This document shows, piece after piece, positions 1 to 64,000 of a DNA stretch of 64,000 bases. The notes below the pieces were generated by a model. That model worked only from the letters and a program-made list of their open reading frames with translations. It searched no databases and was not told the origin of the DNA. A program made the position numbers and the translations under genes. Within the stretch, counting starts at the first letter, position 1; every line of letters starts with the position of its first letter. Origin of the DNA: Aminobacter anthyllidis. GTDB lineage: Bacteria > Pseudomonadota > Alphaproteobacteria > Rhizobiales > Rhizobiaceae. The stretch is from contig NZ_JAFLWW010000003.1 of the NCBI RefSeq assembly GCF_018555685.1, positions 186,001-250,000 of the forward strand. Direction: 5' to 3'.

Positions 1-886
1 GCCCGAAAAGATCTCGACGCTGCACCGGAAGTTCGTCGAAGCCGGCGCCGACATCATCCTCACCAACTCGTTCGGCGGCACCCGTCACCGGCTCAAGCTG
101 CATCACGCCCAGGACCGGGTTCACGAACTCAACAAGCGCGCTGCCGAAATCGCCCGCGCCGTTGCCGACAAGGCCGGCCGCAAGGTTGTCGTTGCCGGCT
201 CCGTCGGCCCGACCGGCGAGCTTCTGGTTCCGCTCGGTGCCATGACTTATGACGAGGCAGTCGATGCCTTCGCCGAACAGATCGAAGGCCTCAAGGCCGG
301 TGGCGCCGAAGTCGCCTGGATCGAAACGATGTCCGCCCCGGACGAGATCCGCGCCGCTGCCGAGGCAGCCATCCGTGTCGGCCTGCCCTACACCTATACC
401 GGCTCGTTCGACACCGCCGGCCGCACCATGATGGGTCTGCTGCCCAAGGACATCCACGGCGTTGTCGACGGCCTTGCCGAGACGCCGCTCGGCGTCGGCG
501 CGAACTGCGGCGTTGGCGCTTCCGACATCCTGGCCTCGCTGCTCGACATGAGCGAAGCCAGGCCGGATGCGACCATCATCATCAAGGGCAATTGCGGCAT
601 TCCGGAATTCCGCGGCACCGAGATCCACTATTCGGGTACGCCCGAACTGATGTCGGACTATGTCAGGCTCGCTGTCGATGGCGGCGCCAGGATCATCGGC
701 GGCTGCTGCGGCACCTCGTTCGAGCATCTGGCCGCGATGCGCAAGGCGCTCGACGCCCACAAGAAGGACGTTCGTCCAACCGTCGAGGCGATCATCGAGC
801 GCATCGGCCCGATGCGTAACAAGCTGGCCGCGCCGAACACCACGGAAACCAGCGAAGGCCGCCGCGAACGCCGCCGCCGCGGCTGA
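1..886 (+). CDS. bmt: Betaine-homocysteine S-methyltransferase family protein, 5' end outside window
   Basis: The reading frame is open from base 2, so the gene starts upstream of the window; about 294 codons are visible. The family moves a methyl group from betaine (or a related donor) to homocysteine, giving methionine and dimethylglycine, in the cytoplasm. The zinc-site signature is present: a Cys in GANCGVG and the Cys pair in GGCCGTS. An NSFGGTR motif near the start of the visible part is also typical. The tail after the barrel is short and arginine-rich. Rhizobia carry a gene of this type, called bmt in Sinorhizobium. It fits the betaine, dimethylglycine and sarcosine genes elsewhere in the window. 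A cobalamin-linked homocysteine methyltransferase domain is the main alternative, because the N-terminal part is missing. Confidence 0.82.
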   Translation, partial: PEKISTLHRKFVEAGADIILTNSFGGTRHRLKLHHAQDRVHELNKRAAEIARAVADKAGRKVVVAGSVGPTGELLVPLGAMTYDEAVDAFAEQIEGLKAGGAEVAWIETMSAPDEIRAAAEAAIRVGLPYTYTGSFDTAGRTMMGLLPKDIHGVVDGLAETPLGVGANCGVGASDILASLLDMSEARPDATIIIKGNCGIPEFRGTEIHYSGTPELMSDYVRLAVDGGARIIGGCCGTSFEHLAAMRKALDAHKKDVRPTVEAIIERIGPMRNKLAAPNTTETSEGRRERRRRG

Positions 887-900
887 GATATACTAAATCG

Positions 901-1200
901 TCAGCTGTTTTCCTCGTAGCGCGCAAGCGCCGATTTGATGTCGGTGCCCCCGCCTTCGACCGGGCGCATCATCATCACTGCGTCCGACGTGCGCACATCA
1001 CCCAACTTCTCCATCGCCAGCCGGAAGCGCTCATTGTTGAGCGCCGACCATGCCGTACGGTGGGCGTCTTCGATATCGCTGATGCGGGAGCGCGACGGAC
1101 CCAGGGCGGCGACTTGCGCCGCCTGCTGAATAGGCTTGGCGGGCACGTAGATGTGGCTGCTGGTGGCAGGCAATGCTGCCTGTATTGCAACGTCCGTCAC
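901..1200 (-). CDS. Small hypothetical protein
   Basis: An open frame ends 14 bases from the bmt stop, tail to tail. A GTG at 1200 gives 99 residues. The frame stays open to 1326, but that extension reads as Cys/His-rich text unlike a normal protein start, so I prefer the shorter form. The C-terminal half (SRISDIEDAHRTAW ... LGDVRTSDAVMMMRP) has ordinary protein composition and ends in a charged tail. There is no signal peptide, membrane segment or recognised domain. No convincing ribosome binding site precedes the GTG. I do not recognise the family. Confidence 0.4.
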   Translation of the reverse strand: MTDVAIQAALPATSSHIYVPAKPIQQAAQVAALGPSRSRISDIEDAHRTAWSALNNERFRLAMEKLGDVRTSDAVMMMRPVEGGGTDIKSALARYEENS

Positions 1201-1437
1201 GGTGTCGCCATTGCGGTGGCAGCTTCTGGCCGAGCCGGCATCGCCAAGGGGTCGCCGGTGCGAACATTCAAAACCGCACCCGACGTCAAACGACCAACCT
1301 GCATTCTCAAACCACCCCTTATTCACCCGCTGCTGTATTAGCCGGGGATCGTTGCGATCGGGTTCCGAGGCAAATCGGCCTTTGAATCAAATTGTTTGAA
1401 ACGGCCCGCAAATCTGGCCTTACGATGGGTTTTACAC

Positions 1438-1468
1438 AGAAAAAAGCTCCCGCCCTGCGGCGGGAGCT
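1438..1468 (-). terminator. Rho-independent terminator for padR
   Basis: On the minus strand a 10-bp perfect stem (AGCTCCCGCC / GGCGGGAGCT, loop of four) is followed by a run of six T. It lies 25 bases past the padR stop. The 1200-1437 stretch holds no other feature I can support. Confidence 0.8.
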
Positions 1469-1492
1469 CCGGCAGTTTGGAGCCTTCGGGAA

Positions 1493-2083
1493 TCACAGGT
1501 CTTCGAGGTCGCGACGCGCCTTCTTCAGGATCTCGCGCGCCTTCTCGGCCTGTGCCGCCGTCAGTGAGCCACTGCGCAAACGGCTGAACACGGCGAAATT
1601 CAGTGCCTTGACCTCGTCGCCGAGCGCGACGCCACTGACCTGCGTCGAGTTTTCGTTGATCTGGCCATTGATCTTGGCCAGTTCGTCGGCGTTTTCATCG
1701 AGATAGGCTTGGCCTGCTTCGGTGATCGAACAGAGCTTCTTGTTGCCATTGGCGACGGAGACGACGAGGTCCGCCTCTTCCAGCATCTGCAGCATCGGAT
1801 AGATCGCGCCGGGGCTCGGGCTATAGGCGCCCTGGAACTTGGCCTCCAGGGCCTTGATGATGTCGTAGCCGTGGCGCGGCTCCTCGGCGATCAGGCCGAG
1901 CACGACCAGACGCAGCGCGCCGGGATCGAACATGCGCGGGCCGCGGCCACCGAAAGGACCGCCGCGATGCCGGCCGAAGGGACCGCCTCGGCCGCCCCGG
2001 CCGCCGCCCCTGCCACCTTCATTCTGGCCCGACATGGACCATTCTCCGCGGCAACGATCGTTGAAATTTGGGTGGTTGAACAT
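1493..2083 (-). CDS. PadR-family transcriptional regulator
   Basis: Winged-helix repressor of 196 residues. Residues about 15-55 form a glycine/arginine-rich low-complexity leader (GGRGGGRGGRGG). The PadR domain follows (about 60-135), with RLVVLGLIAEEPRHGYDIIK and SPSPGAIYPMLQMLEEADLV, the usual hallmarks. The C-terminal third is helical and suits dimerisation. The ATG at 2083 is chosen over the longer frame to 2260 because GGAGAGG sits eight bases upstream. PadR proteins usually repress themselves and a neighbouring detoxification or transport gene; no such target is adjacent here. A dyad element upstream suggests autoregulation. The effector cannot be inferred. Confidence 0.85.
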   Translation of the reverse strand: MFNHPNFNDRCRGEWSMSGQNEGGRGGGRGGRGGPFGRHRGGPFGGRGPRMFDPGALRLVVLGLIAEEPRHGYDIIKALEAKFQGAYSPSPGAIYPMLQMLEEADLVVSVANGNKKLCSITEAGQAYLDENADELAKINGQINENSTQVSGVALGDEVKALNFAVFSRLRSGSLTAAQAEKAREILKKARRDLEDL

Positions 2084-2115
2084 GTGAGTGCCTCTCCAGG
2101 ATGTTTGCTTCATGC

Positions 2116-2143
2116 CGCTATATCTATTCAAAGATATATCTTT
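2116..2143 (-). promoter_or_regulatory. Candidate PadR operator
   Basis: A perfect 14-bp palindrome, AAAGATATATCTTT, lies at 2130-2143, about 50 bases upstream of padR. A further TATCT / AGATA inverted pair overlaps its left flank. The patch is AT-rich in otherwise GC-rich DNA. Autoregulation is inferred from position and symmetry. Confidence 0.5.
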
Positions 2144-2328
2144 TGCAAGATAGAACGTAAGGGATTTTCGTGCCGCGCCGCCAAGGCGTGCGGAAACAGC
2201 CCGGAAGGGAGCACCCTCCCCGGTCCGTCCGATAGTCGATTTCAACTTTTTTTCAGCCACTTAGGGCTGGATCGAGATGTTCTTTCATGACCACGGCGCC
2301 GGGACGGAATTTCGCTTCCGTCCGGCGC

Positions 2329-2775
2329 CTAGGTGCCGACAACCATGTCGCTCAGGACATGACTGAAGTGCTTTTCCTGCCGTTCCAGCCACTCGTAGGC
2401 CTGCGGCCAGTTGGCCGGATCGGTCATCGCAACCGGATGGTTGGACAGGTAGCAGAGCGCGTATTCGCCGCGCAGGCTGACACCCAGCGCCTTGCCCAAT
2501 GCGGGCTCGAAGGCGGTCAGCCGGTTCGCGGTGGTGACATACCCCTCGCCGCGTTGGCCCCTGACGAACAGCCCGACGCTGCGGTTGGTCAGATAGAGCG
2601 AAACCACCAGATCGTGGGCGACATGCCGCCAACGCGAATAGAGGCTGCCATGGCGTATCCTTGGGTCGTTGCGGCGGGCGAGATAACCGTCCCAGAAAAC
2701 CTTGATCTCGCGCGACGACAGCGAGCGCAGCCCGCCATGCGCAATATCCCATTCGTCCAGTTTCCGGTCGGCCAT
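2329..2775 (-). CDS. Hypothetical protein, possibly DUF4268-like
   Basis: 148 residues starting at the ATG at 2775, which has GGAG upstream (GGAGACGAGAG-ATG). A GTG at 2796 would add seven residues. The protein is soluble and rich in aromatic and Arg residues, with no signal peptide or membrane segment. The segment from WDGYLARRNDPRIRHGSLYSRWRH through VVSLYLTNRSVGLFVRG resembles DUF4268-type domains only loosely. The gene stands alone between padR and a tandem hairpin. Function is unknown. Confidence 0.6.
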   Translation of the reverse strand: MADRKLDEWDIAHGGLRSLSSREIKVFWDGYLARRNDPRIRHGSLYSRWRHVAHDLVVSLYLTNRSVGLFVRGQRGEGYVTTANRLTAFEPALGKALGVSLRGEYALCYLSNHPVAMTDPANWPQAYEWLERQEKHFSHVLSDMVVGT

Positions 2776-2837
2776 CTCTCGTCTCCGAAACACCACCCCA
2801 TCGATTTTCGGGTGGATGCCTAGAGATCACAAGAGAT

Positions 2838-2912
2838 CGGCCGGCGGAAAGCCCCCTTTCCGCCGCCTGGAGATGAAAGAACGGCCGGCGGAAAGCCCCC
2901 TTTCCGCCGGCC
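2838..2912 (-). terminator. Two tandem near-identical hairpins (duplicated terminator-like element)
   Basis: A 28-base unit is repeated at 2838-2865 and 2882-2909. Each copy folds on itself through GGCGGAAAG / CTTTCCGCC. The second copy extends to a 13-bp perfect stem (2883-2895 with 2900-2912). They lie 25-100 bases past the stop of the leftward von Willebrand gene. There is no clean T run, so this could be a terminator, an RNA-stabilising element or a small repeat family. Confidence 0.55.
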
Positions 2913-2936
2913 GGCCCACCTGCCCTGCCTGTTGCC

Positions 2937-4973
2937 TTACGGCTTGTTGCCCTGGAGCGACGATGCCAGCCGCACCAGCGACAGGAATTCGGCGCGATAG
3001 CCATAGGGGTCGGCACCGCGTGCCGCAGAGGCGATCTCGGCAATCCGGTCGAAGCCGAACCTGGCTGTCGCATCCTCGTCGCGCAGCTTCTGGCCGAATG
3101 CCGCGACCGCGACCGAGAAGCGCTGGTCGGTGCCAGCCGCATCGAAGCTCGCGACTTCATTGGCTTTGGTCACAGGCGTCGTGATCAGCCTGCTTGTGTC
3201 GCCGTCGGGCGCCTTGTAGCGGATCTTCACGAAGGCATATTCGTCGGCGTTCGCGACACCGCCATTGCTCGTCGTTGCCTCGCCGTAGCGCAGATTGTCG
3301 ATCTGCTGCGGCGCGCCCTTGGGCGTGATCTCGTAGATCGCGGTCACCGAATGGCCCGAGCCGATCTCCCCGGCATCGACGCGGTCGTTGTTGAAGTCTT
3401 CGCGGTTGAGCGCGCGGGTCTCGTAGCCGATGAGCCGGTATTCGGCGACGGCAGCCGGATTGAACTCGACCTGGATCTTCACGTCCTTGGCGATCGGAAA
3501 CAGCGTCGACGACGCATCCTGCACCAGCACCTTCTCGGCTTCCGCCAGCGTGTCGATATAGGCAGCGGTACCGTTGCCGTTCTGGGCGATGGTCTGCATC
3601 ATCTGGTCGTTGAGATTGCCCCGACCAAAGCCGAACACCGACAGGAACACGCCCGACTTGCGCTTGTCTTCGATCAGCCGCTTGAGCTCGTCGTCATCGG
3701 TCTGGCCGACGTTGAAGTCGCCGTCGGTCGCCAGCATCACGCGGTTGATGCCGTCCTTTAGGAAGGATTTTTGCGCCAGCCGGTAGGCCTCGCGGATGCC
3801 GGCCTCGCCGGCGGTCGAACCGCCAGGGGCCAGCGTGTCGATGGCCGACAGTATCTTTTCCCGGTCCGACGCCTTGGTGGGCTCGAGCACCGTACCGGCG
3901 TTGCCGGCATAGGTGACGATCGAAACCGTGTCGTCGGCATTGAGCTTGTTGACCAAAAGCCGGAATGCCGAGCGCAGCAGCGGCAGCTTGTCCGGCTCGT
4001 CCATCGATCCCGACACGTCGATCAGGAACACAAGGTTAGCCTTAGGCTGCTCGGTTGGCTTGACGTCATAGCCCTTGATGCCGACATGCATCAGCTTGGT
4101 GTGCTCGTTCCACGGCGTCGGCATGACGCTGACGGTGGTGTTGAACGGCGTGGTGATCGCCTCCGGCCCCTTCCAGTCATAGGGGAAGTAGTTGATCATC
4201 TCCTCGACCCGCACAGTGTCCGCATGCGGCAGAACCCCTTCCTTCAGCAAACGCCGGGCGAAGGAATAGGAGGCCGTGTCGACATCGATGGAGAAGGTCG
4301 AGACCGGATCCTCGAGCGCCGAACGCACGGGATTGGTCTTGAAATCCTCGACGCGGTCGCGGTTTTCCGGCAGCGGCATCGGCACGTCCGATGGCGCAAT
4401 CACGCCATGCAGCTCGGTTGTCAGCGTCGGCGCCGACATGCGGCTCATCTGCGCTGCCGCGTCGGCCAACGGAGCCAGCGCCGGCATGGCAGGCGCTGCC
4501 TCGTTCATCACGACCGCTTCGTCAGCGCTTGCCTCTGCCTCGGACTTCCCTGCCTGCGAAGCAGCCAACGGCTTAGCCGGTGAGGTCGGTGCCGCGCCTG
4601 AATCGGTCTTCTTCAACTCGGCAGCAAGCGGCTCCTTCAAGCGGACGGAAGGTGCATCGGCGATCTCCTGCTCCGCGCCAAAATTGAACGGCGAGCCCTC
4701 CATCAGATAGAATGTGGCATAGCCGGCGATCGGCAGAGCAACGAGACCGGCAAGGGCCGGCGCTGCAATCAGCTTCTTTTGCATGATGTCTCTCCAGAGC
4801 TTTCGTGCTCGTTCGGTGAGACGACCGGCATTGGCGGTTCCTTGGGTGGCCGCAGGATTTTTTTCGAGGTCGTAGGCCGCCATCGCCGCGGCAAGCGCGC
4901 GCGCCTTGGCCTCAGGGCCTGGCGCCGGCGTCGGAATGTTGCGCAGCATGTCGAGTTCGTTGTCGTCGACCAT
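2937..4973 (-). CDS. von Willebrand factor type A domain protein (YfbK-like)
   Basis: 678 residues from ATG 4973, which has GAAGAG upstream. A GTG at 4979 would overlap the sigma gene by four bases. A cytoplasmic N-terminal segment is followed by one membrane helix (about 70-90: LIAAPALAGLVALPIAGYAT), then an Ala/Glu-rich linker. The conserved block DRVEDFKTNPV / STFSIDVDTASYSFARR precedes the VWA domain. That domain has the MIDAS motif DVSGSMDEPDKL, the TYAG and TDGDFNVG segments, and a C-terminal DUF3520-like part. It is probably a membrane-anchored protein with an exposed metal-binding domain; the partner is unknown. The adjacent ECF sigma factor gene, two bases upstream, suggests that it regulates or responds with that sigma factor. 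The N-terminal cytoplasmic tail could act as an anti-sigma segment, but this is speculation. Confidence 0.85.
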   Translation of the reverse strand: MVDDNELDMLRNIPTPAPGPEAKARALAAAMAAYDLEKNPAATQGTANAGRLTERARKLWRDIMQKKLIAAPALAGLVALPIAGYATFYLMEGSPFNFGAEQEIADAPSVRLKEPLAAELKKTDSGAAPTSPAKPLAASQAGKSEAEASADEAVVMNEAAPAMPALAPLADAAAQMSRMSAPTLTTELHGVIAPSDVPMPLPENRDRVEDFKTNPVRSALEDPVSTFSIDVDTASYSFARRLLKEGVLPHADTVRVEEMINYFPYDWKGPEAITTPFNTTVSVMPTPWNEHTKLMHVGIKGYDVKPTEQPKANLVFLIDVSGSMDEPDKLPLLRSAFRLLVNKLNADDTVSIVTYAGNAGTVLEPTKASDREKILSAIDTLAPGGSTAGEAGIREAYRLAQKSFLKDGINRVMLATDGDFNVGQTDDDELKRLIEDKRKSGVFLSVFGFGRGNLNDQMMQTIAQNGNGTAAYIDTLAEAEKVLVQDASSTLFPIAKDVKIQVEFNPAAVAEYRLIGYETRALNREDFNNDRVDAGEIGSGHSVTAIYEITPKGAPQQIDNLRYGEATTSNGGVANADEYAFVKIRYKAPDGDTSRLITTPVTKANEVASFDAAGTDQRFSVAVAAFGQKLRDEDATARFGFDRIAEIASAARGADPYGYRAEFLSLVRLASSLQGNKP

Positions 4974-4975
4974 GG

Positions 4976-5539
4976 TCACTCTTCCCCGGCCGAGCGCATG
5001 AGCAGCTTCAGCCGTTTCTTCGCTTCATGGATGTGCCAGGACACGGTGGCCTCGGCGATCGCCATGGCGTCCGCCGCCGCCGCGTGGCTCAACCCTTCGC
5101 CATAAACGAGCAGGATCGCGTCGCGCTGCTTGTCCGGCAACTGCCTGACCGCCGCCCACATCCGTTCGGCCGGATCTTCCGCTTCGCGCCCGCCATCGCC
5201 CGCAACGAGCGCATGAACGCCATAGGCGGTGGTCTTCGCCGTCTCGCGCGCCGATTTGCGCTGCATGTCGCGCGCTGCATTCAGCGTCATCGCATAGAGC
5301 CATGTCGTGAAGGCAGCCCCGCCGCGATAGTCGCGGATGGCCCGGCCCAGCCGTGCACAGACCTCCTGGGCGATGTCTTCGGCATCCGACCTGTTGCCGC
5401 ACCAGCGCCAGGCGACGCGATGGACGAATCCGTAATGTCTTTCGACGAGTTCGCCGAAAGCTGTCCTGTCACCGTCGCGCGCTCGTCCGACCAGATCGCT
5501 GTCGGAGGCTTCGCTTTCATCCAACATCATCGCCATCAT
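4976..5539 (-). CDS. ECF-family RNA polymerase sigma factor
   Basis: About 187 residues. Region 2 spans RARDGDRTAFGELVERHYGFVHRVAWRW to SDAEDIAQEVCARLGRAI. Region 4 includes LPDKQRDAILLVYGEGLSH and a helix-turn-helix AAADAMAIAEATVSWHIHEAKKRLK. The domains between match group IV sigma factors. The start is uncertain: ATGs occur at 5539, 5536, 5530 and 5527 with only a weak GGA upstream. It is cotranscribed with the von Willebrand protein gene, a pairing seen in many proteobacteria. The inducing signal is not evident. Confidence 0.88.
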   Translation of the reverse strand: MMAMMLDESEASDSDLVGRARDGDRTAFGELVERHYGFVHRVAWRWCGNRSDAEDIAQEVCARLGRAIRDYRGGAAFTTWLYAMTLNAARDMQRKSARETAKTTAYGVHALVAGDGGREAEDPAERMWAAVRQLPDKQRDAILLVYGEGLSHAAAADAMAIAEATVSWHIHEAKKRLKLLMRSAGEE

Positions 5540-5636
5540 TTGTCCGTTGGACGAAAGCTTTGAGGCAATCCTTGGGGTGCTGGAAAGAAAAATTTCGGCG
5601 CCAACCCAAGACATGCCGGGCGGCGCGACGCCTCCG

Positions 5637-6722
5637 TCACGAGCCGGGGCAGACCAGCTTGACGCTTACCGTGTTCTTGCCGCTGACGGACATGCCGCTG
5701 GGAACGTATTTGGCGAATGGCAAGCTGCGGACGTCCTGCGACACGTCGGTACCTATAGTGAAGGCTTCGTCGGCGAAGACATTGCCGCCGTCGACCTCGC
5801 CCTGCGGCCGCATCGACATGCCATGACCACCCTTGCAGCGGATCATGATGTCGCCAGGCTTACCCTTGGACTTGCTGTCGAGCCCCATGGTCAAGCCGTC
5901 GAGCTTCAGCGCCAGGTCGATGTCGTCGTTGATCTGGCCGCTCGGCGTGCACGACATCCCGGCAAGCTTGACGCTCTTGATCTTGCCCGCGCGGCGCGCC
6001 TTCCCCTTCAGCGTCCATGTGTCGGATCCTGGCGAACTGTTTCCGTTCATCTCTGCCGGCTGTGTGACGTAGGAATAGGTCACGTCGAACTGTGGTCCCG
6101 AAATGCGCGGCTCGAGCTTGGCCTCGATGGTGACGGTACCCTCGTCGATGATGCGCTTGAGCAAGGCGCGCGTGGCCTTGGCCTGCTCGCTATAGCGCTC
6201 CGCTTCTTCAGCTGCGAAGTGGCTTGGCAGTCTGTCCCAGTAGACGGTGGCGGTGTCTCTTGCGCATTTCGCCCGGTGAACGGCTTCGTGCTCCAGGGCG
6301 AAATCAGCGAGTTCCTTGCATTGCGAGCCTGCTTTCAAGGCTTCGAGTGCTGCGGGTTGCTGCTCGCAGCTGCCATATTTCATGTCGACCGTCGCTGGCC
6401 CCTTATAGCCATGGGCGGGGCGGTGGGGTAAGCGGAACCTCGCCATGATTTCGGTCCGTTTCAGCGACGAGCGGTGATAGATGCTGACGTTGGAATCCGG
6501 ATGCGTCGGGATTTTGTGCGCCTCGATCAGCGGGTCCTCGACTGCCTTGAGCTGTGCAGCCATGTCGGCGAAGAATTTTGCCGCGTAGTCCGCGTTCCTG
6601 AGCTCTTCCTGCACGCTTTGCAGGTTCTTGCACGAGCATTGTTGCTGGTCGGCCAAAACAGGCATCACCAGCGCGCCGCCGAGCGCCAGCGAAACGGCAA
6701 ACGCCTTGATTGTCGAGAACAT
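5637..6722 (-). CDS. Secreted protein with an HExxH motif, uncharacterised
   Basis: 361 residues from ATG 6722; a GTG nine bases further out is less likely because AAGGTGTG lies well placed before the ATG. A clear signal peptide (KAFAVSLALGGALVMPVLA) is followed by a Cys-rich start (QQQCSC). Near residue 145 is HEAVH, the zinc-ligand motif of many metallopeptidases, in the context DFALEHEAVHRAKC. The C-terminal half looks beta-rich and carries paired cysteines. I know no family for it. A periplasmic zinc protein is plausible, but no third metal ligand can be assigned. It ends 98 bases upstream of the sigma gene start on the same strand. Confidence 0.7.
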   Translation of the reverse strand: MFSTIKAFAVSLALGGALVMPVLADQQQCSCKNLQSVQEELRNADYAAKFFADMAAQLKAVEDPLIEAHKIPTHPDSNVSIYHRSSLKRTEIMARFRLPHRPAHGYKGPATVDMKYGSCEQQPAALEALKAGSQCKELADFALEHEAVHRAKCARDTATVYWDRLPSHFAAEEAERYSEQAKATRALLKRIIDEGTVTIEAKLEPRISGPQFDVTYSYVTQPAEMNGNSSPGSDTWTLKGKARRAGKIKSVKLAGMSCTPSGQINDDIDLALKLDGLTMGLDSKSKGKPGDIMIRCKGGHGMSMRPQGEVDGGNVFADEAFTIGTDVSQDVRSLPFAKYVPSGMSVSGKNTVSVKLVCPGS

Positions 6723-6836
6723 CCGCACCACACCTTGTGATTGATTCAGGTGCCAGTCGGTATCGGAAACCTGTGTATCCGCAGGATGTTGCGAGGCGGG
6801 TGCGTCGGATGCAGAACGAAAACAGGGATGAGCAGA

Positions 6837-8015
6837 TCAGGCCGCCTGCCCTGCGGCCCAGCCCGACGACCATGCCCACTGGAAATTGTAGCCGCCGAGC
6901 CAGCCGGTGACATCGACGACCTCGCCGATGAAATAGAGACCAGGCACCGACTTCACCTGCATCGTCTTCTGGTCGAGCGACTTGGTGTCGACGCCGCCAA
7001 GCGTCACTTCCGCCGTACGATAACCCTCGGACCCCGCAGGCTTGATACGCCACTGGTTGACCGCGGCATCGACGGCTTTCAGGTGCGTATCGTTCAGATC
7101 GGCGAGATTGCCGTTGAAGCCGAGCCGCTCGGCAATCGCCTGGGCCAGCTTCTTGGGCAGGTGCGCGGCCAGAACGGTCTGCACCGCCTGGCGCCCGTTG
7201 GCGCGCTTGGCGTCGCGCAGGATCGCCGCGACATCGGTACCCGGCAGCATCGAGATCGCGATTTCGTCGCCCTCGCGCCAATAGGACGAGATCTGCAGGA
7301 TCGACGGTCCGCTGATGCCGCGATGGGTGAACAGCATGGCTTCGGAGAAGCTGGTCCTGCCACAGGCGACATCGGCATCCACAGCGATACCGGCAAGCGG
7401 CGTCAATTTCTGCAAGGTGTTGGCGTCGAAGGTCAGCGGCACCAGTGCTGGCCGCGTCTCGACAACAGGCAGCCCGAACTGCTCGGCGATCTCGTAGCCA
7501 AAGCCGGTCGCCCCCATCTTGGGAATCGACTTGCCGCCGCAGGCGACCACCAGAGACGTGCACGCCACGCGGCTGCCGGAGACAAACAGCGCGAACCCGT
7601 CGGCGGTCCTGCTGATGTCCTCGACCTTGGTCGACAGCCTCAGTTCGGCGCCGTTTTCCTGCATTTCCTCGACCATCATGTCGATGATCTGGCGTGCCGA
7701 GCCATCGCAGAACAGCTGGCCAAGCGTCTTTTCGTGATAGGCGATGCCGTAGCGCTCGACGAGGCTGATGAAATTGCGCTGGGTGTAGCGGCTCAGCGCC
7801 GAGATGCAGAAATGCGGGTTCTGCGACAGAAAATTCTTCGGGCTGGCGTGGATATTGGTGAAGTTGCAGCGCCCGCCGCCGGAAATCCGGATCTTTTCGC
7901 CGGGCGCCGAAGCGTGATCGACGACCAGCACCGAGCGGCCGCGCTTGCCGGCTTCCACGGCGCACATCATGCCGGCCGCGCCGGCGCCGATCACCACGAC
8001 ATCAAAGGACTGCAT
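6837..8015 (-). CDS. HI0933/YhiN-family NAD(P)/FAD-dependent oxidoreductase
   Basis: 392 residues, typical for the family. The N-terminal Rossmann dinucleotide motif is VVIGAGAAGMMCAVEAGKRG. The family signature GEKIRISGGGRCNFTN follows at about residues 40-55. The C-terminal block G-YFIGEVVDVTGWLGGYNFQWAWSSG is also characteristic. These flavoproteins occur in most bacteria. Some homologues in gut anaerobes act on bile acids, but a general role is not established. It appears monocistronic, with about 110 bases either side. Soluble and cytoplasmic. Confidence 0.88.
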   Translation of the reverse strand: MQSFDVVVIGAGAAGMMCAVEAGKRGRSVLVVDHASAPGEKIRISGGGRCNFTNIHASPKNFLSQNPHFCISALSRYTQRNFISLVERYGIAYHEKTLGQLFCDGSARQIIDMMVEEMQENGAELRLSTKVEDISRTADGFALFVSGSRVACTSLVVACGGKSIPKMGATGFGYEIAEQFGLPVVETRPALVPLTFDANTLQKLTPLAGIAVDADVACGRTSFSEAMLFTHRGISGPSILQISSYWREGDEIAISMLPGTDVAAILRDAKRANGRQAVQTVLAAHLPKKLAQAIAERLGFNGNLADLNDTHLKAVDAAVNQWRIKPAGSEGYRTAEVTLGGVDTKSLDQKTMQVKSVPGLYFIGEVVDVTGWLGGYNFQWAWSSGWAAGQAA

Positions 8016-8128
8016 TCCGGAGTGTTCCCACTGGCCCGTCGGCGCCTTGCCGGCGCGCGAACCCTGTTTGTCGGATCAAGCTGTTCGATGCCTGATAGCC
8101 GAAGCTGTCGGGATGGCAAAGTTGGAAG

Positions 8129-8860
8129 TTACGCCAGCGTCTCCTCGAACAACGCCGTCAGCCGCTTCCAGTGGCGCTCGGCGCCGGCGGCATCGTAGAC
8201 GCCGTGGTCGGACACGCACCAGCCATGGCCCATGCCGACATAGTTTTCGAGAATGTGGTCGACGCCGGCAGTGCGCAGGCTCTCGGCCAGGATTGCCGAC
8301 TGTTCCGGCGGGAAGCTGCCGTCGACACCGGCAGAGCCGACATAGACGCGCGCCTTAATCTTTGCCGCGCTGCGGTGCGGGCTGCCGGGCGCATCGCTGG
8401 CCAGATTGCCGCCATGAAAGCTTGCCGCGGCCGCGATGCGGTCCGGATGGGCGGCGGCGGCGTTGAGCGCACGCGAGCCGCCCATGCAATAGCCGACAGT
8501 GCCAATCGGGCCTGTCGCGCCGGCCTTTACCAACGCCTCGATGAAGGAGCCCGTGTCGCGTGCGGTCATCTCCTGCGTCGTGCCGCCGATCGGGGCACGC
8601 AACTCGGTACGCGTCTTCTCCTCGACGAAGGCCGTCTTGGCGTCAAACGGACCATAGGCGCCTGCACGATAGAACAGGTCCGGCACCAGCACCGCATAGC
8701 CTTGGCTGCCCAGCCGTTCGGCCATCTCATCCAGCGCCGGGCGCGGACCGAAGGCATCCATATAGAGGATCACACCGGCTTTCGCCTTGGCAGGTCCGAA
8801 CAGCCCGGCCTTGCAGACGCCATCCGCCGTCCTGATCTCGATCTCGCGCTTGGTCGGCAT
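8129..8860 (-). CDS. Dienelactone hydrolase family protein
   Basis: Alpha/beta hydrolase of 243 residues, preceded by GAGGGAG. The nucleophile elbow GYCMGG places the catalytic Cys at residue 125. The acid is probably in the VGSAGVDGSFPPE segment, and the histidine in GMGHGW. These enzymes open lactones such as dienelactone in chloroaromatic breakdown, but most genomic homologues have unknown substrates. No aromatic-catabolism genes lie nearby. It ends 113 bases from the flavoprotein start and may be expressed alone. Confidence 0.87.
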   Translation of the reverse strand: MPTKREIEIRTADGVCKAGLFGPAKAKAGVILYMDAFGPRPALDEMAERLGSQGYAVLVPDLFYRAGAYGPFDAKTAFVEEKTRTELRAPIGGTTQEMTARDTGSFIEALVKAGATGPIGTVGYCMGGSRALNAAAAHPDRIAAAASFHGGNLASDAPGSPHRSAAKIKARVYVGSAGVDGSFPPEQSAILAESLRTAGVDHILENYVGMGHGWCVSDHGVYDAAGAERHWKRLTALFEETLA

Positions 8861-8920
8861 GGCAACGCTCCCTCTGTCTGTCCCGTCGCGAACATAGGGA
8901 CTTCGGCCCGCCAGACAAGC

Positions 8921-10231
8921 TCAGGCGGCAAAGGTCCGCTCGGTGCGCGCGCCGACATGCAGCGCCCTGCCCGCGCCCAGTCCCGTGATCGCAACGCCAA
9001 GGCCAAGCGCCACGAACAGCACCGAAGAGGCAGCGAAGCTGCCGGTCCAGTTGCGGATCAGCCCGACCAGCAGCGGGCCGATGGCTGCCAGCGTGTAGCC
9101 CACGCCCTGCGCCATGCCGGAGAGATGCGCCGCGACATGGGCATCCGGCGAGCGCAGCACGATCAGCGTCATGGCGGCGGCAATCAGCCCGCCCTGGCCG
9201 ATGCCCTGCAGCACGGCCCAGAACAGGATCGTCGAGGTCGGCGCAAACAGGATACCGAGCAATGCCGTCACGGCAGCCACGACGAGCGCCACATTGACGC
9301 CGCGCTGGTCCTTGCGGCGGATGGCGATCGAGGGCACGGCAAGGCAGGTCACGACCTGCGCCATGACCGACAAAGACACGATCGCGCCTGATGTCGTGGC
9401 GTCGAAGCCGCGCTCGCGCAGGATCGGCGCCAGCCAGCCGAAGACGCAATAGGCCAGCGCCGACTGCAGCCCCATGAACAAGGTGACCTGCCAGGCCAGC
9501 CGGTCGCGCCACAGGCCGACTACGCGAAAACCGCTGTGCCTTGCCTGTCTGCGGCTGCCCAGCGCCTGCGGCGTCCAGATCAACAGCACGATGAAGGCCG
9601 GCACCGCCCATGCGGCAAGCGCGCCGGACCATGAGCCGGTCACTAGATGTTCGATGGGCAGTGTCAGTCCCGAGGCGGAAGCAGCACCAGCGCAAAGCGC
9701 CATCGTGTAGAGCCCGGTCATCATCGCCGCCTTGTCGGGAAAGTCGCGCTTGACCAGCCCGGGCAAGAGCACGTTGCCGATGGCGATCGCAGCGCCGGCC
9801 ATGAAGCTCGCGATGAACAGCAGCGGCACGGTGCCAAGCCCACGAAGGACGGTGCCAAGGGCCAGCAGCGCCAGCGAGAACAGCAACGTGCGTTCGGCGC
9901 CGAAGCGCTGCGCCAGCTTTGGCGCCAGCGGCGCAAACAAGCCGAGGCAGAGCACCGGCAGCGTCGTCAAAAGGCTTGCGCCGGCGGGCGACAGGCCGGT
10001 CGCCTGCATCACCTCCGGCAACAGCACGGAAAGGCTGGAAAAGATCGGCCTGAGGTTGAAGGCGATCAGGACCAGACTCGCGCCCAGCACGAAACGCGCC
10101 ATGCCGCTTCGCATGACTGGTGCCTGCGGTGCCGGCAGACTGTCGATCTCGGCATCGACAAGCTGATCGTCGAGACCATCGATGGCGACGGCCTGGGCCG
10201 TCCGGCCAGCCGGGATAAAGCTCTGGTTCAT
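8921..10231 (-). CDS. CynX/NimT-family MFS transporter
   Basis: 436 residues with about twelve membrane helices after a 40-residue soluble N-terminus. The first helix region LVLIAFNLRPIFSSLSVLLPE is characteristic of the cyanate/nitroimidazole transporter group. The substrate cannot be read from sequence; the family covers small anionic and drug-like molecules. The start ATG overlaps the stop of the upstream GntR gene by four bases (ATGA), so the two are translationally coupled. The GntR protein probably controls this transporter in response to its substrate. Confidence 0.88.
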   Translation of the reverse strand: MNQSFIPAGRTAQAVAIDGLDDQLVDAEIDSLPAPQAPVMRSGMARFVLGASLVLIAFNLRPIFSSLSVLLPEVMQATGLSPAGASLLTTLPVLCLGLFAPLAPKLAQRFGAERTLLFSLALLALGTVLRGLGTVPLLFIASFMAGAAIAIGNVLLPGLVKRDFPDKAAMMTGLYTMALCAGAASASGLTLPIEHLVTGSWSGALAAWAVPAFIVLLIWTPQALGSRRQARHSGFRVVGLWRDRLAWQVTLFMGLQSALAYCVFGWLAPILRERGFDATTSGAIVSLSVMAQVVTCLAVPSIAIRRKDQRGVNVALVVAAVTALLGILFAPTSTILFWAVLQGIGQGGLIAAAMTLIVLRSPDAHVAAHLSGMAQGVGYTLAAIGPLLVGLIRNWTGSFAASSVLFVALGLGVAITGLGAGRALHVGARTERTFAA

Positions 10232-10917
10232 TGGGCAAGCAACCTGTCGAGTTCGAGAAGCACCGGCGCCATGAAGGCGTGGACTGCGGCGGCAGCCCTA
10301 TCGGGATCGCCGGAGGCGACAGCATCGATGATGGCCGCATGCGCCGGAGCGTCCGGCTCGGGCAGCTCGCCTGACAGGGTCGCCTTGATGGTCTCGGCAA
10401 TGGCACCGGTGAAGAAGTCGTAGAGTTCGATCATCGCCCGATTGCCGGAGGCCTCGATGACAGCCTTGTGGAAGGCGATGTCGCGGCGAATGAAGGCCTC
10501 ATGCCCGCCATCGGCCACGTTGCCGCGCGCCTCCAGCAAGCGGCGCATTTTCACCAGATCCGCTGGCGTGTGACGCTGTGCTGCCAGCCGCGCCGCCTCG
10601 GCGTCCAGGGCCGCGCGTGTCTCCCACTGGTCGCGCAGGCCGGCGCGCTTGACGCGGTCCAGCGCCGCCGACGGATCGACCGCCGAGCGGACATAGGTGC
10701 CCGAGCCTTGCCGTGTGTCCAGAAGGCCTTGCGAGACCAGCGCGCGAACGGCTTCGCGAACCGTGCCGCGGCTGACCGACAGCAGGTCGGTGAGTGATGC
10801 TTCGTTGGGAATACGCTCGCCCACGGCCCAGCGGCCGGTGATGATTTCGGCGCGCAGGCTATCCGCGGCGCTGTCGGTGAGATTGGTTCGAGTGGCTGGC
10901 TGCATGGCATGATTCAT
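10228..10917 (-). CDS. GntR-family regulator, FCD (FadR-like) subfamily
   Basis: 229 residues from ATG 10917. The N-terminal winged helix spans about 15-75 (DSLRAEIITGRWAVGERIPNE ... SVSRGTVREAVRALVSQGLL), with TRQGSGTYV in the wing. The FCD ligand domain follows, with the metal-ligand pattern D..FH and H near AHAAIIDAVASGD. The longer frame to 11154 has no supporting features. No strong ribosome site is visible, and a perfect palindrome abuts the start, consistent with tight autorepression. It is coupled to the CynX-type transporter downstream. Confidence 0.9.
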   Translation of the reverse strand: MNHAMQPATRTNLTDSAADSLRAEIITGRWAVGERIPNEASLTDLLSVSRGTVREAVRALVSQGLLDTRQGSGTYVRSAVDPSAALDRVKRAGLRDQWETRAALDAEAARLAAQRHTPADLVKMRRLLEARGNVADGGHEAFIRRDIAFHKAVIEASGNRAMIELYDFFTGAIAETIKATLSGELPEPDAPAHAAIIDAVASGDPDRAAAAVHAFMAPVLLELDRLLAQ

Positions 10918-10918
10918 C

Positions 10919-10935
10919 AAGTCATCTGATGACTT
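10919..10935 (-). promoter_or_regulatory. Candidate GntR operator at the gntR start codon
   Basis: A perfect 17-bp palindrome, AAGTCATC-T-GATGACTT, starts two bases upstream of the gntR ATG. FadR-type GntR regulators bind sites of this size and symmetry. Binding here would block both transcription and ribosome access, so autorepression of the regulator-transporter pair is the natural inference. Confidence 0.7.
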
Positions 10936-11009
10936 TGAATACGCCGTTCGGCCGACGATGGCAACAAGCGGAGCCAGGAAGCGGTTGGGCCAGCTCAAAT
11001 CGAGCCAGG

Positions 11010-11687
11010 TCAGAGGCCGGCGTAGCTCTTCATATGGAAGGCCTGCACGTCGTCCGGATAGCGGTAGGCCGTGCCGTAGGGACAGGCATTGCGATCGCGG
11101 CACCCTTGCGTCCGGCAGGCACCTCCCGATGGGCCGCGAACATGCCCGAGGCATTGCTCATAGGCAAACCCCGTCTCGGAATAGGCACTGACGGGGCAGG
11201 ATTTCAGACAAGGTTTTCCAACACATAGGTCGCAAAGATGACTCTGTTTGCGAACTTCGCCGAATTGCAGCTCGACTTCAAACAGCAACGCGCCCCGATA
11301 GGCATGCCACAGCCCATATTCAGGATGCATCAGGATGCCGAGCGGCGACGGCCTGAGCCCTTCCGCGCGCATCGCCCATTGCTGGAACGGCAGATAGGGC
11401 TTGTCGGACGGCGACACCGCGCGCGCCCCGAACACAAGCGCCACGGCGCCGATCACCTCGCGCGACCAGCTGTCGAGCGGGTTGTCGGGACTGGCCGGCT
11501 GCGCCTCGCGCCAACGTTGGAAATGCGGCCAGGGCGCGGCACCCGCCTGCCCCACCAGCAGCACCGATCGCGCTGGCCTGCCCGCCGGGCCGTCCGGCGC
11601 GACATCGCCATCGCCAAAAACAAGACCGCCGCGCTGGATGAGGCCATAAGCGGCCAGCGCGGCGGAAATATTCTGAACAATGCGCAT
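11010..11687 (-). CDS. CblC-like corrinoid-handling protein fused to a ferredoxin-type Fe-S domain (predicted)
   Basis: 225 residues, with GAGGGGCG before the ATG. The N-terminal two thirds contain PLGILMHPEYGLWHAYRGALL (His121 to Gly132). This resembles the human MMACHC (CblC) segment with HPRFGGWFAIRG, including the Arg equivalent to MMACHC Arg161, and more loosely the QueG catalytic region. The C-terminal part holds a Fe-S ligand set at Cys152, 155, 160 and 164 (CDLC....C...CP), then further cysteines at 191, 196 and 202. MMACHC removes upper ligands from cobalamins. An attached ferredoxin would supply electrons. The gene lies beside the MttB-type methyltransferase, on the same strand but separated from it by a repeat. 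A cobalamin reductase or dealkylase role is inference; a plain ferredoxin or a QueG relative are alternatives. Confidence 0.65.
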   Translation of the reverse strand: MRIVQNISAALAAYGLIQRGGLVFGDGDVAPDGPAGRPARSVLLVGQAGAAPWPHFQRWREAQPASPDNPLDSWSREVIGAVALVFGARAVSPSDKPYLPFQQWAMRAEGLRPSPLGILMHPEYGLWHAYRGALLFEVELQFGEVRKQSHLCDLCVGKPCLKSCPVSAYSETGFAYEQCLGHVRGPSGGACRTQGCRDRNACPYGTAYRYPDDVQAFHMKSYAGL

Positions 11688-11689
11688 CG

Positions 11690-11806
11690 CCCCTCATCCC
11701 CCTGCCGGGACCTTCTCCCCGTGAACGGGGAGAAGGAGGCTAGTCGCTACGCTGACGTCCCCCTCGCCCCGTTTACGGGGAGAGGGTAAGGGTGAGGGGC
11801 AGCGCG
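11690..11806. repeat. RIME-like rhizobial intergenic palindromic repeat
   Basis: Two hairpins lie in tandem: CCTTCTCCCCG-tgaa-CGGGGAGAAGG at about 11719-11744, and a second built on CCCTCGCCCCG / CGGGGAGAGGG with flanking CCCTCA-type ends. This is the known layout of rhizobial intergenic mosaic elements. Its left edge supplies the GAGGGG Shine-Dalgarno of the adjacent ferredoxin-fusion gene. Confidence 0.8.
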
Positions 11807-11912
11807 AACGCATCAAGCGTTACCCCTTCTTGTCCGGCTCGGAGAATGCGCTCCGCCAGACTTCCTTGTGAATGATGCTGGCGACTTTAGCCCCGCCTGT
11901 ATCGGGCTCCCT

Positions 11913-13487
11913 TCAAGTGAAGGCGTCGGGCATCGACGCCTTCTTCGCGGCGATGAAGTCCTTGAGGCCGTCGTCGATGCTCGGATCGAGATATGGCGCC
12001 TCGTAGCTTTCGAGCCAGCGTCGGGCGAGCTCGTTGGCGCGCTGCGGCGCGGACTTCTGGCCCTCGGCCAGCCACTGCTCGTAGGAATTGTTGTCGGCGA
12101 TACTGGAGCGGTAGAACGCCGACTGGAAGTTGGCCTGGGTATGGTCGCAGCCGAGATAGTGGCTGCCGGGCCCGACCTGGCGGATGGCGTCCATCGCCTG
12201 GCCGTTCTCGGAGAGATCGACGCCCTCGGCAAATTTCTGCTGCATGCCGAGCTGGTCGATGTCCATCATGAACTTCTCGTAGCACGAGGCGAGGCCGCCC
12301 TCGAGCCAGCCGGCCGAATGCAGCACGAAATTGGTGCCGGCAAGCAGCGTCGAGTTCAGCGTGTTGGCGCTTTCATAGGCCGCCTGCGCATCCGGAACCT
12401 TTGAAGCGCAGAGCGAACCGCCGGTGCGGAACGGCAGGCCGAGGCGGCGTGCGAGCTGGGCAGCGCCGTAGGACACCAGCGACGGCTCCGGCGTACCGAA
12501 GGTCGGCGCGCCCGACTGCATCGAGATCGACGAGGCGAAGGTGCCGAACAGCACCGGCGCGCCCTTGCGGATCAGCTGGGTGAACGAGGCGCCGGCCAGC
12601 ACTTCGGCCAGGACCTGGGTCAGCGTGCCGGCAACCGTCACCGGGCTCATCGCGCCGGCAAGAATGAACGGCGTGACGATGCAGGCCTGGTTGTGACGTG
12701 CATAGACCTTCAGCGCGCCCAGCATGGTCTCGTCGAACACCATCGGCGAGTTGGCGTTGATCAAGCTGGTCAGAACCGTGTTGTTTTCGACGAAGTCGTC
12801 GCCGAACACGATCTTGGCCATCGCCACCGTGTCCTCGGCGCGCTCCGGCGCGGTGACCGAGCCCATGAACGGCTTGTCGGAATATTTGATGTGGCTGTAG
12901 ATCATGTCGAGGTGGCGCTTGTTGACGGGCACGTCGACAGGCTCGCACACGGTGCCACCCGAATGGTGGATCGACGGCGCCATATAGGCCAGCTTCACGA
13001 AGTTGCGGAAATCCTCGATCGTGGCATAGCGGCGGTTGCCGTCGAGATCGCGCACGAAGGGCGGGCCGTAGACCGGCGCGAAGACCGTGGCGTTGCCGCC
13101 GATCTGCACCGAGCGCTCCGAATTGCGCGCGTGCTGGGTATAGACGGACGGTGCCGTCTTCAACAGCGAGCGGCACAGGCCCTTGGGAAAGTGCACGCGC
13201 TCGCCCTTGACGTCGCAGCCGGCCTCTTTCCAAAGCTGGAGTGCTTCGGCGTCGTCGCGGAATTCGATGCCGATTTCCTCGAGCACGGTGTCGGCGTTCT
13301 TCTCGATGAGCGCCAGCCCCTCCTCGTTGAGGACCTCATAAACATTGATCTGACGCTTGATGTAAGTGAGCTGGGTGCCCGGACCGCCGCCCGAACGCGC
13401 CGCGCGCCGCGCCGCCGCTCCGCCGCTTGCGCCACGCCCGCGCCGCGCGTTCGACGCTTCCTGATCGGTCACGAGGTTTTCTGTCAT
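11913..13487 (-). CDS. MttB-superfamily (COG5598) methylamine:corrinoid methyltransferase, non-pyrrolysine
   Basis: 524 residues from ATG 13487, nine bases downstream of AGGG; ATGs at 13496 and 13493 lie too close to it. A low-complexity Gly/Ala/Arg leader (about 15-38) precedes the TIM-barrel domain. Archaeal MttB reads an in-frame amber codon as pyrrolysine; here the barrel is open throughout, as in the glycine betaine enzyme MtgB and other quaternary-amine members. The enzyme should transfer a methyl group from a quaternary or tertiary amine to Co(I) on the partner corrinoid protein, encoded divergently 250 bases away. Glycine betaine is the best guess given bmt and the dimethylglycine and sarcosine oxidases in the window. 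Proline betaine, carnitine and choline are alternatives. Cytoplasmic. Confidence 0.88.
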   Translation of the reverse strand: MTENLVTDQEASNARRGRGASGGAAARRAARSGGGPGTQLTYIKRQINVYEVLNEEGLALIEKNADTVLEEIGIEFRDDAEALQLWKEAGCDVKGERVHFPKGLCRSLLKTAPSVYTQHARNSERSVQIGGNATVFAPVYGPPFVRDLDGNRRYATIEDFRNFVKLAYMAPSIHHSGGTVCEPVDVPVNKRHLDMIYSHIKYSDKPFMGSVTAPERAEDTVAMAKIVFGDDFVENNTVLTSLINANSPMVFDETMLGALKVYARHNQACIVTPFILAGAMSPVTVAGTLTQVLAEVLAGASFTQLIRKGAPVLFGTFASSISMQSGAPTFGTPEPSLVSYGAAQLARRLGLPFRTGGSLCASKVPDAQAAYESANTLNSTLLAGTNFVLHSAGWLEGGLASCYEKFMMDIDQLGMQQKFAEGVDLSENGQAMDAIRQVGPGSHYLGCDHTQANFQSAFYRSSIADNNSYEQWLAEGQKSAPQRANELARRWLESYEAPYLDPSIDDGLKDFIAAKKASMPDAFT

Positions 13488-13518
13488 CGCCATCATCCCT
13501 GAAACACGTTTGGCCGCC

Positions 13519-13668
13519 TGTCGCAGCTCCTCGCGAGATCGTAGTCATGCACCCTAGGCGAAACGGCTTGCCAGCGCCAACGCCTGTCGCAAAATCGACA
13601 AGCAAGTCGACAACTTGTCAGTCGCTTTCGTTTTGCAGGAGGTCGCAAATCAGCTATGGATTTGCGGC
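13519..13668. promoter_or_regulatory. Divergent control region of mttB-type gene and corrinoid protein, with TGTCGCA elements
   Basis: TGTCGCA occurs at 13519-13525 and again at 13585-13591, where it forms TGTCG-N6-CGACA. A near-perfect inverted pair GTCGCAAAT / ATTTGCGGC spans 13642-13668. A GACAAG / CTTGTC inverted repeat lies at 13597-13619. The same TGTCGCAAA-like word appears upstream of the GlxA-type regulator and other N-methyl genes here, so it is a candidate activator site. Confidence 0.5.
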
Positions 13669-13737
13669 ACTTGCAAGCTAGGTATAGCGCAGTAGCCGCA
13701 CGCTGGATTTCGGCGCTGCATGAGGGAGCTTCCAAAG

Positions 13738-14436
<699 letters not shown>

Positions 14437-14440
14437 AGCA

Positions 14441-14470
14441 AAAGGGCCGCACCTTGCAGCGCGGCCCTTT
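14441..14470 (+). terminator. Rho-independent terminator after the corrinoid protein gene
   Basis: A 10-bp perfect stem (AAAGGGCCGC / GCGGCCCTTT) with a ten-base loop begins five bases past the stop. The A/T ends make it usable from both strands, so it also serves the convergent entericidin-like gene. Confidence 0.88.
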
Positions 14471-14504
14471 CATTCCGATCTAAAACGGACAGTGACATAG
14501 TGCC

Positions 14505-14639
14505 TTATTGGACTGTGTCCTCGATGGCGTTCGCTGTACCTTTGACATCCTTGCCGACGCCGCGAACAGTGTTGGCGCAGGCGGAAAGAGCAAGCGCACA
14601 AGCGATTATGGCGATCGGCGCAAGGCGTGACAGTTTCAT
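14505..14639 (-). CDS. Entericidin EcnA/B-like small lipoprotein
   Basis: A 44-residue protein with GGGAG ten bases upstream. The N-terminus (MKLSRLAPIAIIACALALSA-C) is a lipoprotein signal with lipobox LSAC, so Cys21 should be lipidated. The mature part, ANTVRGVGKDVKGTANAIED, matches the short amphipathic helix of entericidins, including the GxGKDVK core. Homologues are very common in alphaproteobacteria. In E. coli the pair behaves as a toxin-antidote lipoprotein system; only one member is visible here. It is convergent with the corrinoid protein gene. Confidence 0.85.
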   Translation of the reverse strand: MKLSRLAPIAIIACALALSACANTVRGVGKDVKGTANAIEDTVQ

Positions 14640-14708
14640 GGACGATGTCTCCCTCATCAAATTTGCAATATTTGCCTATCTGGAACGAAACCCGGCTAAA
14701 CTGGTTCC

Positions 14709-15371
14709 ATGACCGCCCTGCAAAAGCAAAAGCGTAGTCCAGGCGACAAACTTTCAGGCGAGAAGCTGCTTGTCATTGGCTGCGGCATGATCGCGCGCGA
14801 AGTACTGGCGGTGAAGCAGCGGCTGGGGCTCGATCACCTCGAACTGACCTGCTTGCCAGCTGATTTCCATTTCCACCCGAACCGGATCGCGCCGGCCATG
14901 GACAAGGCGATATCAGAGGCGAAAGCGGAAGGGTATCAGCACATCTATGTCGGCTACGCCGATTGCGGCACCGGCGGCCTGCTCGACCGTGTCTGCGAAA
15001 AACATGGTGTCGAGCGCATCGCCGGGCCGCATTGCTTTGCCTTCTATCAAGGCGCTGCTGCCTATGCCGTAGTCGGCGAAGCCGACATGATGTCGTTCTA
15101 CATGACCGATTTCCTGTGCCGCCAGTTCGAGGCTTTCTTCATCAAGCCGCTCGGCCTCGACCGGCATCCCGAGCTGGTGACGGACTATTTCGGCAACTAC
15201 GAGAAACTGATCTATCTCGCCCAGACTGACGATCCCGCGCTCGACAAGGTCGCCGAGGATGCGGCGGAGATGCTCGGCCTCGTCTATGAGCGCCGCGCCA
15301 CCGGTTATGGCGACCTGCCCGAGGTACTTGCCAAGGCAGCGGCCGCTGCGGCAGATCATCAAAGAGCCTGA
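14709..15371 (+). CDS. DUF1638 domain protein associated with MttB-type methyltransferases
   Basis: 220 residues, soluble. Conserved DUF1638 features are LLVIGCGMIAREV at the start, the LTCLPADFHFHPNRI segment, and VGYADCGTGGLLDR with the Cys of DCGTGG. It contains several Cys and His residues, including PHCFAFYQG. DUF1638 genes are repeatedly found next to MttB-family methyltransferases and corrinoid proteins, as here, but have no established activity. A role in corrinoid maturation or metal handling is a guess from co-occurrence. It has its own upstream region, 69 bases from the divergent entericidin gene. Confidence 0.82.
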   Translation: MTALQKQKRSPGDKLSGEKLLVIGCGMIAREVLAVKQRLGLDHLELTCLPADFHFHPNRIAPAMDKAISEAKAEGYQHIYVGYADCGTGGLLDRVCEKHGVERIAGPHCFAFYQGAAAYAVVGEADMMSFYMTDFLCRQFEAFFIKPLGLDRHPELVTDYFGNYEKLIYLAQTDDPALDKVAEDAAEMLGLVYERRATGYGDLPEVLAKAAAAAADHQRA

Positions 15372-15406
15372 TTCTTCACTTGAGGTTCGGCCTTTGGAGA
15401 GGTGCC

Positions 15407-15982
15407 ATGGCTGTTCGAAAACTGATTCTTGCTGCGGCCCTCGCCGCCACGGCGACCTTCGCGCATGCCGATGGCGTGGTGCAGAAGCTGATCACGCCGG
15501 CCGACAAGGCCAGGCTCGAAAAATACGACGCCACGCGCAAGGAAGCCCTTCAGGAGGCAAAGGCCGGCCTGGCAGGCGAGGTCGCCACACTCGACGCGAT
15601 CGTTGCCCAAAAGCCCTTGTCGTTTTCCGATTTCGACATGACCGGAAACTGGCAGTGCCGCACCATCAAGGCCGGCGGCTTGGGCGCGCTCGTCGTCTAC
15701 GGCTGGTTCAAGTGCAAGGTCACCGATGACGGCTCGGGCTGGATGCTGGAGAAAATCTCGGGCTCGCAGCGGACCAAGGGCCGCTTCTACACCGAAAGCG
15801 ACAACAGGTTGATCTATCTCGGCTCGGGCTTCGTCGCCGGCGACAAACCCAAGGCCTATGGCCGCGGCCCTGATGCCGACCAGGTCGGTTATGCCTTCAG
15901 ATCCGGACCGGCAGCATGGCGTATCGAGTTTCCCGCGCCGCGCTACGAATCCAAGCTCGACATCATTGAATTCCGGCGCTGA
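15407..15982 (+). CDS. DUF4893 secreted protein
   Basis: 191 residues from ATG 15407, with GGAGAGG six bases upstream. The signal peptide (LILAAALAATATFAHA) ends near residue 19. The mature part carries the family's DFDMTGNWQCRTIKAGG, a glycine-rich beta region, and the terminal block AWRIEFPAPRYESKLDIIEFRR. It contains two cysteines that could form a disulfide. The family has no known function and is periplasmic by prediction. It follows DUF1638 by 35 bases and could be cotranscribed, but nothing links it to methyl transfer. Confidence 0.83.
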   Translation: MAVRKLILAAALAATATFAHADGVVQKLITPADKARLEKYDATRKEALQEAKAGLAGEVATLDAIVAQKPLSFSDFDMTGNWQCRTIKAGGLGALVVYGWFKCKVTDDGSGWMLEKISGSQRTKGRFYTESDNRLIYLGSGFVAGDKPKAYGRGPDADQVGYAFRSGPAAWRIEFPAPRYESKLDIIEFRR

Positions 15983-16110
15983 TGTTGCATTCCGCGCGAA
16001 GCGACATCACATTCGCACCCTCCGGGGTCATCAAGGATTAACCTGGCCGTCGCACACTGCGATGGGGACTGGCGCGTTTGAAAGCGGGCCGCAAGTGGGC
16101 TGAAGGCTGA

Positions 16111-16770
16111 ATGCAAGGGCAAGAAAACCAATCCGACGCAGGCGAATTCGATGCGGCACCGAAGCGTCGCCGTGGCCGTCGTCTGTCCGCGATCTTCGCC
16201 CAGCTCGCCCGCGATGCCAAAGGAAACATCTCGATCGGCGATATCAGGGATACGCTGGGCAAACGCAGCTTCGCGCCGCTGCTGGTGCTGTTTGCCGCCT
16301 TCAACATGCTGCCTCTGCCGCCGGGTGCCTCGGCCGTACTTGGCCTGCCGCTGCTGATCGTCGCGGCACAAATGGCCTTCGGCAGTAACCGTGCCTGGCT
16401 GCCGACCTTCATCGCGCAGCGCTCACTGTCGGCGGAGCAGTTCCGCACCGTCACAGACTGGGTCATTCCGAGGCTTGTCCGCCTCGAACAGGTGGTTCGG
16501 CCGCGCTACTGGCCGTTCTGGCGCAAACGCGGCGACCGCGTCATCGGCATCATCGCGCTCATCTTGTCCGTCTCGATCACGCTGCCCATCCCGTTCGGCA
16601 ACTGGCTGCCAGCCTTCGCCACCGCCCTTCTTGGCCTGGCGTTGTCCGAGCGGGACGGCATCCTGTTTGCCGTAGGCAGCGCGGTCGGCGTGGCCTCGCT
16701 CGCCGTCGTCTGCGCGGTTGTCGGCGGCGCCGGCTTTGCCACGCACGCCTTCCTGGCATGGCTGGGGTAG
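16111..16770 (+). CDS. exoD: ExoD-family membrane protein
   Basis: 219 residues. After a basic N-terminus come hydrophobic segments with LLVLFAAFNMLPLPPGASAVLGLPLLIVAAQMAFG, a conserved ExoD block, and three to four more helices ending near the C-terminus. ExoD was described in Sinorhizobium as needed for normal exopolysaccharide production and alkaline tolerance; its molecular action is unknown. It sits five bases from the formyltransferase-like gene, probably in one transcript with it. Confidence 0.85.
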   Translation: MQGQENQSDAGEFDAAPKRRRGRRLSAIFAQLARDAKGNISIGDIRDTLGKRSFAPLLVLFAAFNMLPLPPGASAVLGLPLLIVAAQMAFGSNRAWLPTFIAQRSLSAEQFRTVTDWVIPRLVRLEQVVRPRYWPFWRKRGDRVIGIIALILSVSITLPIPFGNWLPAFATALLGLALSERDGILFAVGSAVGVASLAVVCAVVGGAGFATHAFLAWLG

Positions 16771-16775
16771 ACTGA

Positions 16776-17543
16776 ATGGACCGCAGGCCGATCGTCTTCG
16801 TCACCGAAGGCGGCGAACATATCTGGGCGATCATCAACAGCCTGACCGATCGCTTCGGCCCCATGACAGTCGTTCTGGAAACGCCTTACTCAAAGCGTGA
16901 GCTGCTGATACGCCGCGCCAAGAAGCTCGGCTGGATCTCCGTGGCCGGCCAGTTGGGCACCATGGTGCTCATCCGTGTCGCCAAACGTTTCCTGAACGGC
17001 GGCATCGAGCGCATCGTTGCCGAGGAAAAACTGGAAACCAGCCCACGCGTGGGCCAGGAGATCGTTTCGGTAGCCTCCGCCAATGGCCCTGAACTCGTCG
17101 AAATCGTCCATAAGCTCGAGCCGGCCACGGTGTTCCTCGCCAGCTGCCGGCTCTTGTCCGCCAAAACACTCGCCGCCATTCCCTGCCCGGTCATCAACTA
17201 TCATTCAGGCATCAATCCGAAATATCGCGGCATGAATGGCGGTTATTGGGCATTGGCCACTGGCGATCACGACAATTTCGGCTCGACCGTGCATGTCGTA
17301 GACGCTGGCGTCGACACCGGCTCGGTGCTGTACCAGTCCAGGGGAAAACCAGGCAAAGGCGACACCATCGCCAGCTACGCCATGCGCCAGGCCGCCTTTT
17401 CGCGCGACATTTGCGCCAAGGCTATCGAAGACGCGCTTGCCGGCCGACTCACGCCGGTCGACACCGGTCTGCCCTCGCGGCAATGGTACCATCCGACCAT
17501 CTGGCAGTACCTTTGGACAGGGATCCGCCGCGGCGTCTGGTAG
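16776..17543 (+). CDS. Formyltransferase-family protein (Formyl_trans_N)
   Basis: 255 residues. The catalytic triad of the family is intact: Asn141 and His143 in INYHSGINPKYRG, and Asp176 in VVDAGVDTG. These align with the Asn-His-Asp triad of methionyl-tRNA formyltransferase and GAR transformylase. It lacks the C-terminal OB domain of tRNA formyltransferases, so a small-molecule or sugar-amine acceptor is more likely, with 10-formyl-THF as donor. It directly precedes the folate genes (MetV, MetF, methyltransferase), but the upstream partner is exoD. Envelope-sugar formylation and one-carbon disposal are both possible roles. Confidence 0.78.
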   Translation: MDRRPIVFVTEGGEHIWAIINSLTDRFGPMTVVLETPYSKRELLIRRAKKLGWISVAGQLGTMVLIRVAKRFLNGGIERIVAEEKLETSPRVGQEIVSVASANGPELVEIVHKLEPATVFLASCRLLSAKTLAAIPCPVINYHSGINPKYRGMNGGYWALATGDHDNFGSTVHVVDAGVDTGSVLYQSRGKPGKGDTIASYAMRQAAFSRDICAKAIEDALAGRLTPVDTGLPSRQWYHPTIWQYLWTGIRRGVW

Positions 17544-17551
17544 ACGCTCCA

Positions 17552-17592
17552 GCGACAATCCAAGCTTTATCTTTTGCGACAACAGGTCGCGT
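17552..17592 (+). promoter_or_regulatory. Cluster of GCGACA/GGTCGC elements upstream of the folate operon
   Basis: GCGACA at 17552-17557, TTTTGCGACA at 17572-17581 and GGTCGC at 17585-17590 lie about 90-130 bases before the 17680 start. They match the TGTCGCAAA word found at the mttB-type promoter and at the GlxA-type regulator. An activator site is inferred. Confidence 0.4.
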
Positions 17593-17679
17593 CGCTTTTG
17601 AATGCGCGCGCGTCGTCCCATAACAAGCAGCACCCCCGTGGTTGCGGCAAAGCTCAACGTCACCAAAAGCGAGACCGAA

Positions 17680-17982
17680 ATGGCCGACCTGATCATCGTC
17701 TACTGGCGCGACATCCCTGCACAGGTCATCGTCAAGAAGGGCCGGCAGAACGCCAAGCGCGAATTGCCGCTGCGTTTCACCGAAGCGATCGACATGTGCG
17801 CCATGCGTACCGGCGCTGGCGACACCGACGCCTACCTCGCCGAGTGGCGCAAGGCCGAACCGGTCCCGGTCAGCGACGACCTTGAGGCGGAAGCCGACAA
17901 GGCCTTGGCTGAAATCGATGCGAATTTCACACGCGAGCGGCTGGTCGCTCTCGTCAAGGCAGGCGGCAAGGAAGATGGTTGA
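17680..17982 (+). CDS. 'Virulence factor' family small protein (PF13769-like) of the MetF operon
   Basis: 100 residues from ATG 17680; the longer frame to 17602 has an unlike leader. MADLIIVYWRDIPAQVIVKKGR is the recognisable core, followed by a helical, acidic C-terminus. The family is usually annotated only as a virulence factor and has no biochemical assignment. It is regularly found upstream of a MetV-like gene, as here, with an eight-base overlap. A structural or accessory role for the methylene-THF reductase is inferred. Confidence 0.75.
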   Translation: MADLIIVYWRDIPAQVIVKKGRQNAKRELPLRFTEAIDMCAMRTGAGDTDAYLAEWRKAEPVPVSDDLEAEADKALAEIDANFTRERLVALVKAGGKEDG

Positions 17983-18559
17983 TACCCAGCCGACGGTAAC
18001 CCAGGCGACTTTGGTCAAGAAGGCCGCGCCGAAAAGCGACTACAAGCCAGCCGATGTGTCGCCGCAGCGACGCGTCCAGCGCAGCTATACGATCAGGCTG
18101 TGGTCGATCCGCCACTCGCGCCTGCTCGAATGGTTCTACAGCCGCTTCGCGGACATGTTTCTGCTGCTCCATCCGCTGTGGAAGAAGATCGGTTATGGCC
18201 GCGTCGAGGCCCCGATCAAGTTTGTCGAGAAGCGGGTCAAGGGCCTGATGTTCGACTGCCGCATGTGCGGCCAGTGCGTGCTGTCTTCCACCGGCATGTC
18301 CTGCCCGATGAATTGCCCAAAACAGCTACGCAATGGCCCGTGCGGCGGCGTTCGTGCCAACGGCAATTGCGAGGTCGAGCCCGACATGCCCTGTGTCTGG
18401 GTCAAGGCCTGGGAAGGCTCGCGCAACATGGTCAAGGGCGACGCCATCCTCAACGTCCAGAAGCCGGTCGACCAGTCGCTGCGCGAAACCTCGGCATGGC
18501 TGAGGGTGACCGCACAAGCCGCCGCAACGCGCGAAACCGCCAGCAAGGAAGTTGCATGA
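17975..18559 (+). CDS. MetV-like MTHFR_C domain protein (zinc/Fe-S cysteine protein)
   Basis: 194 residues; ATG 17975 overlaps the previous stop and has AAGGAAG just upstream. The cysteine set is at residues 95, 98, 101, 110, 114, 123, 132 and 140 (DCRMCGQC, SCPMNCPK, NGPCGGV, MPC). This is the pattern of PF12225, which in acetogens is the MetV subunit that pairs with MetF in methylene-THF reductase. An N-terminal region with hydrophobic segments precedes it. The metF start overlaps its stop (ATGA), so the subunits should be made together. The likely job is electron transfer to or from MetF while methyl-THF is oxidised. Confidence 0.83.
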   Translation: MVDTQPTVTQATLVKKAAPKSDYKPADVSPQRRVQRSYTIRLWSIRHSRLLEWFYSRFADMFLLLHPLWKKIGYGRVEAPIKFVEKRVKGLMFDCRMCGQCVLSSTGMSCPMNCPKQLRNGPCGGVRANGNCEVEPDMPCVWVKAWEGSRNMVKGDAILNVQKPVDQSLRETSAWLRVTAQAAATRETASKEVA

Positions 18560-19656
18560 CCCCGCCGCGCCCGCGCCAGCCAGACGAACATCCCGATGGC
18601 ATCGACCTGCCGCTCGATCCCCTGCCCGGCCATTCTTCGCGCGGCCGCCTGGAGCGCGTGCTGCGTCGCGGCGAGTTCGCCGTCACCACGGAGCTGAACC
18701 CGCCCGACAGCGCCGACCCCGAAGACGTCTACAACCGCGCCAAGATCTTTGACGGCTGGGTCGACGGCATCAACGCGGTCGACGCGTCCGGTGCCAACTG
18801 CCACATGTCTTCCGTCGGCATCTGCGCACTGCTGACCCGCATGGGCTACGCGCCGATCATGCAGATCGCCTGCCGCGACAAGAACCGCATCGCCATCCAG
18901 GGCGACGTGCTCGGCGCCGCCGCCATGGGTGTCGCCAACATCCTGTGCCTTACCGGCGACGGCGTGCAGGCAGGCGACCAGCCCGGCGCCAAGCCGGTGT
19001 TCGACCTCGACTCGATGTCGTTGCTCGAAACAGTCCGCATCATGCGCGACAACGGAAAATTTCTCTCGGGCCGCAAGCTGAGCACACCACCGCAGCTTTT
19101 CCTTGGCGCGGCGGTCAACCCCTTCGCGCCGCCCTTTGATTTCAGGCCCATTCATCTGGGCAAGAAGATCGCCGCCGGCGCGCAGTTCGTGCAGAGCCAG
19201 TATTGCTTCGATGTGCCGATGTTCCGCACCTTCATGAACCGCGTGCGCGACCTGGGCTACGACGAAAAATGCTTCATCCTGGTCGGCGTCGGCCCGCTTG
19301 CGTCGGCCAAGACAGCCAAATGGATCCGCGCCAACGTGCCTGGAATCCACATTCCTGATGCAATCATCAAGCGCCTGGAAGGCGCCCAGGACCAGAAGAA
19401 GGAAGGCAAGCAGCTCTGCATCGACATCATCAACGAGGTCAAGGAAATATCAGGCGTATCGGGGGTCCATGTGATGGCCTACCGGCAGGAGGAATACGTC
19501 GCCGAGATCGTCGATGAATCGGGCGTGCTGAAAGGTCGTCGGCCATGGAAACGCGAGGCCCGTGCCGACGACCAGCGTGTCGCCGACCGGCTTGAGCACC
19601 TCCTGCACGACGACGTTACAGAATCGCAGGTCGACATGGTGAAGACCGCGCACTGA
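18556..19656 (+). CDS. metF: Methylenetetrahydrofolate reductase
   Basis: 366 residues. FAD-dependent TIM barrel: TTELNPPDSAD replaces the usual FEFFPP start, INAVDASGANCHMSS and CRDKNRIAIQGDVLGAAAMGV follow, and LCLTGD is the conserved strand motif. AQFVQSQYCFD and CFILVGVGPLASAKTAKW are also typical. Within this operon the enzyme probably runs in the oxidative direction, turning methyl-THF from the corrinoid route into methylene-THF, although biosynthetic use is possible. It is coupled to MetV. A 22-bp palindrome separates it from the methyltransferase gene. Confidence 0.9.
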   Translation: MTPPRPRQPDEHPDGIDLPLDPLPGHSSRGRLERVLRRGEFAVTTELNPPDSADPEDVYNRAKIFDGWVDGINAVDASGANCHMSSVGICALLTRMGYAPIMQIACRDKNRIAIQGDVLGAAAMGVANILCLTGDGVQAGDQPGAKPVFDLDSMSLLETVRIMRDNGKFLSGRKLSTPPQLFLGAAVNPFAPPFDFRPIHLGKKIAAGAQFVQSQYCFDVPMFRTFMNRVRDLGYDEKCFILVGVGPLASAKTAKWIRANVPGIHIPDAIIKRLEGAQDQKKEGKQLCIDIINEVKEISGVSGVHVMAYRQEEYVAEIVDESGVLKGRRPWKREARADDQRVADRLEHLLHDDVTESQVDMVKTAH

Positions 19657-19697
19657 CAGGCAGGCGCGGCTGCCGCGCTTGAACGAAAACAGACAAC

Positions 19698-19719
19698 GAT
19701 ATAAAGAAATCTTTATATC
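19698..19719 (+). promoter_or_regulatory. Perfect 22-bp palindrome upstream of the methyltransferase gene
   Basis: Arms GATATAAAGA and TCTTTATATC flank a central AA, 15 bases before the ATG at 19734 and just before AGGGAGA. An AT-rich, perfectly symmetric site of this kind suits an ArsR-type regulator. A SahR-like (S-adenosylhomocysteine-responsive) regulator is one possibility because the gene is in one-carbon metabolism. No ArsR gene lies in the window. Confidence 0.6.
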
Positions 19720-19733
19720 TTAGGGAGAACTTC

Positions 19734-20702
19734 ATGACCCGCACGATCGTCGCTTCGGCGACCCGCGAAATCGTTATCGGTTTCGACCAACCTTTCTGCG
19801 TCATTGGTGAGCGAATCAATCCGACCGGCCGCAAGAAGCTGGCCGCCGAGATGGTCGCCGGCAATTTCGAGACCGTCATCAGGGACGCGCTGGAACAGGC
19901 AGCTTGCGGCGCGACGATGCTCGACATCAATGCCGGTGTCACCTCGGTCAACCCGAACGAGACCGAACCGGGCCTGCTGGTGCAGACGCTTGAGATCGTC
20001 CAGAACCTCGTCGACCTGCCGCTGGCGATCGACAGCTCCGTGTCGGCGGCAATCGAAGCTGCGCTCAAGGTTGCCAAGGGCCGGCCGCTGGTCAACTCCG
20101 TCACTGGCGAGGAAGAGAAGCTTGAGGCGATCCTGCCGCTGGTCAAGAAGTACAACGTGCCGGTGGTCGCCATCTCCAACGACGAGACCGGCATTTCGAT
20201 GGACCCGGACGTGCGTTTCGCCGTCGCCAAGAAGATCGTCGAGCGTTGCGCCGATTTCGGCATTCCAGCCCATGACGTCGTCGTCGATCCGCTCGTGATG
20301 CCTATCGGCGCGCTCGGCGATGCCGGACGCCAGGTCTTCGCGCTGCTGCGCCGCCTGCGCGAGGAGCTCAAGGTCAACACCACCTGCGGCCTGTCCAATA
20401 TCTCTTTTGGTCTGCCGCACCGCCATGGCATCAACGCCGCGTTCATCCCGATGGTCATCGGCGCCGGCATGACGTCAGCGATCATGAACCCGGTGCGGCC
20501 GCAGGAAATGGAAGCGGTCCGTGGCGCCAACGTGCTCAACGGCACCGACGAGCACTGCACCAACTGGATCAAGACCTACAAGGACTACAAGCCGTCGGAG
20601 GGTGGCCACGCCGTGGCAGCGCCGGTCGCCGTCAACGCACCGGGAGACGCCGCCGGCGGCCGTCGCCGCGGCGGACGCGAAGCCCGCATGTCGAGGGGAT
20701 AA
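19734..20702 (+). CDS. Corrinoid:tetrahydrofolate methyltransferase, pterin-binding domain (MtgA/AcsE-like)
   Basis: 322 residues with AGGGAGA upstream. A dihydropteroate-synthase-like barrel spans FCVIGERINPTGRKKLAAEM, ATMLDINAGVTSVNP, LAIDSSVSAAIEAAL and VNSVTGEEEK. The NTTCGLSNISFGLPHR block is the mark of methyl-THF:corrinoid methyltransferases and of the MetH folate module. The expected reaction moves the methyl group from the methylated corrinoid protein (13.7 kb) to THF. The C-terminus ends in a Gly/Arg-rich tail (GGRRRGGREARMSRG). It has a palindromic site of its own, so expression may differ from metF. Confidence 0.9.
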   Translation: MTRTIVASATREIVIGFDQPFCVIGERINPTGRKKLAAEMVAGNFETVIRDALEQAACGATMLDINAGVTSVNPNETEPGLLVQTLEIVQNLVDLPLAIDSSVSAAIEAALKVAKGRPLVNSVTGEEEKLEAILPLVKKYNVPVVAISNDETGISMDPDVRFAVAKKIVERCADFGIPAHDVVVDPLVMPIGALGDAGRQVFALLRRLREELKVNTTCGLSNISFGLPHRHGINAAFIPMVIGAGMTSAIMNPVRPQEMEAVRGANVLNGTDEHCTNWIKTYKDYKPSEGGHAVAAPVAVNAPGDAAGGRRRGGREARMSRG

Positions 20703-20705
20703 TTA

Positions 20706-21149
20706 ATGCCGAGACGCGAAGGCAACAAGTTCATCACCAAATGGATGACATTTGATGCCACGTTCCCTCCCAGCGGCGACTGGGAGGGAACGTACGCGAG
20801 ACAGTTTAGCTCAGGCAAAACGTTCTCTGATTTCGTTGGCATGCTGACGCGAATTTTCTTCTGCATGTCGATATCCACAGTCTTCTACTTAAAGTGGAAA
20901 TCAGCAAGTTCAACGTTTGACGAAATATTGTCAGTTGTTGGAATTTTTGTATTCACAACATTGGCTCTCGGATTAACGTGGATGGTCGGCCTGATTACAT
21001 CGTCAGCCATGCTGAAATTTGGAAAAGATGGTGCATCAAAGGCCAAACGATCCGTAATATTCTTTTTGTCTCACATCATCTCATCTTCCGTCACGCTCTC
21101 AATAACGGTCGGATCGCTGTTTTTGATTGAGCGCTCAATGCTGAGGTGA
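20706..21149 (+). CDS. Small membrane protein of unknown family, AT-rich insertion
   Basis: 147 residues, starting three bases after the methyltransferase stop and ending just before the RACo start. Three hydrophobic segments are visible (about 40-60, 73-96 and 114-138). Base composition falls sharply to AT-rich from about 20,860 to 21,140, unlike both neighbours, and codon choice shifts with it. I recognise no family. The junctions lie exactly between two genes that belong together, which suggests a recent insertion without loss of coupling. A strong hairpin lies within its first 90 bases. Confidence 0.65.
   Translation: MPRREGNKFITKWMTFDATFPPSGDWEGTYARQFSSGKTFSDFVGMLTRIFFCMSISTVFYLKWKSASSTFDEILSVVGIFVFTTLALGLTWMVGLITSSAMLKFGKDGASKAKRSVIFFLSHIISSSVTLSITVGSLFLIERSMLR
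20760..20793 (+). other. Strong GC-rich hairpin inside the AT-rich insertion
   Basis: A 14-bp perfect stem (ACGTTCCCTCCCAG / CTGGGAGGGAACGT) has a six-base loop and lies 54 bases into the small membrane protein gene. No T run follows. It may limit readthrough from the methyltransferase gene into RACo, or be the scar of an inserted element. Confidence 0.6.
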
Positions 21150-21154
21150 TTGCA

Positions 21155-23257
21155 ATGAACTCTCCCGCCAACATCACCGACCCTCTTGTGCTGTTCATGC
21201 CATCGGGCAAGCGCGGCCGGTTTCCGGTGGGAACGCCGGTGCTCGACGCGGCGCGCACGCTTGGCGTCTATGTCGAAAGCGTGTGCGGCGGACGCGCCAC
21301 CTGCGGCCGCTGCCAGGTCGAGGTGCAGGAAGGCAATTTCGCCAAGCACAAGATCGTCTCGTCAAACGACCACATCTCGCCCAAGGGCCCCAAGGAAGAG
21401 CGCTACGAGCGCGTTCGCGGCCTGCCGGACGGCCGCCGCTTGTCCTGCTCGGCGACGATCCAGGGCGACCTCGTCATCGACGTGCCGCAGGACACCGTCA
21501 TCAACGCGCAGGTCGTGCGCAAGGCGGCGACCGACCGCGTCATCGAGCGCAACGCCGCCGTCCAGCTCTGCTATGTCGAGCTGGAAGAGCCCGACATGCA
21601 CAAGCCGCTCGGCGACCTCGACCGGCTGAAGGTCGCGCTCGAAAAGGACTGGGGTTGGAAAGACCTGCTGGTCGCACCCCATCTCATCGCGCAGGTCCAG
21701 AAGATCCTGCGTACCAAGCTGCCCGACCAGCCGGAAGTCAGCCCGGGCAAATGGGGCGTGACCGCCGTTGTCCACCGCGACATGGATTCGTCGCGCCCCT
21801 TCATCATCGGCCTGTTCCCCGGTTTGAAGAACGAAGCCTACGGCATCGCCTGCGACATCGGCTCGACGACGATTGCCATGCATCTCGTGTCGCTGCTGTC
21901 GGGCCGCATCGCCGCTTCGTCGGGCACGTCCAATCCGCAGATCCGCTTCGGCGAAGATCTGATGAGCCGTGTTTCCTATGTGATGATGAACCCCGACGGC
22001 CGCGAAGCCATGACCAAGGCCGTGCGCGAGGCCGTCAATGGACTCATCGGCAAGGTCTGCGAGGAAGGCCAGGCCAACCGCGAGGACATCTTCGACTGCG
22101 TCTTCGTCGCCAACCCGATCATGCACCACCTGTTTCTCGGCATCGACCCGACCGAACTCGGCCAGGCGCCGTTCGCGCTCGCAGTTTCGGGCGCGCTGCA
22201 GTTCTGGGCGCATGAGATCGACATCGAGGTCAATCGCGGCGCGCGCCTCTACACCTTGCCCTGCATCGCCGGCCATGTCGGCGCCGACGCGGCTGGCGCG
22301 ACCCTGTCAGAGGGACCATACCGCCAGGACAAGATGATGCTGCTGGTCGATGTCGGCACCAATGCCGAGATCATCCTTGGCAACAGGAACCGGGTCGTCG
22401 CCGCATCCTCCCCCACTGGCCCGGCCTTCGAAGGCGCCGAAATCTCCTCTGGCCAACGCGCGGCCCCAGGCGCCATCGAGCGCGTGCGCATCGATCCGGA
22501 AACTCTGGAGCCGAAGTACCGCGTTATCGGCACCGACAAATGGTCGGATGAAGACGGCTTCGACGAGGCATCGTGGACCACCGGTGTCACCGGCATCTGC
22601 GGCTCGGCGATCATCGAGGTGGTGGCAGAGATGTATCTGTCGGGCATCATCTCCGAAGATGGCGTCATCGATGGATCGATGGCGGAGAAAAGCCCGCGCA
22701 TCATCCCGAACGGCCGCACCTTCTCCTACCTGCTGCGAGAAGGCCGCCAGGGCGAGCCGCGCATCACCGTGACCCAGAACGACGTCCGCGCCATCCAGCT
22801 TGCCAAGGCAGCCCTTTACGCCGGCGTGAAGCTCTTGATGGAAAAACAAGGCGTCGAGACAGTCGACACGATCCGCTTCGCCGGCGCGTTCGGATCGTTC
22901 ATCGACCCGAAATACGCGATGGTCCTGGGCCTGATCCCCGATTGCGACCTCGACGAGGTCAAGGCTGTCGGCAATGCCGCCGGCACCGGCGCGCTGATGG
23001 CGCTGCTCAACCGCAACCATCGCCGCGAGATCGAGCAGGAAGTCGGCCGCATCGAAAAGATCGAGACCGCGCTCGAACCGCACTTCCAGCAGTTGTTCAT
23101 CGACGCCATGGCGCTGCCCAACAAGGTCGACCCGTTCCCCAAGCTGTCGGCGGCGGTCAAGCTGCCGCCGCGCAAGGCCAGTGAAGGCGAGCCGACGGAC
23201 GGCGCACCGCGCCGACGTTCGCGCGAGGAACGCGCGGCGCGCCGCTCCCGCGACTGA
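21155..23257 (+). CDS. RACo-type reductive activator of corrinoid protein (2Fe-2S ferredoxin + ASKHA domain, DUF4445)
   Basis: 700 residues from ATG 21155, with GAGGTGA as ribosome site; a GTG nine bases earlier would place that site inside the gene. The N-terminal ferredoxin has cysteines 44, 50, 53 and 98 (C-x5-C-x2-C ... C) for a [2Fe-2S] cluster. A linker precedes the ASKHA ATPase domain, with ACDIGSTTIAMHLV as phosphate loop and VDVGTNAEIILG and AGAFGSFIDPKYAM as further family blocks. Such proteins use ATP to reduce inactive Co(II) to Co(I) on the methyl-carrier protein. This links it to the corrinoid protein at 13.7 kb. The C-terminus is Arg-rich. Archaeal RamA, a 4Fe-4S protein, has the same job but a different fold. 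Confidence 0.92.
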   Translation: MNSPANITDPLVLFMPSGKRGRFPVGTPVLDAARTLGVYVESVCGGRATCGRCQVEVQEGNFAKHKIVSSNDHISPKGPKEERYERVRGLPDGRRLSCSATIQGDLVIDVPQDTVINAQVVRKAATDRVIERNAAVQLCYVELEEPDMHKPLGDLDRLKVALEKDWGWKDLLVAPHLIAQVQKILRTKLPDQPEVSPGKWGVTAVVHRDMDSSRPFIIGLFPGLKNEAYGIACDIGSTTIAMHLVSLLSGRIAASSGTSNPQIRFGEDLMSRVSYVMMNPDGREAMTKAVREAVNGLIGKVCEEGQANREDIFDCVFVANPIMHHLFLGIDPTELGQAPFALAVSGALQFWAHEIDIEVNRGARLYTLPCIAGHVGADAAGATLSEGPYRQDKMMLLVDVGTNAEIILGNRNRVVAASSPTGPAFEGAEISSGQRAAPGAIERVRIDPETLEPKYRVIGTDKWSDEDGFDEASWTTGVTGICGSAIIEVVAEMYLSGIISEDGVIDGSMAEKSPRIIPNGRTFSYLLREGRQGEPRITVTQNDVRAIQLAKAALYAGVKLLMEKQGVETVDTIRFAGAFGSFIDPKYAMVLGLIPDCDLDEVKAVGNAAGTGALMALLNRNHRREIEQEVGRIEKIETALEPHFQQLFIDAMALPNKVDPFPKLSAAVKLPPRKASEGEPTDGAPRRRSREERAARRSRD

Positions 23258-23277
23258 CCTGCCCTTGCGGATTTGAG

Positions 23278-23316
23278 GCTTCGGCGAGGCATTCCATGCC
23301 TCGCCGAAGCGCTTTT
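23278..23316 (+). terminator. Rho-independent terminator after RACo
   Basis: A 14-bp perfect stem (GCTTCGGCGAGGCA / TGCCTCGCCGAAGC) with loop TTCCA is followed by GCTTTTGTG, 21 bases past the stop. The remaining bases to 23582 hold a TATCGAT / ATCGATA inverted pair (23376-23394) and the leader of the next small gene; I see no other gene there. Confidence 0.88.
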
Positions 23317-23582
23317 GTGTTACAATGCACGTATCGGGAGTGTTTCCGTTACGCAACAATTCTACCGTAGGTTGCTATCGATGCGAAATCGATACGAAAC
23401 AATCCCGAACTAGTTTCCGCTCGTCAGCCGCCAGCGAGGTTCGCCTCCAGGCGGCAAACGTGCATGGCCTCGAAAATCGAATTCGGTTTTTGAAATGGAT
23501 CAGGCACCGATTCACACGAACCACAGCGTTCATTGCGCGCCGCAGCAGGCTCGCGACGCAGCGGGACTTGCAGGAGACGACA

Positions 23583-23765
23583 ATGTCGATGATGAGCACC
23601 ATCGGCCGCTTTGGTGCGGCTATCCAGAGCGCACGTCGCGCCGCCCAGTCCGAACGTATGCTGAACAGGCTGCCGCCAGAGATCCAGAAGGACATTGGAT
23701 GGCCCGCTCCGGAACACGGCAGGCGCCATGCGACACTGGCGATCTACATGTCGCCGGACCGCTGA
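23583..23765 (+). CDS. Small basic protein with LPxEIQKDIGW motif (DUF1127-like)
   Basis: 60 residues, preceded by GGAGACGACA. Layout: an N-terminal amphipathic Arg/Ala helix (STIGRFGAAIQSARRAAQSE), then MLNRLPPEIQKDIGWPAPE, then a His/Arg-rich tail. The LP-EIQ-DIGW block recurs in three other small genes in the next 2.3 kb. These resemble DUF1127-type proteins, which in Brucella and Agrobacterium include targets of the LysR regulator VtlR. A VtlR-like gene is 0.8 kb away. The function of such proteins is poorly known; some take part in RNA turnover or phosphate and carbon responses. Confidence 0.75.
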   Translation: MSMMSTIGRFGAAIQSARRAAQSERMLNRLPPEIQKDIGWPAPEHGRRHATLAIYMSPDR

Positions 23766-23771
23766 TGCCAA

Positions 23772-23800
23772 TGTTTCAGTATCGCGCGCTATCTGAAACA
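23772..23800. promoter_or_regulatory. 29-bp inverted repeat between two small-protein genes
   Basis: TGTTTCAG and CTGAAACA flank a 13-base, largely symmetric centre. It starts seven bases past the stop of the first small gene and 115 bases before the next. It could be a terminator-type stem-loop or an operator for the downstream gene. GAAAC-type words recur just after it (CCGAAACAGAACAG). Confidence 0.45.
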
Positions 23801-23914
23801 GAAAAGCGCATAAGCGATATCAAGCCGAAACAGAACAGAGCATAAACTTTGCCCGGCCGGCGGCGCATCCAGTCTCGCGTGGTGCTGCCGGCCCGTTACT
23901 CCCAGGAGACGACC

Positions 23915-24217
23915 ATGTCCATCATTGGAGAGTTTCATCAATACGGTTCGGTGTTGCGCCATGCGTGCCGCGACAGCCGCATCGAGAACATGATGAACGG
24001 CTTGCCGCGCGAATTGCAGGTCGAACTCGGCTGGATCGACGGGGTGACCCATCATGGGTCGGGAGCCGCGGGTCAACTCCACAAATATGGTCGCGTGGCG
24101 ATGCTGATCGACGCGTTGCCTATCGACATCCAGATCGAACTCGGCTGGCCCGTCGGCCCCTTGGCACCGGCGACAAACGTCATCGCGTTCGCTCGGCCGA
24201 AAGCCCGCTGCGCATGA
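23915..24217 (+). CDS. Tandemly duplicated LPxxIQxELGW small protein
   Basis: 100 residues from ATG 23915 with GGAGACGACC upstream. It is two copies of the same unit: about residues 1-50 hold HQYGSVLRHACRDSRIENMMNGLPRELQVELGW, and about 51-90 hold HKYGRVAMLIDALPIDIQIELGWP. Both keep the LP....Q.ELGW core and a preceding HQYG/HKYG. The single-unit neighbours are 59-60 residues, so this looks like an internal duplication. The tail is basic. Its ribosome-site region is nearly identical to that of the 23583 gene, which points to gene duplication of the whole unit. Confidence 0.72.
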   Translation: MSIIGEFHQYGSVLRHACRDSRIENMMNGLPRELQVELGWIDGVTHHGSGAAGQLHKYGRVAMLIDALPIDIQIELGWPVGPLAPATNVIAFARPKARCA

Positions 24218-24380
24218 CCTTCGCCGAAAAGGTCGGCCTGCTCGCCTTTCGCCAGCGCACCGCCGGCCGGCCTGCCGCGGCCGACCGGCGCCTGCGCATG
24301 GCATTGAAGCCGCGCCGCCGCGCGATCTGATTGCCTGCATTTCGACAATTGGAATTCACGACACTTGAAAGGAGGGCCAG

Positions 24381-24563
24381 ATGCCCCTTTTCGACGATCT
24401 CGGCCGCATTGGCGTCCGCTACAAGCAGGCGCGAAGCGCCCGCCAAACCGCCCGCATCATGAATGCGCTGCCACCGGAGATCCAGCGCGACCTCGCCTGG
24501 AACCCGCCATCGTCGCTGATGGCGAGCATCTATCGTTCCATGGCCACCGCAGTGCGGCGTTGA
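24381..24563 (+). CDS. Small basic protein with LPPEIQRDLAW motif (DUF1127-like)
   Basis: 60 residues with a strong ribosome site (AAGGAGGG) upstream. Same layout as its neighbours: DLGRIGVRYKQARSARQTARIM, then NALPPEIQRDLAW, then a short tail rich in Ser and Arg. It is convergent with the LysR gene, 21 bases apart. The 24218-24380 gap holds nothing else I can support. Confidence 0.74.
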   Translation: MPLFDDLGRIGVRYKQARSARQTARIMNALPPEIQRDLAWNPPSSLMASIYRSMATAVRR

Positions 24564-24584
24564 GGCTGTAATCGCAGGCGCGCT

Positions 24585-25484
24585 CTAGAACTTCCCGGTC
24601 AGGTTGAAGGTCTCGAAGGCCGCACGGATGTGATCGGCCGCGGCCTTGACCGGCGCGCTCGCCTCGGGTGCCACGATCATCGCCAGGCTGTAGTTGCCGA
24701 TCTCCGGCATGCCGTCCTTGACGCCAAGCTCGACAAGCTCGTCGCCGATGAACGACCTTGGCAGCGGTGCGACCGCGAGGTCCGACAGGATAGCGGCACG
24801 CTGGCCGGCCGTATGCGCACTCATATAGGCGACGCGGTAGTTGCGGCCATCGCGGCCGAGCGCCTCAAGCGCCCCTGCCCGCCAGGCACAACCTTCTTCC
24901 CAGATCGAGACAGGCAGCGGTTCGCGCATGTGGGCGCAACCGCCCCTGGCACCGGCCCAGACGATCGGCTCGGTCAACAGCGTTTCGGCGCCTGCCGCAT
25001 TGGCCCTGCAGGCATTGGTGAGCAGCGTGATGTCGAGCGCGCGATCGTCCATGCGGCGCCTCAGATTGCTGCTCTGGTCGATGACGACATCGACGGCGAT
25101 CGATGGATGCGTCTGGGCAAAACGCTTGAGCACATGCGGCAGCACGCGCTCGCCGAAATCGTCGGGCGAACCGAGCCGAACCACGCCGACGATGTCGGGA
25201 ATGATGAACTTCGACACCGCCTCGCGGTTGATCGCCAGCATGCGCCGGGCATAACCGAGCAACATCTCGCCGTCGGTTGTAAGCGTCACCGAGCGCGCGT
25301 CGCGGAAGAACACCGAACGCCCCAGGATGTCCTCGAGCTTCTTGATCTGCATCGACACAGCCGAAGGCGTACGGAACACCGCATTGGCCGCAGTGGTGAA
25401 ACTGCCGGTCTCGGCGATCGCCACGAAGGTGCGAAGCACGTCGAGATCGAGCAACGGAAGCGGGTGATTGAGTGGTGCGTTCAT
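24585..25484 (-). CDS. LysR-family regulator, VtlR/LsrB-like
   Basis: 299 residues from ATG 25484; a GTG six bases further out is possible. The winged helix covers LDLDVLRTFVAIAETGSFTTAANAVFRTPSAVSMQIKKLE, close to my recollection of Sinorhizobium LsrB and Brucella VtlR. The LysR substrate domain follows. In Brucella, VtlR activates an AbcR small RNA and three genes for tiny DUF1127-type proteins. Here four or five genes of that kind flank the regulator, which supports the assignment. VtlR/LsrB proteins influence host interaction, envelope and redox responses. I could not identify an AbcR-type small RNA by eye in the flanks. Confidence 0.82.
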   Translation of the reverse strand: MNAPLNHPLPLLDLDVLRTFVAIAETGSFTTAANAVFRTPSAVSMQIKKLEDILGRSVFFRDARSVTLTTDGEMLLGYARRMLAINREAVSKFIIPDIVGVVRLGSPDDFGERVLPHVLKRFAQTHPSIAVDVVIDQSSNLRRRMDDRALDITLLTNACRANAAGAETLLTEPIVWAGARGGCAHMREPLPVSIWEEGCAWRAGALEALGRDGRNYRVAYMSAHTAGQRAAILSDLAVAPLPRSFIGDELVELGVKDGMPEIGNYSLAMIVAPEASAPVKAAADHIRAAFETFNLTGKF

Positions 25485-25714
25485 GGCCACTGCCCTTCAA
25501 TATTTCTGATCGAACACATCATTTCATTTCGTTTGATTGAACCTCATCGGTGAGAGATAGTCAACACCATCGAAGCAGCGGCCATTGGCTCTGCATCGAT
25601 AATGCCCGGAGTAAGAAGCGCAAAATTGCGCAAGACGGTTGAAACCAGCGGTGCCCACCGGGCGAGCACCAAAAAGCCGGCCTTGAACCGGCCCAGTAGG
25701 AAAAGGAAACCGCA

Positions 25715-25894
25715 ATGTCCATTCTCTCGTCGATCGGGCGCATCGCCAGCGAATTCACCGCCGCCCGCACGCGCTTCAACACCGCACGTTCCATCCGTTC
25801 GCTGCCGCTCGAACTGCAGAAGGACATCGGCTGGCCCGAGGCCTTCGATTCGAAGACCGGTTATCGCCACGGCCATGGCGGCGAGGCAGTCTGA
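25715..25894 (+). CDS. Small basic protein with LPLELQKDIGWP motif, divergent from the LysR gene
   Basis: 59 residues, with AGGAAAAGGAAA before the ATG. MSILSSIGRIASEFTAARTRFNTARSIRS is a basic amphipathic stretch, followed by LPLELQKDIGWPEAF and a His/Gly-rich tail. It is closest in form to the 23583 product. The 230-base leader shared with the divergent LysR gene holds hairpins (GGTGC / GCACC near 25650-25670 and GCCGG / CCGGC at 25676-25692), plus T-N11-A type words suitable for a LysR protein. A likely direct target of the regulator. Confidence 0.72.
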   Translation: MSILSSIGRIASEFTAARTRFNTARSIRSLPLELQKDIGWPEAFDSKTGYRHGHGGEAV

Positions 25895-26219
25895 AGATGG
25901 TCGGGACCACGTCGCGGCCTGTCGTACGCATCGGCAGGTCCTGCGGCGAGGTCCAGCCATGCGAGCGCCGCACGCCTGGCCTGAATGCCTTGCATGACAG
26001 CGCAGTGCCCCGCCCAACCGACTGTAAATATTGATTGTTTTTCGGCAATGGTGGCGGCAGACAAAGACATGTCGCACGCCATGTCGCTTTTACGGTGTGC
26101 CGCTTCGCATTTGCAGCATACCGGCGCTTAGCCAAGCCCTATATGCGCATCATCAAACGAGTTGCCCCACTCCACAACGCGAAGGCACCCCGTGTAACCT
26201 GGATGCATGGAGAAGTGTC

Positions 26220-26360
26220 ATGAAGATTTTTGCCCGCCTGTTCGGCCTCCGCCGCGATAGCTCGCTTTCGACCGCGATCGAGCGTCAGCGCCTTGCCAAC
26301 ACGATGCCCGGCCAGACCGCCGCAATCGCCGCCAACCGCCTCGGCATGCTCGTCGGCTGA
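26220..26360 (+). CDS. Very small basic protein
   Basis: 46 residues with GGAGAAG upstream and a terminator 36 bases after the stop, so expression is credible. MKIFARLFGLRRDSSLSTAIERQRLANTMPGQ is basic and helical; the LPxEIQ core of the neighbours is not evident. The 325-base stretch before it holds two CATGTCGC words 12 bases apart (26069-26087), matching the TGTCGC element discussed elsewhere, and no other gene. Confidence 0.6.
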   Translation: MKIFARLFGLRRDSSLSTAIERQRLANTMPGQTAAIAANRLGMLVG

Positions 26361-26395
26361 GTTTCATTCGATCCTCCTCCCGGATCGAACCATTG

Positions 26396-26422
26396 GAGCG
26401 GCGCAAGCCGCTCTTTTCTTTT
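26396..26422 (+). terminator. Rho-independent terminator
   Basis: A 7-bp stem GAGCGGC / GCCGCTC with GCAA tetraloop is followed by TTTTCTTTT. It closes the small-protein transcript. Confidence 0.88.
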
Positions 26423-26533
26423 GTGATTGCCATTAATCGACCACGTCGCCGGCATTTCGGCGCAGCCCGGGTCAGACCCACCGTTTCAAACACGCCATTT
26501 GCTCGTCCAAAAGAGCCAGCGTCGTTTTGCCCA

Positions 26534-26559
26534 TGTCGCAAACTTTAATTTTAGCGACA
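26534..26559 (+). promoter_or_regulatory. TGTCGC-N14-GCGACA inverted repeat upstream of the GlxA-type regulator
   Basis: TGTCGCAAA and TTAGCGACA form a 26-bp dyad with an AT-rich centre, 95-120 bases before the TTG start of the regulator. Another GCGACA lies at 26611-26616. Position and symmetry suggest autoregulation and provide the best-defined example of the recurring element. Confidence 0.55.
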
Positions 26560-26653
26560 GCTTCAACCCCATTGACAGCAAGGGAATTTGCTGTTGACGC
26601 TATGCTATTCGCGACATCAAGTTCGCGTCGTTTCCGGTCAGCGTGAGGGTTCC

Positions 26654-27655
26654 TTGAACGCCATCAGACATCCGATCAAACGATCGCTTGTGTTCTTCCT
26701 TGTACCCGACTTCACCATGGTCGCCTTCGCGACCGCTCTCGACCCTTTGCGCATCGCCAATCGCATGCTCGGTTACGAAGCCTACAAATGGCGCCTGGCC
26801 AGCATCGACGGTAAGGCCGTACCGGCGTCAAACGGCGTCGAATGCGCCGTCAACACCTCGCTCGACGAGGAACGCAAGAAGATGGCTGGGCCGGAACGCC
26901 CATCGATGGTCATCGTCTGCACCGGCATCAATGTCGAGACCTACACCAACAAGTCGGTCTTTGCCTGGCTGCGCGAGGAGTACAATCGCGGCGTCGCCGT
27001 GGGCGGACTGTGCACCGGCGCCTATGTACTGGCCAATGCCGGCCTGCTGTCCAACAAGCGCTGCGCCATCCATTGGGAAAACCTGCCGGGCTTCTCCGAG
27101 GCATTCCCGAAGGCCAACGTCTATGCCGACCTCTTCGAGGTCGACCAGAACATCTATACCTGCGCCGGCGGTACCGCAGCGCTCGACATGATGCTGAAGC
27201 TGATCGGCGACGATTTCGACGACAACCTCGTCAACCGCATCTGTGAACAGGTGCTCACCGATCGCGTCCGCAGCCCCACCGACCGCCAGCGCCTGCCGCT
27301 CAGGGCGCGGCTCGGCGTGCAGAATTCGAAGGTGCTGACCATCATCGAGCTGATGGAAGCCAACCTGTCGGAGCCGCTTTCGCTGATCGAGATCGCCGAC
27401 CATGTCGGCCTGTCCCGGCGCCAGATCGAACGCCTGTTCCGCACCGAGATGGGCCGCTCCCCTGCCCGCTACTATCTCGAGATCAGGCTCGACCGGGCCC
27501 GGCATCTGCTGATCCAGTCGTCGATGCCTGTGGTCGAGGTCGCCGTCGCCTGCGGTTTCGTGTCGGCCTCGCACTTCTCGAAATGCTACCGCGAACTTTA
27601 TGCCCGCTCGCCGCAGCAGGAGCGCATCGACCGCAAGCAGCTGATTGCGGCCTGA
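26654..27655 (+). CDS. GlxA/GbdR-type AraC-family regulator (DJ-1/GATase domain + AraC HTH)
   Basis: 333 residues from TTG 26654, which follows GAGGG; the frame is open to 26588, but that part contains the likely promoter. The N-terminal DJ-1/PfpI domain has VFFLVPDFTMVAFATALDPLRIANRMLG and the cysteine elbow VGGLCTGAYVLANAG. The C-terminal AraC domain holds LSLIEIADHVGLSRRQIERLFRTEMGRSPARYYLEIRL and a second helix-turn-helix with VACGFVSASHFSKCYRELY. GbdR of Pseudomonas has this architecture and activates glycine betaine and dimethylglycine catabolism. Given the N-methyl genes around it, a GbdR-like role is likely. Other members respond to arginine, carnitine or choline metabolites. Confidence 0.85.
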   Translation: MNAIRHPIKRSLVFFLVPDFTMVAFATALDPLRIANRMLGYEAYKWRLASIDGKAVPASNGVECAVNTSLDEERKKMAGPERPSMVIVCTGINVETYTNKSVFAWLREEYNRGVAVGGLCTGAYVLANAGLLSNKRCAIHWENLPGFSEAFPKANVYADLFEVDQNIYTCAGGTAALDMMLKLIGDDFDDNLVNRICEQVLTDRVRSPTDRQRLPLRARLGVQNSKVLTIIELMEANLSEPLSLIEIADHVGLSRRQIERLFRTEMGRSPARYYLEIRLDRARHLLIQSSMPVVEVAVACGFVSASHFSKCYRELYARSPQQERIDRKQLIAA

Positions 27656-27659
27656 ACGC

Positions 27660-28037
27660 CTACTGCCGCCGGTAGGGATCGTAACCGTCGTCGCCATCGT
27701 CCTGATAGTCGTCGCAGATGCACTCTGCCGACGATATCTGGTCGTTCCAGCCGCCGATTGAGCGGGCATTGCGATCAAACTCTTCCGACGCGCCCTGCAT
27801 GCCTGTGTGCTGGTAGACAACAAGGGTGCAGCCAGGCGCCACCCGCACCGACGAAACGCGGTCGTTCCAGAACCGGCCGGCGCGGAAGCTGATCGACTGG
27901 TCGGGGCGCATTGGCAGGACACGGCCGCCATAACCGTTGTGCTCGTACATCTCGCAGGCAACGTCGTCGTCATATTGGGCATTGGCGCTGCCGGCCATCA
28001 GGGCTGAAGCGATTGTTGCAAGCACGGCAAGTCTCAT
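27660..28037 (-). CDS. Secreted beta/gamma-crystallin-like protein
   Basis: 125 residues with a signal peptide (MRLAVLATIASALMAGSANA). The mature part has the crystallin-type fold signature: CEMYEHNGYGGRVLPMRPDQ, then WNDRVSSVRVAPGCTLVVYQHTGMQG. Four cysteines and an acidic Asp-rich tail (YQDDGDDGYDPY) follow. Such proteins are periplasmic or secreted and often bind calcium; the peptidase inhibitor family I36 is related. It is convergent with the GlxA-type regulator, four bases apart. No partner gene is evident. Confidence 0.75.
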   Translation of the reverse strand: MRLAVLATIASALMAGSANAQYDDDVACEMYEHNGYGGRVLPMRPDQSISFRAGRFWNDRVSSVRVAPGCTLVVYQHTGMQGASEEFDRNARSIGGWNDQISSAECICDDYQDDGDDGYDPYRRQ

Positions 28038-28134
28038 GTCTGTCGATGTCCTCGTGAGCCAGGACAGGCAGAAAAGACATCCGCGTGGCCAAAATTTGGC
28101 ACCGCGCGCGGCATGACTGTCAATGGAGGCAACT

Positions 28135-28977
28135 CTAGCGGCTGTCCCACAGCCATGAGCGGTCGCGCCACAGCTTTTCGCCGATCAGGCAGTCGTATTT
28201 CGGCTGCGCCTGGGCAAGCATGACGGGAGGATGCGCCGCTTCCTCGGCCGCCCACTGGCGCGACGCCGGTCCGGCCAGTTCCATGACCAGCTTGCGCCGG
28301 ATCGCCTCGGGAAACTGCGACCACTCATTGACGGGAATCATGAAGGCGCCCGGCCCGCCAATGACGCAATCGGCATAATAGCGGTCGAGGTCCTCGACGT
28401 CGTAGGCGTTGCCGAAGCCGCCATTGGTCATCAGTGGCAGGCCGTTGATGGTGATGCCTTGCGCCACTGCCGCGTCGCGGATGAGATCCACCGGCGGCCC
28501 CTGGTTGTTGGGGCCGTCACCCGAGATATCGATCACCCGCTTCAAGCCGCGAAAGGCGCTTTCGGCGAAAAGATCGGTGCCGAATTCAAGCGCACTCGAG
28601 ATCGAGGTCCGGCGGGCGCTGTTGGGCGGCTTGGCCGACAGCTGGCGCACGACGCGCTCGGCATCGGCGCGATTGGCGATGACCGTCCACGGCACGACGA
28701 CGATCTGCGACGTCGAGCCGGCCCATTCGACATAGGTCACAGCTATCTTGCCAAAAGCGCCCTCGGCGATCACCTCCAGCACGCGTTCATGGGTCAGCGC
28801 TGCCGCGTAGCCGTGACGCTGTATCTCGAGTTCATCGGGCGACATGGAGAGCGAAACGTCGACGGCAAGCACCAGCTCGACATCGACCTGTTCAGCTGCG
28901 TTGGCATGAAGGCCGAGACCTAGCATCAGTGCCAAGGCAGCACCGCCTGCGAGAAGAGCTTTGGCCACGGCAGACAT
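28135..28977 (-). CDS. DUF1194 secreted von Willebrand-like protein
   Basis: 280 residues from ATG 28977; the frame extends to a TTG at 29010. A signal peptide (AKALLAGGAALALMLGLGLHANA) is followed by VDVELVLAVDVSLSMSPDELEIQRHG, a MIDAS-like DxSxS metal motif. RVIDISGDGPNNQGPP and a C-terminal Cys pair follow. DUF1194 proteins are common in alphaproteobacteria with no known role; a periplasmic binding or adhesion function is a guess. It is transcribed in the same direction as the crystallin-like gene, 97 bases upstream. Confidence 0.82.
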   Translation of the reverse strand: MSAVAKALLAGGAALALMLGLGLHANAAEQVDVELVLAVDVSLSMSPDELEIQRHGYAAALTHERVLEVIAEGAFGKIAVTYVEWAGSTSQIVVVPWTVIANRADAERVVRQLSAKPPNSARRTSISSALEFGTDLFAESAFRGLKRVIDISGDGPNNQGPPVDLIRDAAVAQGITINGLPLMTNGGFGNAYDVEDLDRYYADCVIGGPGAFMIPVNEWSQFPEAIRRKLVMELAGPASRQWAAEEAAHPPVMLAQAQPKYDCLIGEKLWRDRSWLWDSR

Positions 28978-29013
28978 GCACGAAGGGTAAGCGAGATTCG
29001 CCCGCTTCAAAAG

Positions 29014-29041
29014 AAAAGCCCGGCCAGAAAGCCGGGCTTTT
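29014..29041. terminator. Bidirectional terminator hairpin
   Basis: An 11-bp perfect stem AAAAGCCCGGC / GCCGGGCTTTT with a six-base loop lies 34 bases past the stop of the leftward DUF6463 gene. It prevents readthrough into the DUF1194 gene. Confidence 0.85.
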
Positions 29042-29075
29042 CAATCACATTGTCGGGAAGCAGGCCGCGAAACCG

Positions 29076-29492
29076 TCACTTGGTCGAGGAGATACTACGC
29101 CTTTTCGCCCGAGCCTGCAGGCCGACCGTAAGAACGATCGAAACAATGAGCACAACCGGCAACCCGCTCGGCGGCATGATTGCCGTCAGTATGGCTGTCC
29201 AAACGACGAGTCCCCAACCGACGAACACGGGGATCGGCAGGCCATGCCGGTCGAGCCAGAAGATGAGTGCGCCGAGAATGAGCAGCGGAACGGCCAGCGA
29301 GCCAATGGACTGCCAGAACACACCACCGGAGAGCGCCAGGTCGAGCGGTTGCGCCCTGAGCGGCGCCCAGTGATCCCAGGTCCACATATTGAGCGACGAC
29401 CAATTCAGCAGTTCCGCGGGGATATCGGCCCCAAGCACAAGCAGGTGAATGATGCCGAGCGCGATCAACGCAACGGCGCTCCATTTGACCAT
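29076..29492 (-). CDS. DUF6463-like membrane protein
   Basis: 138 residues with about four membrane helices (SAVALIALGIIHLLVLG, then segments near 55-80, 85-105 and 110-128) and a basic C-terminus. A conserved WSSLNMW/WDHW aromatic patch lies between helices 1 and 2. The family is uncharacterised. The gene is divergent from a TetR regulator, and the intergenic space holds two copies of a palindrome, so it is the probable TetR target. A small efflux or sensing role is possible. Confidence 0.72.
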   Translation of the reverse strand: MVKWSAVALIALGIIHLLVLGADIPAELLNWSSLNMWTWDHWAPLRAQPLDLALSGGVFWQSIGSLAVPLLILGALIFWLDRHGLPIPVFVGWGLVVWTAILTAIMPPSGLPVVLIVSIVLTVGLQARAKRRSISSTK

Positions 29493-29539
29493 GGCTTAGA
29501 TCTCCTTCGATTGGTGCGGGCAGCGCCACATGGCATCAC

Positions 29540-29595
29540 CATACGGTAGCGTATGTATAGCAATTGCCTCGAAACCGCCATACGGATGCGTATGG
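29540..29595. promoter_or_regulatory. Twin TetR operators between DUF6463 and tetR
   Basis: CATACG-GTAG-CGTATG (29540-29555) and CCATACG-GATG-CGTATGG (29578-29595) are two copies of the same inverted repeat, centred 39 bases apart in the divergent promoter region. They are very likely the binding sites of the adjacent TetR protein, controlling both genes. Confidence 0.8.
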
Positions 29596-29625
29596 CGCGG
29601 CGTGATGCCGCAAGAAAGAGACGCG

Positions 29626-30210
29626 ATGGCTGAAAAAGGCGTGGAAGCGAAAAGCGAGATTAAGGACCTGACGCGCGAGGATTGGTTGATGGCCGCTGTC
29701 GCGGCACTTGCCGAAGGGGGCGTCGAGGCCGTCAAGGTGGAGCGCCTCGCCAAGTCGCTCGGCGTCAGCAAGGGCTCGTTCTACTGGCACTTCAAGGACC
29801 GGCCGCAATTACTGGCAGCTATCCTCGACGTCTGGGATGCGGATTTCACGCAGCAGCTGATCGACAACGCGGCGGGCTTGGCAACGCCCAAGCAGCGCCT
29901 GCGCCATCTCGCGCAGGACGCATTGGTCAAGACGGTCTACGGCATCGATTCGGCACGCGCCGAAGCAGCGATCCAATCATGGGCTGCGACCGACGCGCAT
30001 GTCGCCGAACGTCTGCGAGCCGTGGACGCCGCCCGCCTCGCCTACCTTGAAAAGGAACTTGCCGCCGCAGGCCTGGCGTCCGAAACGGCTCGTGCCAGGG
30101 CGAAGATGCTCTACCTGGCGCTGCTCGGCCTCTATTCGGCACGGGGCTACAATCCAGACCTCGCCGACGATGGCGCTTATCTAGCGCTGGTCGAACTGGT
30201 CCTCGAATAG
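29626..30210 (+). CDS. TetR-family transcriptional regulator
   Basis: 194 residues from ATG 29626 (AAGAGAC upstream); two earlier starts lie within or past the operator region. The helix-turn-helix is DWLMAAVAALAEGGVEAVKVERLAKSLGVSKGSFYWHFKDRPQLLAAIL, the classic TetR form. The helical ligand domain fills the rest. It is divergent from the DUF6463 membrane protein and flanked by two matched palindromes. The ligand is unknown. Confidence 0.88.
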   Translation: MAEKGVEAKSEIKDLTREDWLMAAVAALAEGGVEAVKVERLAKSLGVSKGSFYWHFKDRPQLLAAILDVWDADFTQQLIDNAAGLATPKQRLRHLAQDALVKTVYGIDSARAEAAIQSWAATDAHVAERLRAVDAARLAYLEKELAAAGLASETARARAKMLYLALLGLYSARGYNPDLADDGAYLALVELVLE

Positions 30211-30223
30211 CCCAAGCCCAGCG

Positions 30224-32785
30224 TCAGCTGCGCGGCTTCAGGTTCTCCGGATCATAGAGCGGCTTGTAGCCGATGCCGACAACCTCGACCGGATAGGTAT
30301 CTGCGAAATATTCGACATTCAGCTTGCGGCCTTCCTGGCAGTAGGCGTGAGGCAGGTAGGCCAGCGCGATGTTCTTGCCGATGGACGGGCCGAAAGCGAT
30401 CGAGGTCGTGTACGAGCGGCGGCCGAGTTCGTCGACCAGCACCTCGCCGGTCTCCGGGTCCATGACCGGCAGCGTGCCGACCGGGTAGCGCTTGACGCCG
30501 TTTTTGTCGGTATTTTCGGTCATCTCCAGCGTGCAGAGCATGGCGGGCTGATGATCGCGCGCCTTGTACTCCAGATGCTTCGCCCTGCCGCGGAAGTCCG
30601 CTTCCTTGACCTTCGGACGGGCAAGATCGGCCTCGATGAGGTTGTACTGGGTGAGAAGATCGGCGTTCTGCAGGCGCAGGCTCTTTTCCATGCGACGCGA
30701 GTTGGCATAGGTCTCGACGCCGAAGGCCATGACGCCGGTCGAGCGCAACGCGTCCCAGACGGCCAGGCCGTCCTCGTACTTCATGTGCAGTTCCCAGCCC
30801 TGCTCGCCGACATAGGAAATGCGGAAGGCGGTAACGTTCTTGCCAGCAATCTCGATCTGCTTGATCGCGGCGAAGGCGAAGTTTTCCTGGTCGAGCCCAG
30901 CTGGGTTTGCCACCACCTTCTTCAGCGTCTCGCGGGCGTTCGGTCCCCAGATGCCGATGGTGATGAATTTTTCCGAGGTGTCGGTGATGGTGACGTCGAG
31001 GCCACGATCCTCGGCGACGCGCTTCATGTAGTGGAAGTCGCGCGGGCCGGCATCGGCACCATTCACCAGCCGGCAGCGGTCGGCCATGCGGAAGACGGTG
31101 AAGTCGGCGCGCACCATGCCCTCGTCGTCGAGGAAGTGGGTGTAGACACCCTTGCCGATGTTGCCGTCGCCGCCGATCTTGGCGGCGCAGAGCCATTCCA
31201 GCAGCTCGACATGGTCGGGGCCCTCGATATCGACCATGTGGAAATGGCTGAGGTTGACGATGCCGCAATCCTCGCTCATCGCCAGGTGCTCGGCGTTGGA
31301 GACGCGCCAGAAGTGCCTGGAGTCCCACTCGTTCTCGCGCACCGGCACGCGGTTGCCATACTTCTCCAGCAGGTGCTCATTGGCCTTGTAGCCATGCGCA
31401 CGCTCCCAGCCGCCAAGTTCCATGAAGTAGCCGCCGAGCTCGACTTCGCGCTCGTAGAAGGGCGAGCGCTTGACGTTGCGCCCAGTGGCATAGGGCTCGC
31501 GGGTGTGCACGGCCGGGAAATAGATCTTCTGGGCCGCCTCGAAGGTGCGGCCCTCGATGAACTTCTCTTCCAGCTGGTGCGGATAAAAGCGGGCATAGTC
31601 GATCGAGTTGTGGTCGATCTCGGTGCGGCCATCGGTCATCCAGTCGGCGATCAGCTTGCCGTAGCCGGGGCCGTCCTTGACCCAGATGGCGACGCAGTAC
31701 CACAGGCCGCGCACCTTCTGGCTCTCGCCGCAGGAGGCGCCGCCGGCAGCTGAAACCTGGAGCAGGCCGTTGAACGAGTGGCTTTCATTGTAGCCGAGTT
31801 CGCCGAGGATCGGCGTCAGCTCCATGGCACGCTCGAGCGGCTCCATGATCTGCTCCATGTCGAGATCGCGCTGCGACGGCGACAGGCGCGCCTCATGTTT
31901 TTCCAGGAGCTCGCGCGGATGGCAAAGGCGCGGGTTGGTCTGCTCGTAATAGCCCCACTCGATCTGGCCGCCCTCGGTGGTCTTGGGGTCGCCGGTGTCG
32001 CGCATATAGGCAGAGTTGCCTTGGTCGCGCAAAAGCGGGAAGCCGATCTCCTTGCCGGTGCCCTCGAACTCGTTGTACGGGCCGAAGAAGGTCAGCGGGT
32101 GGTCGACCGGCATGACCGGCAGGTCCTCGCCGACCATTTCAGCGATCAGGCGGCCCCAGATGCCGGCGCAGACGACGACATGGTCGGCCATGATCGTGCC
32201 GCGATGGGTGACGACGCCCTTGATGCGGCCGCCCTCGACAATCAGCGACGTCGCCGGCGTGTTGCCGAAGACCTGGAGCTTGCCGGACTTCTCTGCGGCA
32301 TCGACCAGCTTGCCTGCCACCGTCTGCGAGCGCGGGATGACGAGACCCGCATCGGGATCGAACATGCCGCCCATCACCTGATCTTCCTCGATCAGCGGGA
32401 ACATCGCCTTGATCTCGGCGGGCGAAACGTAATGCGCGCGGGTGCCGAACGCCTTGGCCGAGGAAAGCTTGCGCTTGATCTCCTCCATCCAGCTGTCGTC
32501 GCCGGTGCGGGCGACCTCGAGACCGCCGATGCGGGCGTAGTGGCCCATCTTCTCGTAGAAATCGATCGAGTACTGGGTCGTCCAGACCGACAGATAGTCG
32601 TGGCTGGTGGTGTAGCAAAAATCAGAGGCATGCGCCGTCGAGCCGATGTCGGTGGGCACGCCGGACTTGTCGATGCCGACGATGTCGGTCCAGCCGCGCT
32701 CGATCAGGTGATGGGCAATCGATGCGCCCACGATGCCGCCCAACCCGACGATGACGACCTTTGCCGCTTTCGGAAACTCAGCCAT
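30224..32785 (-). CDS. Dimethylglycine-dehydrogenase-like FAD oxidase with GcvT domain (variant)
   Basis: 853 residues from ATG 32785. The N-terminal DAO-type FAD domain starts with AAKVVIVGLGGIVGASIAHHLIERGWTDIVGIDKS; the C-terminal half is an aminomethyltransferase (GcvT) fold that passes the one-carbon unit to THF. Family members oxidise dimethylglycine, sarcosine or related N-methyl amines. The usual covalent-FAD segment (SGTTWHAAG) is replaced by DIGSTAHASDFCYTTSHDY, which keeps a His but loses the Trp. YNESHSFNGLLQVSAAGGASCGESQ in mid-domain is also unlike the other two copies in this window. The substrate therefore probably differs. A TTTGCGACA element lies about 70 bases upstream. Confidence 0.83.
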   Translation of the reverse strand: MAEFPKAAKVVIVGLGGIVGASIAHHLIERGWTDIVGIDKSGVPTDIGSTAHASDFCYTTSHDYLSVWTTQYSIDFYEKMGHYARIGGLEVARTGDDSWMEEIKRKLSSAKAFGTRAHYVSPAEIKAMFPLIEEDQVMGGMFDPDAGLVIPRSQTVAGKLVDAAEKSGKLQVFGNTPATSLIVEGGRIKGVVTHRGTIMADHVVVCAGIWGRLIAEMVGEDLPVMPVDHPLTFFGPYNEFEGTGKEIGFPLLRDQGNSAYMRDTGDPKTTEGGQIEWGYYEQTNPRLCHPRELLEKHEARLSPSQRDLDMEQIMEPLERAMELTPILGELGYNESHSFNGLLQVSAAGGASCGESQKVRGLWYCVAIWVKDGPGYGKLIADWMTDGRTEIDHNSIDYARFYPHQLEEKFIEGRTFEAAQKIYFPAVHTREPYATGRNVKRSPFYEREVELGGYFMELGGWERAHGYKANEHLLEKYGNRVPVRENEWDSRHFWRVSNAEHLAMSEDCGIVNLSHFHMVDIEGPDHVELLEWLCAAKIGGDGNIGKGVYTHFLDDEGMVRADFTVFRMADRCRLVNGADAGPRDFHYMKRVAEDRGLDVTITDTSEKFITIGIWGPNARETLKKVVANPAGLDQENFAFAAIKQIEIAGKNVTAFRISYVGEQGWELHMKYEDGLAVWDALRSTGVMAFGVETYANSRRMEKSLRLQNADLLTQYNLIEADLARPKVKEADFRGRAKHLEYKARDHQPAMLCTLEMTENTDKNGVKRYPVGTLPVMDPETGEVLVDELGRRSYTTSIAFGPSIGKNIALAYLPHAYCQEGRKLNVEYFADTYPVEVVGIGYKPLYDPENLKPRS

Positions 32786-32850
32786 TACCCACGACTCCGA
32801 GATGATATTTGCGGGCAGACTATAGAGCGCCGCGGCGCGATTGCAGCCTG

Positions 32851-32859
32851 TTTGCGACA
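32851..32859 (-). promoter_or_regulatory. TGTCGCAAA element upstream of the oxidase gene
   Basis: TTTGCGACA on the plus strand reads TGTCGCAAA towards the oxidase gene, 66-74 bases before its ATG. It matches the word found at the GlxA-type regulator and the mttB-type promoter. A single half site; the assignment is weak by itself. Confidence 0.35.
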
Positions 32860-32998
32860 TTGCCACAAGGCCGCGCGACCTCACGAAAATTGCTGGCGAT
32901 CATCAAGCAGACGGCAAGTCATACGACTACGTTAACCGGGCTTTGTAGTTTGTTCGCTAACAAACGTCCGAAGTCATGGGGAGAAGGCTTTCAACATC

Positions 32999-34177
32999 GT
33001 GCAGGGCCTCAAAGTCGCGCATTCCGAAAAAGCGGATTCGAAGAGCCGCGCCGCCGAAACACCGGCGGTGGCCCTCGATCCCGATTTCGATTTCCAATCG
33101 AGTGAGTATGCCCGTCTCTACGCCGTTTCCGACGCGACGGCGTTCCAGCATCCGCTCTGGCTCACAGCCTTCTACCGCCTGGCCGGACACCGGGGTGCAG
33201 AGAAAATCGTCGTCACCGGCCGGCACCCGACGGGCGGGGAATTGCTGTTCGTGCTGCCAATGATCAGACGGCGACACACCGGCGTCGTGCTGCTCGAAAG
33301 CTGCGATCTCGGAGTCAGTGACTATGCGGCGCCTGTTGTCTCTGCGAACTTGCCCGACAACGCACCCCTCGCCCCGGCTGTCCGCGCTGTCCTGCCCGCC
33401 TTCGACATCCTGCGCCTCCGCCCGGTGCGCCCCGAACATGTTGCCCTATGGCAGCTCCTGCTAGGCGGCGAAGCCCGCAAGCTCGATTTTTCGGCACATG
33501 CCACGGACCTGCACGACAATTTCGCCATATGGCGCGAAACCGCCCTCGACGGCAGTTTCCGACGCATGCTCGACCGCAAGAAGAAGCGGTTCCTCAAGCA
33601 GGAAGGCGCGCAGTTGCGGCTGCTTCGCGAGCCAGGCGAAATCCGCGCCGGCATTGCCCAACTCGCCCGGCTGCGCGCCGGTCGCTTCGACAGCGACCTG
33701 ATCCAGGGTGCGGAGGTCGAGCAATTCTATGCCGACGTGGCCGCGACCGGCGCAGCCACCGGATTTGCCCGGACTTACGTAATCGCCATAGCCGGCGAAA
33801 CGATCGGCTACGCCTTCGGCATCGCGGTGGCTGGCCGCTTCAATTACCTGCTGATCGGCTGTGACTACGATGCCCACGGGCGCCACTCGCCGGGGTTGGT
33901 CCTGTATGACTCGATGATCGAGGACTGGATGGCAAACAATGGAAAGGTCTTCGACTTCACCATTGGCGACGAGCCGTTCAAACACCAGTTCGGCACCACT
34001 GCGACGCCGATGTTCCTGGTGGGCGAAAACGCCACCTGGCGCGGCCGGCTGGGGGCAGCCGCCTTCGCTGCGCGCGAACAATTGCGCAGGCTGCGCACCA
34101 AAACCGACGACAACGCCAACTCGGCCAATAAGACCGTTTCTGGGGGGAGTGATGCGGACAAGACCGGAGTTTCTTGA
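32999..34177 (+). CDS. GNAT-family acetyltransferase (BioF2-like/CelD-BcsL type)
   Basis: 392 residues, starting at a GTG. A central Acetyltransf_6 fold holds DGSFRRMLDRKKKRFLKQEGAQLRL, TYVIAIAGETIGYAFGIAVAGRFNYLL and DYDAHGRHSPGLVLYDSMIEDW. The conserved end block DFTIGDEPFKHQFGT is typical of CelD/BcsL-type proteins from polysaccharide loci. No signal peptide, so cytoplasmic. Its 3' end overlaps the PIG-L gene by 26 bases, so the two are coupled. A role in modifying a surface glycan or lipid is likely; the acceptor is unknown. Confidence 0.82.
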   Translation: MQGLKVAHSEKADSKSRAAETPAVALDPDFDFQSSEYARLYAVSDATAFQHPLWLTAFYRLAGHRGAEKIVVTGRHPTGGELLFVLPMIRRRHTGVVLLESCDLGVSDYAAPVVSANLPDNAPLAPAVRAVLPAFDILRLRPVRPEHVALWQLLLGGEARKLDFSAHATDLHDNFAIWRETALDGSFRRMLDRKKKRFLKQEGAQLRLLREPGEIRAGIAQLARLRAGRFDSDLIQGAEVEQFYADVAATGAATGFARTYVIAIAGETIGYAFGIAVAGRFNYLLIGCDYDAHGRHSPGLVLYDSMIEDWMANNGKVFDFTIGDEPFKHQFGTTATPMFLVGENATWRGRLGAAAFAAREQLRRLRTKTDDNANSANKTVSGGSDADKTGVS

Positions 34178-35048
34178 AAACTCAGTCATCATTGGCGCGC
34201 ATCCCGATGATGAACTGCTGTGGTTCAACTCGATCCTGCGCGACGCCGACGAGGTCATCATCGTCTATCGCGAGTTTTGGGCGCAGCCGCGGATCGGGGC
34301 GGCGCGCAGTGCGGCCATCGCCGAGTATCCGCGCGACAACGTCACCTGCCTGGACATCGACGAATCCGGGGCTTATGGCTGCGCCAACTGGGCAGAACCG
34401 GTACTGACCGACTACGGCATCGGCTTCAGCATCGAGGCCAACCGGCGGGCGATGACGCGGCTGGCGCGCATTTCGATTGCGGCCCTGCCGACGGTGAAGT
34501 TGCAACGCATCGCCGCAGCGAGCGTCGCCAATGCCTACGAGGCCAACTTCCAGGTCCTATGCGACCGCCTGGAAACGCGCTTGAGACCCGACATGAACGT
34601 CTTCACCCACAATCCATGGGGCGAGTACGGCCATGAGGAGCACATTCAGGTTTTCCGCGCGCTCAACCTCTTGCGCGACAAGATCGGCTTCAAGCTGTGG
34701 ATGTCGAACTACTGCACGGAACGGGCCCTGCCCCTGGCCATGCGCCACTTCTCGGCCACTCCTGGGGCCTACATCAGGCTGCCGACGGACAAGGCATTCG
34801 CCAACGAGGTGGCCGATGTCTATCGCAAGCATGATTGCTGGACCTGGGCAGACGACTGGGCCTGGTTCGACGAGGAGTGCTTCATGGAAGCACCACGCGA
34901 GGCTGCGGAGACCGCAGCGCATAGCCACCTCTTCCCGCTCAACTTCTTCACCATCGACGCGTCGCGGTCGAAGAACTGGCTGCCGATTGCACTGACGATG
35001 TCCGCGGCATCGGCAGCACTGGCCGTGACATTGGCCGACGCCATCTGA
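34152..35048 (+). CDS. PIG-L-family deacetylase-like protein
   Basis: 298 residues from ATG 34152, with a GGGGGGAG ribosome site. The metal motif AHPDDE appears near residue 15 (VIIGAHPDDELLWFNS), and the second ligand group near residue 155 in HNPWGEYGHEEHIQVF. These match the zinc site of PIG-L/LmbE N-acetylglucosamine deacetylases. The C-terminal part is unusual, with WTWADDWAWFDEE and a final Ala-rich stretch. Overlap with the GNAT gene suggests paired acylation and deacylation of a sugar amine. Confidence 0.83.
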   Translation: MRTRPEFLENSVIIGAHPDDELLWFNSILRDADEVIIVYREFWAQPRIGAARSAAIAEYPRDNVTCLDIDESGAYGCANWAEPVLTDYGIGFSIEANRRAMTRLARISIAALPTVKLQRIAAASVANAYEANFQVLCDRLETRLRPDMNVFTHNPWGEYGHEEHIQVFRALNLLRDKIGFKLWMSNYCTERALPLAMRHFSATPGAYIRLPTDKAFANEVADVYRKHDCWTWADDWAWFDEECFMEAPREAAETAAHSHLFPLNFFTIDASRSKNWLPIALTMSAASAALAVTLADAI

Positions 35049-35263
35049 GACCGCGCGGTCAAGCCACCGCCGTAGCGTGATTGCTACATCGCCGACCGGC
35101 GCTCGCCGGTTGGCGGACGGGCTGATGTCCAAATGAATAGTGGCTGGAAAGATCCAGTCGCATTCCAAGCATTGCCTTAGGCATGTTTAACGTTTTTATC
35201 GCCATTTACCTGTAGCTGAATACAACAACGTCGTGTCGATCGAACTTGCCGCAGGTGCCGAAG

Positions 35264-37012
35264 ATGAACACCACTTTCACTCCGCCTCCTGCCTCCCTGA
35301 GCTCACGCCTCAAGGCCAAGACAAGAAGCCCGCTTTTTCTTTTGGCCATGGCGTTTCTGCTCATCTGCGCCTTGCTGGCACTGCCGGTCGCCGTGCCGAT
35401 CGGCCCGATGTATTGGGACGTGCTGATCTATTACGATGCGGCGAACCGCATTTTCGACGGTCAGGTGCCGATCAACGATTTCTTCACGCCCGTCGGCCCG
35501 CTCGGCTACTACCTGTTTGCCGGCTGGGTGACGCTGTTTCCCAATGCACAGCCGGCACTTGTGGCGCACTGGTCGCTGCTCGCCGTCACCGCGCCACTGA
35601 TGGCGCTGGTACTGTGGGATGTCGGGCAGCGCTCGCGCGGCATCGCATTCGCGCTGCTGGTGCCCTTCCTGCTTTTCGCGCTGCTGCCCTTCAACACCCG
35701 AGAATTCTATCCGTTCCCCGGCTCCGACGCCTTCGGCATCTACAACCGCCAGGTCTGCCAGATGCTGTATGTGCTGGTGGCGGCGCTGATGTTCGTACGC
35801 AATCGCTACCTGCTGGTTGCGCTGATTTCGCTCACCATGACCGCGCTGTTCTTTCTCAAGATCACCGGTTTCGTCGCTGGCGGCGTCATCGCCGCCTATG
35901 CGTTTTTCGCCGGACGGGTGAAGTTCCGCTATGCGTTGGAAGCACTGGTCATCTTCGCCGCTGTGCTTGCCGTCATCGAGGTGGCCAGCGGCCTAGTCAG
36001 CCACTATGTCACCGACATCCTCAGGCTGGTGATGATGAACGGCGGCACGCTGCTGCCGCGCTTCCTGCAATCGACGTCGATCAATTTTGGCGTCGTGCTC
36101 GCCACCTCTGCCCTGGCAATCGTTTTGCTCTGGTCCGACCGGCGCAAGCTGCTCGAGCGCTTCGCCGCCGACCGGAAGACCTCTGTCACCACAGCGGTTT
36201 CAGGGCTTCTCGACCACAATGGCCTTTGGCTGCTCGCGGTGCTCTTTGCCGGCGTGCTGTTCGAGACGCAGAACACCGGCAGCCAGGCTTTCATCTTCCT
36301 GGCACCGCTCGTCGTCGCCATCCTGCTCAAGGCGTCCAAGCTCCTTTCCAGGCCAATGGTGTTGTTGTCTGTGCTGGCACTCGCCGCTGCGGTCGTGTTG
36401 CCACCGGCGTTGTTTGTCATCGAACGCGCGGCCCGCGCCTATATCGGCTCACTCAAGAACCAGCCCATCGCGCAACGCAATCTGGGTACGCTCGGTGCCG
36501 TCAACATGCGCAGCGAAGTCGCCGTTCGCGTCGACCACATGCTGAAGTTCTATCCCGAGCACCGCTCGCTCTATACCGATCTCACCAATGCCGGCGAATT
36601 GCCGACGCCGCTGCTCTATTCCGACTTCGACTTCCAGGTCACCTATCTGAGCAACGTCGACACGGCGGTCGATTCCATCCGCAAGCTGGAGGCCGACAAG
36701 GGCATCCGCTTCAACACGCTGATGTCGCTGAACTTCGTCAACCCGTTCCCTTGGCTGCTGGACCGCTCGGCGCCGCTGCACATCGCCATCGGCGCCGATC
36801 CGATGCGCGCGGTGCCCGATCCCGGCTCGACCGAAGAGGCTGCGGTGGCGGACACCGACCTCATCCTTCTGCCCACCTGCCCGCCGACGACGGCCAATGC
36901 CGCGCTCTACGACATGTACAAGAGCGGCCTGACCCAGCACCGCCGTATCCAGCTCGATGCCTGTTACGACGCCTTCGTCCACCCCCGGTTCTTCGCCGCG
37001 CTGGACAAGTAG
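35264..37012 (+). CDS. Polytopic membrane protein, GT-C glycosyltransferase-like
   Basis: 582 residues from ATG 35264; a TTG at 35246 is also in frame. About ten hydrophobic helices are followed by a soluble C-terminal domain of roughly 170 residues. After helix 1 comes an extended loop with MYWDVLIYYDAANRIFDGQVPINDFFTPVGPLGYY. Acidic residues in the first periplasmic loop are where GT-C enzymes place their metal-binding DxD-like pair. I do not recognise a named family. The facing operon makes what looks like a polyprenyl-phosphate pentose, which would be a natural donor for such an enzyme. That link is inference. The 215 bases upstream hold no feature I can support. Confidence 0.65.
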   Translation: MNTTFTPPPASLSSRLKAKTRSPLFLLAMAFLLICALLALPVAVPIGPMYWDVLIYYDAANRIFDGQVPINDFFTPVGPLGYYLFAGWVTLFPNAQPALVAHWSLLAVTAPLMALVLWDVGQRSRGIAFALLVPFLLFALLPFNTREFYPFPGSDAFGIYNRQVCQMLYVLVAALMFVRNRYLLVALISLTMTALFFLKITGFVAGGVIAAYAFFAGRVKFRYALEALVIFAAVLAVIEVASGLVSHYVTDILRLVMMNGGTLLPRFLQSTSINFGVVLATSALAIVLLWSDRRKLLERFAADRKTSVTTAVSGLLDHNGLWLLAVLFAGVLFETQNTGSQAFIFLAPLVVAILLKASKLLSRPMVLLSVLALAAAVVLPPALFVIERAARAYIGSLKNQPIAQRNLGTLGAVNMRSEVAVRVDHMLKFYPEHRSLYTDLTNAGELPTPLLYSDFDFQVTYLSNVDTAVDSIRKLEADKGIRFNTLMSLNFVNPFPWLLDRSAPLHIAIGADPMRAVPDPGSTEEAAVADTDLILLPTCPPTTANAALYDMYKSGLTQHRRIQLDACYDAFVHPRFFAALDK

Positions 37013-37036
37013 GCTTCGCCTCCAAAGCGGAAAGGC

Positions 37037-37521
37037 TCAGTTCTTCTCGCGGTCGTAGAAGTCAGCCGTGTTCTCGGCCAGGAACATCTTGCGCAACCTC
37101 GGAGCGCCCTGCTTGCCAGTGACCACCAGCACCTTGCCGGAATCGGGTATTCGCAAGCCTCGACCTCCACCAGCGTCGACAGTGCGAGATAGCGCATCGT
37201 CCTCATCCCGGTGTTGATGATCTGGTGAGCCACTTCAGCTCCGCCAGTTGGACAGGCGATGACGTCATGCTGGCGGATCGGAAAGCGCTTGTCGCCGAAG
37301 CGAAGCTCGCCCTCGCCTTCCAGGATGAAGAACATCTCCTCTTCGCCGTGGTGGCAGTGGAACGGGCATTGAACCTTGCCCGGCGGCAGGATGGTCAGGT
37401 TGTAGCCGAGGCTTTGCGCGCCGATGTGACGGCTTATCGACGCCCTCTTCGACGTGTAGATGCCATTCTCCTCGATGTCGTCGAACTCGACCTCGTCCAG
37501 GTTCATGATCGGCTTGACCAT
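37037..37521 (-). pseudogene. Cupin protein broken by a one-base deletion near 37145
   Basis: ATG 37521 has GGAGGAGC upstream and begins a cupin of the mannose-6-phosphate-isomerase-like type: GYNLTILPPGKVQCPFHCHHGEEEMFFILEGEGELRFGD holds the metal-binding His/Glu pattern. The frame runs normally to ACEYP, then continues as unlike text (IPARCWWSL) over the end of the GT-C-like gene. Restoring one base near 37141-37148 gives YPDSGKVLVVTG, APRLRKMFLAENTADFYDREK and a stop at 37037, a typical cupin tail. So either the gene is a fresh pseudogene or the assembly lost one base. Without the fix, the product would have 185 residues. Confidence 0.72.
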
Positions 37522-37633
37522 TCGCTCCTCCCGATTGTTGCTCCGCCGCACAATCCGAGCATGCCTCGCTTGAGAAAGCCGGACAACCGCCTCCCGCCAA
37601 CAGCGACAACGCCCTCCGGCAACCAGCCAACAA

Positions 37634-37660
37634 AAAAGCCGGGTCGAGACCCGGCTTTTG
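37634..37660. terminator. Terminator downstream of the aminotransferase gene
   Basis: AAAAGCCGGGT / ACCCGGCTTTT with a CGAG loop lies 24 bases past the stop of the leftward operon and just upstream of the cupin gene. It separates the two transcripts and works in both directions. Confidence 0.85.
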
Positions 37661-37682
37661 AGGCGACAGGGATGATGTCCCC

Positions 37683-39155
37683 TTACTTGACCTGGCTTTT
37701 GACGAAATCCTTGACGATCGAAACGATGCCACGGCCAAGCAGGCTGTCGAGAGCGGCGATCAGCACGTCGACGTCAGCGCGGCTGCAGGTCAGCGGCGGC
37801 AACAGGCGCACCACATTGCGATTGTACTCGGTAAAGGCCACCAGCACGTCGTAGTCGCGCAGCAGCAGGGCACCGACGAAGCCGGACAGCGACCCCTTGA
37901 GCTTGTCGTCGAGCACGCTGACCACCGGGCGCAACACCATCGGCAGGGTCTGCGAGAAGTCGTGGAACTCGAGCCCGACCATCAGGCCCTGGCCACGAAC
38001 TTCCTTGATGATCTTGGGGTACTTCGCCTTGAGCTCCTCCAGCCGCTCCAGCAGATAGGCGCCGGTGTTGGCCGAATTCTCGATCAGGCCCTCGTCATAG
38101 AGCACGTTGAGCGTCTCGATGGCCGTGATGCAGCCCTCGCCGATGCCGCCAAAGGTCGCCATGGCGTGGATCATCGCCGTCTTGGGCGTGCCATAGGCCT
38201 TCATGTAGACGTCGCGGCGCGCGATCATCGCGGCCATCGCCGCCTTGCCGCCGCCCAGTGACTTGGCGACCGCAGTGATGTCGGGCACGACATCATAGTG
38301 CTCGAAGGCATAGAAGCGGCCGGAACGGCCGACACCGCACTGCACCTCGTCGGCGACCCAGATGACGCCATACTGGTCACACAGCGCGCGCAGCTTGTGC
38401 CAGAATGCGGCCGGCGCCTTGTTGATGCCGCCGCCGCCCTGGATTGTCTCGAGCACGATGGCACCGATTGCCGGATCGGAACGGAATGCGTTTTCGATGG
38501 CATTGATGTCGCCGAACGGCACGCGCACGGTGTTTTCGGTGAGCTTGAATTCACCGCGATAGAGCGCGCCGTCGGTGACCGAGAGCACGCCCTTGGTCTT
38601 TCCGTGGAACGAGTTCTCGGCGTAGACGATCTTGGGACGTGCCGGACCGGCCGCACGCTCGGCGAGCTTGACCGCGGCTTCCATCGCTTCCGAACCGGAC
38701 GAGCCGAAGAACACCATGTCGAGATCGCCGGGCGAAATCTGCGCCAGATTGTAGGCCAGCGCCGAAGCATATTGCGACATGAAGGCGATGCCGATCTCGT
38801 GGCGCTTTTCGTCCTGGAACTTCTTGCGCGCCTCGAGCACACGCGGATGGTTGTGGCCGAGTGCGAGCGAGCCGAAACCGCCGAAGAAATCGAGGATCTT
38901 GCGGCCGTTCTGGTCGATGTAGTGCATGCCCTCGGCACGCTCGATCTTGATCTTGTGGAAGCCGAGCAGCTTCATGAAATGCAGCTGGCCGGGATTGAGA
39001 TGCGCCTTGAACAGGTCGGTCATTTTGGCGACGTCGAGCGCCTTGGCCTGCTCGACCGACATCAGGTTCGGCTTGGCGAGCTTTGCCGAAGTCATTGCCG
39101 GCGCCACAGCGACAGCATGCGAATGGGCCGTATCCGGCTTGGTAACGAGCGTCAT
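37683..39155 (-). CDS. Class III pyridoxal-phosphate aminotransferase
   Basis: 490 residues from ATG 39155, nine bases after GAGGAT; an ATG two codons earlier abuts that site. Fold-type I class III markers are VFFGSSGSEAMEAAVKLA, the FHGKTKGVLSVT segment, IWVADEVQCGVGRSGRFYAFE and the cofactor lysine in ITAVAKSLGGGK. It belongs with ornithine/4-aminobutyrate aminotransferase relatives of undefined substrate. It is the last gene of the operon that resembles the polyprenylphosphoryl-arabinose pathway, 5-11 bases after the epimerase. It could transaminate a keto-sugar made by the upstream oxidase and epimerase, but class III enzymes rarely act on sugars. Confidence 0.83.
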   Translation of the reverse strand: MTLVTKPDTAHSHAVAVAPAMTSAKLAKPNLMSVEQAKALDVAKMTDLFKAHLNPGQLHFMKLLGFHKIKIERAEGMHYIDQNGRKILDFFGGFGSLALGHNHPRVLEARKKFQDEKRHEIGIAFMSQYASALAYNLAQISPGDLDMVFFGSSGSEAMEAAVKLAERAAGPARPKIVYAENSFHGKTKGVLSVTDGALYRGEFKLTENTVRVPFGDINAIENAFRSDPAIGAIVLETIQGGGGINKAPAAFWHKLRALCDQYGVIWVADEVQCGVGRSGRFYAFEHYDVVPDITAVAKSLGGGKAAMAAMIARRDVYMKAYGTPKTAMIHAMATFGGIGEGCITAIETLNVLYDEGLIENSANTGAYLLERLEELKAKYPKIIKEVRGQGLMVGLEFHDFSQTLPMVLRPVVSVLDDKLKGSLSGFVGALLLRDYDVLVAFTEYNRNVVRLLPPLTCSRADVDVLIAALDSLLGRGIVSIVKDFVKSQVK

Positions 39156-39166
39156 GTTCATATCCT

Positions 39167-40174
39167 CTATTCGGCCGGGGCGTGCTGTGGGGACGCAGTG
39201 ACGCCGTCCTTCTTGGCGCGATATTCCTTATAGGCGGCGATGAGCATGTCCTCGTCGCGATATTGCGGCACCCATCCGAGCTGGCGCTCACCCTTGGAGA
39301 CGTCGAGCACGCACTCCTCGTCGGCGATCAGATATTGCTCCGGATCCATGATCGGCATGTTCATCAGGTCGAGAAGGTCGAGTGTACGCTTGACCGCCCA
39401 GCCCGGCGTCGGCAGCAGGATCGACTTCGAACCGGCATGCTTGACGAGGTCGCCGAGCAGCTTGCGCACCGGCGGCGGGTTGAGCGAACCGAGATTGTAG
39501 GCCTCGTTCGGCACGCCGGCCTTCCAGGCAAGCCGCGCGGCTTCGGCGCAGTCAAACACCGAGATGAACTGATAGGGGTTCTTGCCCGAACCGATCATCG
39601 GCACCGGCAGGTTCCAGTCGATCAGCTTGAACAGCTTTTCCAGGATGCCGAGACGGCCGGGCCCGATGATCAGGCGCGGGCGGAATAGCGAGATGTTCAT
39701 GCCGCGCTCGCGCCAATCGGCAGCCAGTTCCTCGGTCTTCTGCTTCGACCAGCCATATTCGCCCAGCGGCGCCACCGGATGCTCTTCGGTCATCGGCTGG
39801 GTTACGGTGTGGCCGTAGATCATGTCGGTTGTGTAGTGGACCAGCTTCGGCGCCGCCGCATGGTCCATCGCCTTGATGATGTTTTCGGTGCCGAAATAGT
39901 TTACCGGGAAGAAGAAATCGTGGCGCTTGGCTCGAACCTGCAGCGGCGACAGCATCTTGGCCGACAGGTTGTAGACCATGTCGTCGGCCTTGATGCCGAC
40001 AGCAGCGATCGAGGCCGGCTCGGTCACGTCGCAATTGATAAAGCGTGCATTGCGATAATGCGCGAGATCGCTCTTGACGATGTCGGCAACGACAACCTCT
40101 TCGCCATCGGCGATCAGTTTGGGCGCAAGATGACGACCGACGAAGCCGTCGCCTCCGAAAATGATGTGTCTCAT
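39167..40174 (-). CDS. NAD-dependent epimerase/dehydratase (extended SDR)
   Basis: 335 residues. The Rossmann motif GGDGFVGRHLA is N-terminal, the catalytic Tyr and Lys lie in YGWSKQK (about residue 140), and FRPRLIIGPGR follows. It has the extended SDR layout used for nucleotide-sugar epimerases and reductases. In mycobacteria the partner of DprE1 is DprE2, a short-chain reductase that completes 2'-epimerisation of polyprenyl-phosphoryl ribose. This protein may fill that place, although it is of a different SDR subgroup. Its start overlaps the SMR gene stop by four bases. Confidence 0.84.
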   Translation of the reverse strand: MRHIIFGGDGFVGRHLAPKLIADGEEVVVADIVKSDLAHYRNARFINCDVTEPASIAAVGIKADDMVYNLSAKMLSPLQVRAKRHDFFFPVNYFGTENIIKAMDHAAAPKLVHYTTDMIYGHTVTQPMTEEHPVAPLGEYGWSKQKTEELAADWRERGMNISLFRPRLIIGPGRLGILEKLFKLIDWNLPVPMIGSGKNPYQFISVFDCAEAARLAWKAGVPNEAYNLGSLNPPPVRKLLGDLVKHAGSKSILLPTPGWAVKRTLDLLDLMNMPIMDPEQYLIADEECVLDVSKGERQLGWVPQYRDEDMLIAAYKEYRAKKDGVTASPQHAPAE

Positions 40175-40605
40175 CGCAAAAGCTCGCTTGTCTTGGTGGG
40201 TTCGTTAGAGGCCGCGGCGACAACTTCGCCGTGGTCGCGGCCACTCTGGGCGATCAGCACGGTGCCGACGCAAATGAAGGCGATGCCGGCGATGCGCCAG
40301 GCATTCAGGTCTTCATGGAAGACGAAGTAGGCGAACACCGCAACCGCGACATAGGCCAGGCTGAGGAAGGGATAGGCGAAGCTGAGTTCGACCTTCGACA
40401 GCACGTAGAGATGCGATGCCATCGAGATGACGAAAGTCAGAAGGCCGGCGAAGACCCAGGGACTGAAGACGATCTGCAGTATCTTGATCAGCGGATTGGT
40501 GCCTTCGAAAGAAAGCGGCCCGAGCGACATCATGCCCTGCTTGAGCATCAATTGTGCCGCCGCATTGGTCATCACTGTGAAAAGGATGAAGATGATATAT
40601 TTCAT
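40171..40605 (-). CDS. SMR/DMT-type small membrane transporter (ArnE/EmrE-like)
   Basis: 144 residues from ATG 40605, with four membrane helices: IIFILFTVMTNAAAQLMLKQGM, then segments around 50-70, 78-98 and 103-121. The final GIAFICVGTVLIAQ is typical of small multidrug-resistance proteins and of the ArnE/ArnF pair that flips undecaprenyl-phosphate aminoarabinose. In this operon a flippase for a polyprenyl-phosphate pentose is the natural reading. It overlaps the epimerase gene (ATGA) and follows the DprE1-like gene by 99 bases. Confidence 0.8.
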   Translation of the reverse strand: MKYIIFILFTVMTNAAAQLMLKQGMMSLGPLSFEGTNPLIKILQIVFSPWVFAGLLTFVISMASHLYVLSKVELSFAYPFLSLAYVAVAVFAYFVFHEDLNAWRIAGIAFICVGTVLIAQSGRDHGEVVAAASNEPTKTSELLR

Positions 40606-40704
40606 TGCTTTGTCCGTCCTTCGCACAACCTAACGGAAAGCTCCTGATATTCTGTGAAGCTTTCCAAGCAATTTGAACTTTTCCCGCACGTCTCTAACAA
40701 ACGC

Positions 40705-42063
40705 CTACTCGGCCGCCTGCGCCGTCTCGCCATTGCGCCCGCCCAGCCGGCCGGCGGTGCGGGCCCAGAAGTCGGACATGAATGCCGGATCGCGCATCGC
40801 CTCGAGCCGCTGCCAGTCCGGGAACGAAGCGGCGAATGTTTCGGCCGACATGCGCGCGTCCTTGTAGGGATTGACCGCGCCACCCGCGCCCACGGTGATC
40901 CGGTCGAGTTCGGCAAGCAGCTCCAGCGTGCGCCGGCCATGGTTCGGAAAATCGAGCGTCAGCGTGTAGCCGGGGCGCGCGAACGACAGCAGCGCCGGCG
41001 AACGCTGGCTGCCAAAGCGCTTGAGCACCGTCAGGAACGAGCCCTGCCCCGCGCGCCGCGCCGCCTCCAGCAAAGCAGGTATGGTCTCGCGGGCCACCCC
41101 TTCGGGCACGACGCTCTGGTGCTGGTAAAGCCCGCTCGGACCGTAGAGCCTGTTCCAGTCGGCAACCCCGTCGAGCGGAAAGAAGAACTTCTGGTAGCTC
41201 GCCTGGCTTTCCCTCAGCCGGCCGCGCCGCCAGCCATAGGCTGCGTTAAACAGCTTCAGGAAAGGCCGGTTGAGCAAGGTCAGCGGCGGCTGGAACGGCA
41301 CTGAAAGTTTCGCTGTGCCGCGCTCTGCCGTCCGCGCGCCATAGGTTGCGTGGTTGCCCGAAAGCAGCAGGCCTCGCCCGGCGTGCTTGCCGCCGGCCAT
41401 CTGGTCGATCCAGGCCACGGCATACTCGTTGTCGCGATCGGCGGCTTCGGAAAGATCGAAATATTCGCCGAGGCTGCCGAACGGCTTGACCGTCTCGGCA
41501 ATGTCGAGCGAAGGCACACGCATCAGCCGTATCGCGGCGGACAGGATGATGCCCGTCAGCCCCATGCCGCCGATCGTCGCCCAGAACAGCCGGGCGTTCT
41601 CCGCCGCCGAGCAGGCATAGGTGCGCCCGTCCGAGCGCAGCAATGTCAGGCGCTCGACATGGCAGCCGAAACTGCCGCGACGGTGATGGTTCTTGCCATG
41701 CACGTCGTTGGCGATGGCGCCGGCGAGCGTGACGAACTGGGTGCCTGGCACCACCGCGGGGAAAAACCCGTGCGGGGCGGCGTAAGCGATGATGTCTGCG
41801 AGCAGCGCGCCGGCCTCGGCTTCGATCAAGCCGGTCTCGGCATTGAAATATAAGACGCGCTTGCGCGGCCGCATGTCGACGACCGCACCGGCGCTGTTCT
41901 GGCAACTGTCGCCATAGCTGCGGCCATTGCCATAGGCGAGCAGCGATCCGGCGCGTGCCGTCCCGCCGGCCAGCAGCTTCTCTGCCTCGTCGATATCGAT
42001 CGCCTGGCTTGCGCCCGGATTGGCGCGGCCAAAGCTCTGGTAATCAGCCAGTCCCACGCTCAC
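40705..42063 (-). CDS. DprE1-like decaprenylphosphoryl-ribose 2'-oxidase
   Basis: 452 residues, FAD-binding PCMH fold with an ALO-type C-terminal domain. The FAD segment YGNGRSYGDSCQN and the block DVHGKNHHRRGSFGCHVERL closely match my recollection of mycobacterial DprE1 (GRSYGD..QN and HGKNHH.AGSFG). The active-site end NPYKDARMSAETFAASFP matches the DprE1 Lys418 region. The Cys that benzothiazinones attack in DprE1 is replaced here, as the strand reads PGYTLTLDFP. The reaction would oxidise C2 of a polyprenyl-phosphoryl ribose. Azorhizobium NoeO-type proteins for Nod-factor arabinosylation are related. Its start overlaps the stop of the UbiA gene by four bases. Confidence 0.87.
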   Translation of the reverse strand: MSVGLADYQSFGRANPGASQAIDIDEAEKLLAGGTARAGSLLAYGNGRSYGDSCQNSAGAVVDMRPRKRVLYFNAETGLIEAEAGALLADIIAYAAPHGFFPAVVPGTQFVTLAGAIANDVHGKNHHRRGSFGCHVERLTLLRSDGRTYACSAAENARLFWATIGGMGLTGIILSAAIRLMRVPSLDIAETVKPFGSLGEYFDLSEAADRDNEYAVAWIDQMAGGKHAGRGLLLSGNHATYGARTAERGTAKLSVPFQPPLTLLNRPFLKLFNAAYGWRRGRLRESQASYQKFFFPLDGVADWNRLYGPSGLYQHQSVVPEGVARETIPALLEAARRAGQGSFLTVLKRFGSQRSPALLSFARPGYTLTLDFPNHGRRTLELLAELDRITVGAGGAVNPYKDARMSAETFAASFPDWQRLEAMRDPAFMSDFWARTAGRLGGRNGETAQAAE

Positions 42064-43493
42064 AGTCCCGCCACCACAAGCAGCACCGCACCGGCGAAAA
42101 CGACGATCTGGCTGCGCCAGTCGCGGATGATGAAGACAACCGGGTCGTCATGCAGTTCGTCGCGCCGCGCAAGGATCCAGATGCGCATGGTGAGATAGAG
42201 TACGATCGGTGCCAGCGGCCAGACCAGCCAGGGATGCTGGTAGAGCTCGCGCACTGCGCTGCTGTCGATGTAGAGCGCCAGAACCAGCGCCGAGGAAAAC
42301 GCCGACGCCATGCCGGCCTGGGCAACGATCTCCTGGTCCTCGATGCGGTAGCCGCGTCCGGCAATGCGTTCGCCGACACTGAGGCTGGACGAGCGCAGCT
42401 CGACATAGCGCTTCACCAGTGCCAGCGAGAGGAAGAAGAAGATCGAGAATGCGAGCAGCCAGAACGACACGTCAACGCCGGTAGCCGCCGCACCCGCCAG
42501 GATGCGCAGCGTGTAGAGCCCCGCAAGGGTCAGCACGTCGAGCAGCAGCATGCGCTTGACCGAAAGCGAGTAGGCGGTCGTGGCAACGAGATAGACCAGC
42601 AACACACCGGCAAACTCGATTGTCGTGAAGGCCGCCGTTGCGAGGCTGATGCCAAGCAGTATGCCCACCGACGCCAGCCCGAACGGGATCGACAGCCTGC
42701 CGCTGGCGAAAGGCCGTTCGCGCTTGGTCGGGTGTACCCGGTCCAGCGCCAGATCGAAGAAGTCGTTGACGATGTAGATGGCCGAAGCCGCCGCGCTGAA
42801 CGAGATGAATGCCAGAACCGCCGGCACCAGCATCTCGGTATTGAAATATTTGTGCGCCAGTACGAGCGGCACGGCGATCAGCACATTCTTGAGCCACTGA
42901 TGGACGCGCAACATCTTGCGGACGGTGCGCAGATCGGGCTTCGGCGTCTCTATGAGCTCGGACTGGTGGCTGGCCTGCCAGCGCGCGGCGGCGCGGTCGG
43001 GCGCAACGACGATCGCATCACGCGCGGCATCGAACACCTTGAGATCGTGGCGGCTGTTGCCGGCATAGTCGAAGCCGCCGTCGCCATAGGCTTCCACAAG
43101 CGCCTTGCGCTTGCGTTCGGCGGTCAGGTTTTCACCGCCGTCGCTGGCAAGTACGGCGTCGAACAGGCCGAGATGGCGAGCGATGGCTTCTGCAAACTTG
43201 CGTGGCGTGCCGGTGGCGAGGACGAGCTGGCGGCCATTGGCTTGCTCTTCACGCAGGCGTTTCAGCACTTCCGGCCGGTATGGCAGGGTTGCCGGATCGA
43301 TGTCGACCGCAGCGGCAATCGCCTGCTTGAGACGCGCGGGACCCTTGAGCAGCCAGAACGGCACCATGAAGATGGTGAGCGGATTCTTCTTGAGAAGGGC
43401 GAAAAGTCCTTCCCACAACAAATCGCTGGCGATCAGCGTGCCGTCGAGATCGACGGCCAGTGGTACTGCCTTGTTGTCTGAACGCGCATCCAT
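42060..43493 (-). CDS. HAD phosphatase fused to UbiA-type polyprenyl-phosphate phosphoribosyltransferase
   Basis: 477 residues. Residues about 10-185 form a HAD phosphatase with DLDGTLIASD and a later GNSRHDLKVFDAA acid motif. Residues about 195-477 form a UbiA membrane domain of about eight helices with NDFFDLALDRVHPTKRERPFASG. This closely matches the mycobacterial Rv3806c signature (ND..D...DR.HPTKR.RP.A.G), which transfers phosphoribose to decaprenyl phosphate. The HAD part could remove the 5'-phosphate, work done by a separate enzyme in mycobacteria. Azorhizobium NoeC is another relative. It is the first gene of the leftward operon. Confidence 0.87.
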   Translation of the reverse strand: MDARSDNKAVPLAVDLDGTLIASDLLWEGLFALLKKNPLTIFMVPFWLLKGPARLKQAIAAAVDIDPATLPYRPEVLKRLREEQANGRQLVLATGTPRKFAEAIARHLGLFDAVLASDGGENLTAERKRKALVEAYGDGGFDYAGNSRHDLKVFDAARDAIVVAPDRAAARWQASHQSELIETPKPDLRTVRKMLRVHQWLKNVLIAVPLVLAHKYFNTEMLVPAVLAFISFSAAASAIYIVNDFFDLALDRVHPTKRERPFASGRLSIPFGLASVGILLGISLATAAFTTIEFAGVLLVYLVATTAYSLSVKRMLLLDVLTLAGLYTLRILAGAAATGVDVSFWLLAFSIFFFLSLALVKRYVELRSSSLSVGERIAGRGYRIEDQEIVAQAGMASAFSSALVLALYIDSSAVRELYQHPWLVWPLAPIVLYLTMRIWILARRDELHDDPVVFIIRDWRSQIVVFAGAVLLVVAGL

Positions 43494-43654
43494 AAAACTG
43501 CCTGCCCTGCCCCTTGCCGGACGGCGTGAACCTTCCGGACCCCTTGCCGCTATAGCGGGCGACCGGGTTCCGGATGGTTAAGGTCGAGGCCGAATGCTAA
43601 ACGAGCACCAGTCATTTCGCTAGTCATGCTTAAGCAGACGTTAGCAGAATGCAG

Positions 43655-43682
43655 AAAAGGCCGAGCACATGCCCGGCCTTTT
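43655..43682. terminator. Terminator between the small periplasmic gene and the pentose operon
   Basis: AAAAGGCCG / CGGCCTTTT with a ten-base loop lies 29 bases past the stop of the 43711 gene. It protects the operon from upstream readthrough. Nothing else is visible from 43494 to 43654 beyond the operon's own leader. Confidence 0.8.
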
Positions 43683-43710
43683 CGATCATTAGCCAGCAGG
43701 TTGGCCAGCT

Positions 43711-43977
43711 TTACTTGATGCGGGCGACGCCGCCCGAAATCTCTACTGTTTCACCACCGGTCAGCGCTTCGCGGTCGCCATTGGGCAAGGTCACGAAGCA
43801 GCCGCTCGAGCAGAACTCGACCGTTTCGCCGGCGGCAAGGGAAAGCTCCGTCTTGGAGCCACCTTCCGTGACGATCAGGGTCCGTGGTTCGGCATCGAGG
43901 TTTACCGCGCTTGCAGCATGCGCGGCGCCCGACATTGCCAGGACCAGCGCGCCTGCGGCGACAAGAAACCTTTTCAT
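43711..43977 (-). CDS. Small secreted protein, uncharacterised
   Basis: 88 residues, with a signal peptide (KRFLVAAGALVLAMSGAAHA). The mature part, about 68 residues, is beta-rich and includes ETVEFCSSGCFVTLPNGDRE, where the two cysteines could form a disulfide or bind metal. It ends in a Gly-rich strand. I recognise no family. It is preceded by about 140 bases of non-coding DNA and followed by a strong terminator, so it is monocistronic. Confidence 0.7.
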   Translation of the reverse strand: MKRFLVAAGALVLAMSGAAHAASAVNLDAEPRTLIVTEGGSKTELSLAAGETVEFCSSGCFVTLPNGDREALTGGETVEISGGVARIK

Positions 43978-44116
43978 TCTGCACTCGGTGTTTCCACCGC
44001 CCCTGTTCATCTCAGCAAGGCATTTTCGCCGTTTGCATGAGAGCTTATATGAGTTTGAAGCTGAACGGCAACTGAATGCCTTGTTCATGCCATAATTGGG
44101 TCGAGCCCGTCTGCCG

Positions 44117-46600
44117 TCATTCCGGATCCGGCTTTTTGGACCTTCCCGGCTTGCGGCCGGCCGCAGCTTGTGCCGCGCGTTTGCTGCGCGCTTCCTCGAG
44201 TTCGGCCACCTGTGCCTCGACCTGCTCGTCGTCGGCAGGCCACTTTTCCGCCGGCTTGACGTCATGCGCGCGGGCTGTCGACGGGATGGCGATGTTCTCG
44301 CGCTCGAACGCCTCAAGGACGCCGAAGCGGATATCGTTCTGCACGGTATTGCTGCCGAGAAGATCGGCCAGGAAGAACCGCATCTCGAATTCCAGCGCCG
44401 CCGGGCCGAAATTGGCAAACAGCACGAAAGGCTCCGGGTTCTTCAGCACCATCGGATGCGAGCGCACGATGTCGAGCATGATCTCGTGGGCCCGCTTGGC
44501 GTCTGAATCGTAGGCTACGCCAATCTTTATGTCGACGCGGCCGAGCTTGTTGCGATGGGTCCAGTTGCCGACCGCGCTGTTGATCAGGTCCGAATTGGGC
44601 AGGATCACCGACTGGCGCTGGAAGGTTTCGATCTCGGTAGCGCGCACGCTGATCTTCTTGACCGTACCAGACACGGCACCCGCGACGATCCAGTCGCCGA
44701 CCTTGAACGGACGTTCGGCCAGCAGGATCAGGCCCGAGACGAAGTTCGACACCACATTCTGCAAGCCAAAACCGATGCCAAGGGAGAGCGCGCCGGCAAC
44801 AAGTGCGAGGTTGGAAAGATCGATACCGGCTGCCGAAACCGCGATCAACCCGGCGATCGCCACGCCGGCATAGCCAATGGCGAGACGGATCGAATTGCGC
44901 ACGCCGGCGTCGACCTTGCCGCGCGCCATGACCGAACCGTCGAGCCAGCCCTGGAACCAACGCGTCACGAAATAGCCGATGGCAAACACCATGACGCCGG
45001 AAAGCAGGCCGGCGGGCGAGAAGGTGAAACTGCCGATCTGGAAGCCCGAGCCGATGCGGTAGAGCCAGGTGATCATGTCGCCTGGCTGGAAACCCCAGGT
45101 AAACAGGATCAGTGGCACGCCGACGATCAGCACGAGCAGATTGATGACCATACTGGTGACGAGGCCAAGCTGGTCGAGCGTTGCATCGTCGAGGGTGAAC
45201 ATCCGCTTGATGCGCCGGCCAACCGTCGTCTTGATGAAGGCGTCTTCCACGTTGATCGCCTGTGACGACAGGAAGCCGATATACATCGTCGCGAGGATCG
45301 TGCCGGTAATGACGATCTGCTGCGACACGAAGCGCGCAAGCCCGATGTAGCCCAGCAACGCCGCGGCGATCGTGACACCGCCAAGGGTAAGCACGATGTA
45401 GCGGAAGAGACGCGGCCACGGTTTCGGACGGCCTTCTTCATCGACGAACGGCTTGACCAACCCGATCAGGATGACCAGCACGCCGATCACGACGGTCGAG
45501 GTCAACGCCTCGCCGACGGTCAACGCCAGCGGCGATCCAAGCACGCGGTAGACCGAGCTCAGGAAGTAATCGAGGCCGGTGAAGAGGGCTGTCGCCGTGA
45601 TCAGAAGCATCAGCCAGCGCGCCGCACGGCTTTCGACCGGAATCAGCCGCCACTTGGGCAGCCTGGGCGACAGCACGGCCATGCCAAGGCGCGAAACGAA
45701 GAACACGATGGCGATGACGTAGAACAGTGACCACAGCATCGCACCGATGTCGCCGCGCAGCACCTCGAAATAGTCGAACAGGTAGTATGTGACGCCAAGG
45801 AACACGACCAGTGCCGCCGACTGCATGAAGGTCGACCAGAAGGCGACCGAAAGCCGGCTGAGGTAGGACGGCTCCTCTACCCTGCCGTCGGGTTCGAACA
45901 TCCGGCCGAACATGCGCCGGCCGCCGATGATGATCACCGCTGCCGCGCCCAGGGCGAAGAACGTTGCAGCCAGCATCGACTTGAGCTTGAAGCTGGCAAC
46001 AAAACGAATCCAGGATGCGACCGTCCGGTAGAGGTCGTTCATCTCCGTCTTGAAAGCGTCGACCACCTCCGATCCCAGGGCGAAATTGATCTGGTAGCGC
46101 TTGGTCAGCAGGTTCTGGAACAGGTCGCGGCGTATCTCGGTGATCTGGCTGATCAGCTTGTCGATGCGGATCGACAGGTTCTCGGCAACGCCGAGCACGG
46201 CATTGATTTCGGTTTTCTCGGCGTTCAGCTTCTCGCGCTCGCTGGTCACGACTGCAGGCTCGGCCGGCTGGCCCTCCGCCGGCGGCTTGCCAAGCTGTTC
46301 GAGCCGGGTGTTGATCTCCATCAGGCGTGGACGGAAAGCGACGCCGCTTTGCAGGAGTTCACGCGACAGCTGCTCGAGTTGCAGGCGGATATCGACGAGA
46401 CCGGCATCGTCTTCAGCACTCAGCTCCATCTTCTTCTGCAGCGCATCCGTCTTGGCGGTAAGGCTGGAGATGACCTCCTGCTGGTCGGAGACGACGCCTG
46501 CCGGCGCTTTGCCGACATCCTGCGCTGCGGCCTGCGCCACAAGCACGGCCGTGAAGATGAACAGGGTGGCAGCAATGCGCCGGACTGTAGAAAAAAACAT
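44117..46600 (-). CDS. MscS-family mechanosensitive channel with DUF3772 N-terminal domain
   Basis: 827 residues. A signal sequence (IAATLFIFTAVLVAQAAAQ) precedes a periplasmic coiled-coil part with DUF3772 features (about 30-190). Roughly eleven membrane helices follow, and then the MscS core: LALVAGALSLGIGFGLQNVVSNFVSGLILL is the pore-lining helix, and ERPFKVGDWIVAG begins the cytoplasmic beta domain. The tail is long, acidic and Lys-rich. Such large MscS proteins release solutes on hypo-osmotic shock, fitting for an organism that handles betaine-type osmolytes. It is divergent from soxB. Confidence 0.88.
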   Translation of the reverse strand: MFFSTVRRIAATLFIFTAVLVAQAAAQDVGKAPAGVVSDQQEVISSLTAKTDALQKKMELSAEDDAGLVDIRLQLEQLSRELLQSGVAFRPRLMEINTRLEQLGKPPAEGQPAEPAVVTSEREKLNAEKTEINAVLGVAENLSIRIDKLISQITEIRRDLFQNLLTKRYQINFALGSEVVDAFKTEMNDLYRTVASWIRFVASFKLKSMLAATFFALGAAAVIIIGGRRMFGRMFEPDGRVEEPSYLSRLSVAFWSTFMQSAALVVFLGVTYYLFDYFEVLRGDIGAMLWSLFYVIAIVFFVSRLGMAVLSPRLPKWRLIPVESRAARWLMLLITATALFTGLDYFLSSVYRVLGSPLALTVGEALTSTVVIGVLVILIGLVKPFVDEEGRPKPWPRLFRYIVLTLGGVTIAAALLGYIGLARFVSQQIVITGTILATMYIGFLSSQAINVEDAFIKTTVGRRIKRMFTLDDATLDQLGLVTSMVINLLVLIVGVPLILFTWGFQPGDMITWLYRIGSGFQIGSFTFSPAGLLSGVMVFAIGYFVTRWFQGWLDGSVMARGKVDAGVRNSIRLAIGYAGVAIAGLIAVSAAGIDLSNLALVAGALSLGIGFGLQNVVSNFVSGLILLAERPFKVGDWIVAGAVSGTVKKISVRATEIETFQRQSVILPNSDLINSAVGNWTHRNKLGRVDIKIGVAYDSDAKRAHEIMLDIVRSHPMVLKNPEPFVLFANFGPAALEFEMRFFLADLLGSNTVQNDIRFGVLEAFERENIAIPSTARAHDVKPAEKWPADDEQVEAQVAELEEARSKRAAQAAAGRKPGRSKKPDPE

Positions 46601-46722
46601 GATTTGTCAGCGACTCACGGTCTGATTGCCGAATGAAAAGGCAAGCCATTGATAAAGACGCGCATCTTGCCGGGCAAGCCGATGCGCGCTGGCCCATGTG
46701 AAAGTCGGCCTGACGAAAAACA

Positions 46723-46788
46723 ATGGCGGAATATTGGCTTGATCGCAGCAGTGCTGCCTGTAGTGTCCCCGCGCAGCCTGAAGGATGA
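46723..46788 (+). other. Possible 21-codon leader ORF sharing its start with soxB
   Basis: ATGGCGGAATATT occurs at 46723 and again as the soxB start at 46797. The first copy opens a 21-residue frame (MAEYWLDRSSAACSVPAQPE, then Gly and stop) that ends nine bases before the soxB ATG. No ribosome site precedes it. It may be a small duplication or a leader peptide. Confidence 0.2.
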
Positions 46789-46796
46789 CATGAAGT

Positions 46797-48056
46797 ATGG
46801 CGGAATATTCGGCCTTTTCGCTTCTCAAGAACGCGCTCAGCGGCAACCGCGACTGGAAGCCGGCGTGGCGCAAGCCGAGCCCCAAGGCCTCGTATGATGT
46901 CGTCATCATCGGCGGTGGCGGCCACGGATTGTCGACGGCCTACTATCTCGCCAAGGAGTTCGGCATCACCAACGTTGCCGTGCTGGAAAAGGGCTATCTC
47001 GGCTCCGGCAATGTCGGCCGCAACACCACCGCCGTGCGCTCCAATTACCTGTTGCCGCAGAACACGCGCTTCTACGAACACTCGATGAAGATGTGGGAGA
47101 ACCTCTCCCACGACCTCAACTACAACGTCATGTTCTCGCAGCGTGGCGTGCTCAACCTGGCGCACACGCCCGGTCAGCTCGACGACCTCGCGCGCAAGGG
47201 CAACGCCATGCGCCACCTCGGCGTCGACGCCGAACTGATGACGCCGGCTGAGATCGGCCGCCGCGTGCCCGGGCTCGACATGTCGCAGCAGGCACGTTTC
47301 CCGATCTATGGCGGCCTGATGCAGGAACGCGCTGGTACCGCCCGCCACGATGCCGTTGCCTGGGGTTATGCCCGGGGTGCCGACCGCCGCGGCGTCGACA
47401 TCATCGAAAATTGCGAAGTCACCGGCTTCCTGCGCGATGGCGACCGGGTCACCGGCGTCTCGACCAGTCGTGGCGAGATTCGCGCCAGGAAAGTCGCGGT
47501 TGCAGTTGCGGGCAGCACCGGGCGGGTGATGCAGCTTGCCGGCATCGACCGCATGCCCATTGAGAGCCATGTCCTGCAGGCCTTCGTCTCGGAATCGCTG
47601 AAGCCGTTTCTCGACACCGTGCTGACCTTCGGCATGGGCCATTTCTATGTCGGCCAGTCCGACAAGGGCGGCCTTGTCTATGGCGGCGACCTAGACGGCT
47701 ACAATTCCTACGCCCAGCGCGGCAGCCTGCCCATCGTCGAGGAAGTCATGAGCGAGATGCTGGCGCTGTTCCCGTCGCTGGCGCCCGTGCGCGTGCTGCG
47801 CTCATGGGGTGGGGTCTGCGACATGTCGATGGACGGCTCGCCGATCATCACCACCGGCCCCCTGCCCGGCATGTATCTCAATTGCGGCTGGTGTTACGGC
47901 GGCTTCAAGGCAACGCCTGCTTCCGGCTTCTGCTTCGCCCACACCATCGCCAAGGACGCGCCGCACGAGTTCAACGCGCCCTTCACGCTCGACCGCTTCA
48001 GCCGTGGCACCGTCATCGACGACAAGGGCCAGGGTCCGACGCCACGGATGCACTAG
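46797..48056 (+). CDS. soxB: Sarcosine oxidase subunit beta
   Basis: 419 residues. The FAD-binding motif VVIIGGGGHGLSTAYYLAKEFG lies at about residues 34-55, with YLGSGNVGRNTTAVRSNYL and the conserved HFYVGQSDKGGLVYGGDLDGYNSYAQRGS. Beta carries the FAD and FMN site in the heterotetrameric enzyme, which oxidises sarcosine to glycine and delivers the methyl carbon to THF. The gene leads a soxBDAG operon in the usual order. Cytoplasmic. Confidence 0.95.
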   Translation: MAEYSAFSLLKNALSGNRDWKPAWRKPSPKASYDVVIIGGGGHGLSTAYYLAKEFGITNVAVLEKGYLGSGNVGRNTTAVRSNYLLPQNTRFYEHSMKMWENLSHDLNYNVMFSQRGVLNLAHTPGQLDDLARKGNAMRHLGVDAELMTPAEIGRRVPGLDMSQQARFPIYGGLMQERAGTARHDAVAWGYARGADRRGVDIIENCEVTGFLRDGDRVTGVSTSRGEIRARKVAVAVAGSTGRVMQLAGIDRMPIESHVLQAFVSESLKPFLDTVLTFGMGHFYVGQSDKGGLVYGGDLDGYNSYAQRGSLPIVEEVMSEMLALFPSLAPVRVLRSWGGVCDMSMDGSPIITTGPLPGMYLNCGWCYGGFKATPASGFCFAHTIAKDAPHEFNAPFTLDRFSRGTVIDDKGQGPTPRMH

Positions 48057-48068
48057 GGGCCTGATGTC

Positions 48069-48368
48069 ATGTTGATCACCTGCCCCTATTGCGGCCCGCG
48101 CGACGTCTCGGAATTCGCCTATCAGGGCGACGGCAACCGCACCCGCCCCGATCCTGCTTCGACCGATCCCGAGGCGTGGAACGCCTACGTCTATGACCGT
48201 CTGAACCCGGCGGGCCTCCACAACGAGATCTGGCAGCATGCCGGCGGCTGCCGCGCCCATCTCGCTGTCGTCCGCGACACGCTTACCCACGAAATCTCAA
48301 GCGTGCGCTTTGCACGTGAGCATGGCGCGCCCGCGCATGGTCGCCGCAAGCCAGGAGCCAAGGCATGA
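48069..48368 (+). CDS. soxD: Sarcosine oxidase subunit delta
   Basis: 99 residues, the normal size. It carries the zinc-binding start MLITCPYCGPRDVSEFAYQGD and ends with the Ala/Gly/Arg-rich tail usual for the subunit. DERPYVYDRLNP-type segments (YVYDRLNPAGLHNEIWQHAGGC) add the conserved His and Cys. It follows soxB by twelve bases and overlaps soxA by four. Confidence 0.95.
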   Translation: MLITCPYCGPRDVSEFAYQGDGNRTRPDPASTDPEAWNAYVYDRLNPAGLHNEIWQHAGGCRAHLAVVRDTLTHEISSVRFAREHGAPAHGRRKPGAKA

Positions 48369-51361
48369 GCCCGCGCCGCACACCCTCGGGCGGCCGTATC
48401 GACAGGCTGCGCACCATCCGCTTTATCTTCGATGGCACGGCCTATACCGGCCACCAGGGCGACACGCTGGCCTCGGCTCTGCTTGCCAATGGCGTTTCGC
48501 TGTTTGGCCGCTCATTCAAGTACCACCGCCCGCGCGGGGTGCTGACCGCTGGCGTCGATGAGCCGAACGCCCTGGTGACGGTGCTGCGCGGCGAGGTCCG
48601 CGAGCCGAACATTCCCGCGACGATGGTCGAGATCCATGACGGCCTCACCGCCGTCAGCCAGAACCGCTTTCCCTCGCTCGCCTACGACGTCAGCGCCATC
48701 AACCAGCTCGGTGGCAAGTTCATCTCCGCCGGCTTCTACTACAAGACCTTCATGGGTCCGCTGATCGGCCCGCTCAAGGGCACCCGCTTCTGGATGCTCT
48801 GCGAAAAGATCATCCGCCGCGCCGCCGGCCTCGGCCGCGCCGGCCACGCGCCCGATCCGTCGCGCTATGAGCGCATGAACGCCTTCTGCGACGTGCTTGT
48901 CGTCGGCTCCGGGCCCGCCGGCCTTGCCGCCGCCCTCGAGGCTGCCCAGTCGGGCGCCCGGGTCATCTTGGCTGAGCTCGATCCATGCTTCGGCGGCTCG
49001 GCCAACTGGTCGGGCGAGAAGATCGATGGCGAGCCCGCCGCAACCTGGGCCTCCGACGTCGTCGGCGAGCTCAAGGCCCACGGCAATGTCCGCCTGCTCA
49101 AGCGCACCACAGTCTGGGGCTACTATGACGGCAATACGCTTGCCGCCATCGAGCGTGTCGGCGACCACAAGGATGCGCCCGCCAGGGGCGCGCCGCGCCA
49201 CCGCCACTGGACCATCCGGGCAAAAAGCGTCGTGCTCGCCACCGGCGCCTTCGAACGGCCGCTGGTTTTCCCCGGCAACGACCGGCCGGGCGTGATGATG
49301 GCCAGCGCCGCGATGCGCTATGCCAATCAGTACGGCGTGCTGCCGGGCGAGAAGATCGCCGTTCTGGCCAACAACGACAGCGCCTATCGCGCAGCCGTAG
49401 CGCTCGCCAAGGCTGGAGCCAGGATCGTCGCCATCGCCGACCTGCGCCCCGACGTCTCCGCGGCCTGCCGCAAGCTTGCCACCGAGGCCGGCGCTGAATT
49501 GTTGACCGGCCATGCAGTGATCGGCACCGAAGGCGGCAAGAAGCTGTCCGGCGTCAAGCTGGCCCCGTTCTCCGCCGCATCAGGTGTTTCCAAGGGCAAC
49601 GCACGCGACATCGGCGCCGATTGCCTGGTCGTTTCGGGCGGCTGGTCGCCGACTATCCACCTCGCCAGCCAGGCCGGTGCGCGGCCGCTCTGGAGCGACG
49701 ACCTGCAGGCCTTCCTGCCACCCGAAGCCGGCAAGGGCTGGATCGGCGCCGGCGCCTTCAACGGCACGTTCTCGACAGCCGAAGCCATCTCCGAGGGTTT
49801 CGCCGCCGGTCGCAAGGCTGCGGGCCAGCCGGCACTCGAAACCACCACCCTGCCCGACGTCGAACCCGCGCCGCTCGACCCCAACCCGGCGCCGGTCTTC
49901 GAGATCAAGGCCAAGGGCAAGGCCTTCGTCGACTTCCAGCACGACGTGACGGCCGACGATGTCCGCCTCGCCCACCTCGAAGGTTTCGTCTCGGTCGAGC
50001 ATCTCAAGCGCTACACCACCCTCGGCATGGCGACCGACCAGGGCAAGGGCTCCAACGTGCCCGGCCTTGCCATCATGGCCGAAGCCCTGGGCAAGCCGAT
50101 CCCCGAGGTCGGCACGACGCGCTTCCGCCCGCCATACGCACCCGTCTCCGTCGGCGCGCTTGCCGCCGAGCGCTTCGGCGACCTCAAGCCTGACCGGCTG
50201 ACCCCGATGCATGACTGGCACCTGGAGAACGGCGCGACGATGTATTCGGCCGGCCTGTGGTTCCGCCCGATGATCTATGGCGGTCCCGGCGAGACGATCG
50301 AGCAGGCCTATGTCAGGGAAGCGGGAGCGACCCGCGAAACAGCCGGCATCGTCGACGTCTCGACGCTCGGCAAGATCGCCGTCCAGGGGCCGGATGCCGC
50401 CGAGTTCCTCGACCGCGTCTATTCCAACGTCTTTTCGACCTTGCCCGTCGGCAAGGCGCGCTACGGCCTGATGCTGCGCGAGGACGGCCTAGTCTTCGAC
50501 GACGGCACCACCTGGCGGCTCGGCGAGCACGATTTCCTGATGACCACGACCACAGCCAATGCCGGCAAGGTCATGCAGCATCTCGAATATTTTCTCGATG
50601 TCGTCTGGCCTGACCTCAAGGTGCACCTCACCTCCGTCACCGACCAGTGGGCTGGTGCGGCGATCGGCGGACCGAGGGCGCGCGAAATCCTCGCCTCCTG
50701 TGTCACCGGCACCAGGGTCGACAACGAGGCCCTGCCCTTCATGGGCATTGTCCATGGTGAGATCGCAGGCGCGCCAGTCATGATCTGCCGGCTCTCCTTC
50801 TCCGGCGAGATGGCCTTCGAGGTCTATTCCGGCGCCGGCCACGGCACCCATGTCTGGGAAGCGCTGATCGAGGCCGGCAAGCCTTTTGGCATGGTTCCCT
50901 ATGGGCTCGAGGCCCTGGGCACGATGCGCATCGAAAAAGGCCACGTCACCGGTGCCGAGATCGACGGCCGCACCTCGGCGCGCGACCTCCATCTCGGCTG
51001 GATGCTGTCCAAGAAAAAGCCCTTCATCGGCTCGGCCATGATGGACCGCGAGGGACTTTCCGCCTCGGGCAGGCTCGAACTCGTCGGCCTGATTTCACTC
51101 GACAACCGCCCGCTCAGCGGCGGCGCGCACATCGTTGAAGAGGTCGATACCGCCAATCCGCACGGATCGCTCGGCCATATCACCGCCGCCTGCTTCTCGC
51201 CGGCGCTCGGCAAGTACATAGCACTTGCGCTGGTCTCGGGCGGCAAGGCGCGCCATGGCAAGCGTGCTCACGTTTCCGACCCGTTGCGCAACCGCTTCGG
51301 CCCGGTGGAAATCGTCAGCCACCACTTCTTCGATCCTGAAGGGAAGCGCATGCATGGTTGA
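48365..51361 (+). CDS. soxA: Sarcosine oxidase subunit alpha
   Basis: 998 residues. An N-terminal ferredoxin-like fold (DGTAYTGHQGDTLASALLANG, then RSFKYHRPRG) precedes an NAD-binding Rossmann domain (VLVVGSGPAGLAAALEAAQSG). A C-terminal GcvT-type folate domain (about 600-980) follows, with RKFEKGHV-like RIEKGHVTGAEIDGRTSARDL. It supplies the NAD site and the tetrahydrofolate chamber of the enzyme. Its stop overlaps the soxG start by eight bases, so the last three subunits are translationally linked. Confidence 0.95.
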   Translation: MSPRRTPSGGRIDRLRTIRFIFDGTAYTGHQGDTLASALLANGVSLFGRSFKYHRPRGVLTAGVDEPNALVTVLRGEVREPNIPATMVEIHDGLTAVSQNRFPSLAYDVSAINQLGGKFISAGFYYKTFMGPLIGPLKGTRFWMLCEKIIRRAAGLGRAGHAPDPSRYERMNAFCDVLVVGSGPAGLAAALEAAQSGARVILAELDPCFGGSANWSGEKIDGEPAATWASDVVGELKAHGNVRLLKRTTVWGYYDGNTLAAIERVGDHKDAPARGAPRHRHWTIRAKSVVLATGAFERPLVFPGNDRPGVMMASAAMRYANQYGVLPGEKIAVLANNDSAYRAAVALAKAGARIVAIADLRPDVSAACRKLATEAGAELLTGHAVIGTEGGKKLSGVKLAPFSAASGVSKGNARDIGADCLVVSGGWSPTIHLASQAGARPLWSDDLQAFLPPEAGKGWIGAGAFNGTFSTAEAISEGFAAGRKAAGQPALETTTLPDVEPAPLDPNPAPVFEIKAKGKAFVDFQHDVTADDVRLAHLEGFVSVEHLKRYTTLGMATDQGKGSNVPGLAIMAEALGKPIPEVGTTRFRPPYAPVSVGALAAERFGDLKPDRLTPMHDWHLENGATMYSAGLWFRPMIYGGPGETIEQAYVREAGATRETAGIVDVSTLGKIAVQGPDAAEFLDRVYSNVFSTLPVGKARYGLMLREDGLVFDDGTTWRLGEHDFLMTTTTANAGKVMQHLEYFLDVVWPDLKVHLTSVTDQWAGAAIGGPRAREILASCVTGTRVDNEALPFMGIVHGEIAGAPVMICRLSFSGEMAFEVYSGAGHGTHVWEALIEAGKPFGMVPYGLEALGTMRIEKGHVTGAEIDGRTSARDLHLGWMLSKKKPFIGSAMMDREGLSASGRLELVGLISLDNRPLSGGAHIVEEVDTANPHGSLGHITAACFSPALGKYIALALVSGGKARHGKRAHVSDPLRNRFGPVEIVSHHFFDPEGKRMHG

Positions 51362-51941
51362 GCAGCTTTCACCGCTCGAACCGGTATTCCGGCCCGGCTC
51401 GCATGGCAATTTCGTCGATGGCGTCGGCGTAACCTTGTCCGAGATCGCACCCGGCTCGATTGTCCAGCTTGCCGCCTGGCCGGGCGAGGAGAAAAAGCTG
51501 ATGGCAACGATCGGTTCCGTCACCGGCCTCAAGCTGGCCGACGGTGCGGGCACCGGCGCGTCGTCCGAGCGCTATACTGCCTTCGGATTTGCCCCCGGAA
51601 AGTTCCTGGTATCAGACGCTTCGGAAGGACTTGCCACAGCCTTTGCCGGCAAGGTCACCGCGGCGATCGGCACGATCACCGACCTGTCGCATGGACGCAC
51701 GGCGATCCGAATTGGCGGCCCGAAATCGGAATGGGTGCTGGCAAAGCTTTTTGCCGTCGACTTTGCTTTGGCCGCCTTTCCCCAGGGTTCCGGCATCTCG
51801 ACCACCCACCACGACGTCTTCACCCAGATCCAGCGCAGCGGCCCCGACAGCTTCGACCTCTATGTCTTCCGCTCCTTCGCCCGCTCGTTCTGGAAGATGC
51901 TGTGCCATGCATCTGATGAAGTCGGCTACGAGGTCAGGTGA
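51354..51941 (+). CDS. soxG: Sarcosine oxidase subunit gamma
   Basis: 195 residues from ATG 51354, inside the end of soxA. Gamma resembles a degenerate GcvT fold and stabilises the alpha subunit. The blocks TDLSHGRTAIRIGGPKSEWVLAK and FDLYVFRSFARSFWKMLCHASDEVGYEV are typical, the second being the conserved C-terminal end. The last bases overlap the convergent VOC gene by eight. Confidence 0.93.
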   Translation: MVEQLSPLEPVFRPGSHGNFVDGVGVTLSEIAPGSIVQLAAWPGEEKKLMATIGSVTGLKLADGAGTGASSERYTAFGFAPGKFLVSDASEGLATAFAGKVTAAIGTITDLSHGRTAIRIGGPKSEWVLAKLFAVDFALAAFPQGSGISTTHHDVFTQIQRSGPDSFDLYVFRSFARSFWKMLCHASDEVGYEVR

Positions 51942-52347
51942 CGCCGGCTGAGGGCGCGCCCCAGGCGGCATTCTGCAGCACGACGCGGTAGCCGTCGCCG
52001 TCCTCGAAGGTCACGCCGCGCCTGTCCCAATAGGGATTGAAGGACGGCACCGGCTGATGGCCATGCGCCTTCATGCGCGCGATCGCCGCCTGCCAGTCGT
52101 CGGCGTCGGGCAAATAGAACACGACGAGATTGTCTTTCGTCGGCGCCCTGCCGGCATCGTGGCCATGGGCGCGGGTGAACTCGAAATGATGTGCTTCGCC
52201 CGGCTTGCCGAGCATCACGCCATCGAAACCGTCGTGGTTTTCGAAGCGGGCGAGTTCGTCGAGGCCAAGGCCGTCGCGGTAGAAACGGACGATGGCCTCG
52301 AGATCGTTCGTGGGTCGCGCCACGCGCAGGACGACGTTCTGTTTCAT
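51934..52347 (-). CDS. VOC-family (glyoxalase-like) protein
   Basis: 137 residues from ATG 52347, with GGGAGAGTGACC upstream. Two beta-alpha-beta-beta-beta modules are visible: VVLRVARPTNDLEAIVRFYRDGLGLDELARFENH and FNPYWDRRGVTFEDGDGYRVVLQNA. Metal-ligand candidates are HHFEF and the terminal Glu of DGYRVVL. VOC proteins include glyoxalases, dioxygenases and resistance proteins, so a precise role cannot be given. It is convergent with the sox operon and close to the YdcZ gene. Confidence 0.82.
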   Translation of the reverse strand: MKQNVVLRVARPTNDLEAIVRFYRDGLGLDELARFENHDGFDGVMLGKPGEAHHFEFTRAHGHDAGRAPTKDNLVVFYLPDADDWQAAIARMKAHGHQPVPSFNPYWDRRGVTFEDGDGYRVVLQNAAWGAPSAGVT

Positions 52348-52369
52348 GGTCACTCTCCCTGGGTCGAGC

Positions 52370-52843
52370 CTAACCTGCCTCAGCAGCACTTGCCCACTGG
52401 GTGACGACGAGCCCAACAGCGATCAGCACCAGACCGGCAACCCTGGCGAGACCGGCCGGGCGCTGCACGAACCCCATCAATCCGAAATGGTCGATGACGA
52501 GCGACGCCATCATCTGCCCGCCGATGACGGCAACGATGAAGCTCGCCGCCCCCATCTTCGGCGCGAGCAGCAGCGCCGCCGTGACATAGACAACGCCCGC
52601 GGCGCCGCCGATCCATATCCACCAGGGCCCGGAAGCAGCAGCAGTCGCGAAGGCAGGCACCGGCACCTTGAACGCCAGCATGACAGGCACGGCCAGGGCC
52701 ACGCTGACGGCCAGCGAGACCATCGTGGCCCAGAGCGGATGGCCGAGCAGCCGCCCGAGCATGGCGTTGGCGCCGGCCTGAAACGGGATGGCGGCACCAG
52801 CGACCAGCGCTGCGGCGAGCAGGGATGAACCTAGATTCGGCAT
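52370..52843 (-). CDS. YdcZ-type DMT transporter
   Basis: 157 residues with five hydrophobic helices. PFQAGANAMLGRLLGHPLWATMVSLAVS near the N-terminus and the central GASFIVAVIGGQMMASLVIDHFGL are family blocks. It is a half-size transporter and probably dimerises. It is divergent from a LysR gene 75 bases away, which is its likely regulator. The VOC gene follows in the same direction after 22 bases, so the two may share a transcript. Confidence 0.84.
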   Translation of the reverse strand: MPNLGSSLLAAALVAGAAIPFQAGANAMLGRLLGHPLWATMVSLAVSVALAVPVMLAFKVPVPAFATAAASGPWWIWIGGAAGVVYVTAALLLAPKMGAASFIVAVIGGQMMASLVIDHFGLMGFVQRPAGLARVAGLVLIAVGLVVTQWASAAEAG

Positions 52844-52917
52844 GACACGTCTCCTTGTTTTCCCAAGGCGTAGGACATCCGAAATTCTGATGGAAATTCA
52901 CAATTCATACCCGCAAT

Positions 52918-53829
52918 ATGCACAAGATGAATAATCTTGCTGGCATCGACCTCAACCTCCTCGTCGTGCTCGACGCGCTTCTTGCGGAGCGCCATGTCTC
53001 GCGCGCCGCTGTCCGACTGAACAAGAGCCAGCCGGCGATCAGTCACGCGCTTGGCCGTCTCCGCCATCTGCTGGACGATCCGTTGCTGGTCCGCCACGGT
53101 GGCGCGCTTCAGCCGACAATGCGCGCCCTGGAAATTGCTCCCCGGCTCGCCGAGGCGCTGGAACGCATGCACGACCTGCTCGCCCCGAGCGGTTTCGACC
53201 CGGCCACCGCACACCGCAGCTTCCGCCTCGCAATGTCCGACTATGGCGCAACTGTCGTGCTGCCGCGCCTGCTACCGTTGTTGCGCCACCAGGCGCCAAG
53301 TATCGACCTCCATGTCAGCCAGGCCGGCCGTGAAGCCATGGCCGCACAGGTCATGGACGGGGAGCTCGACATCGCGATCGGCGTTTTCCAAACGCTCGAC
53401 AAGGCCGTCCGGCGGCAGCGGCTGTTCGAGGAAGATTACGCCTGCCTGGCCGACGCCACGTCGCTAGGCGGAGCGGCCGGATTGGATCTTCCCGCCTATC
53501 TCGAACGGCCCCATGCACTCGTTGCCCTCCGCGCCGATGTCGAAAGCGAGGTCGACATGGCGTTGGCGGCTGCCGGGCACAAGCGGCGCATTGCGCTGGT
53601 GCTGCCGCATTGGGGCGTCGCCCCCGGGCTGGTCGCCGGAACCGACCTGGTGCTGACCATCGCGCGGCGCCTGCATCCGTCAGTGCCGGCAGCGGTCGGT
53701 CTCGCCGCCTTCGATCCGCCATTTGCGATACCATCGTTCGCCTTCGAGCAGATATGGCACCAGCGGCGCAACGGCGACACCGCGCATCAATGGCTGCGTG
53801 AGACGATTTCAGGCCTGTTCGAAGGCTGA
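52918..53829 (+). CDS. LysR-family transcriptional regulator
   Basis: 303 residues; the alternative ATG at 52927 removes three. The DNA-binding domain is LNLLVVLDALLAERHVSRAAVRLNKSQPAISHALGRLRHLL, of the NodD/LinR-like group that begins with IDLNLLVVLD. The substrate domain follows. It is divergent from the YdcZ/VOC pair, and two direct GAAATTC words (52881-52887 and 52893-52899) lie in the gap as candidate contacts. It probably activates the transporter. The co-inducer is unknown. Confidence 0.87.
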   Translation: MHKMNNLAGIDLNLLVVLDALLAERHVSRAAVRLNKSQPAISHALGRLRHLLDDPLLVRHGGALQPTMRALEIAPRLAEALERMHDLLAPSGFDPATAHRSFRLAMSDYGATVVLPRLLPLLRHQAPSIDLHVSQAGREAMAAQVMDGELDIAIGVFQTLDKAVRRQRLFEEDYACLADATSLGGAAGLDLPAYLERPHALVALRADVESEVDMALAAAGHKRRIALVLPHWGVAPGLVAGTDLVLTIARRLHPSVPAAVGLAAFDPPFAIPSFAFEQIWHQRRNGDTAHQWLRETISGLFEG

Positions 53830-53884
53830 CGGCAGTTTCCGTAGCCGAAAAGGCGCCGATGAACTAAAATCGTTTGCCGCTTGA

Positions 53885-54403
53885 ATGGCAGCTGCAAATC
53901 GGTATCGGCACCGCGTCATGGCCAGCAACGCGTTCCACTTCGATGAAGTTTGGGAAATCCCCGGAGCATTACCGCAACAGGTTTGGGACGTGCTCGCCGA
54001 TGCGACGCTGCTGCCGAAATGGTGGGGCGATGTCTACAAGAACGTGGAAAAACTGACCTCCCATGACAAGCCGGCAGTCGGTGCCAAGGTCCGCGCGCGT
54101 GCCCGGGGTTTTCTGCCCTACGAGTTGAACTTCATCCTCGAAGCGGTTGAACTCGAGCCGGGCAAGGTCGTGGCGGTCAGGACCTCAGGCGATTTCGACG
54201 GCCTTTGGCGCGCCGTGCTCACGCCTGCAGGCACGGGCACGCATGTCGCGCTCACCTGGCAGGTCATCGTCGAGCGGCCGATCCTGCGCCTGCTGTCGCC
54301 GCTGCTCCGACCCGCCTTCGCCTGGAACCATCGCTGGACAACGCCGCGCGGCGAAGCCGGCCTGCGCCGTTATCTCGCCGAGCGAAAGGCCGGCAAAGCC
54401 TGA
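53885..54403 (+). CDS. SRPBCC-family lipid/small-molecule binding protein
   Basis: 172 residues from the outermost ATG; an ATG at 53918 (MASNAFHFDEVWEIPG) begins close to the domain and may be the true start, since neither has a clear ribosome site. The START-like fold shows VWDVLADATLLPKWWGDVYKNV, then GAKVRARARGFLPYELNF and a final helix with EAGLRRYLAERK. Such proteins bind hydrophobic ligands or act as cyclases and dehydratases. The substrate is unknown. The 54404-54585 gap shows nothing I can support. Confidence 0.75.
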   Translation: MAAANRYRHRVMASNAFHFDEVWEIPGALPQQVWDVLADATLLPKWWGDVYKNVEKLTSHDKPAVGAKVRARARGFLPYELNFILEAVELEPGKVVAVRTSGDFDGLWRAVLTPAGTGTHVALTWQVIVERPILRLLSPLLRPAFAWNHRWTTPRGEAGLRRYLAERKAGKA

Positions 54404-54585
54404 TCGCCTTGTTCGACAGATATAGCCGCATCTCGGCGCGATCATTCCGCGTGGAAGGCGTCGACGAGAACGTAAGGCCGCCCCCACAACGCGGAAGCCA
54501 CTTGCCTCGCCCAAGGGCTAGCGGCCCGACTGCCTGATCAATCCCTGCCGGCGCTGCTTGCGGCGCCGGCATTGTCCCGACTGAC

Positions 54586-55296
54586 CTATTTCAGGAATTG
54601 CACCCACTCGTCGAGCGGCGCGCGGTCGGTGCGGAACGTGCTTTCCGGCTTGCTGGTGTCCTCGTGGCCCAGTGCCATGCCGCAGACCACGACCTCTTCT
54701 TCCGGAATGCCGAGCACCGGCCGGATCTGGCGGTGGTAGGGTGCGAACGCCGCCTGCGGGCAGGTGTGCAGCCCCCTCGCCCGCGCCGCGATCATGATGT
54801 TCTGCAGGAACATGCCATAGTCGATCCACGAGCCCTGGTTGAGCCGGCGGTCGATGGTGAAGATCATGCCGACGGGCGCATCGAAGAAGACGAAGTTGCG
54901 GTCATGCTGGGCCCGCATCCGATCGACGTCGCGGCGACCGATGCCGAGCGTGCTGTAGAGTCCGAAGCCATTGGCGCGGCGACGCCCGAGATAGGGCTCG
55001 AAGAACTGGTCGGGGTAATATTTGTACTCGTCCCAGACGGCCTTTTCTGCGCGCACGCCGGAATTCAGGATGGCGTCGCCGATGCCGCGCAGCGTCTCGC
55101 CCGAGGTCACATAGACCTTCCAGGGCTGCATGTTCGTGCCTGACGGCGCACGCGCGGCAACGTCGAGAATGTCTCTGATGACGCTGTCTTCGACTGGAGT
55201 CGGCAGGAAAGCGCGCACCGAACGCCGCGATACAATCGCTTCGTCGACGATTTCGGTGTCAGTCAGTTCGAGCGGCTTTTGCTCAGGTGCCAGCAT
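54586..55296 (-). CDS. Nitroreductase-family flavoprotein
   Basis: 236 residues. The FMN-binding markers are SRRSVRAFLPTPVEDSVIRDILDVAARAPSGTNMQPWKVYV near the N-terminus and a glycine-rich loop VVVCGMALGHED at the C-terminus. The helix WIDYGMFLQNIMIAARARGLHTCPQAAF completes the dimer interface. The enzyme reduces nitro or quinone substrates with NAD(P)H. It faces away from the XRE-cupin gene, with about 155 bases between. A detoxification role is the usual default. Confidence 0.87.
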   Translation of the reverse strand: MLAPEQKPLELTDTEIVDEAIVSRRSVRAFLPTPVEDSVIRDILDVAARAPSGTNMQPWKVYVTSGETLRGIGDAILNSGVRAEKAVWDEYKYYPDQFFEPYLGRRRANGFGLYSTLGIGRRDVDRMRAQHDRNFVFFDAPVGMIFTIDRRLNQGSWIDYGMFLQNIMIAARARGLHTCPQAAFAPYHRQIRPVLGIPEEEVVVCGMALGHEDTSKPESTFRTDRAPLDEWVQFLK

Positions 55297-55412
55297 TTAC
55301 GGTCCCTTGGCTTCGATAGTGTTCGAAACGGCCCCCGCCTCCCGTGAGGCCAGCCTTTGCACCGTCGCCAAGAGTCCCGCAAGCAAAACTTGCTGGACCA
55401 TGAAAAAGCCCT

Positions 55413-55463
55413 TGAAAATTTCACGAAGATACCATCTCATGAAATTCGTGGATGAAATTTCAT
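55413..55463 (+). promoter_or_regulatory. TGAAA/TTTCA repeats overlapping the XRE-cupin start codon
   Basis: ATGAAATTTCAT is a perfect 12-bp palindrome at 55452-55463 whose first ATG is the start codon. TGAAA-A-TTTCA (55413-55423) and CATGAAATTC at about 55438 are related copies. Regular spacing before and over the start suggests autoregulatory binding by the encoded XRE protein. Confidence 0.6.
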
Positions 55464-56072
55464 GAAGGCCGGATCTTGAGCCGTAACGCTACCGCCTCAT
55501 TGCGCAAGGAAAGCGACGTCGCCGGCGATGTGCTCGCCAACGACCTGCGCGCGTTGCGCAAGTCGCGCGGACTGACGCTGGCCGAGATCGCCCTCAAGCT
55601 TGGCCGCTCGGTGGGTTGGGTCAGCCAGGTCGAGCGCGGCCTGTCGACGCCCTCGATCGGCGATCTCAGGGCCTTTGCCGAACTGTTCGGCGTGCCGATC
55701 AGCCTGTTCTTTGCGCATGAAGCCCCTGTTGAGGTCGAGCGTGGCGTCGTTGTCCGCTCCGGCCGGCGGCGTACGCTCGGCAGCAACGAATCCGGGCTGG
55801 TCGAAGAACTGTTGTCGCCCGACCTCGGTGGCAGCTTCGAGATGCTGCGCTCGATCTTCGCGCCGGGCGCCGGCATGGCCAAGCCGGTGACGCGCCCCAC
55901 CGAAGAGGCAGGCTACGTCGTGTCGGGCGGCTTCGACATCGAGATCGACGGCACCTGGCACAGCCTGGGCGAAGGCGACAGTTTCCGCTTCGACCACAAG
56001 CCATTCCGGTGGCGAAACCCGGGTTCAGTGCCGGCAGTGGTCATCTGGGTCGTGGCACCGCCGGTCTACTGA
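55452..56072 (+). CDS. XRE-family regulator with C-terminal cupin domain
   Basis: 206 residues. The helix-turn-helix is LANDLRALRKSRGLTLAEIALKLGRSVGWVSQVERGLSTPSIGDLRAFAELF. The cupin follows at about 120-200 (FEMLRSIFAPGAGMAKPVTRPTEEAGYVVSGGFDIEIDG). Proteins of this layout often control neighbouring amine or amino-acid catabolic genes, with the cupin sensing the substrate. Here it precedes, by 20 bases, an operon of N-methyl oxidases, aminotransferase and creatininase-type hydrolase. The start codon lies inside a palindrome, consistent with autoregulation. Confidence 0.88.
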   Translation: MKFHEGRILSRNATASLRKESDVAGDVLANDLRALRKSRGLTLAEIALKLGRSVGWVSQVERGLSTPSIGDLRAFAELFGVPISLFFAHEAPVEVERGVVVRSGRRRTLGSNESGLVEELLSPDLGGSFEMLRSIFAPGAGMAKPVTRPTEEAGYVVSGGFDIEIDGTWHSLGEGDSFRFDHKPFRWRNPGSVPAVVIWVVAPPVY

Positions 56073-56092
56073 TCGCGTTTTGGGAGGAACAC

Positions 56093-58546
56093 ATGGCGGA
56101 ATTGCCGAGCACGGCACGCGTGGTGATCATCGGTGGAGGCGCGGTTGGCGTTTCCTCGCTCTATCACCTCGCCAAGGCAGGCTGGACCGATTGCGTGCTG
56201 CTCGAAAAGAACGAGCTGACCTCAGGTTCGACCTGGCATGCCGCCGGCAACGTGCCCACCTTCTCCTCGTCCTGGTCGCTGATGAACATGCAGCGCTATT
56301 CGACCGAGCTCTATCGCGGGCTCGCGGCCGAGGTCGACTACCCGATGAACTACCACGTCACGGGCTCGATCCGCCTCGCCCACACCAGGGAGCGCATGCA
56401 GGAGTTCCAGCGCGCCAAGGGCATGGGCCGCTACCAGGGCATGGACATCGACGTCATCGGCCTCGACGAGATCAGGCGCCGCTACCCCTTCGTCGAGACA
56501 CACGACTTGAAGGGCGCGCTCTACGATCCCAGCGACGGCGACATCGACCCGGCGCAGTTGACCCAGGCGCTGGCCAAGGGCGCGCGCGACATGGGCGCGA
56601 AGATCGTCCGTTTCTGCCCGGTGATTTCGGTCCATCGCGACAAGGACGAATGGGTGGTCTCGACCGAGCAGGGCGAGATCCGCTGCGAAAAAGTGGTCAA
56701 CGCTGCAGGCTATCGCGCCGGCGAGGTCGGAAAGATGTTTGGCCGCGACGTGCCGATGATGGTGATGAGCCACCAGTACATCCTGTTCGACGAGATCCCC
56801 GAGCTCGCCGCATGGTCGCGGGAAGCAGGCAAGAAACTGCCGCTGCTGCGCGACGTCGACAGCTCCTACTATCTCCGCCAGGAGAAGAACGGCATGAATC
56901 TCGGCCCGTACGAGCGCAATTGCCGCGCTCATTGGGCAACGCCTGACGACCGGATGCCCGACGATTTCTCCTTCCAGCTCTATCCCGACGATCTCGAGCG
57001 GCTGGAATGGTATCTCGACGATGCCGTCCGCCGGGTGCCCATCCTTGGCACCGCCGGCCTGTCCAAGATCATCAACGGCCCCATCCCCTACGCGCCCGAC
57101 GGCAACCCGATGATCGGCCCGATGCCCGGCGTGCCCAACGCCTTCGAGGCCTGCGTCTTCACCTTCGGCATCGCCCAGGCCGGCGGCGCCGGCAAGGTGC
57201 TGGCCGAGTGGGTCACCCAGGGCGAAACCGAGTGGGACATGTGGTCCTGCGACCCGCGCCGTTTCACTTCGTTTGCCTCAGCGCCCGACTACGCTGTCGC
57301 CAAGGGCATGGAGGTCTACGGCCACGAATACGCCATCCACTTCCCGCGCCACGCCTGGCCGGCGGCGCGTAACCGCAAGCTCTCGCCCATCCACGACCGT
57401 ATCGCCGCCCTCGGCGCGCAGTTCAACGCCTATAATGGCTGGGAGCGCGCCACCTGGTATGCCCGGCCCGGCGACGACACCTCGGAACAATCGACCCAGA
57501 CCTTCGCCCGTTCCGGCCCCTGGGAGCAGCGCATCCGCGAGGAATGCCTCGCCGTCCGCGATGCCGCCGGCATCCTCGACCTGCCCGGCTTCTCGCGTTT
57601 CAACCTCGACGGCCCAGGTGCTGCCGCATGGCTTGAGACGCAAGTCACCGGCACGGTGCCCAAGGTCGGCCGCATCGGGCTGTGCTATTTCGCCGACGAT
57701 CACGGCCGCATCGTCACTGAGATGTCGGTGGTCCGCCATTCCGAAGACCTGATGACGTTGATAACCGCCGCCGTCGCCCAATGGCACGACTTCGAATGGC
57801 TGAAGTCGCACATGCCTGCCGACGCCACCTTCAAGCTCATCGACCGCACCGAGGAATATTCGACGCAAATCCTCGCCGGACCCAATGCGCGGAAGATCCT
57901 GGCCGCAGTCTGCGAGGCAGACCTCTCGGCACCCTGGCTGACGCATCAGGAAACCGACATCGCCGGACGCTGGGCCAAGCTGGTGCGCGTGTCCTTCGCC
58001 GGCGAGCTCGGCTGGGAAATCCACACCAGGGTTGCCGACACAAAGACGGTATTCGACGCGGTCTGGGCCGCCGGCCAGGCACATGGCCTGAAACCCTTCG
58101 GCATGTTCGCGCTGGACAGCCTGCGGCTGGAAAAAGGCTACCGCGCCTGGAAGGGCGACCTTTCAACCGACTACACCATCCTGCAGGGCGGGCTCGAACG
58201 CTTCGTCAAATGGGACAAGCCCGACTTCCGCGGCAAGGCAGCCTTGCTCAGCGAAAAGCAGCAGGGCGTTTCGAAGCGTTTCGTCACGCTTGTCATCGAC
58301 AATCCGGGCGAATGCGACGCGCCCTATATGTCGACGCTCTGGCACAATGGCCAGATTGTCGGTGAGACCACGTCAGGAGGCTGGGGCCACAGGGTGGACA
58401 AATCGATCGCGCTGGGCATGCTGCGTGCCGATCTGGCCGTGCCGGGCGCACCCATCGAAGTCGAGATTTTCGGGGAGCGCTTCAGCGCCACGGTCCAGCA
58501 GGATAGACCCTTGTGGGATCCCGAAAACGAAAGGCTGCGCTCCTAA
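56093..58546 (+). CDS. Dimethylglycine-dehydrogenase-like FAD oxidase with GcvT domain (copy 2)
   Basis: 817 residues from ATG 56093, with GGAGGAAC upstream. The FAD domain starts ARVVIIGGGAVGVSSLYHLAKAGWTDCVLLEKNELTSGSTWHAAGN, which has the canonical covalent-flavin His. The GcvT part runs from about residue 430, with SRFNLDGPGAAAWLETQVTGTVPKVGR and the final ALDSLRLEKGYRAWKGDLSTDYTILQGGL. It should remove an N-methyl group and load the carbon on THF. Which amine is unknown. It opens the five-gene operon after the regulator, and the next gene starts on its stop codon (TAATG). Confidence 0.87.
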   Translation: MAELPSTARVVIIGGGAVGVSSLYHLAKAGWTDCVLLEKNELTSGSTWHAAGNVPTFSSSWSLMNMQRYSTELYRGLAAEVDYPMNYHVTGSIRLAHTRERMQEFQRAKGMGRYQGMDIDVIGLDEIRRRYPFVETHDLKGALYDPSDGDIDPAQLTQALAKGARDMGAKIVRFCPVISVHRDKDEWVVSTEQGEIRCEKVVNAAGYRAGEVGKMFGRDVPMMVMSHQYILFDEIPELAAWSREAGKKLPLLRDVDSSYYLRQEKNGMNLGPYERNCRAHWATPDDRMPDDFSFQLYPDDLERLEWYLDDAVRRVPILGTAGLSKIINGPIPYAPDGNPMIGPMPGVPNAFEACVFTFGIAQAGGAGKVLAEWVTQGETEWDMWSCDPRRFTSFASAPDYAVAKGMEVYGHEYAIHFPRHAWPAARNRKLSPIHDRIAALGAQFNAYNGWERATWYARPGDDTSEQSTQTFARSGPWEQRIREECLAVRDAAGILDLPGFSRFNLDGPGAAAWLETQVTGTVPKVGRIGLCYFADDHGRIVTEMSVVRHSEDLMTLITAAVAQWHDFEWLKSHMPADATFKLIDRTEEYSTQILAGPNARKILAAVCEADLSAPWLTHQETDIAGRWAKLVRVSFAGELGWEIHTRVADTKTVFDAVWAAGQAHGLKPFGMFALDSLRLEKGYRAWKGDLSTDYTILQGGLERFVKWDKPDFRGKAALLSEKQQGVSKRFVTLVIDNPGECDAPYMSTLWHNGQIVGETTSGGWGHRVDKSIALGMLRADLAVPGAPIEVEIFGERFSATVQQDRPLWDPENERLRS

Positions 58547-59232
58547 TGACACCTCCCTTTTCCAATCGAGGCTTTGGCGCCTTCATGTTCGACATGGACG
58601 GCACCATCCTGAGCTCGATCGCCTCGACTGAACGCGTCTGGACCGCCTGGGCGATCAAGCATGGCCTCGACGTGGAGAGCTTCCTGCCGACCATCCATGG
58701 CGTCCGGGCGTTCGAAACCATTTCCAGACTGAACCTTCCCGGCATCGACCTGATGACCGAGATCGAGGAGCTGACCCAGGCCGAATTCGACGACGTCGAG
58801 GGCATCGAACCCATTCATGGCGCAGCACACTTCCTCAACGCCCTGCCGGTCGAGCGCTGGGCGATCGTGACCTCGGCACCGCGCCGGCTGGCGCTCCGCA
58901 GGCTCGAAGCCGCCGGCTTGCCTGTCCCTCCAATCATGGTCACCGGCGAGGACGTCGCCAACGGCAAGCCTGCTCCCGACTGCTTCCTGCTCGGCGCCCA
59001 GCGGCTTGGCCACAAGGCGGAGGACTGCCTGGTGTTCGAGGATGCGCCGGCCGGCATTCGCGCGGCGCAGGCTGCTGGCGCGCATGTGCTGGTCATTACC
59101 GCCACGCACAACCATGCCGGCGGCACCCCGCACCCTTCGGTTCCTGGCTACGGGTCGCTTACGCCCCGGCTCGACGGCGCCAGCAGGCTGACGCTCGCCC
59201 GCCTGGCGGCCTTGCAGGAAGCGGGAGCCTGA
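58546..59232 (+). CDS. HAD-family hydrolase, phosphoglycolate-phosphatase/beta-phosphoglucomutase type
   Basis: 228 residues. Motif I is FDMDGTIL (Asp nucleophile near residue 15), motif II is VTSAPRRLALRRLE, the lysine lies in GKPAPDCFLLGAQRLG, and motif IV is VFEDAPAGIRAAQAAGA. The N-terminal cap is helical, so small phosphorylated substrates are expected. Its start overlaps the previous stop by one base and the aminotransferase begins one base past its stop. In such a catabolic operon it may remove phosphate from a sugar-like intermediate; this is a guess. Confidence 0.85.
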   Translation: MTPPFSNRGFGAFMFDMDGTILSSIASTERVWTAWAIKHGLDVESFLPTIHGVRAFETISRLNLPGIDLMTEIEELTQAEFDDVEGIEPIHGAAHFLNALPVERWAIVTSAPRRLALRRLEAAGLPVPPIMVTGEDVANGKPAPDCFLLGAQRLGHKAEDCLVFEDAPAGIRAAQAAGAHVLVITATHNHAGGTPHPSVPGYGSLTPRLDGASRLTLARLAALQEAGA

Positions 59233-59233
59233 G

Positions 59234-60415
59234 ATGCCGAAACCATCCTCCCGCATCTCCGGCATCGTTCCCTCGGGCAAGGACGGCTGGGAAGTGCATT
59301 TCGCCGCCATGACGCGAAAGCAGGCCGGCGAAGACATCATCATGCTGTCGGTCGGCGACCACGACTTCGACACGCCGGCTGAAACTGTCGAGGCCTGCGT
59401 CGACGCCGTGCGCGCTGGCTTCCACCACTACACGCAACTGCCCGGCCTGCCGCGTCTGCGTGCCGCCATGGCCAGGATCTCCACGCGCTGCACCGGCGTC
59501 GACACCGCACTTTCCGAAATCATCGCCACGCCGGGCGGCCAGGCGGCGCTCTACGCCGCGGTCCAGGCAACGCATGATCCGGGCGACCACGCCGTGGTCG
59601 TGGCGCCCTATTATGCCACCTACCCCGGTACGTTCCGCGCCGCCGGTGCCAGCTACACCGTCGTCGAGGCCCACGCCGCCGACGGCTTCCAGCCGCGTGC
59701 CGCGGAGATCGAGAAGGCACTGAAGCCCAACACGCGCTCGATCCTGATCAACACGCCCAACAACCCGACCGGGGCTGTCTATTCCAGGAAATGCCTGGAG
59801 GAGATCGCCGAGCTCTGCATCCGCCGCGATCTCTGGCTGCTCTCCGACGAGGTCTACTGGACGCTCGGCGGCGGCGAGCATGTGTCGCCGCGGGCTCTGC
59901 CCGGCATGGCCGAGCGCACGCTCATCATCAACTCGATGTCCAAGAGCCACGGCATGACCGGCTGGCGCATCGGCTGGCTCACTGCCCCCGCCGATCTCAT
60001 CTCGCTGGTCATCAACCTCAACCTCGTCACCACCTATGGCCTGACCGACTTCGTCAGCCGCGCGGCGATCGAGGCGCTCGAAAACGATTTCGGCGTCGAG
60101 CAGATAGCAAGCACCTATGCCGGCCGCCGCACGCTGTTCATCGACCAGATGCGCGGGCTGAACAACGTCACCGTGCGCGGCTCGGAAGGCGGCATGTATG
60201 TCATGCTCGATGTCAGCGCCATCGAGCCCGACTGCGAAAAATTCGCCTGGGACCTGCTCGAGGCGGAAAAGGTCGCGGTCATGCCGGGTGTCAGCTTCGG
60301 TGACGCTGCCGCAGGCCACATCCGCATCAGCCTGTGCCAGCCCGACGACGTGTTGAGGGAGGCCGCCGGCCGCCTGAGGCGCTTCGCCAACAGCTACGAG
60401 AGAACAGCCGCATGA
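59234..60415 (+). CDS. Class I/II pyridoxal-phosphate aminotransferase
   Basis: 393 residues, fold-type I. INTPNNPTGAVYSRKCLEEIAELCIRRDLWLLSDEVYW holds the substrate and phosphate contacts, and MSKSHGMTGWRIGW carries the cofactor lysine. The family covers aspartate, aromatic and branched amino acids. The start is one base after the HAD gene and the stop overlaps the next oxidase gene by four bases. It probably transaminates an amino acid freed from the methylated substrate. Confidence 0.88.
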   Translation: MPKPSSRISGIVPSGKDGWEVHFAAMTRKQAGEDIIMLSVGDHDFDTPAETVEACVDAVRAGFHHYTQLPGLPRLRAAMARISTRCTGVDTALSEIIATPGGQAALYAAVQATHDPGDHAVVVAPYYATYPGTFRAAGASYTVVEAHAADGFQPRAAEIEKALKPNTRSILINTPNNPTGAVYSRKCLEEIAELCIRRDLWLLSDEVYWTLGGGEHVSPRALPGMAERTLIINSMSKSHGMTGWRIGWLTAPADLISLVINLNLVTTYGLTDFVSRAAIEALENDFGVEQIASTYAGRRTLFIDQMRGLNNVTVRGSEGGMYVMLDVSAIEPDCEKFAWDLLEAEKVAVMPGVSFGDAAAGHIRISLCQPDDVLREAAGRLRRFANSYERTAA

Positions 60416-62856
60416 CCGAAATCCCCGCCCGTGCCCGCGCCGTCATCATCGGCGGCGGGGTGTCAGGCTGCTCTGTCGCCTACCATCTGGCGAAGCTCGG
60501 CTGGACCGACATCGTGCTTCTGGAGCGCAAGCAGCTCACATCAGGCACGACATGGCACGCGGCGGGATTGATCGGGCAGCTGCGCGCCTCGCAGAACATG
60601 ACAAGGCTGGCGAAATACTCCGCCGATCTCTACGTCAAGCTCGAGGAAGAGACGGGCGTCGCCACCGGCATGCGCCAGGTCGGCTCGATCACTGTGGCTC
60701 TGACCGAGGAGCGCAAGCACGAGATCTACCGCCAGGCGTCGCTGGCGCGCGCCTTCAATGTCGACGTGCGCGAGATTTCGCCAAATGAAGTCAAGGAGAT
60801 GTACCCGCATCTCAATGTGTCCGACGTGGTCGGCGCCGTGCACCTGCCGCTCGACGGCCAGTGCGATCCGGCCAACATCGCCATGGCCTTGGCCAAGGGA
60901 GCACGCCAGCGCGGCGCCAGGATCATCGAAAACGTCAAGGTCACCAAGGTCCATACCAAGGACGGCCGCGTCTCCGGCGTGTCATGGGCGCAAGGCGGCG
61001 AACAGGGGACCATCGAGACCGACATCGTCGTCAACTGCGCCGGCATGTGGGCGCGCGAGCTTGGCGCCCGGAACGGCGTTACCATCCCGCTGCACGCCTG
61101 CGAGCATTTCTACCTCGTCACGGAGGCTGTTCCCGGCCTCGGCCGCCTGCCGGTGCTGCGCGTGCCCGACGAGTGCGCTTACTACAAGGAAGACGCCGGC
61201 AAGATGATGCTCGGCGCCTTCGAGCCGGTCGCAAAACCCTGGGGCATGGACGGCATCCGCGAGGATTTCTGTTTCGACCAGTTGCCCGAGGACATGGACC
61301 ATTTCGCGCCGATCCTGGAAATGGGCGTCAACCGGATGCCGATGCTGGAAACCGCTGGCATCCACACCTTCTTCAACGGCCCCGAGAGCTTCACCCCCGA
61401 CGACCGCTATTATCTCGGCGAGGCGCCTGAAGTCGGTGGCTACTGGGTCGCCGCCGGCTACAACTCCATCGGCATCGTCTCGTCAGGCGGCGCCGGCATG
61501 GCGCTGGCGCAGTGGATCCATGATAGCGAGGCGCCGTTCGACCTCTGGGAGGTCGATATCCGCCGCGCCCAGCCGTTCCAGAAGAACCGCCGCTATCTCA
61601 AGGAGCGCGTCTCGGAGACGCTCGGCCTGCTCTATGCCGACCATTTCCCCTATCGCCAGATGGCGACATCGCGGAACATCAGGCGTTCGCCGCTGCACGA
61701 GCATCTGAAGGCGCGCGGCGCCGTGTTCGGCGAAGTCGCCGGCTGGGAGCGCGCCAACTGGTTTGCCCGCGAAGGTCAGGAACGCGAATACAGATACTCC
61801 TGGAAGCGGCAGAACTGGTTCGACAACCAGCGCGACGAGCATCTCGCCGTCCGCAACGGCGTCGGCCTGTTCGACATGACCTCTTTCGGCAAGATCAGGA
61901 TCGAAGGCCGCGATGCGCTGGCCTATCTGCAGCGCCTCTGTGCCAACGACATGGACGTTGAACCAGGAAAAATCGTCTACACCCAGATGCTCAACGAGCG
62001 CGGCGGTATCGAGAGCGACCTGACGGTCACGCGTCTTTCGCCAACGGCCTTCCTGGCAGTCGTGCCCGGCGCCACGCTCCAGCGCGACCTCGCCTGGTTC
62101 CGCAAGCATCTCAACGACGAATTCGTCGTAATCACTGATGTAACCGCAGCAGAATCGGCGCTCTGCCTGATGGGTCCGAAGTCGCGTGAGCTGATCCAGA
62201 AGGTCAGCCCCAACGATTTCTCCAATGAAAACAACCCATTCGGCAGCTGGCAGGAAGTCGAGATCGGCATGGGCCTCGCACGTGCCCATCGCGTCACCTA
62301 TGTCGGCGAACTCGGCTGGGAGCTTTATGTGTCGACCGACCAGGCGGCGCATGTATTCGAAGCGATCGAGGAAGCCGGCGCCGATCTCAGCCTGAAACTG
62401 TGCGGCTTGCACACGCTCGATTCCTGCCGCATCGAAAAGGCTTTTCGGCACTTCGGCCACGACATCACCGACGAGGACCATGTGCTGGAAGCCGGGCTCG
62501 GTTTTGCGGTGAAATCGGGCAAGGGCGAATTCATCGGCCGCGATGCGGTGCTGCGCAAGCGCGACGCCGGTCTCGCCCGCCGGCTGGTCCAGTTCCGGCT
62601 CACCAACGCTGAGCCATTGCTCTTCCACAATGAAGCTATCGTGCGCGACGGCGAGATCGTCGGCACGATCACATCAGGCAATTATGGCCATCATCTTGGC
62701 GGCGCCATCGGTCTCGGCTACGTGCCATGCGCCAACGAGACCGAGGCGGACGTGCTCGGTTCCCGCTACGAGATCGAGATCGCCGGCGAGCGTTTCGCGG
62801 CAGAGGCATCTCTGAAGCCGATGTACGATCCCAAGGCCGAACGCGTGCGCATGTAG
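60412..62856 (+). CDS. Dimethylglycine-dehydrogenase-like FAD oxidase with GcvT domain (copy 3)
   Basis: 814 residues from ATG 60412, overlapping the aminotransferase stop. The FAD segment is ARAVIIGGGVSGCSVAYHLAKLGWTDIVLLERKQLTSGTTWHAAGLIGQLRASQNMTRLAKYS, the closest of the three copies to known dimethylglycine dehydrogenase. The GcvT domain includes HTLDSCRIEKAFRHFGHDITDEDHVLEAGLGFAVK and ITSGNYGHHLGGAIGLGYV, both conserved. It should turn dimethylglycine or a close N-methyl amine into the demethylated product and methylene-THF. Two such oxidases in one operon suggest two successive demethylations. Confidence 0.89.
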   Translation: MTEIPARARAVIIGGGVSGCSVAYHLAKLGWTDIVLLERKQLTSGTTWHAAGLIGQLRASQNMTRLAKYSADLYVKLEEETGVATGMRQVGSITVALTEERKHEIYRQASLARAFNVDVREISPNEVKEMYPHLNVSDVVGAVHLPLDGQCDPANIAMALAKGARQRGARIIENVKVTKVHTKDGRVSGVSWAQGGEQGTIETDIVVNCAGMWARELGARNGVTIPLHACEHFYLVTEAVPGLGRLPVLRVPDECAYYKEDAGKMMLGAFEPVAKPWGMDGIREDFCFDQLPEDMDHFAPILEMGVNRMPMLETAGIHTFFNGPESFTPDDRYYLGEAPEVGGYWVAAGYNSIGIVSSGGAGMALAQWIHDSEAPFDLWEVDIRRAQPFQKNRRYLKERVSETLGLLYADHFPYRQMATSRNIRRSPLHEHLKARGAVFGEVAGWERANWFAREGQEREYRYSWKRQNWFDNQRDEHLAVRNGVGLFDMTSFGKIRIEGRDALAYLQRLCANDMDVEPGKIVYTQMLNERGGIESDLTVTRLSPTAFLAVVPGATLQRDLAWFRKHLNDEFVVITDVTAAESALCLMGPKSRELIQKVSPNDFSNENNPFGSWQEVEIGMGLARAHRVTYVGELGWELYVSTDQAAHVFEAIEEAGADLSLKLCGLHTLDSCRIEKAFRHFGHDITDEDHVLEAGLGFAVKSGKGEFIGRDAVLRKRDAGLARRLVQFRLTNAEPLLFHNEAIVRDGEIVGTITSGNYGHHLGGAIGLGYVPCANETEADVLGSRYEIEIAGERFAAEASLKPMYDPKAERVRM

Positions 62857-62908
62857 GCGCCCCTTACAAAATCGCCCGTGCTGACATATTCAGTCGGAGG
62901 CGAATTTC

Positions 62909-63730
62909 ATGCGGCGAGGCCGGGCAGTGACGAAAAAACAGCGACGCGTCTGGTGGGGCGACTTCAAGGCGGCCGATTTCACCGCTCTCGATCCGGAAGC
63001 GACGATCGCCGTCATCCCAGTCGCGGCCATCGAACAGCACGGCCCGCATCTGCCTGTGTCCACCGATCTCGCCATCATGGAAGGCATGCTGGCCGAGACC
63101 TTCGCCCGCCTGCCCGACGATCTCGATGCCCGCTTCCTGCCGATCCAGGCAGTCGGCAAGTCCGACGAGCACATCCAGACACCCGGCACGCTCAGCCTGC
63201 CCGCCAACATGCTGGTCGACGCCTGGACCGAACTCGGCGCCTCGATCGCCCGCGCCGGCATCCGCAAGTTCGTGTTCGTCACCTCGCATGGCGGCAACGA
63301 AGAGGTGATGGGCATCGTCTCGCGCGAATTGCGCGTGCATTTCGGTGCCCTGTCGGTGCGCTCGAGCTGGGGCCGCTTCGGCACGCCCGACGGCCTCTAT
63401 TCTGCCCGCGAAATCCAGCTCGGCATCCACGGCGGCGATGTCGAGACGTCGCTGATGCTGCACTTCCGCCCTGAACTGGTCGACATGGCCAGGGCCCAGG
63501 ACTTTGCCTCCAGCTTCGAGCGTACCGAGGCCGAATTCGACCTGCTGCGCTCGCATGGCCCACATGGCTTCTCGTGGATCGCGAGCGACCTCAACCCGCA
63601 CGGCGTGGTCGGCAATGCCGCTATTGCGACGGTGGAAAAAGGCCGCCTGACCGCGGCGCATCAGGCCCAGGGCTTCATCCAGTTGTTGCAAGACATCCGC
63701 AAGGCCAAGCTGGCCGAGTGGCTGGCGTAG
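62909..63730 (+). CDS. Creatininase-family metallohydrolase
   Basis: 273 residues, with CGGAGGCG ten bases before the ATG. The metal site is conserved: AIEQHGPHLPVSTD (Glu and His), then SHGGNEE, and HGGDVETS for the second metal. The family includes creatininase, which opens the creatinine ring, the FAPy deformylase ArfB and the mycofactocin enzyme MftE. With two N-methyl oxidases upstream, hydrolysis of a cyclic or amide N-methyl compound is plausible. Creatinase itself is not in the window. It starts 53 bases after the oxidase stop. Confidence 0.87.
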   Translation: MRRGRAVTKKQRRVWWGDFKAADFTALDPEATIAVIPVAAIEQHGPHLPVSTDLAIMEGMLAETFARLPDDLDARFLPIQAVGKSDEHIQTPGTLSLPANMLVDAWTELGASIARAGIRKFVFVTSHGGNEEVMGIVSRELRVHFGALSVRSSWGRFGTPDGLYSAREIQLGIHGGDVETSLMLHFRPELVDMARAQDFASSFERTEAEFDLLRSHGPHGFSWIASDLNPHGVVGNAAIATVEKGRLTAAHQAQGFIQLLQDIRKAKLAEWLA

Positions 63731-63734
63731 CGCG

Positions 63735-63976
63735 TCCTTTGAGGCTCGCCCAGCGAGGACAGCGGCTCAACGACAACGTCGTGCAGGCTCGCACTTCAGG
63801 ATGAGGACCGGCAGCGCCAGGCCACCATTCGCCCGGGACGGTGACCGTTCCCAGCGCAGCTAAACTTCAGCTTTGACTGCAGTTGTGGGACGACGCACGA
63901 CAGCCCTCATCTTGAGGTGCGAGCCCGCACAACCTGCACCTGTCGCGCGCAGTGATCGGCGGGCGAGCCTCGAAGG
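63735..63976. repeat. Large imperfect inverted-repeat intergenic element
   Basis: CCTTTGAGGCTCGCCC at about 63736-63751 pairs with GGGCGAGCCTCGAAGG (63961-63976). GCAGGCTCGCACTTCAGG and its continuation to 63806 pair with CCTTGAGGTGCGAGCCCGC-like sequence at 63905-63929. The two nested arm pairs make a long hairpin. Very similar words are common between genes in Mesorhizobium-type genomes, from memory. No gene is visible from 63731 to the end. Confidence 0.65.
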
Positions 63977-64000
63977 CCGCACGACCGGCCAGGCTGACCC

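What the first reader, a model, noticed from the sequence alone, without database searches (positions are those of the whole stretch)
11010..23257. Complete corrinoid-dependent methyl-transfer locus in a presumably aerobic rhizobium
Seen: MttB-family methyltransferase, corrinoid protein, DUF1638, a PF13769-like protein, MetV, MetF, pterin methyltransferase and RACo within 12 kb. Known: this set is best studied in anaerobes (acetogens, methanogens). Inference: it strips methyl groups from a quaternary amine and burns them through methylene-THF, in parallel with the bmt and oxidase routes nearby. Running an oxygen-sensitive Co(I) system in an aerobe would need constant reactivation, which the RACo gene supplies. 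The substrate is not known.
Basis: partly seen in the sequence, partly recalled or inferred. Interest (0 to 1): 0.78.

Follow-up and report, generated by a model that had tools for sequence, protein, structure and literature searches.

The report
Aerobic B12 betaine-demethylation and methionine locus
This stretch of a soil bacterium's genome holds a vitamin-B12 enzyme set that most likely strips methyl groups from glycine betaine and can also help make methionine; the set was described in 2025 in related aerobic bacteria, but two of its companion proteins look unrecognised.

Summary
It is the aerobic MtgBCDE system published in 2025 for Ruegeria and said there to be co-located in Sinorhizobium meliloti (PMC12478193). 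One corrinoid protein (MtgC) serves betaine demethylation (MtgB, MtgC, MtgD, then MetV-MetF) and, with MtgE at the window's left edge, methionine synthesis. 'Bmt' is therefore a module, not a parallel route. Glycine betaine is the likeliest substrate, but the genome has four MttB paralogues and nothing was assayed. Two parts look new. A 100-residue PF13769 ('Virulence factor') protein occurs in 47 of 48 MtgC genomes; without MtgC it appears once (partial) in 92 and never in 270. Where unlinked from mtgC it sits near metF and mtgD in 13 of 13 regions fetched, of 19 such genomes. A Cys-rich 225-residue protein beside mttB is modelled nearest to B12-handling proteins (MMACHC, QueG), with limited confidence. 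A new member of a known kind with overlooked parts.

The parts
2..886 (+). mtgE/bmt, homocysteine methyltransferase module (343 aa; gene starts upstream of the window at C23:185855)
   Evidence: PF02574 hit in own genome; ORF read across the window edge; best PDB sequence match is T. maritima MetH homocysteine domain, 146 bits, against human BHMT 49.6 bits
11010..11687 (-). 225-aa Cys-rich protein; predicted CblC/QueG-like fold, Cys pattern suggesting [4Fe-4S] clusters; candidate corrinoid reductase or chaperone
   Evidence: no Pfam/NCBIfam hit at E 0.001; 28 invariant columns including 8 Cys in 40 sequences; AlphaFold2 model mean pLDDT 79, Cys-rich half weak; Foldseek best hit MMACHC E 2.9e-4, first QueG E 4.1e-3
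11913..13496 (-). mttB-family corrinoid methyltransferase (MtgB candidate), 527 aa, non-pyrrolysine
   Evidence: PF06253 771.6 bits; close relative of PDB 4yyc (983.5 bits), 422.5 bits to 2qne; pocket residues
13720..14436 (+). mtgC, stand-alone corrinoid protein with DxHxxG motif at residue 118
   Evidence: PF02310 and PF02607; DIHDIG invariant in 14 aligned sequences; motif position
14709..15371 (+). DUF1638 protein, implicated in cobalamin reactivation
   Evidence: PF07796 76.7 bits; found in 21 of 23 MtgC genomes and 0 of 92 others; genetics in Phaeobacter from PMC5764234 (passages)
16776..17543 (+). formyltransferase-like protein (frequent neighbour, role unclear)
   Evidence: PF00551 60 bits; in 37 of 65 full-flank loci
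17680..17982 (+). 100-aa PF13769 ('Virulence factor') protein; proposed overlooked partner of the MetF/MtgD end
   Evidence: 93.5 bits; 27 invariant columns in 22 sequences; co-occurrence with MtgC; neighbours; overlaps metV by 8 bases
17975..18559 (+). metV-like, Cys-rich partner of MetF
   Evidence: PF12225 93.9 bits; overlaps metF by 4 bases
18556..19656 (+). metF, methylene-THF reductase family, probably running as methyl-THF oxidase here
   Evidence: PF02219 118.7 bits; the genome has another, better-scoring MetF at C23:427226 (300.6 bits)
19734..20702 (+). mtgD, pterin:corrinoid methyltransferase
   Evidence: PF00809 94.2 bits; PRK07535 396.5 bits, above cut-off 259
21146..23257 (+). RACo/RamA-type corrinoid reductive activase with N-terminal [2Fe-2S] domain (C-x5-C-x2-C ... 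C)
   Evidence: PF14574 298 bits, PF17651, PF17650, PF00111; N-terminal sequence
46797..51361 (+). sarcosine-oxidase-type genes (DAO protein 46797-48056, alpha-type subunit 48365-51361), plausible downstream demethylation of sarcosine
   Evidence: PF01266; PF17806 and PF01571

Best explanation
The locus encodes the aerobic MtgBCDE corrinoid methyl-transfer hub. MttB (MtgB) moves a methyl group from a betaine, most likely glycine betaine, to Co(I) on MtgC. MtgD moves it on to tetrahydrofolate. MetV-MetF oxidises methyl-THF to methylene-THF for C1 metabolism, and the demethylated amine is finished by dimethylglycine- and sarcosine-type oxidases encoded nearby. MtgD can also run backwards so that MtgC and MtgE make methionine. 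RACo, with DUF1638, returns oxidised Co(II) to Co(I). Shown here: the genes, their conservation and co-occurrence. Shown in others' work on relatives: MtgC and MtgD in betaine use and methionine synthesis. Inferred: the substrate of this MttB, flux direction through MetVF, and the roles of the PF13769 and Cys-rich proteins.
For: Domain assignments. Block conserved in the 65 full-flank loci as counted (of 80 fetched). Published genetics and proteomics in Ruegeria: mtgC and mtgD mutants are methionine auxotrophs and cannot use glycine betaine even with methionine; MtgBCDE is stated to be co-located in S. meliloti (PMC12478193; Results and Discussion read). Phaeobacter split methionine synthase with RamA-like and DUF1638 proteins (PMC5764234, passages). 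Of the four own-genome MttB paralogues this one is closest to D. hafniense MtgB (45.6% against 42.8, 36.6 and 29.6%). Four docking-proposed betaine-contact residues (Y94, N199, R309, H345) are kept in the window protein and in 64 of 64 orthologues read as ORFs. By PF02310 the genome has one MtgC-type corrinoid protein; the other four hits are MetH, a short one near a methylmalonyl-CoA-mutase-type large subunit, and two in frames of 718 and 740 aa that I did not examine. MtgE is MetH-like rather than BHMT-like. DUF1638 tracks MtgC: 21 of 23 against 0 of 92.
Against: No activity was tested. The fifth proposed contact residue F353 is Gly in the window protein and in 64 of 64 orthologues, so the pocket differs from D. 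hafniense MtgB. Another paralogue (C23:174771, L013) lies beside a DAO+GCV_T fusion of the dimethylglycine-dehydrogenase kind and could be the main glycine-betaine enzyme. The genome also has a full-length MetH (1269 aa, L173) and GbcAB-like genes, so neither methionine synthesis nor betaine use need depend on this locus. The NCBIfam models for the glycine-betaine corrinoid protein are matched but below their cut-offs (214.3 against 370, 177.6 against 310). Eight of the 65 full-flank loci have mtgC without PF13769, and nine lack a close MttB.
Confidence: 0.75

Rival explanations
1. The window's MttB acts mainly on another betaine (for example proline betaine, carnitine or gamma-butyrobetaine), and glycine betaine is handled by a paralogue such as C23:174771. 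The hub itself works as described.
For: Four MttB paralogues in the genome and, by PF02310, one MtgC-type corrinoid protein. F353 to Gly and an invariant L-E-G-G stretch in 64 of 64 orthologues. Paralogue L013:8660-10297 is next to a DAO+GCV_T fusion protein.
Against: A close orthologue of this MttB is in 56 of 65 full-flank mtgC loci; it is the paralogue closest to D. hafniense MtgB and keeps four contact residues.
Confidence: 0.3
2. The locus is mainly an alternative (split) methionine synthase, with methyl groups flowing from MetVF through methyl-THF, MtgD and MtgC to MtgE, and betaine demethylation is minor.
For: The split synthase, RamA-like and DUF1638 genes are needed for methionine synthesis in Phaeobacter (PMC5764234, passages). 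MtgE was found in 46 of 65 full-flank loci.
Against: This genome has a full-length MetH and a separate better-scoring MetF. A close MttB is present in 56 of 65 loci, and MtgB, MtgC, MtgD, RamA and above all MetF2 rise on betaines in Ruegeria (PMC12478193).
Confidence: 0.12
3. It is a relic or a transferred anaerobic acetogen-type cassette with no aerobic function.
For: MetVF, RACo and AcsE-like families are well known from acetogens (recalled).
Against: MttB orthologues in the fetched loci are 69-96% identical over long open frames; MtgC orthologues in 23 of 115 class genomes; aerobic function demonstrated in relatives.
Confidence: 0.03

Closest known systems
MtgBCDE of Ruegeria pomeroyi / split methionine synthase of Phaeobacter inhibens (PMC12478193, PMC5764234)
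   Same: Same protein families for MtgB, C, D, E, RamA/RACo and DUF1638; aerobic alphaproteobacteria; S. meliloti is named there with the same co-located set
   Different: Here MetV-MetF stands where Ruegeria has MetF2; a full MetH is also present; 'virulence', 'MetV' and 'ferredoxin' do not occur in the main text of the 2025 paper, so the PF13769 and Cys-rich proteins seem not to be treated there (figures and supplements not seen)
MtgABC of Desulfitobacterium hafniense and MtgBC of Methanolobus (anaerobic glycine betaine system)
   Same: Non-pyrrolysine MttB-family enzyme (45.6% identity to D. hafniense MtgB), corrinoid protein, RamA-type activase
   Different: MtgC is below the NCBIfam cut-offs for the MtgC models; the THF step is by an AcsE-like MtgD; shared with a methionine-synthase module
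MMACHC (CblC), QueG and reductive dehalogenases, for the Cys-rich 225-aa protein
   Same: All 50 listed Foldseek rows are of these three B12-binding kinds; eight invariant Cys would suit two [4Fe-4S] clusters as in QueG (recalled)
   Different: 14-18% identity to human MMACHC chains, query TM 0.40-0.51, only 2 of 173 matches at E 0.001 or better; cluster half poorly predicted; no Pfam hit; shorter than QueG
PF13769 'Virulence factor' family (the name 'conserved virulence factor C' is recalled)
   Same: PF13769 domain (93.5 bits); 1 of 14 control genomes rings, Bacillus subtilis
   Different: Stand-alone 100-aa protein tied to MtgC genomes; no PDB fold match (best E 0.22)

Membership tests
Aerobic MtgBCDE dual glycine-betaine demethylase / split methionine synthase | MttB-family (PF06253), non-pyrrolysine methyltransferase | tested here: met
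   771.6 bits, open frame without internal stop
Aerobic MtgBCDE dual glycine-betaine demethylase / split methionine synthase | Stand-alone corrinoid protein with DxHxxG motif | tested here: met
Aerobic MtgBCDE dual glycine-betaine demethylase / split methionine synthase | Pterin-binding methyltransferase MtgD beside a MetF | tested here: met
Aerobic MtgBCDE dual glycine-betaine demethylase / split methionine synthase | Stand-alone homocysteine module MtgE in the genome | tested here: met
   C23:185855 onward
Aerobic MtgBCDE dual glycine-betaine demethylase / split methionine synthase | RamA/RACo-type activase and DUF1638 | tested here: met
Aerobic MtgBCDE dual glycine-betaine demethylase / split methionine synthase | mtgC/mtgD needed for growth on glycine betaine and for methionine synthesis | not testable with these tools
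   needs mutants; shown for Ruegeria in PMC12478193
Glycine-betaine corrinoid protein MtgC models (NF047996, NF047995) | Score above the curated cut-off | tested here: not met
   214.3 against 370 and 177.6 against 310 bits
Glycine betaine methyltransferase MtgB | Docking-proposed contact residues Y94, N199, R309, H345, F353 of D. hafniense MtgB (PMC6855144, passages) | tested here: inconclusive
   first four kept, F353 replaced by Gly; the residues themselves rest on docking
Glycine betaine methyltransferase MtgB | Phylogenetic placement against MtpB and MtcB | not tested
   I obtained no MtpB or MtcB sequence
Betaine-homocysteine methyltransferase (BHMT) | Closest relative is BHMT rather than MetH | tested here: not met
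   MetH homocysteine domain 146 bits, BHMT 49.6 bits; betaine-binding residues not compared here
QueG / MMACHC (for the Cys-rich 225-aa protein) | Recognised by a family profile | tested here: not met
   no Pfam or NCBIfam hit at E 0.001
QueG / MMACHC (for the Cys-rich 225-aa protein) | B12-binding CblC fold | tested here: inconclusive
   Foldseek best E 2.9e-4, TM 0.47; 2 of 173 matches at E 0.001 or better; all 50 listed rows are MMACHC/CblC, QueG or reductive dehalogenases

The most novel reading that the evidence does not exclude
The 100-residue PF13769 'virulence factor' protein is a missing core component of the aerobic cobalamin methyl-transfer hub, acting at the MetF/MtgD (methyl-THF) end. 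The Cys-rich protein beside mttB is a minimal CblC/QueG-like iron-sulphur B12 reductase or chaperone that helps an oxygen-exposed cell keep its corrinoid usable. Together these would add two unassigned protein families to the parts list of aerobic betaine demethylation and split methionine synthesis.
Probability: 0.5. Interest if true: 0.65.

Novelty: new member of a known kind. Interest (0 to 1): 0.45.

Why it matters
It moves the finding from 'anaerobic cassette in an aerobe, substrate unknown' to a specific, testable member of the 2025 MtgBCDE system in rhizobia, where the best-known 'Bmt' gene seems misassigned. No paper in the held library contains the term PF13769, yet the protein tracks MtgC almost perfectly in the Pseudomonadota sampled. 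A single deletion in S. meliloti or Phaeobacter could show whether a family now labelled 'virulence factor' is a B12/folate methyl-transfer part, which would correct the annotation of many alphaproteobacterial genomes.

Tried and rejected
Considered and rejected or weakened. (1) Bmt as an independent betaine-homocysteine route: sequence is nearer MetH. (2) An acetogen-type carbon-fixing cluster: relatives of the set work in aerobes. (3) The Cys-rich protein as a strict partner of MtgC: in the class draw it occurs in 15 of 23 MtgC genomes but also in 8 of 92 without; in the 14 other genomes that have both, it is on a differently numbered contig from mtgC in 14 of 14; four MtgC-less neighbourhoods fetched showed no other hub gene at E 1e-4. 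Its neighbourhood with mttB is a feature of the Rhizobiaceae-type loci (55 of 65). (4) PF13769 as a mere hitch-hiking neighbour: disfavoured because it co-occurs where unlinked. (5) PF13769 fold: no PDB match. (6) tRNAs, and Rfam families at gathering score: none in the window. (7) Phylogeny against MtpB and MtcB was not done. (8) PDB sequence searches with the Cys-rich protein, DUF1638 and PF13769 gave nothing below E 0.05.

Against my own reading. Price et al. name five methionine genes in Phaeobacter and PF13769 is not among them in the passages I saw. G208 has MtgC, DUF1638 and MtgD but no PF13769. G007 (810 contigs, no MtgC orthologue) has a partial PF13769 hit, on the same contig as a distant pterin methyltransferase, 37% identity. 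PF13769 was not found within the flanks of 8 of 65 full-flank loci, some of which may carry it elsewhere (not checked for those). Six of the 19 genomes with unlinked PF13769 were not fetched (G001, G048, G061, G074, G311, G340; in G074 one search places MtgD on the same contig). Rows dropped: the G081 MtgC hit (44% identity) was not counted as an orthologue; 15 of 80 loci with short flanks were left out of the gene counts; MttB relatives from L054, L121, L123 and the own paralogues were left out of the 64 orthologues, and loci whose MttB was not read as an ORF of 300-750 aa (for example L072, L082, L109) were not in it.


Full report
What is there. The window is part of a 6.71 Mb, 30-contig genome (contig C23:186001-250000). 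The closest named relative by MtgC among the loci returned is Aminobacter ciceronei (98% identity; records very near the own genome may be left out there), so 'rhizobium' in the broad sense is right. On the plus strand PF13769 overlaps metV by 8 bases and metV overlaps metF by 4. On the minus strand mttB is followed after 225 bases by a 225-aa Cys-rich protein.

Is it conserved? I searched each with the window's proteins. Of the 65 with full flanks: DUF1638 63, PF13769 57, MtgD 57, MttB (over 60% identity) 56, RACo 56, Cys-rich protein 55, MetV 46, MetF 46, MtgE 46, formyltransferase-like 37, the secreted protein 23, ExoD 22, GntR 8, small membrane ORF 0. MtgE lies up to the edge of the flanks, so its count is a lower bound. 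L054 and L078 hold mtgC without most of the block (L054 has an MttB of 48% identity); L101, cut at the start of its contig, has none of the block downstream of mtgC; L111, L116, L121, L123 and L124 have little of it.

What it is. Mausz et al. 2025 (PMC12478193; abstract and introduction, Results and Discussion, passages; figures and supplements not seen) show in Ruegeria pomeroyi that MtgC and MtgD serve both glycine-betaine demethylation and methionine synthesis, name MtgE as the homocysteine module and link RamA and DUF1638 to reactivation. They state that in S. meliloti MtgBCDE, the two reactivation modules and the cobalamin operon are co-located, and argue that S. meliloti Bmt is MtgE. Price et al. 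2018 (PMC5764234; passages) had shown the split methionine synthase with RamA-like and DUF1638 proteins in Phaeobacter. The window's locus is a further member of this system. My own test of Bmt agrees: the window's gene (starting 146 bases upstream of the window) matches the MetH homocysteine domain at 146 bits and human BHMT at 49.6. The genome also has a full-length MetH (L173:2285-6094, 1269 aa).

Which betaine? PDB 4yyc is a close relative of the window's MttB (983.5 bits; recalled to be from S. meliloti), and 2qne and 9yce (9yce is named glycine betaine methyltransferase) match at about 422 bits. Four of five residues that docking proposed for betaine contact in D. hafniense MtgB (PMC6855144, passages) are kept in the window protein and in 64 of 64 orthologues read as ORFs; the fifth, F353, is Gly in the window protein and in all 64. 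The own genome has four MttB paralogues and, by PF02310, one MtgC-type corrinoid protein, so several betaine-specific enzymes may feed one corrinoid protein. One paralogue (C23:174771) lies beside a DAO+GCV_T fusion protein. Another (C12:62934) lies near an OYE-family flavoprotein that is 84% identical to one near an extra mtgC in Mesorhizobium ciceri WSM4083 (L101), where an enolase-superfamily protein related to PDB 4e8g and 2pmq also sits; from memory those structures are hydroxyproline-betaine epimerases. The enolase-superfamily gene near the own-genome C12 paralogue is only 34% identical to that of L101. This suggests proline-type betaines for that paralogue; it is a lead only.

The MetF slot. 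In 11 of the 80 loci PF13769 and MtgD are present without MetV. Nine of these have a different ORF of 288-325 aa in the slot, alike among themselves by eye, and two have none. The one I scanned (L102) is PF02219 at 25.9 bits, just over the cut-off of 24. In 12 of the 13 unlinked regions described below the same kind of MetF stands next to PF13769 (41-54% identity to the L102 protein). That one slot can be filled by two unlike methylene-THF reductases fits a role in oxidising methyl-THF. The own genome has another, better-scoring MetF at C23:427226.

PF13769. In 115 class genomes (listed ones each with a different family label) MtgC orthologues of 74% identity or more occur in 23 (E 1e-40 or better), and PF13769 in those 23 plus one partial hit, G007 (Fisher p about 3e-23). 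In 299 phylum genomes MtgC occurs in 29 (E 1e-60 or better) and PF13769 in 28, all within the 29; the exception is G208 (p about 2e-38). Four MtgC genomes (G000, G022, G037, G107) are in both draws, so the union is 47 of 48. The phylum draw is not phylogenetically even (its positives are mainly from two families), so the class draw is the stronger test, and the p-values take no account of kinship. In 19 of the 47 genomes PF13769 lies on another contig or more than 20 kb from mtgC; I fetched 13 of these, and in 13 of 13 it is near a MetF and MtgD. G154 has PF13769 next to MtgD without a MetF found between. So the tie is to MtgD and MetF as much as to MtgC. The model is confident (pLDDT 92.7), has no PDB match (best E 0.22), and the invariant residues include no Cys or His, so a structural or adaptor role seems likelier than redox chemistry. 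No held paper contains PF13769, and 'virulence' does not occur in the main text of Mausz et al..

The Cys-rich protein. All 50 listed Foldseek rows are MMACHC/CblC, QueG or reductive dehalogenases, but only 2 of 173 matches reach E 0.001; eight Cys are invariant in 40 sequences. Confidence is limited: query TM 0.40-0.51 for human MMACHC rows, block-mean pLDDT of 70 or less after residue 150, and no family profile recognises it. It associates with MtgC genomes (15 of 23 against 8 of 92, p 5e-8) but not strictly. One literature search showed no title on such a bacterial protein (10 of 18 papers listed).

Verdict. What is new here is the PF13769 association and the B12-fold candidate beside mttB; I saw no experiment on either.

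Noticed in passing
L054 (Mesorhizobium sophorae) 6655-11905 and L101 (M. ciceri WSM4083) 1-5752: mtgC beside an enolase-superfamily protein related to PDB 4e8g (L101 copy 478.5 bits; L054 copy 95% identical to it), with an MttB 48% identical to the window's and an extracellular solute-binding protein in L054, and an OYE-family flavoprotein in L101: possible proline- or hydroxyproline-betaine demethylation cluster.
   Followed up: partly
L015 (own genome C12:56000-72000) 1177-8677: The C12 MttB paralogue lies near an OYE-family flavoprotein (84% identical to that of L101) and an acyl-CoA dehydrogenase; a nearby enolase-superfamily gene is only 34% identical to L101's. Candidate for another betaine.
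   Followed up: partly
L173 (own genome C27:275000-290000) 2285-8866: GbcA-like and GbcB-like genes directly downstream of metH on the same strand; both score below the NCBIfam cut-offs (519.2 against 670; 361.8 against 500). A second GbcA-like gene (360.4 bits) lies on contig C25.
   Followed up: partly
L170 (own genome C25, around 20-22 kb): A GcvT/DmdA/LigM-like demethylase beside a weak MetF relative (21.5 bits, under the cut-off), another possible source of methyl-THF.
   Followed up: no
window 30224-32884 (-), 56009-58546 (+), 60334-62856 (+): Long ORFs; the first was scanned and is a DAO+FAO_M+GCV_T protein, the kind recalled from dimethylglycine dehydrogenase; the other two were seen only as ORFs and not scanned.
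   Followed up: no
window 39167-43493 (-): NAD-dependent epimerase-like protein, DprE1-like oxidase (329 bits, cut-off 500) and a HAD+UbiA fusion in a row; may be a decaprenylphosphoryl-arabinose-like sugar pathway.
   Followed up: no
G208 (L159, L178): A genome with MtgC, DUF1638 and MtgD but no PF13769: the one exception to the co-occurrence, useful as a natural test.
   Followed up: partly
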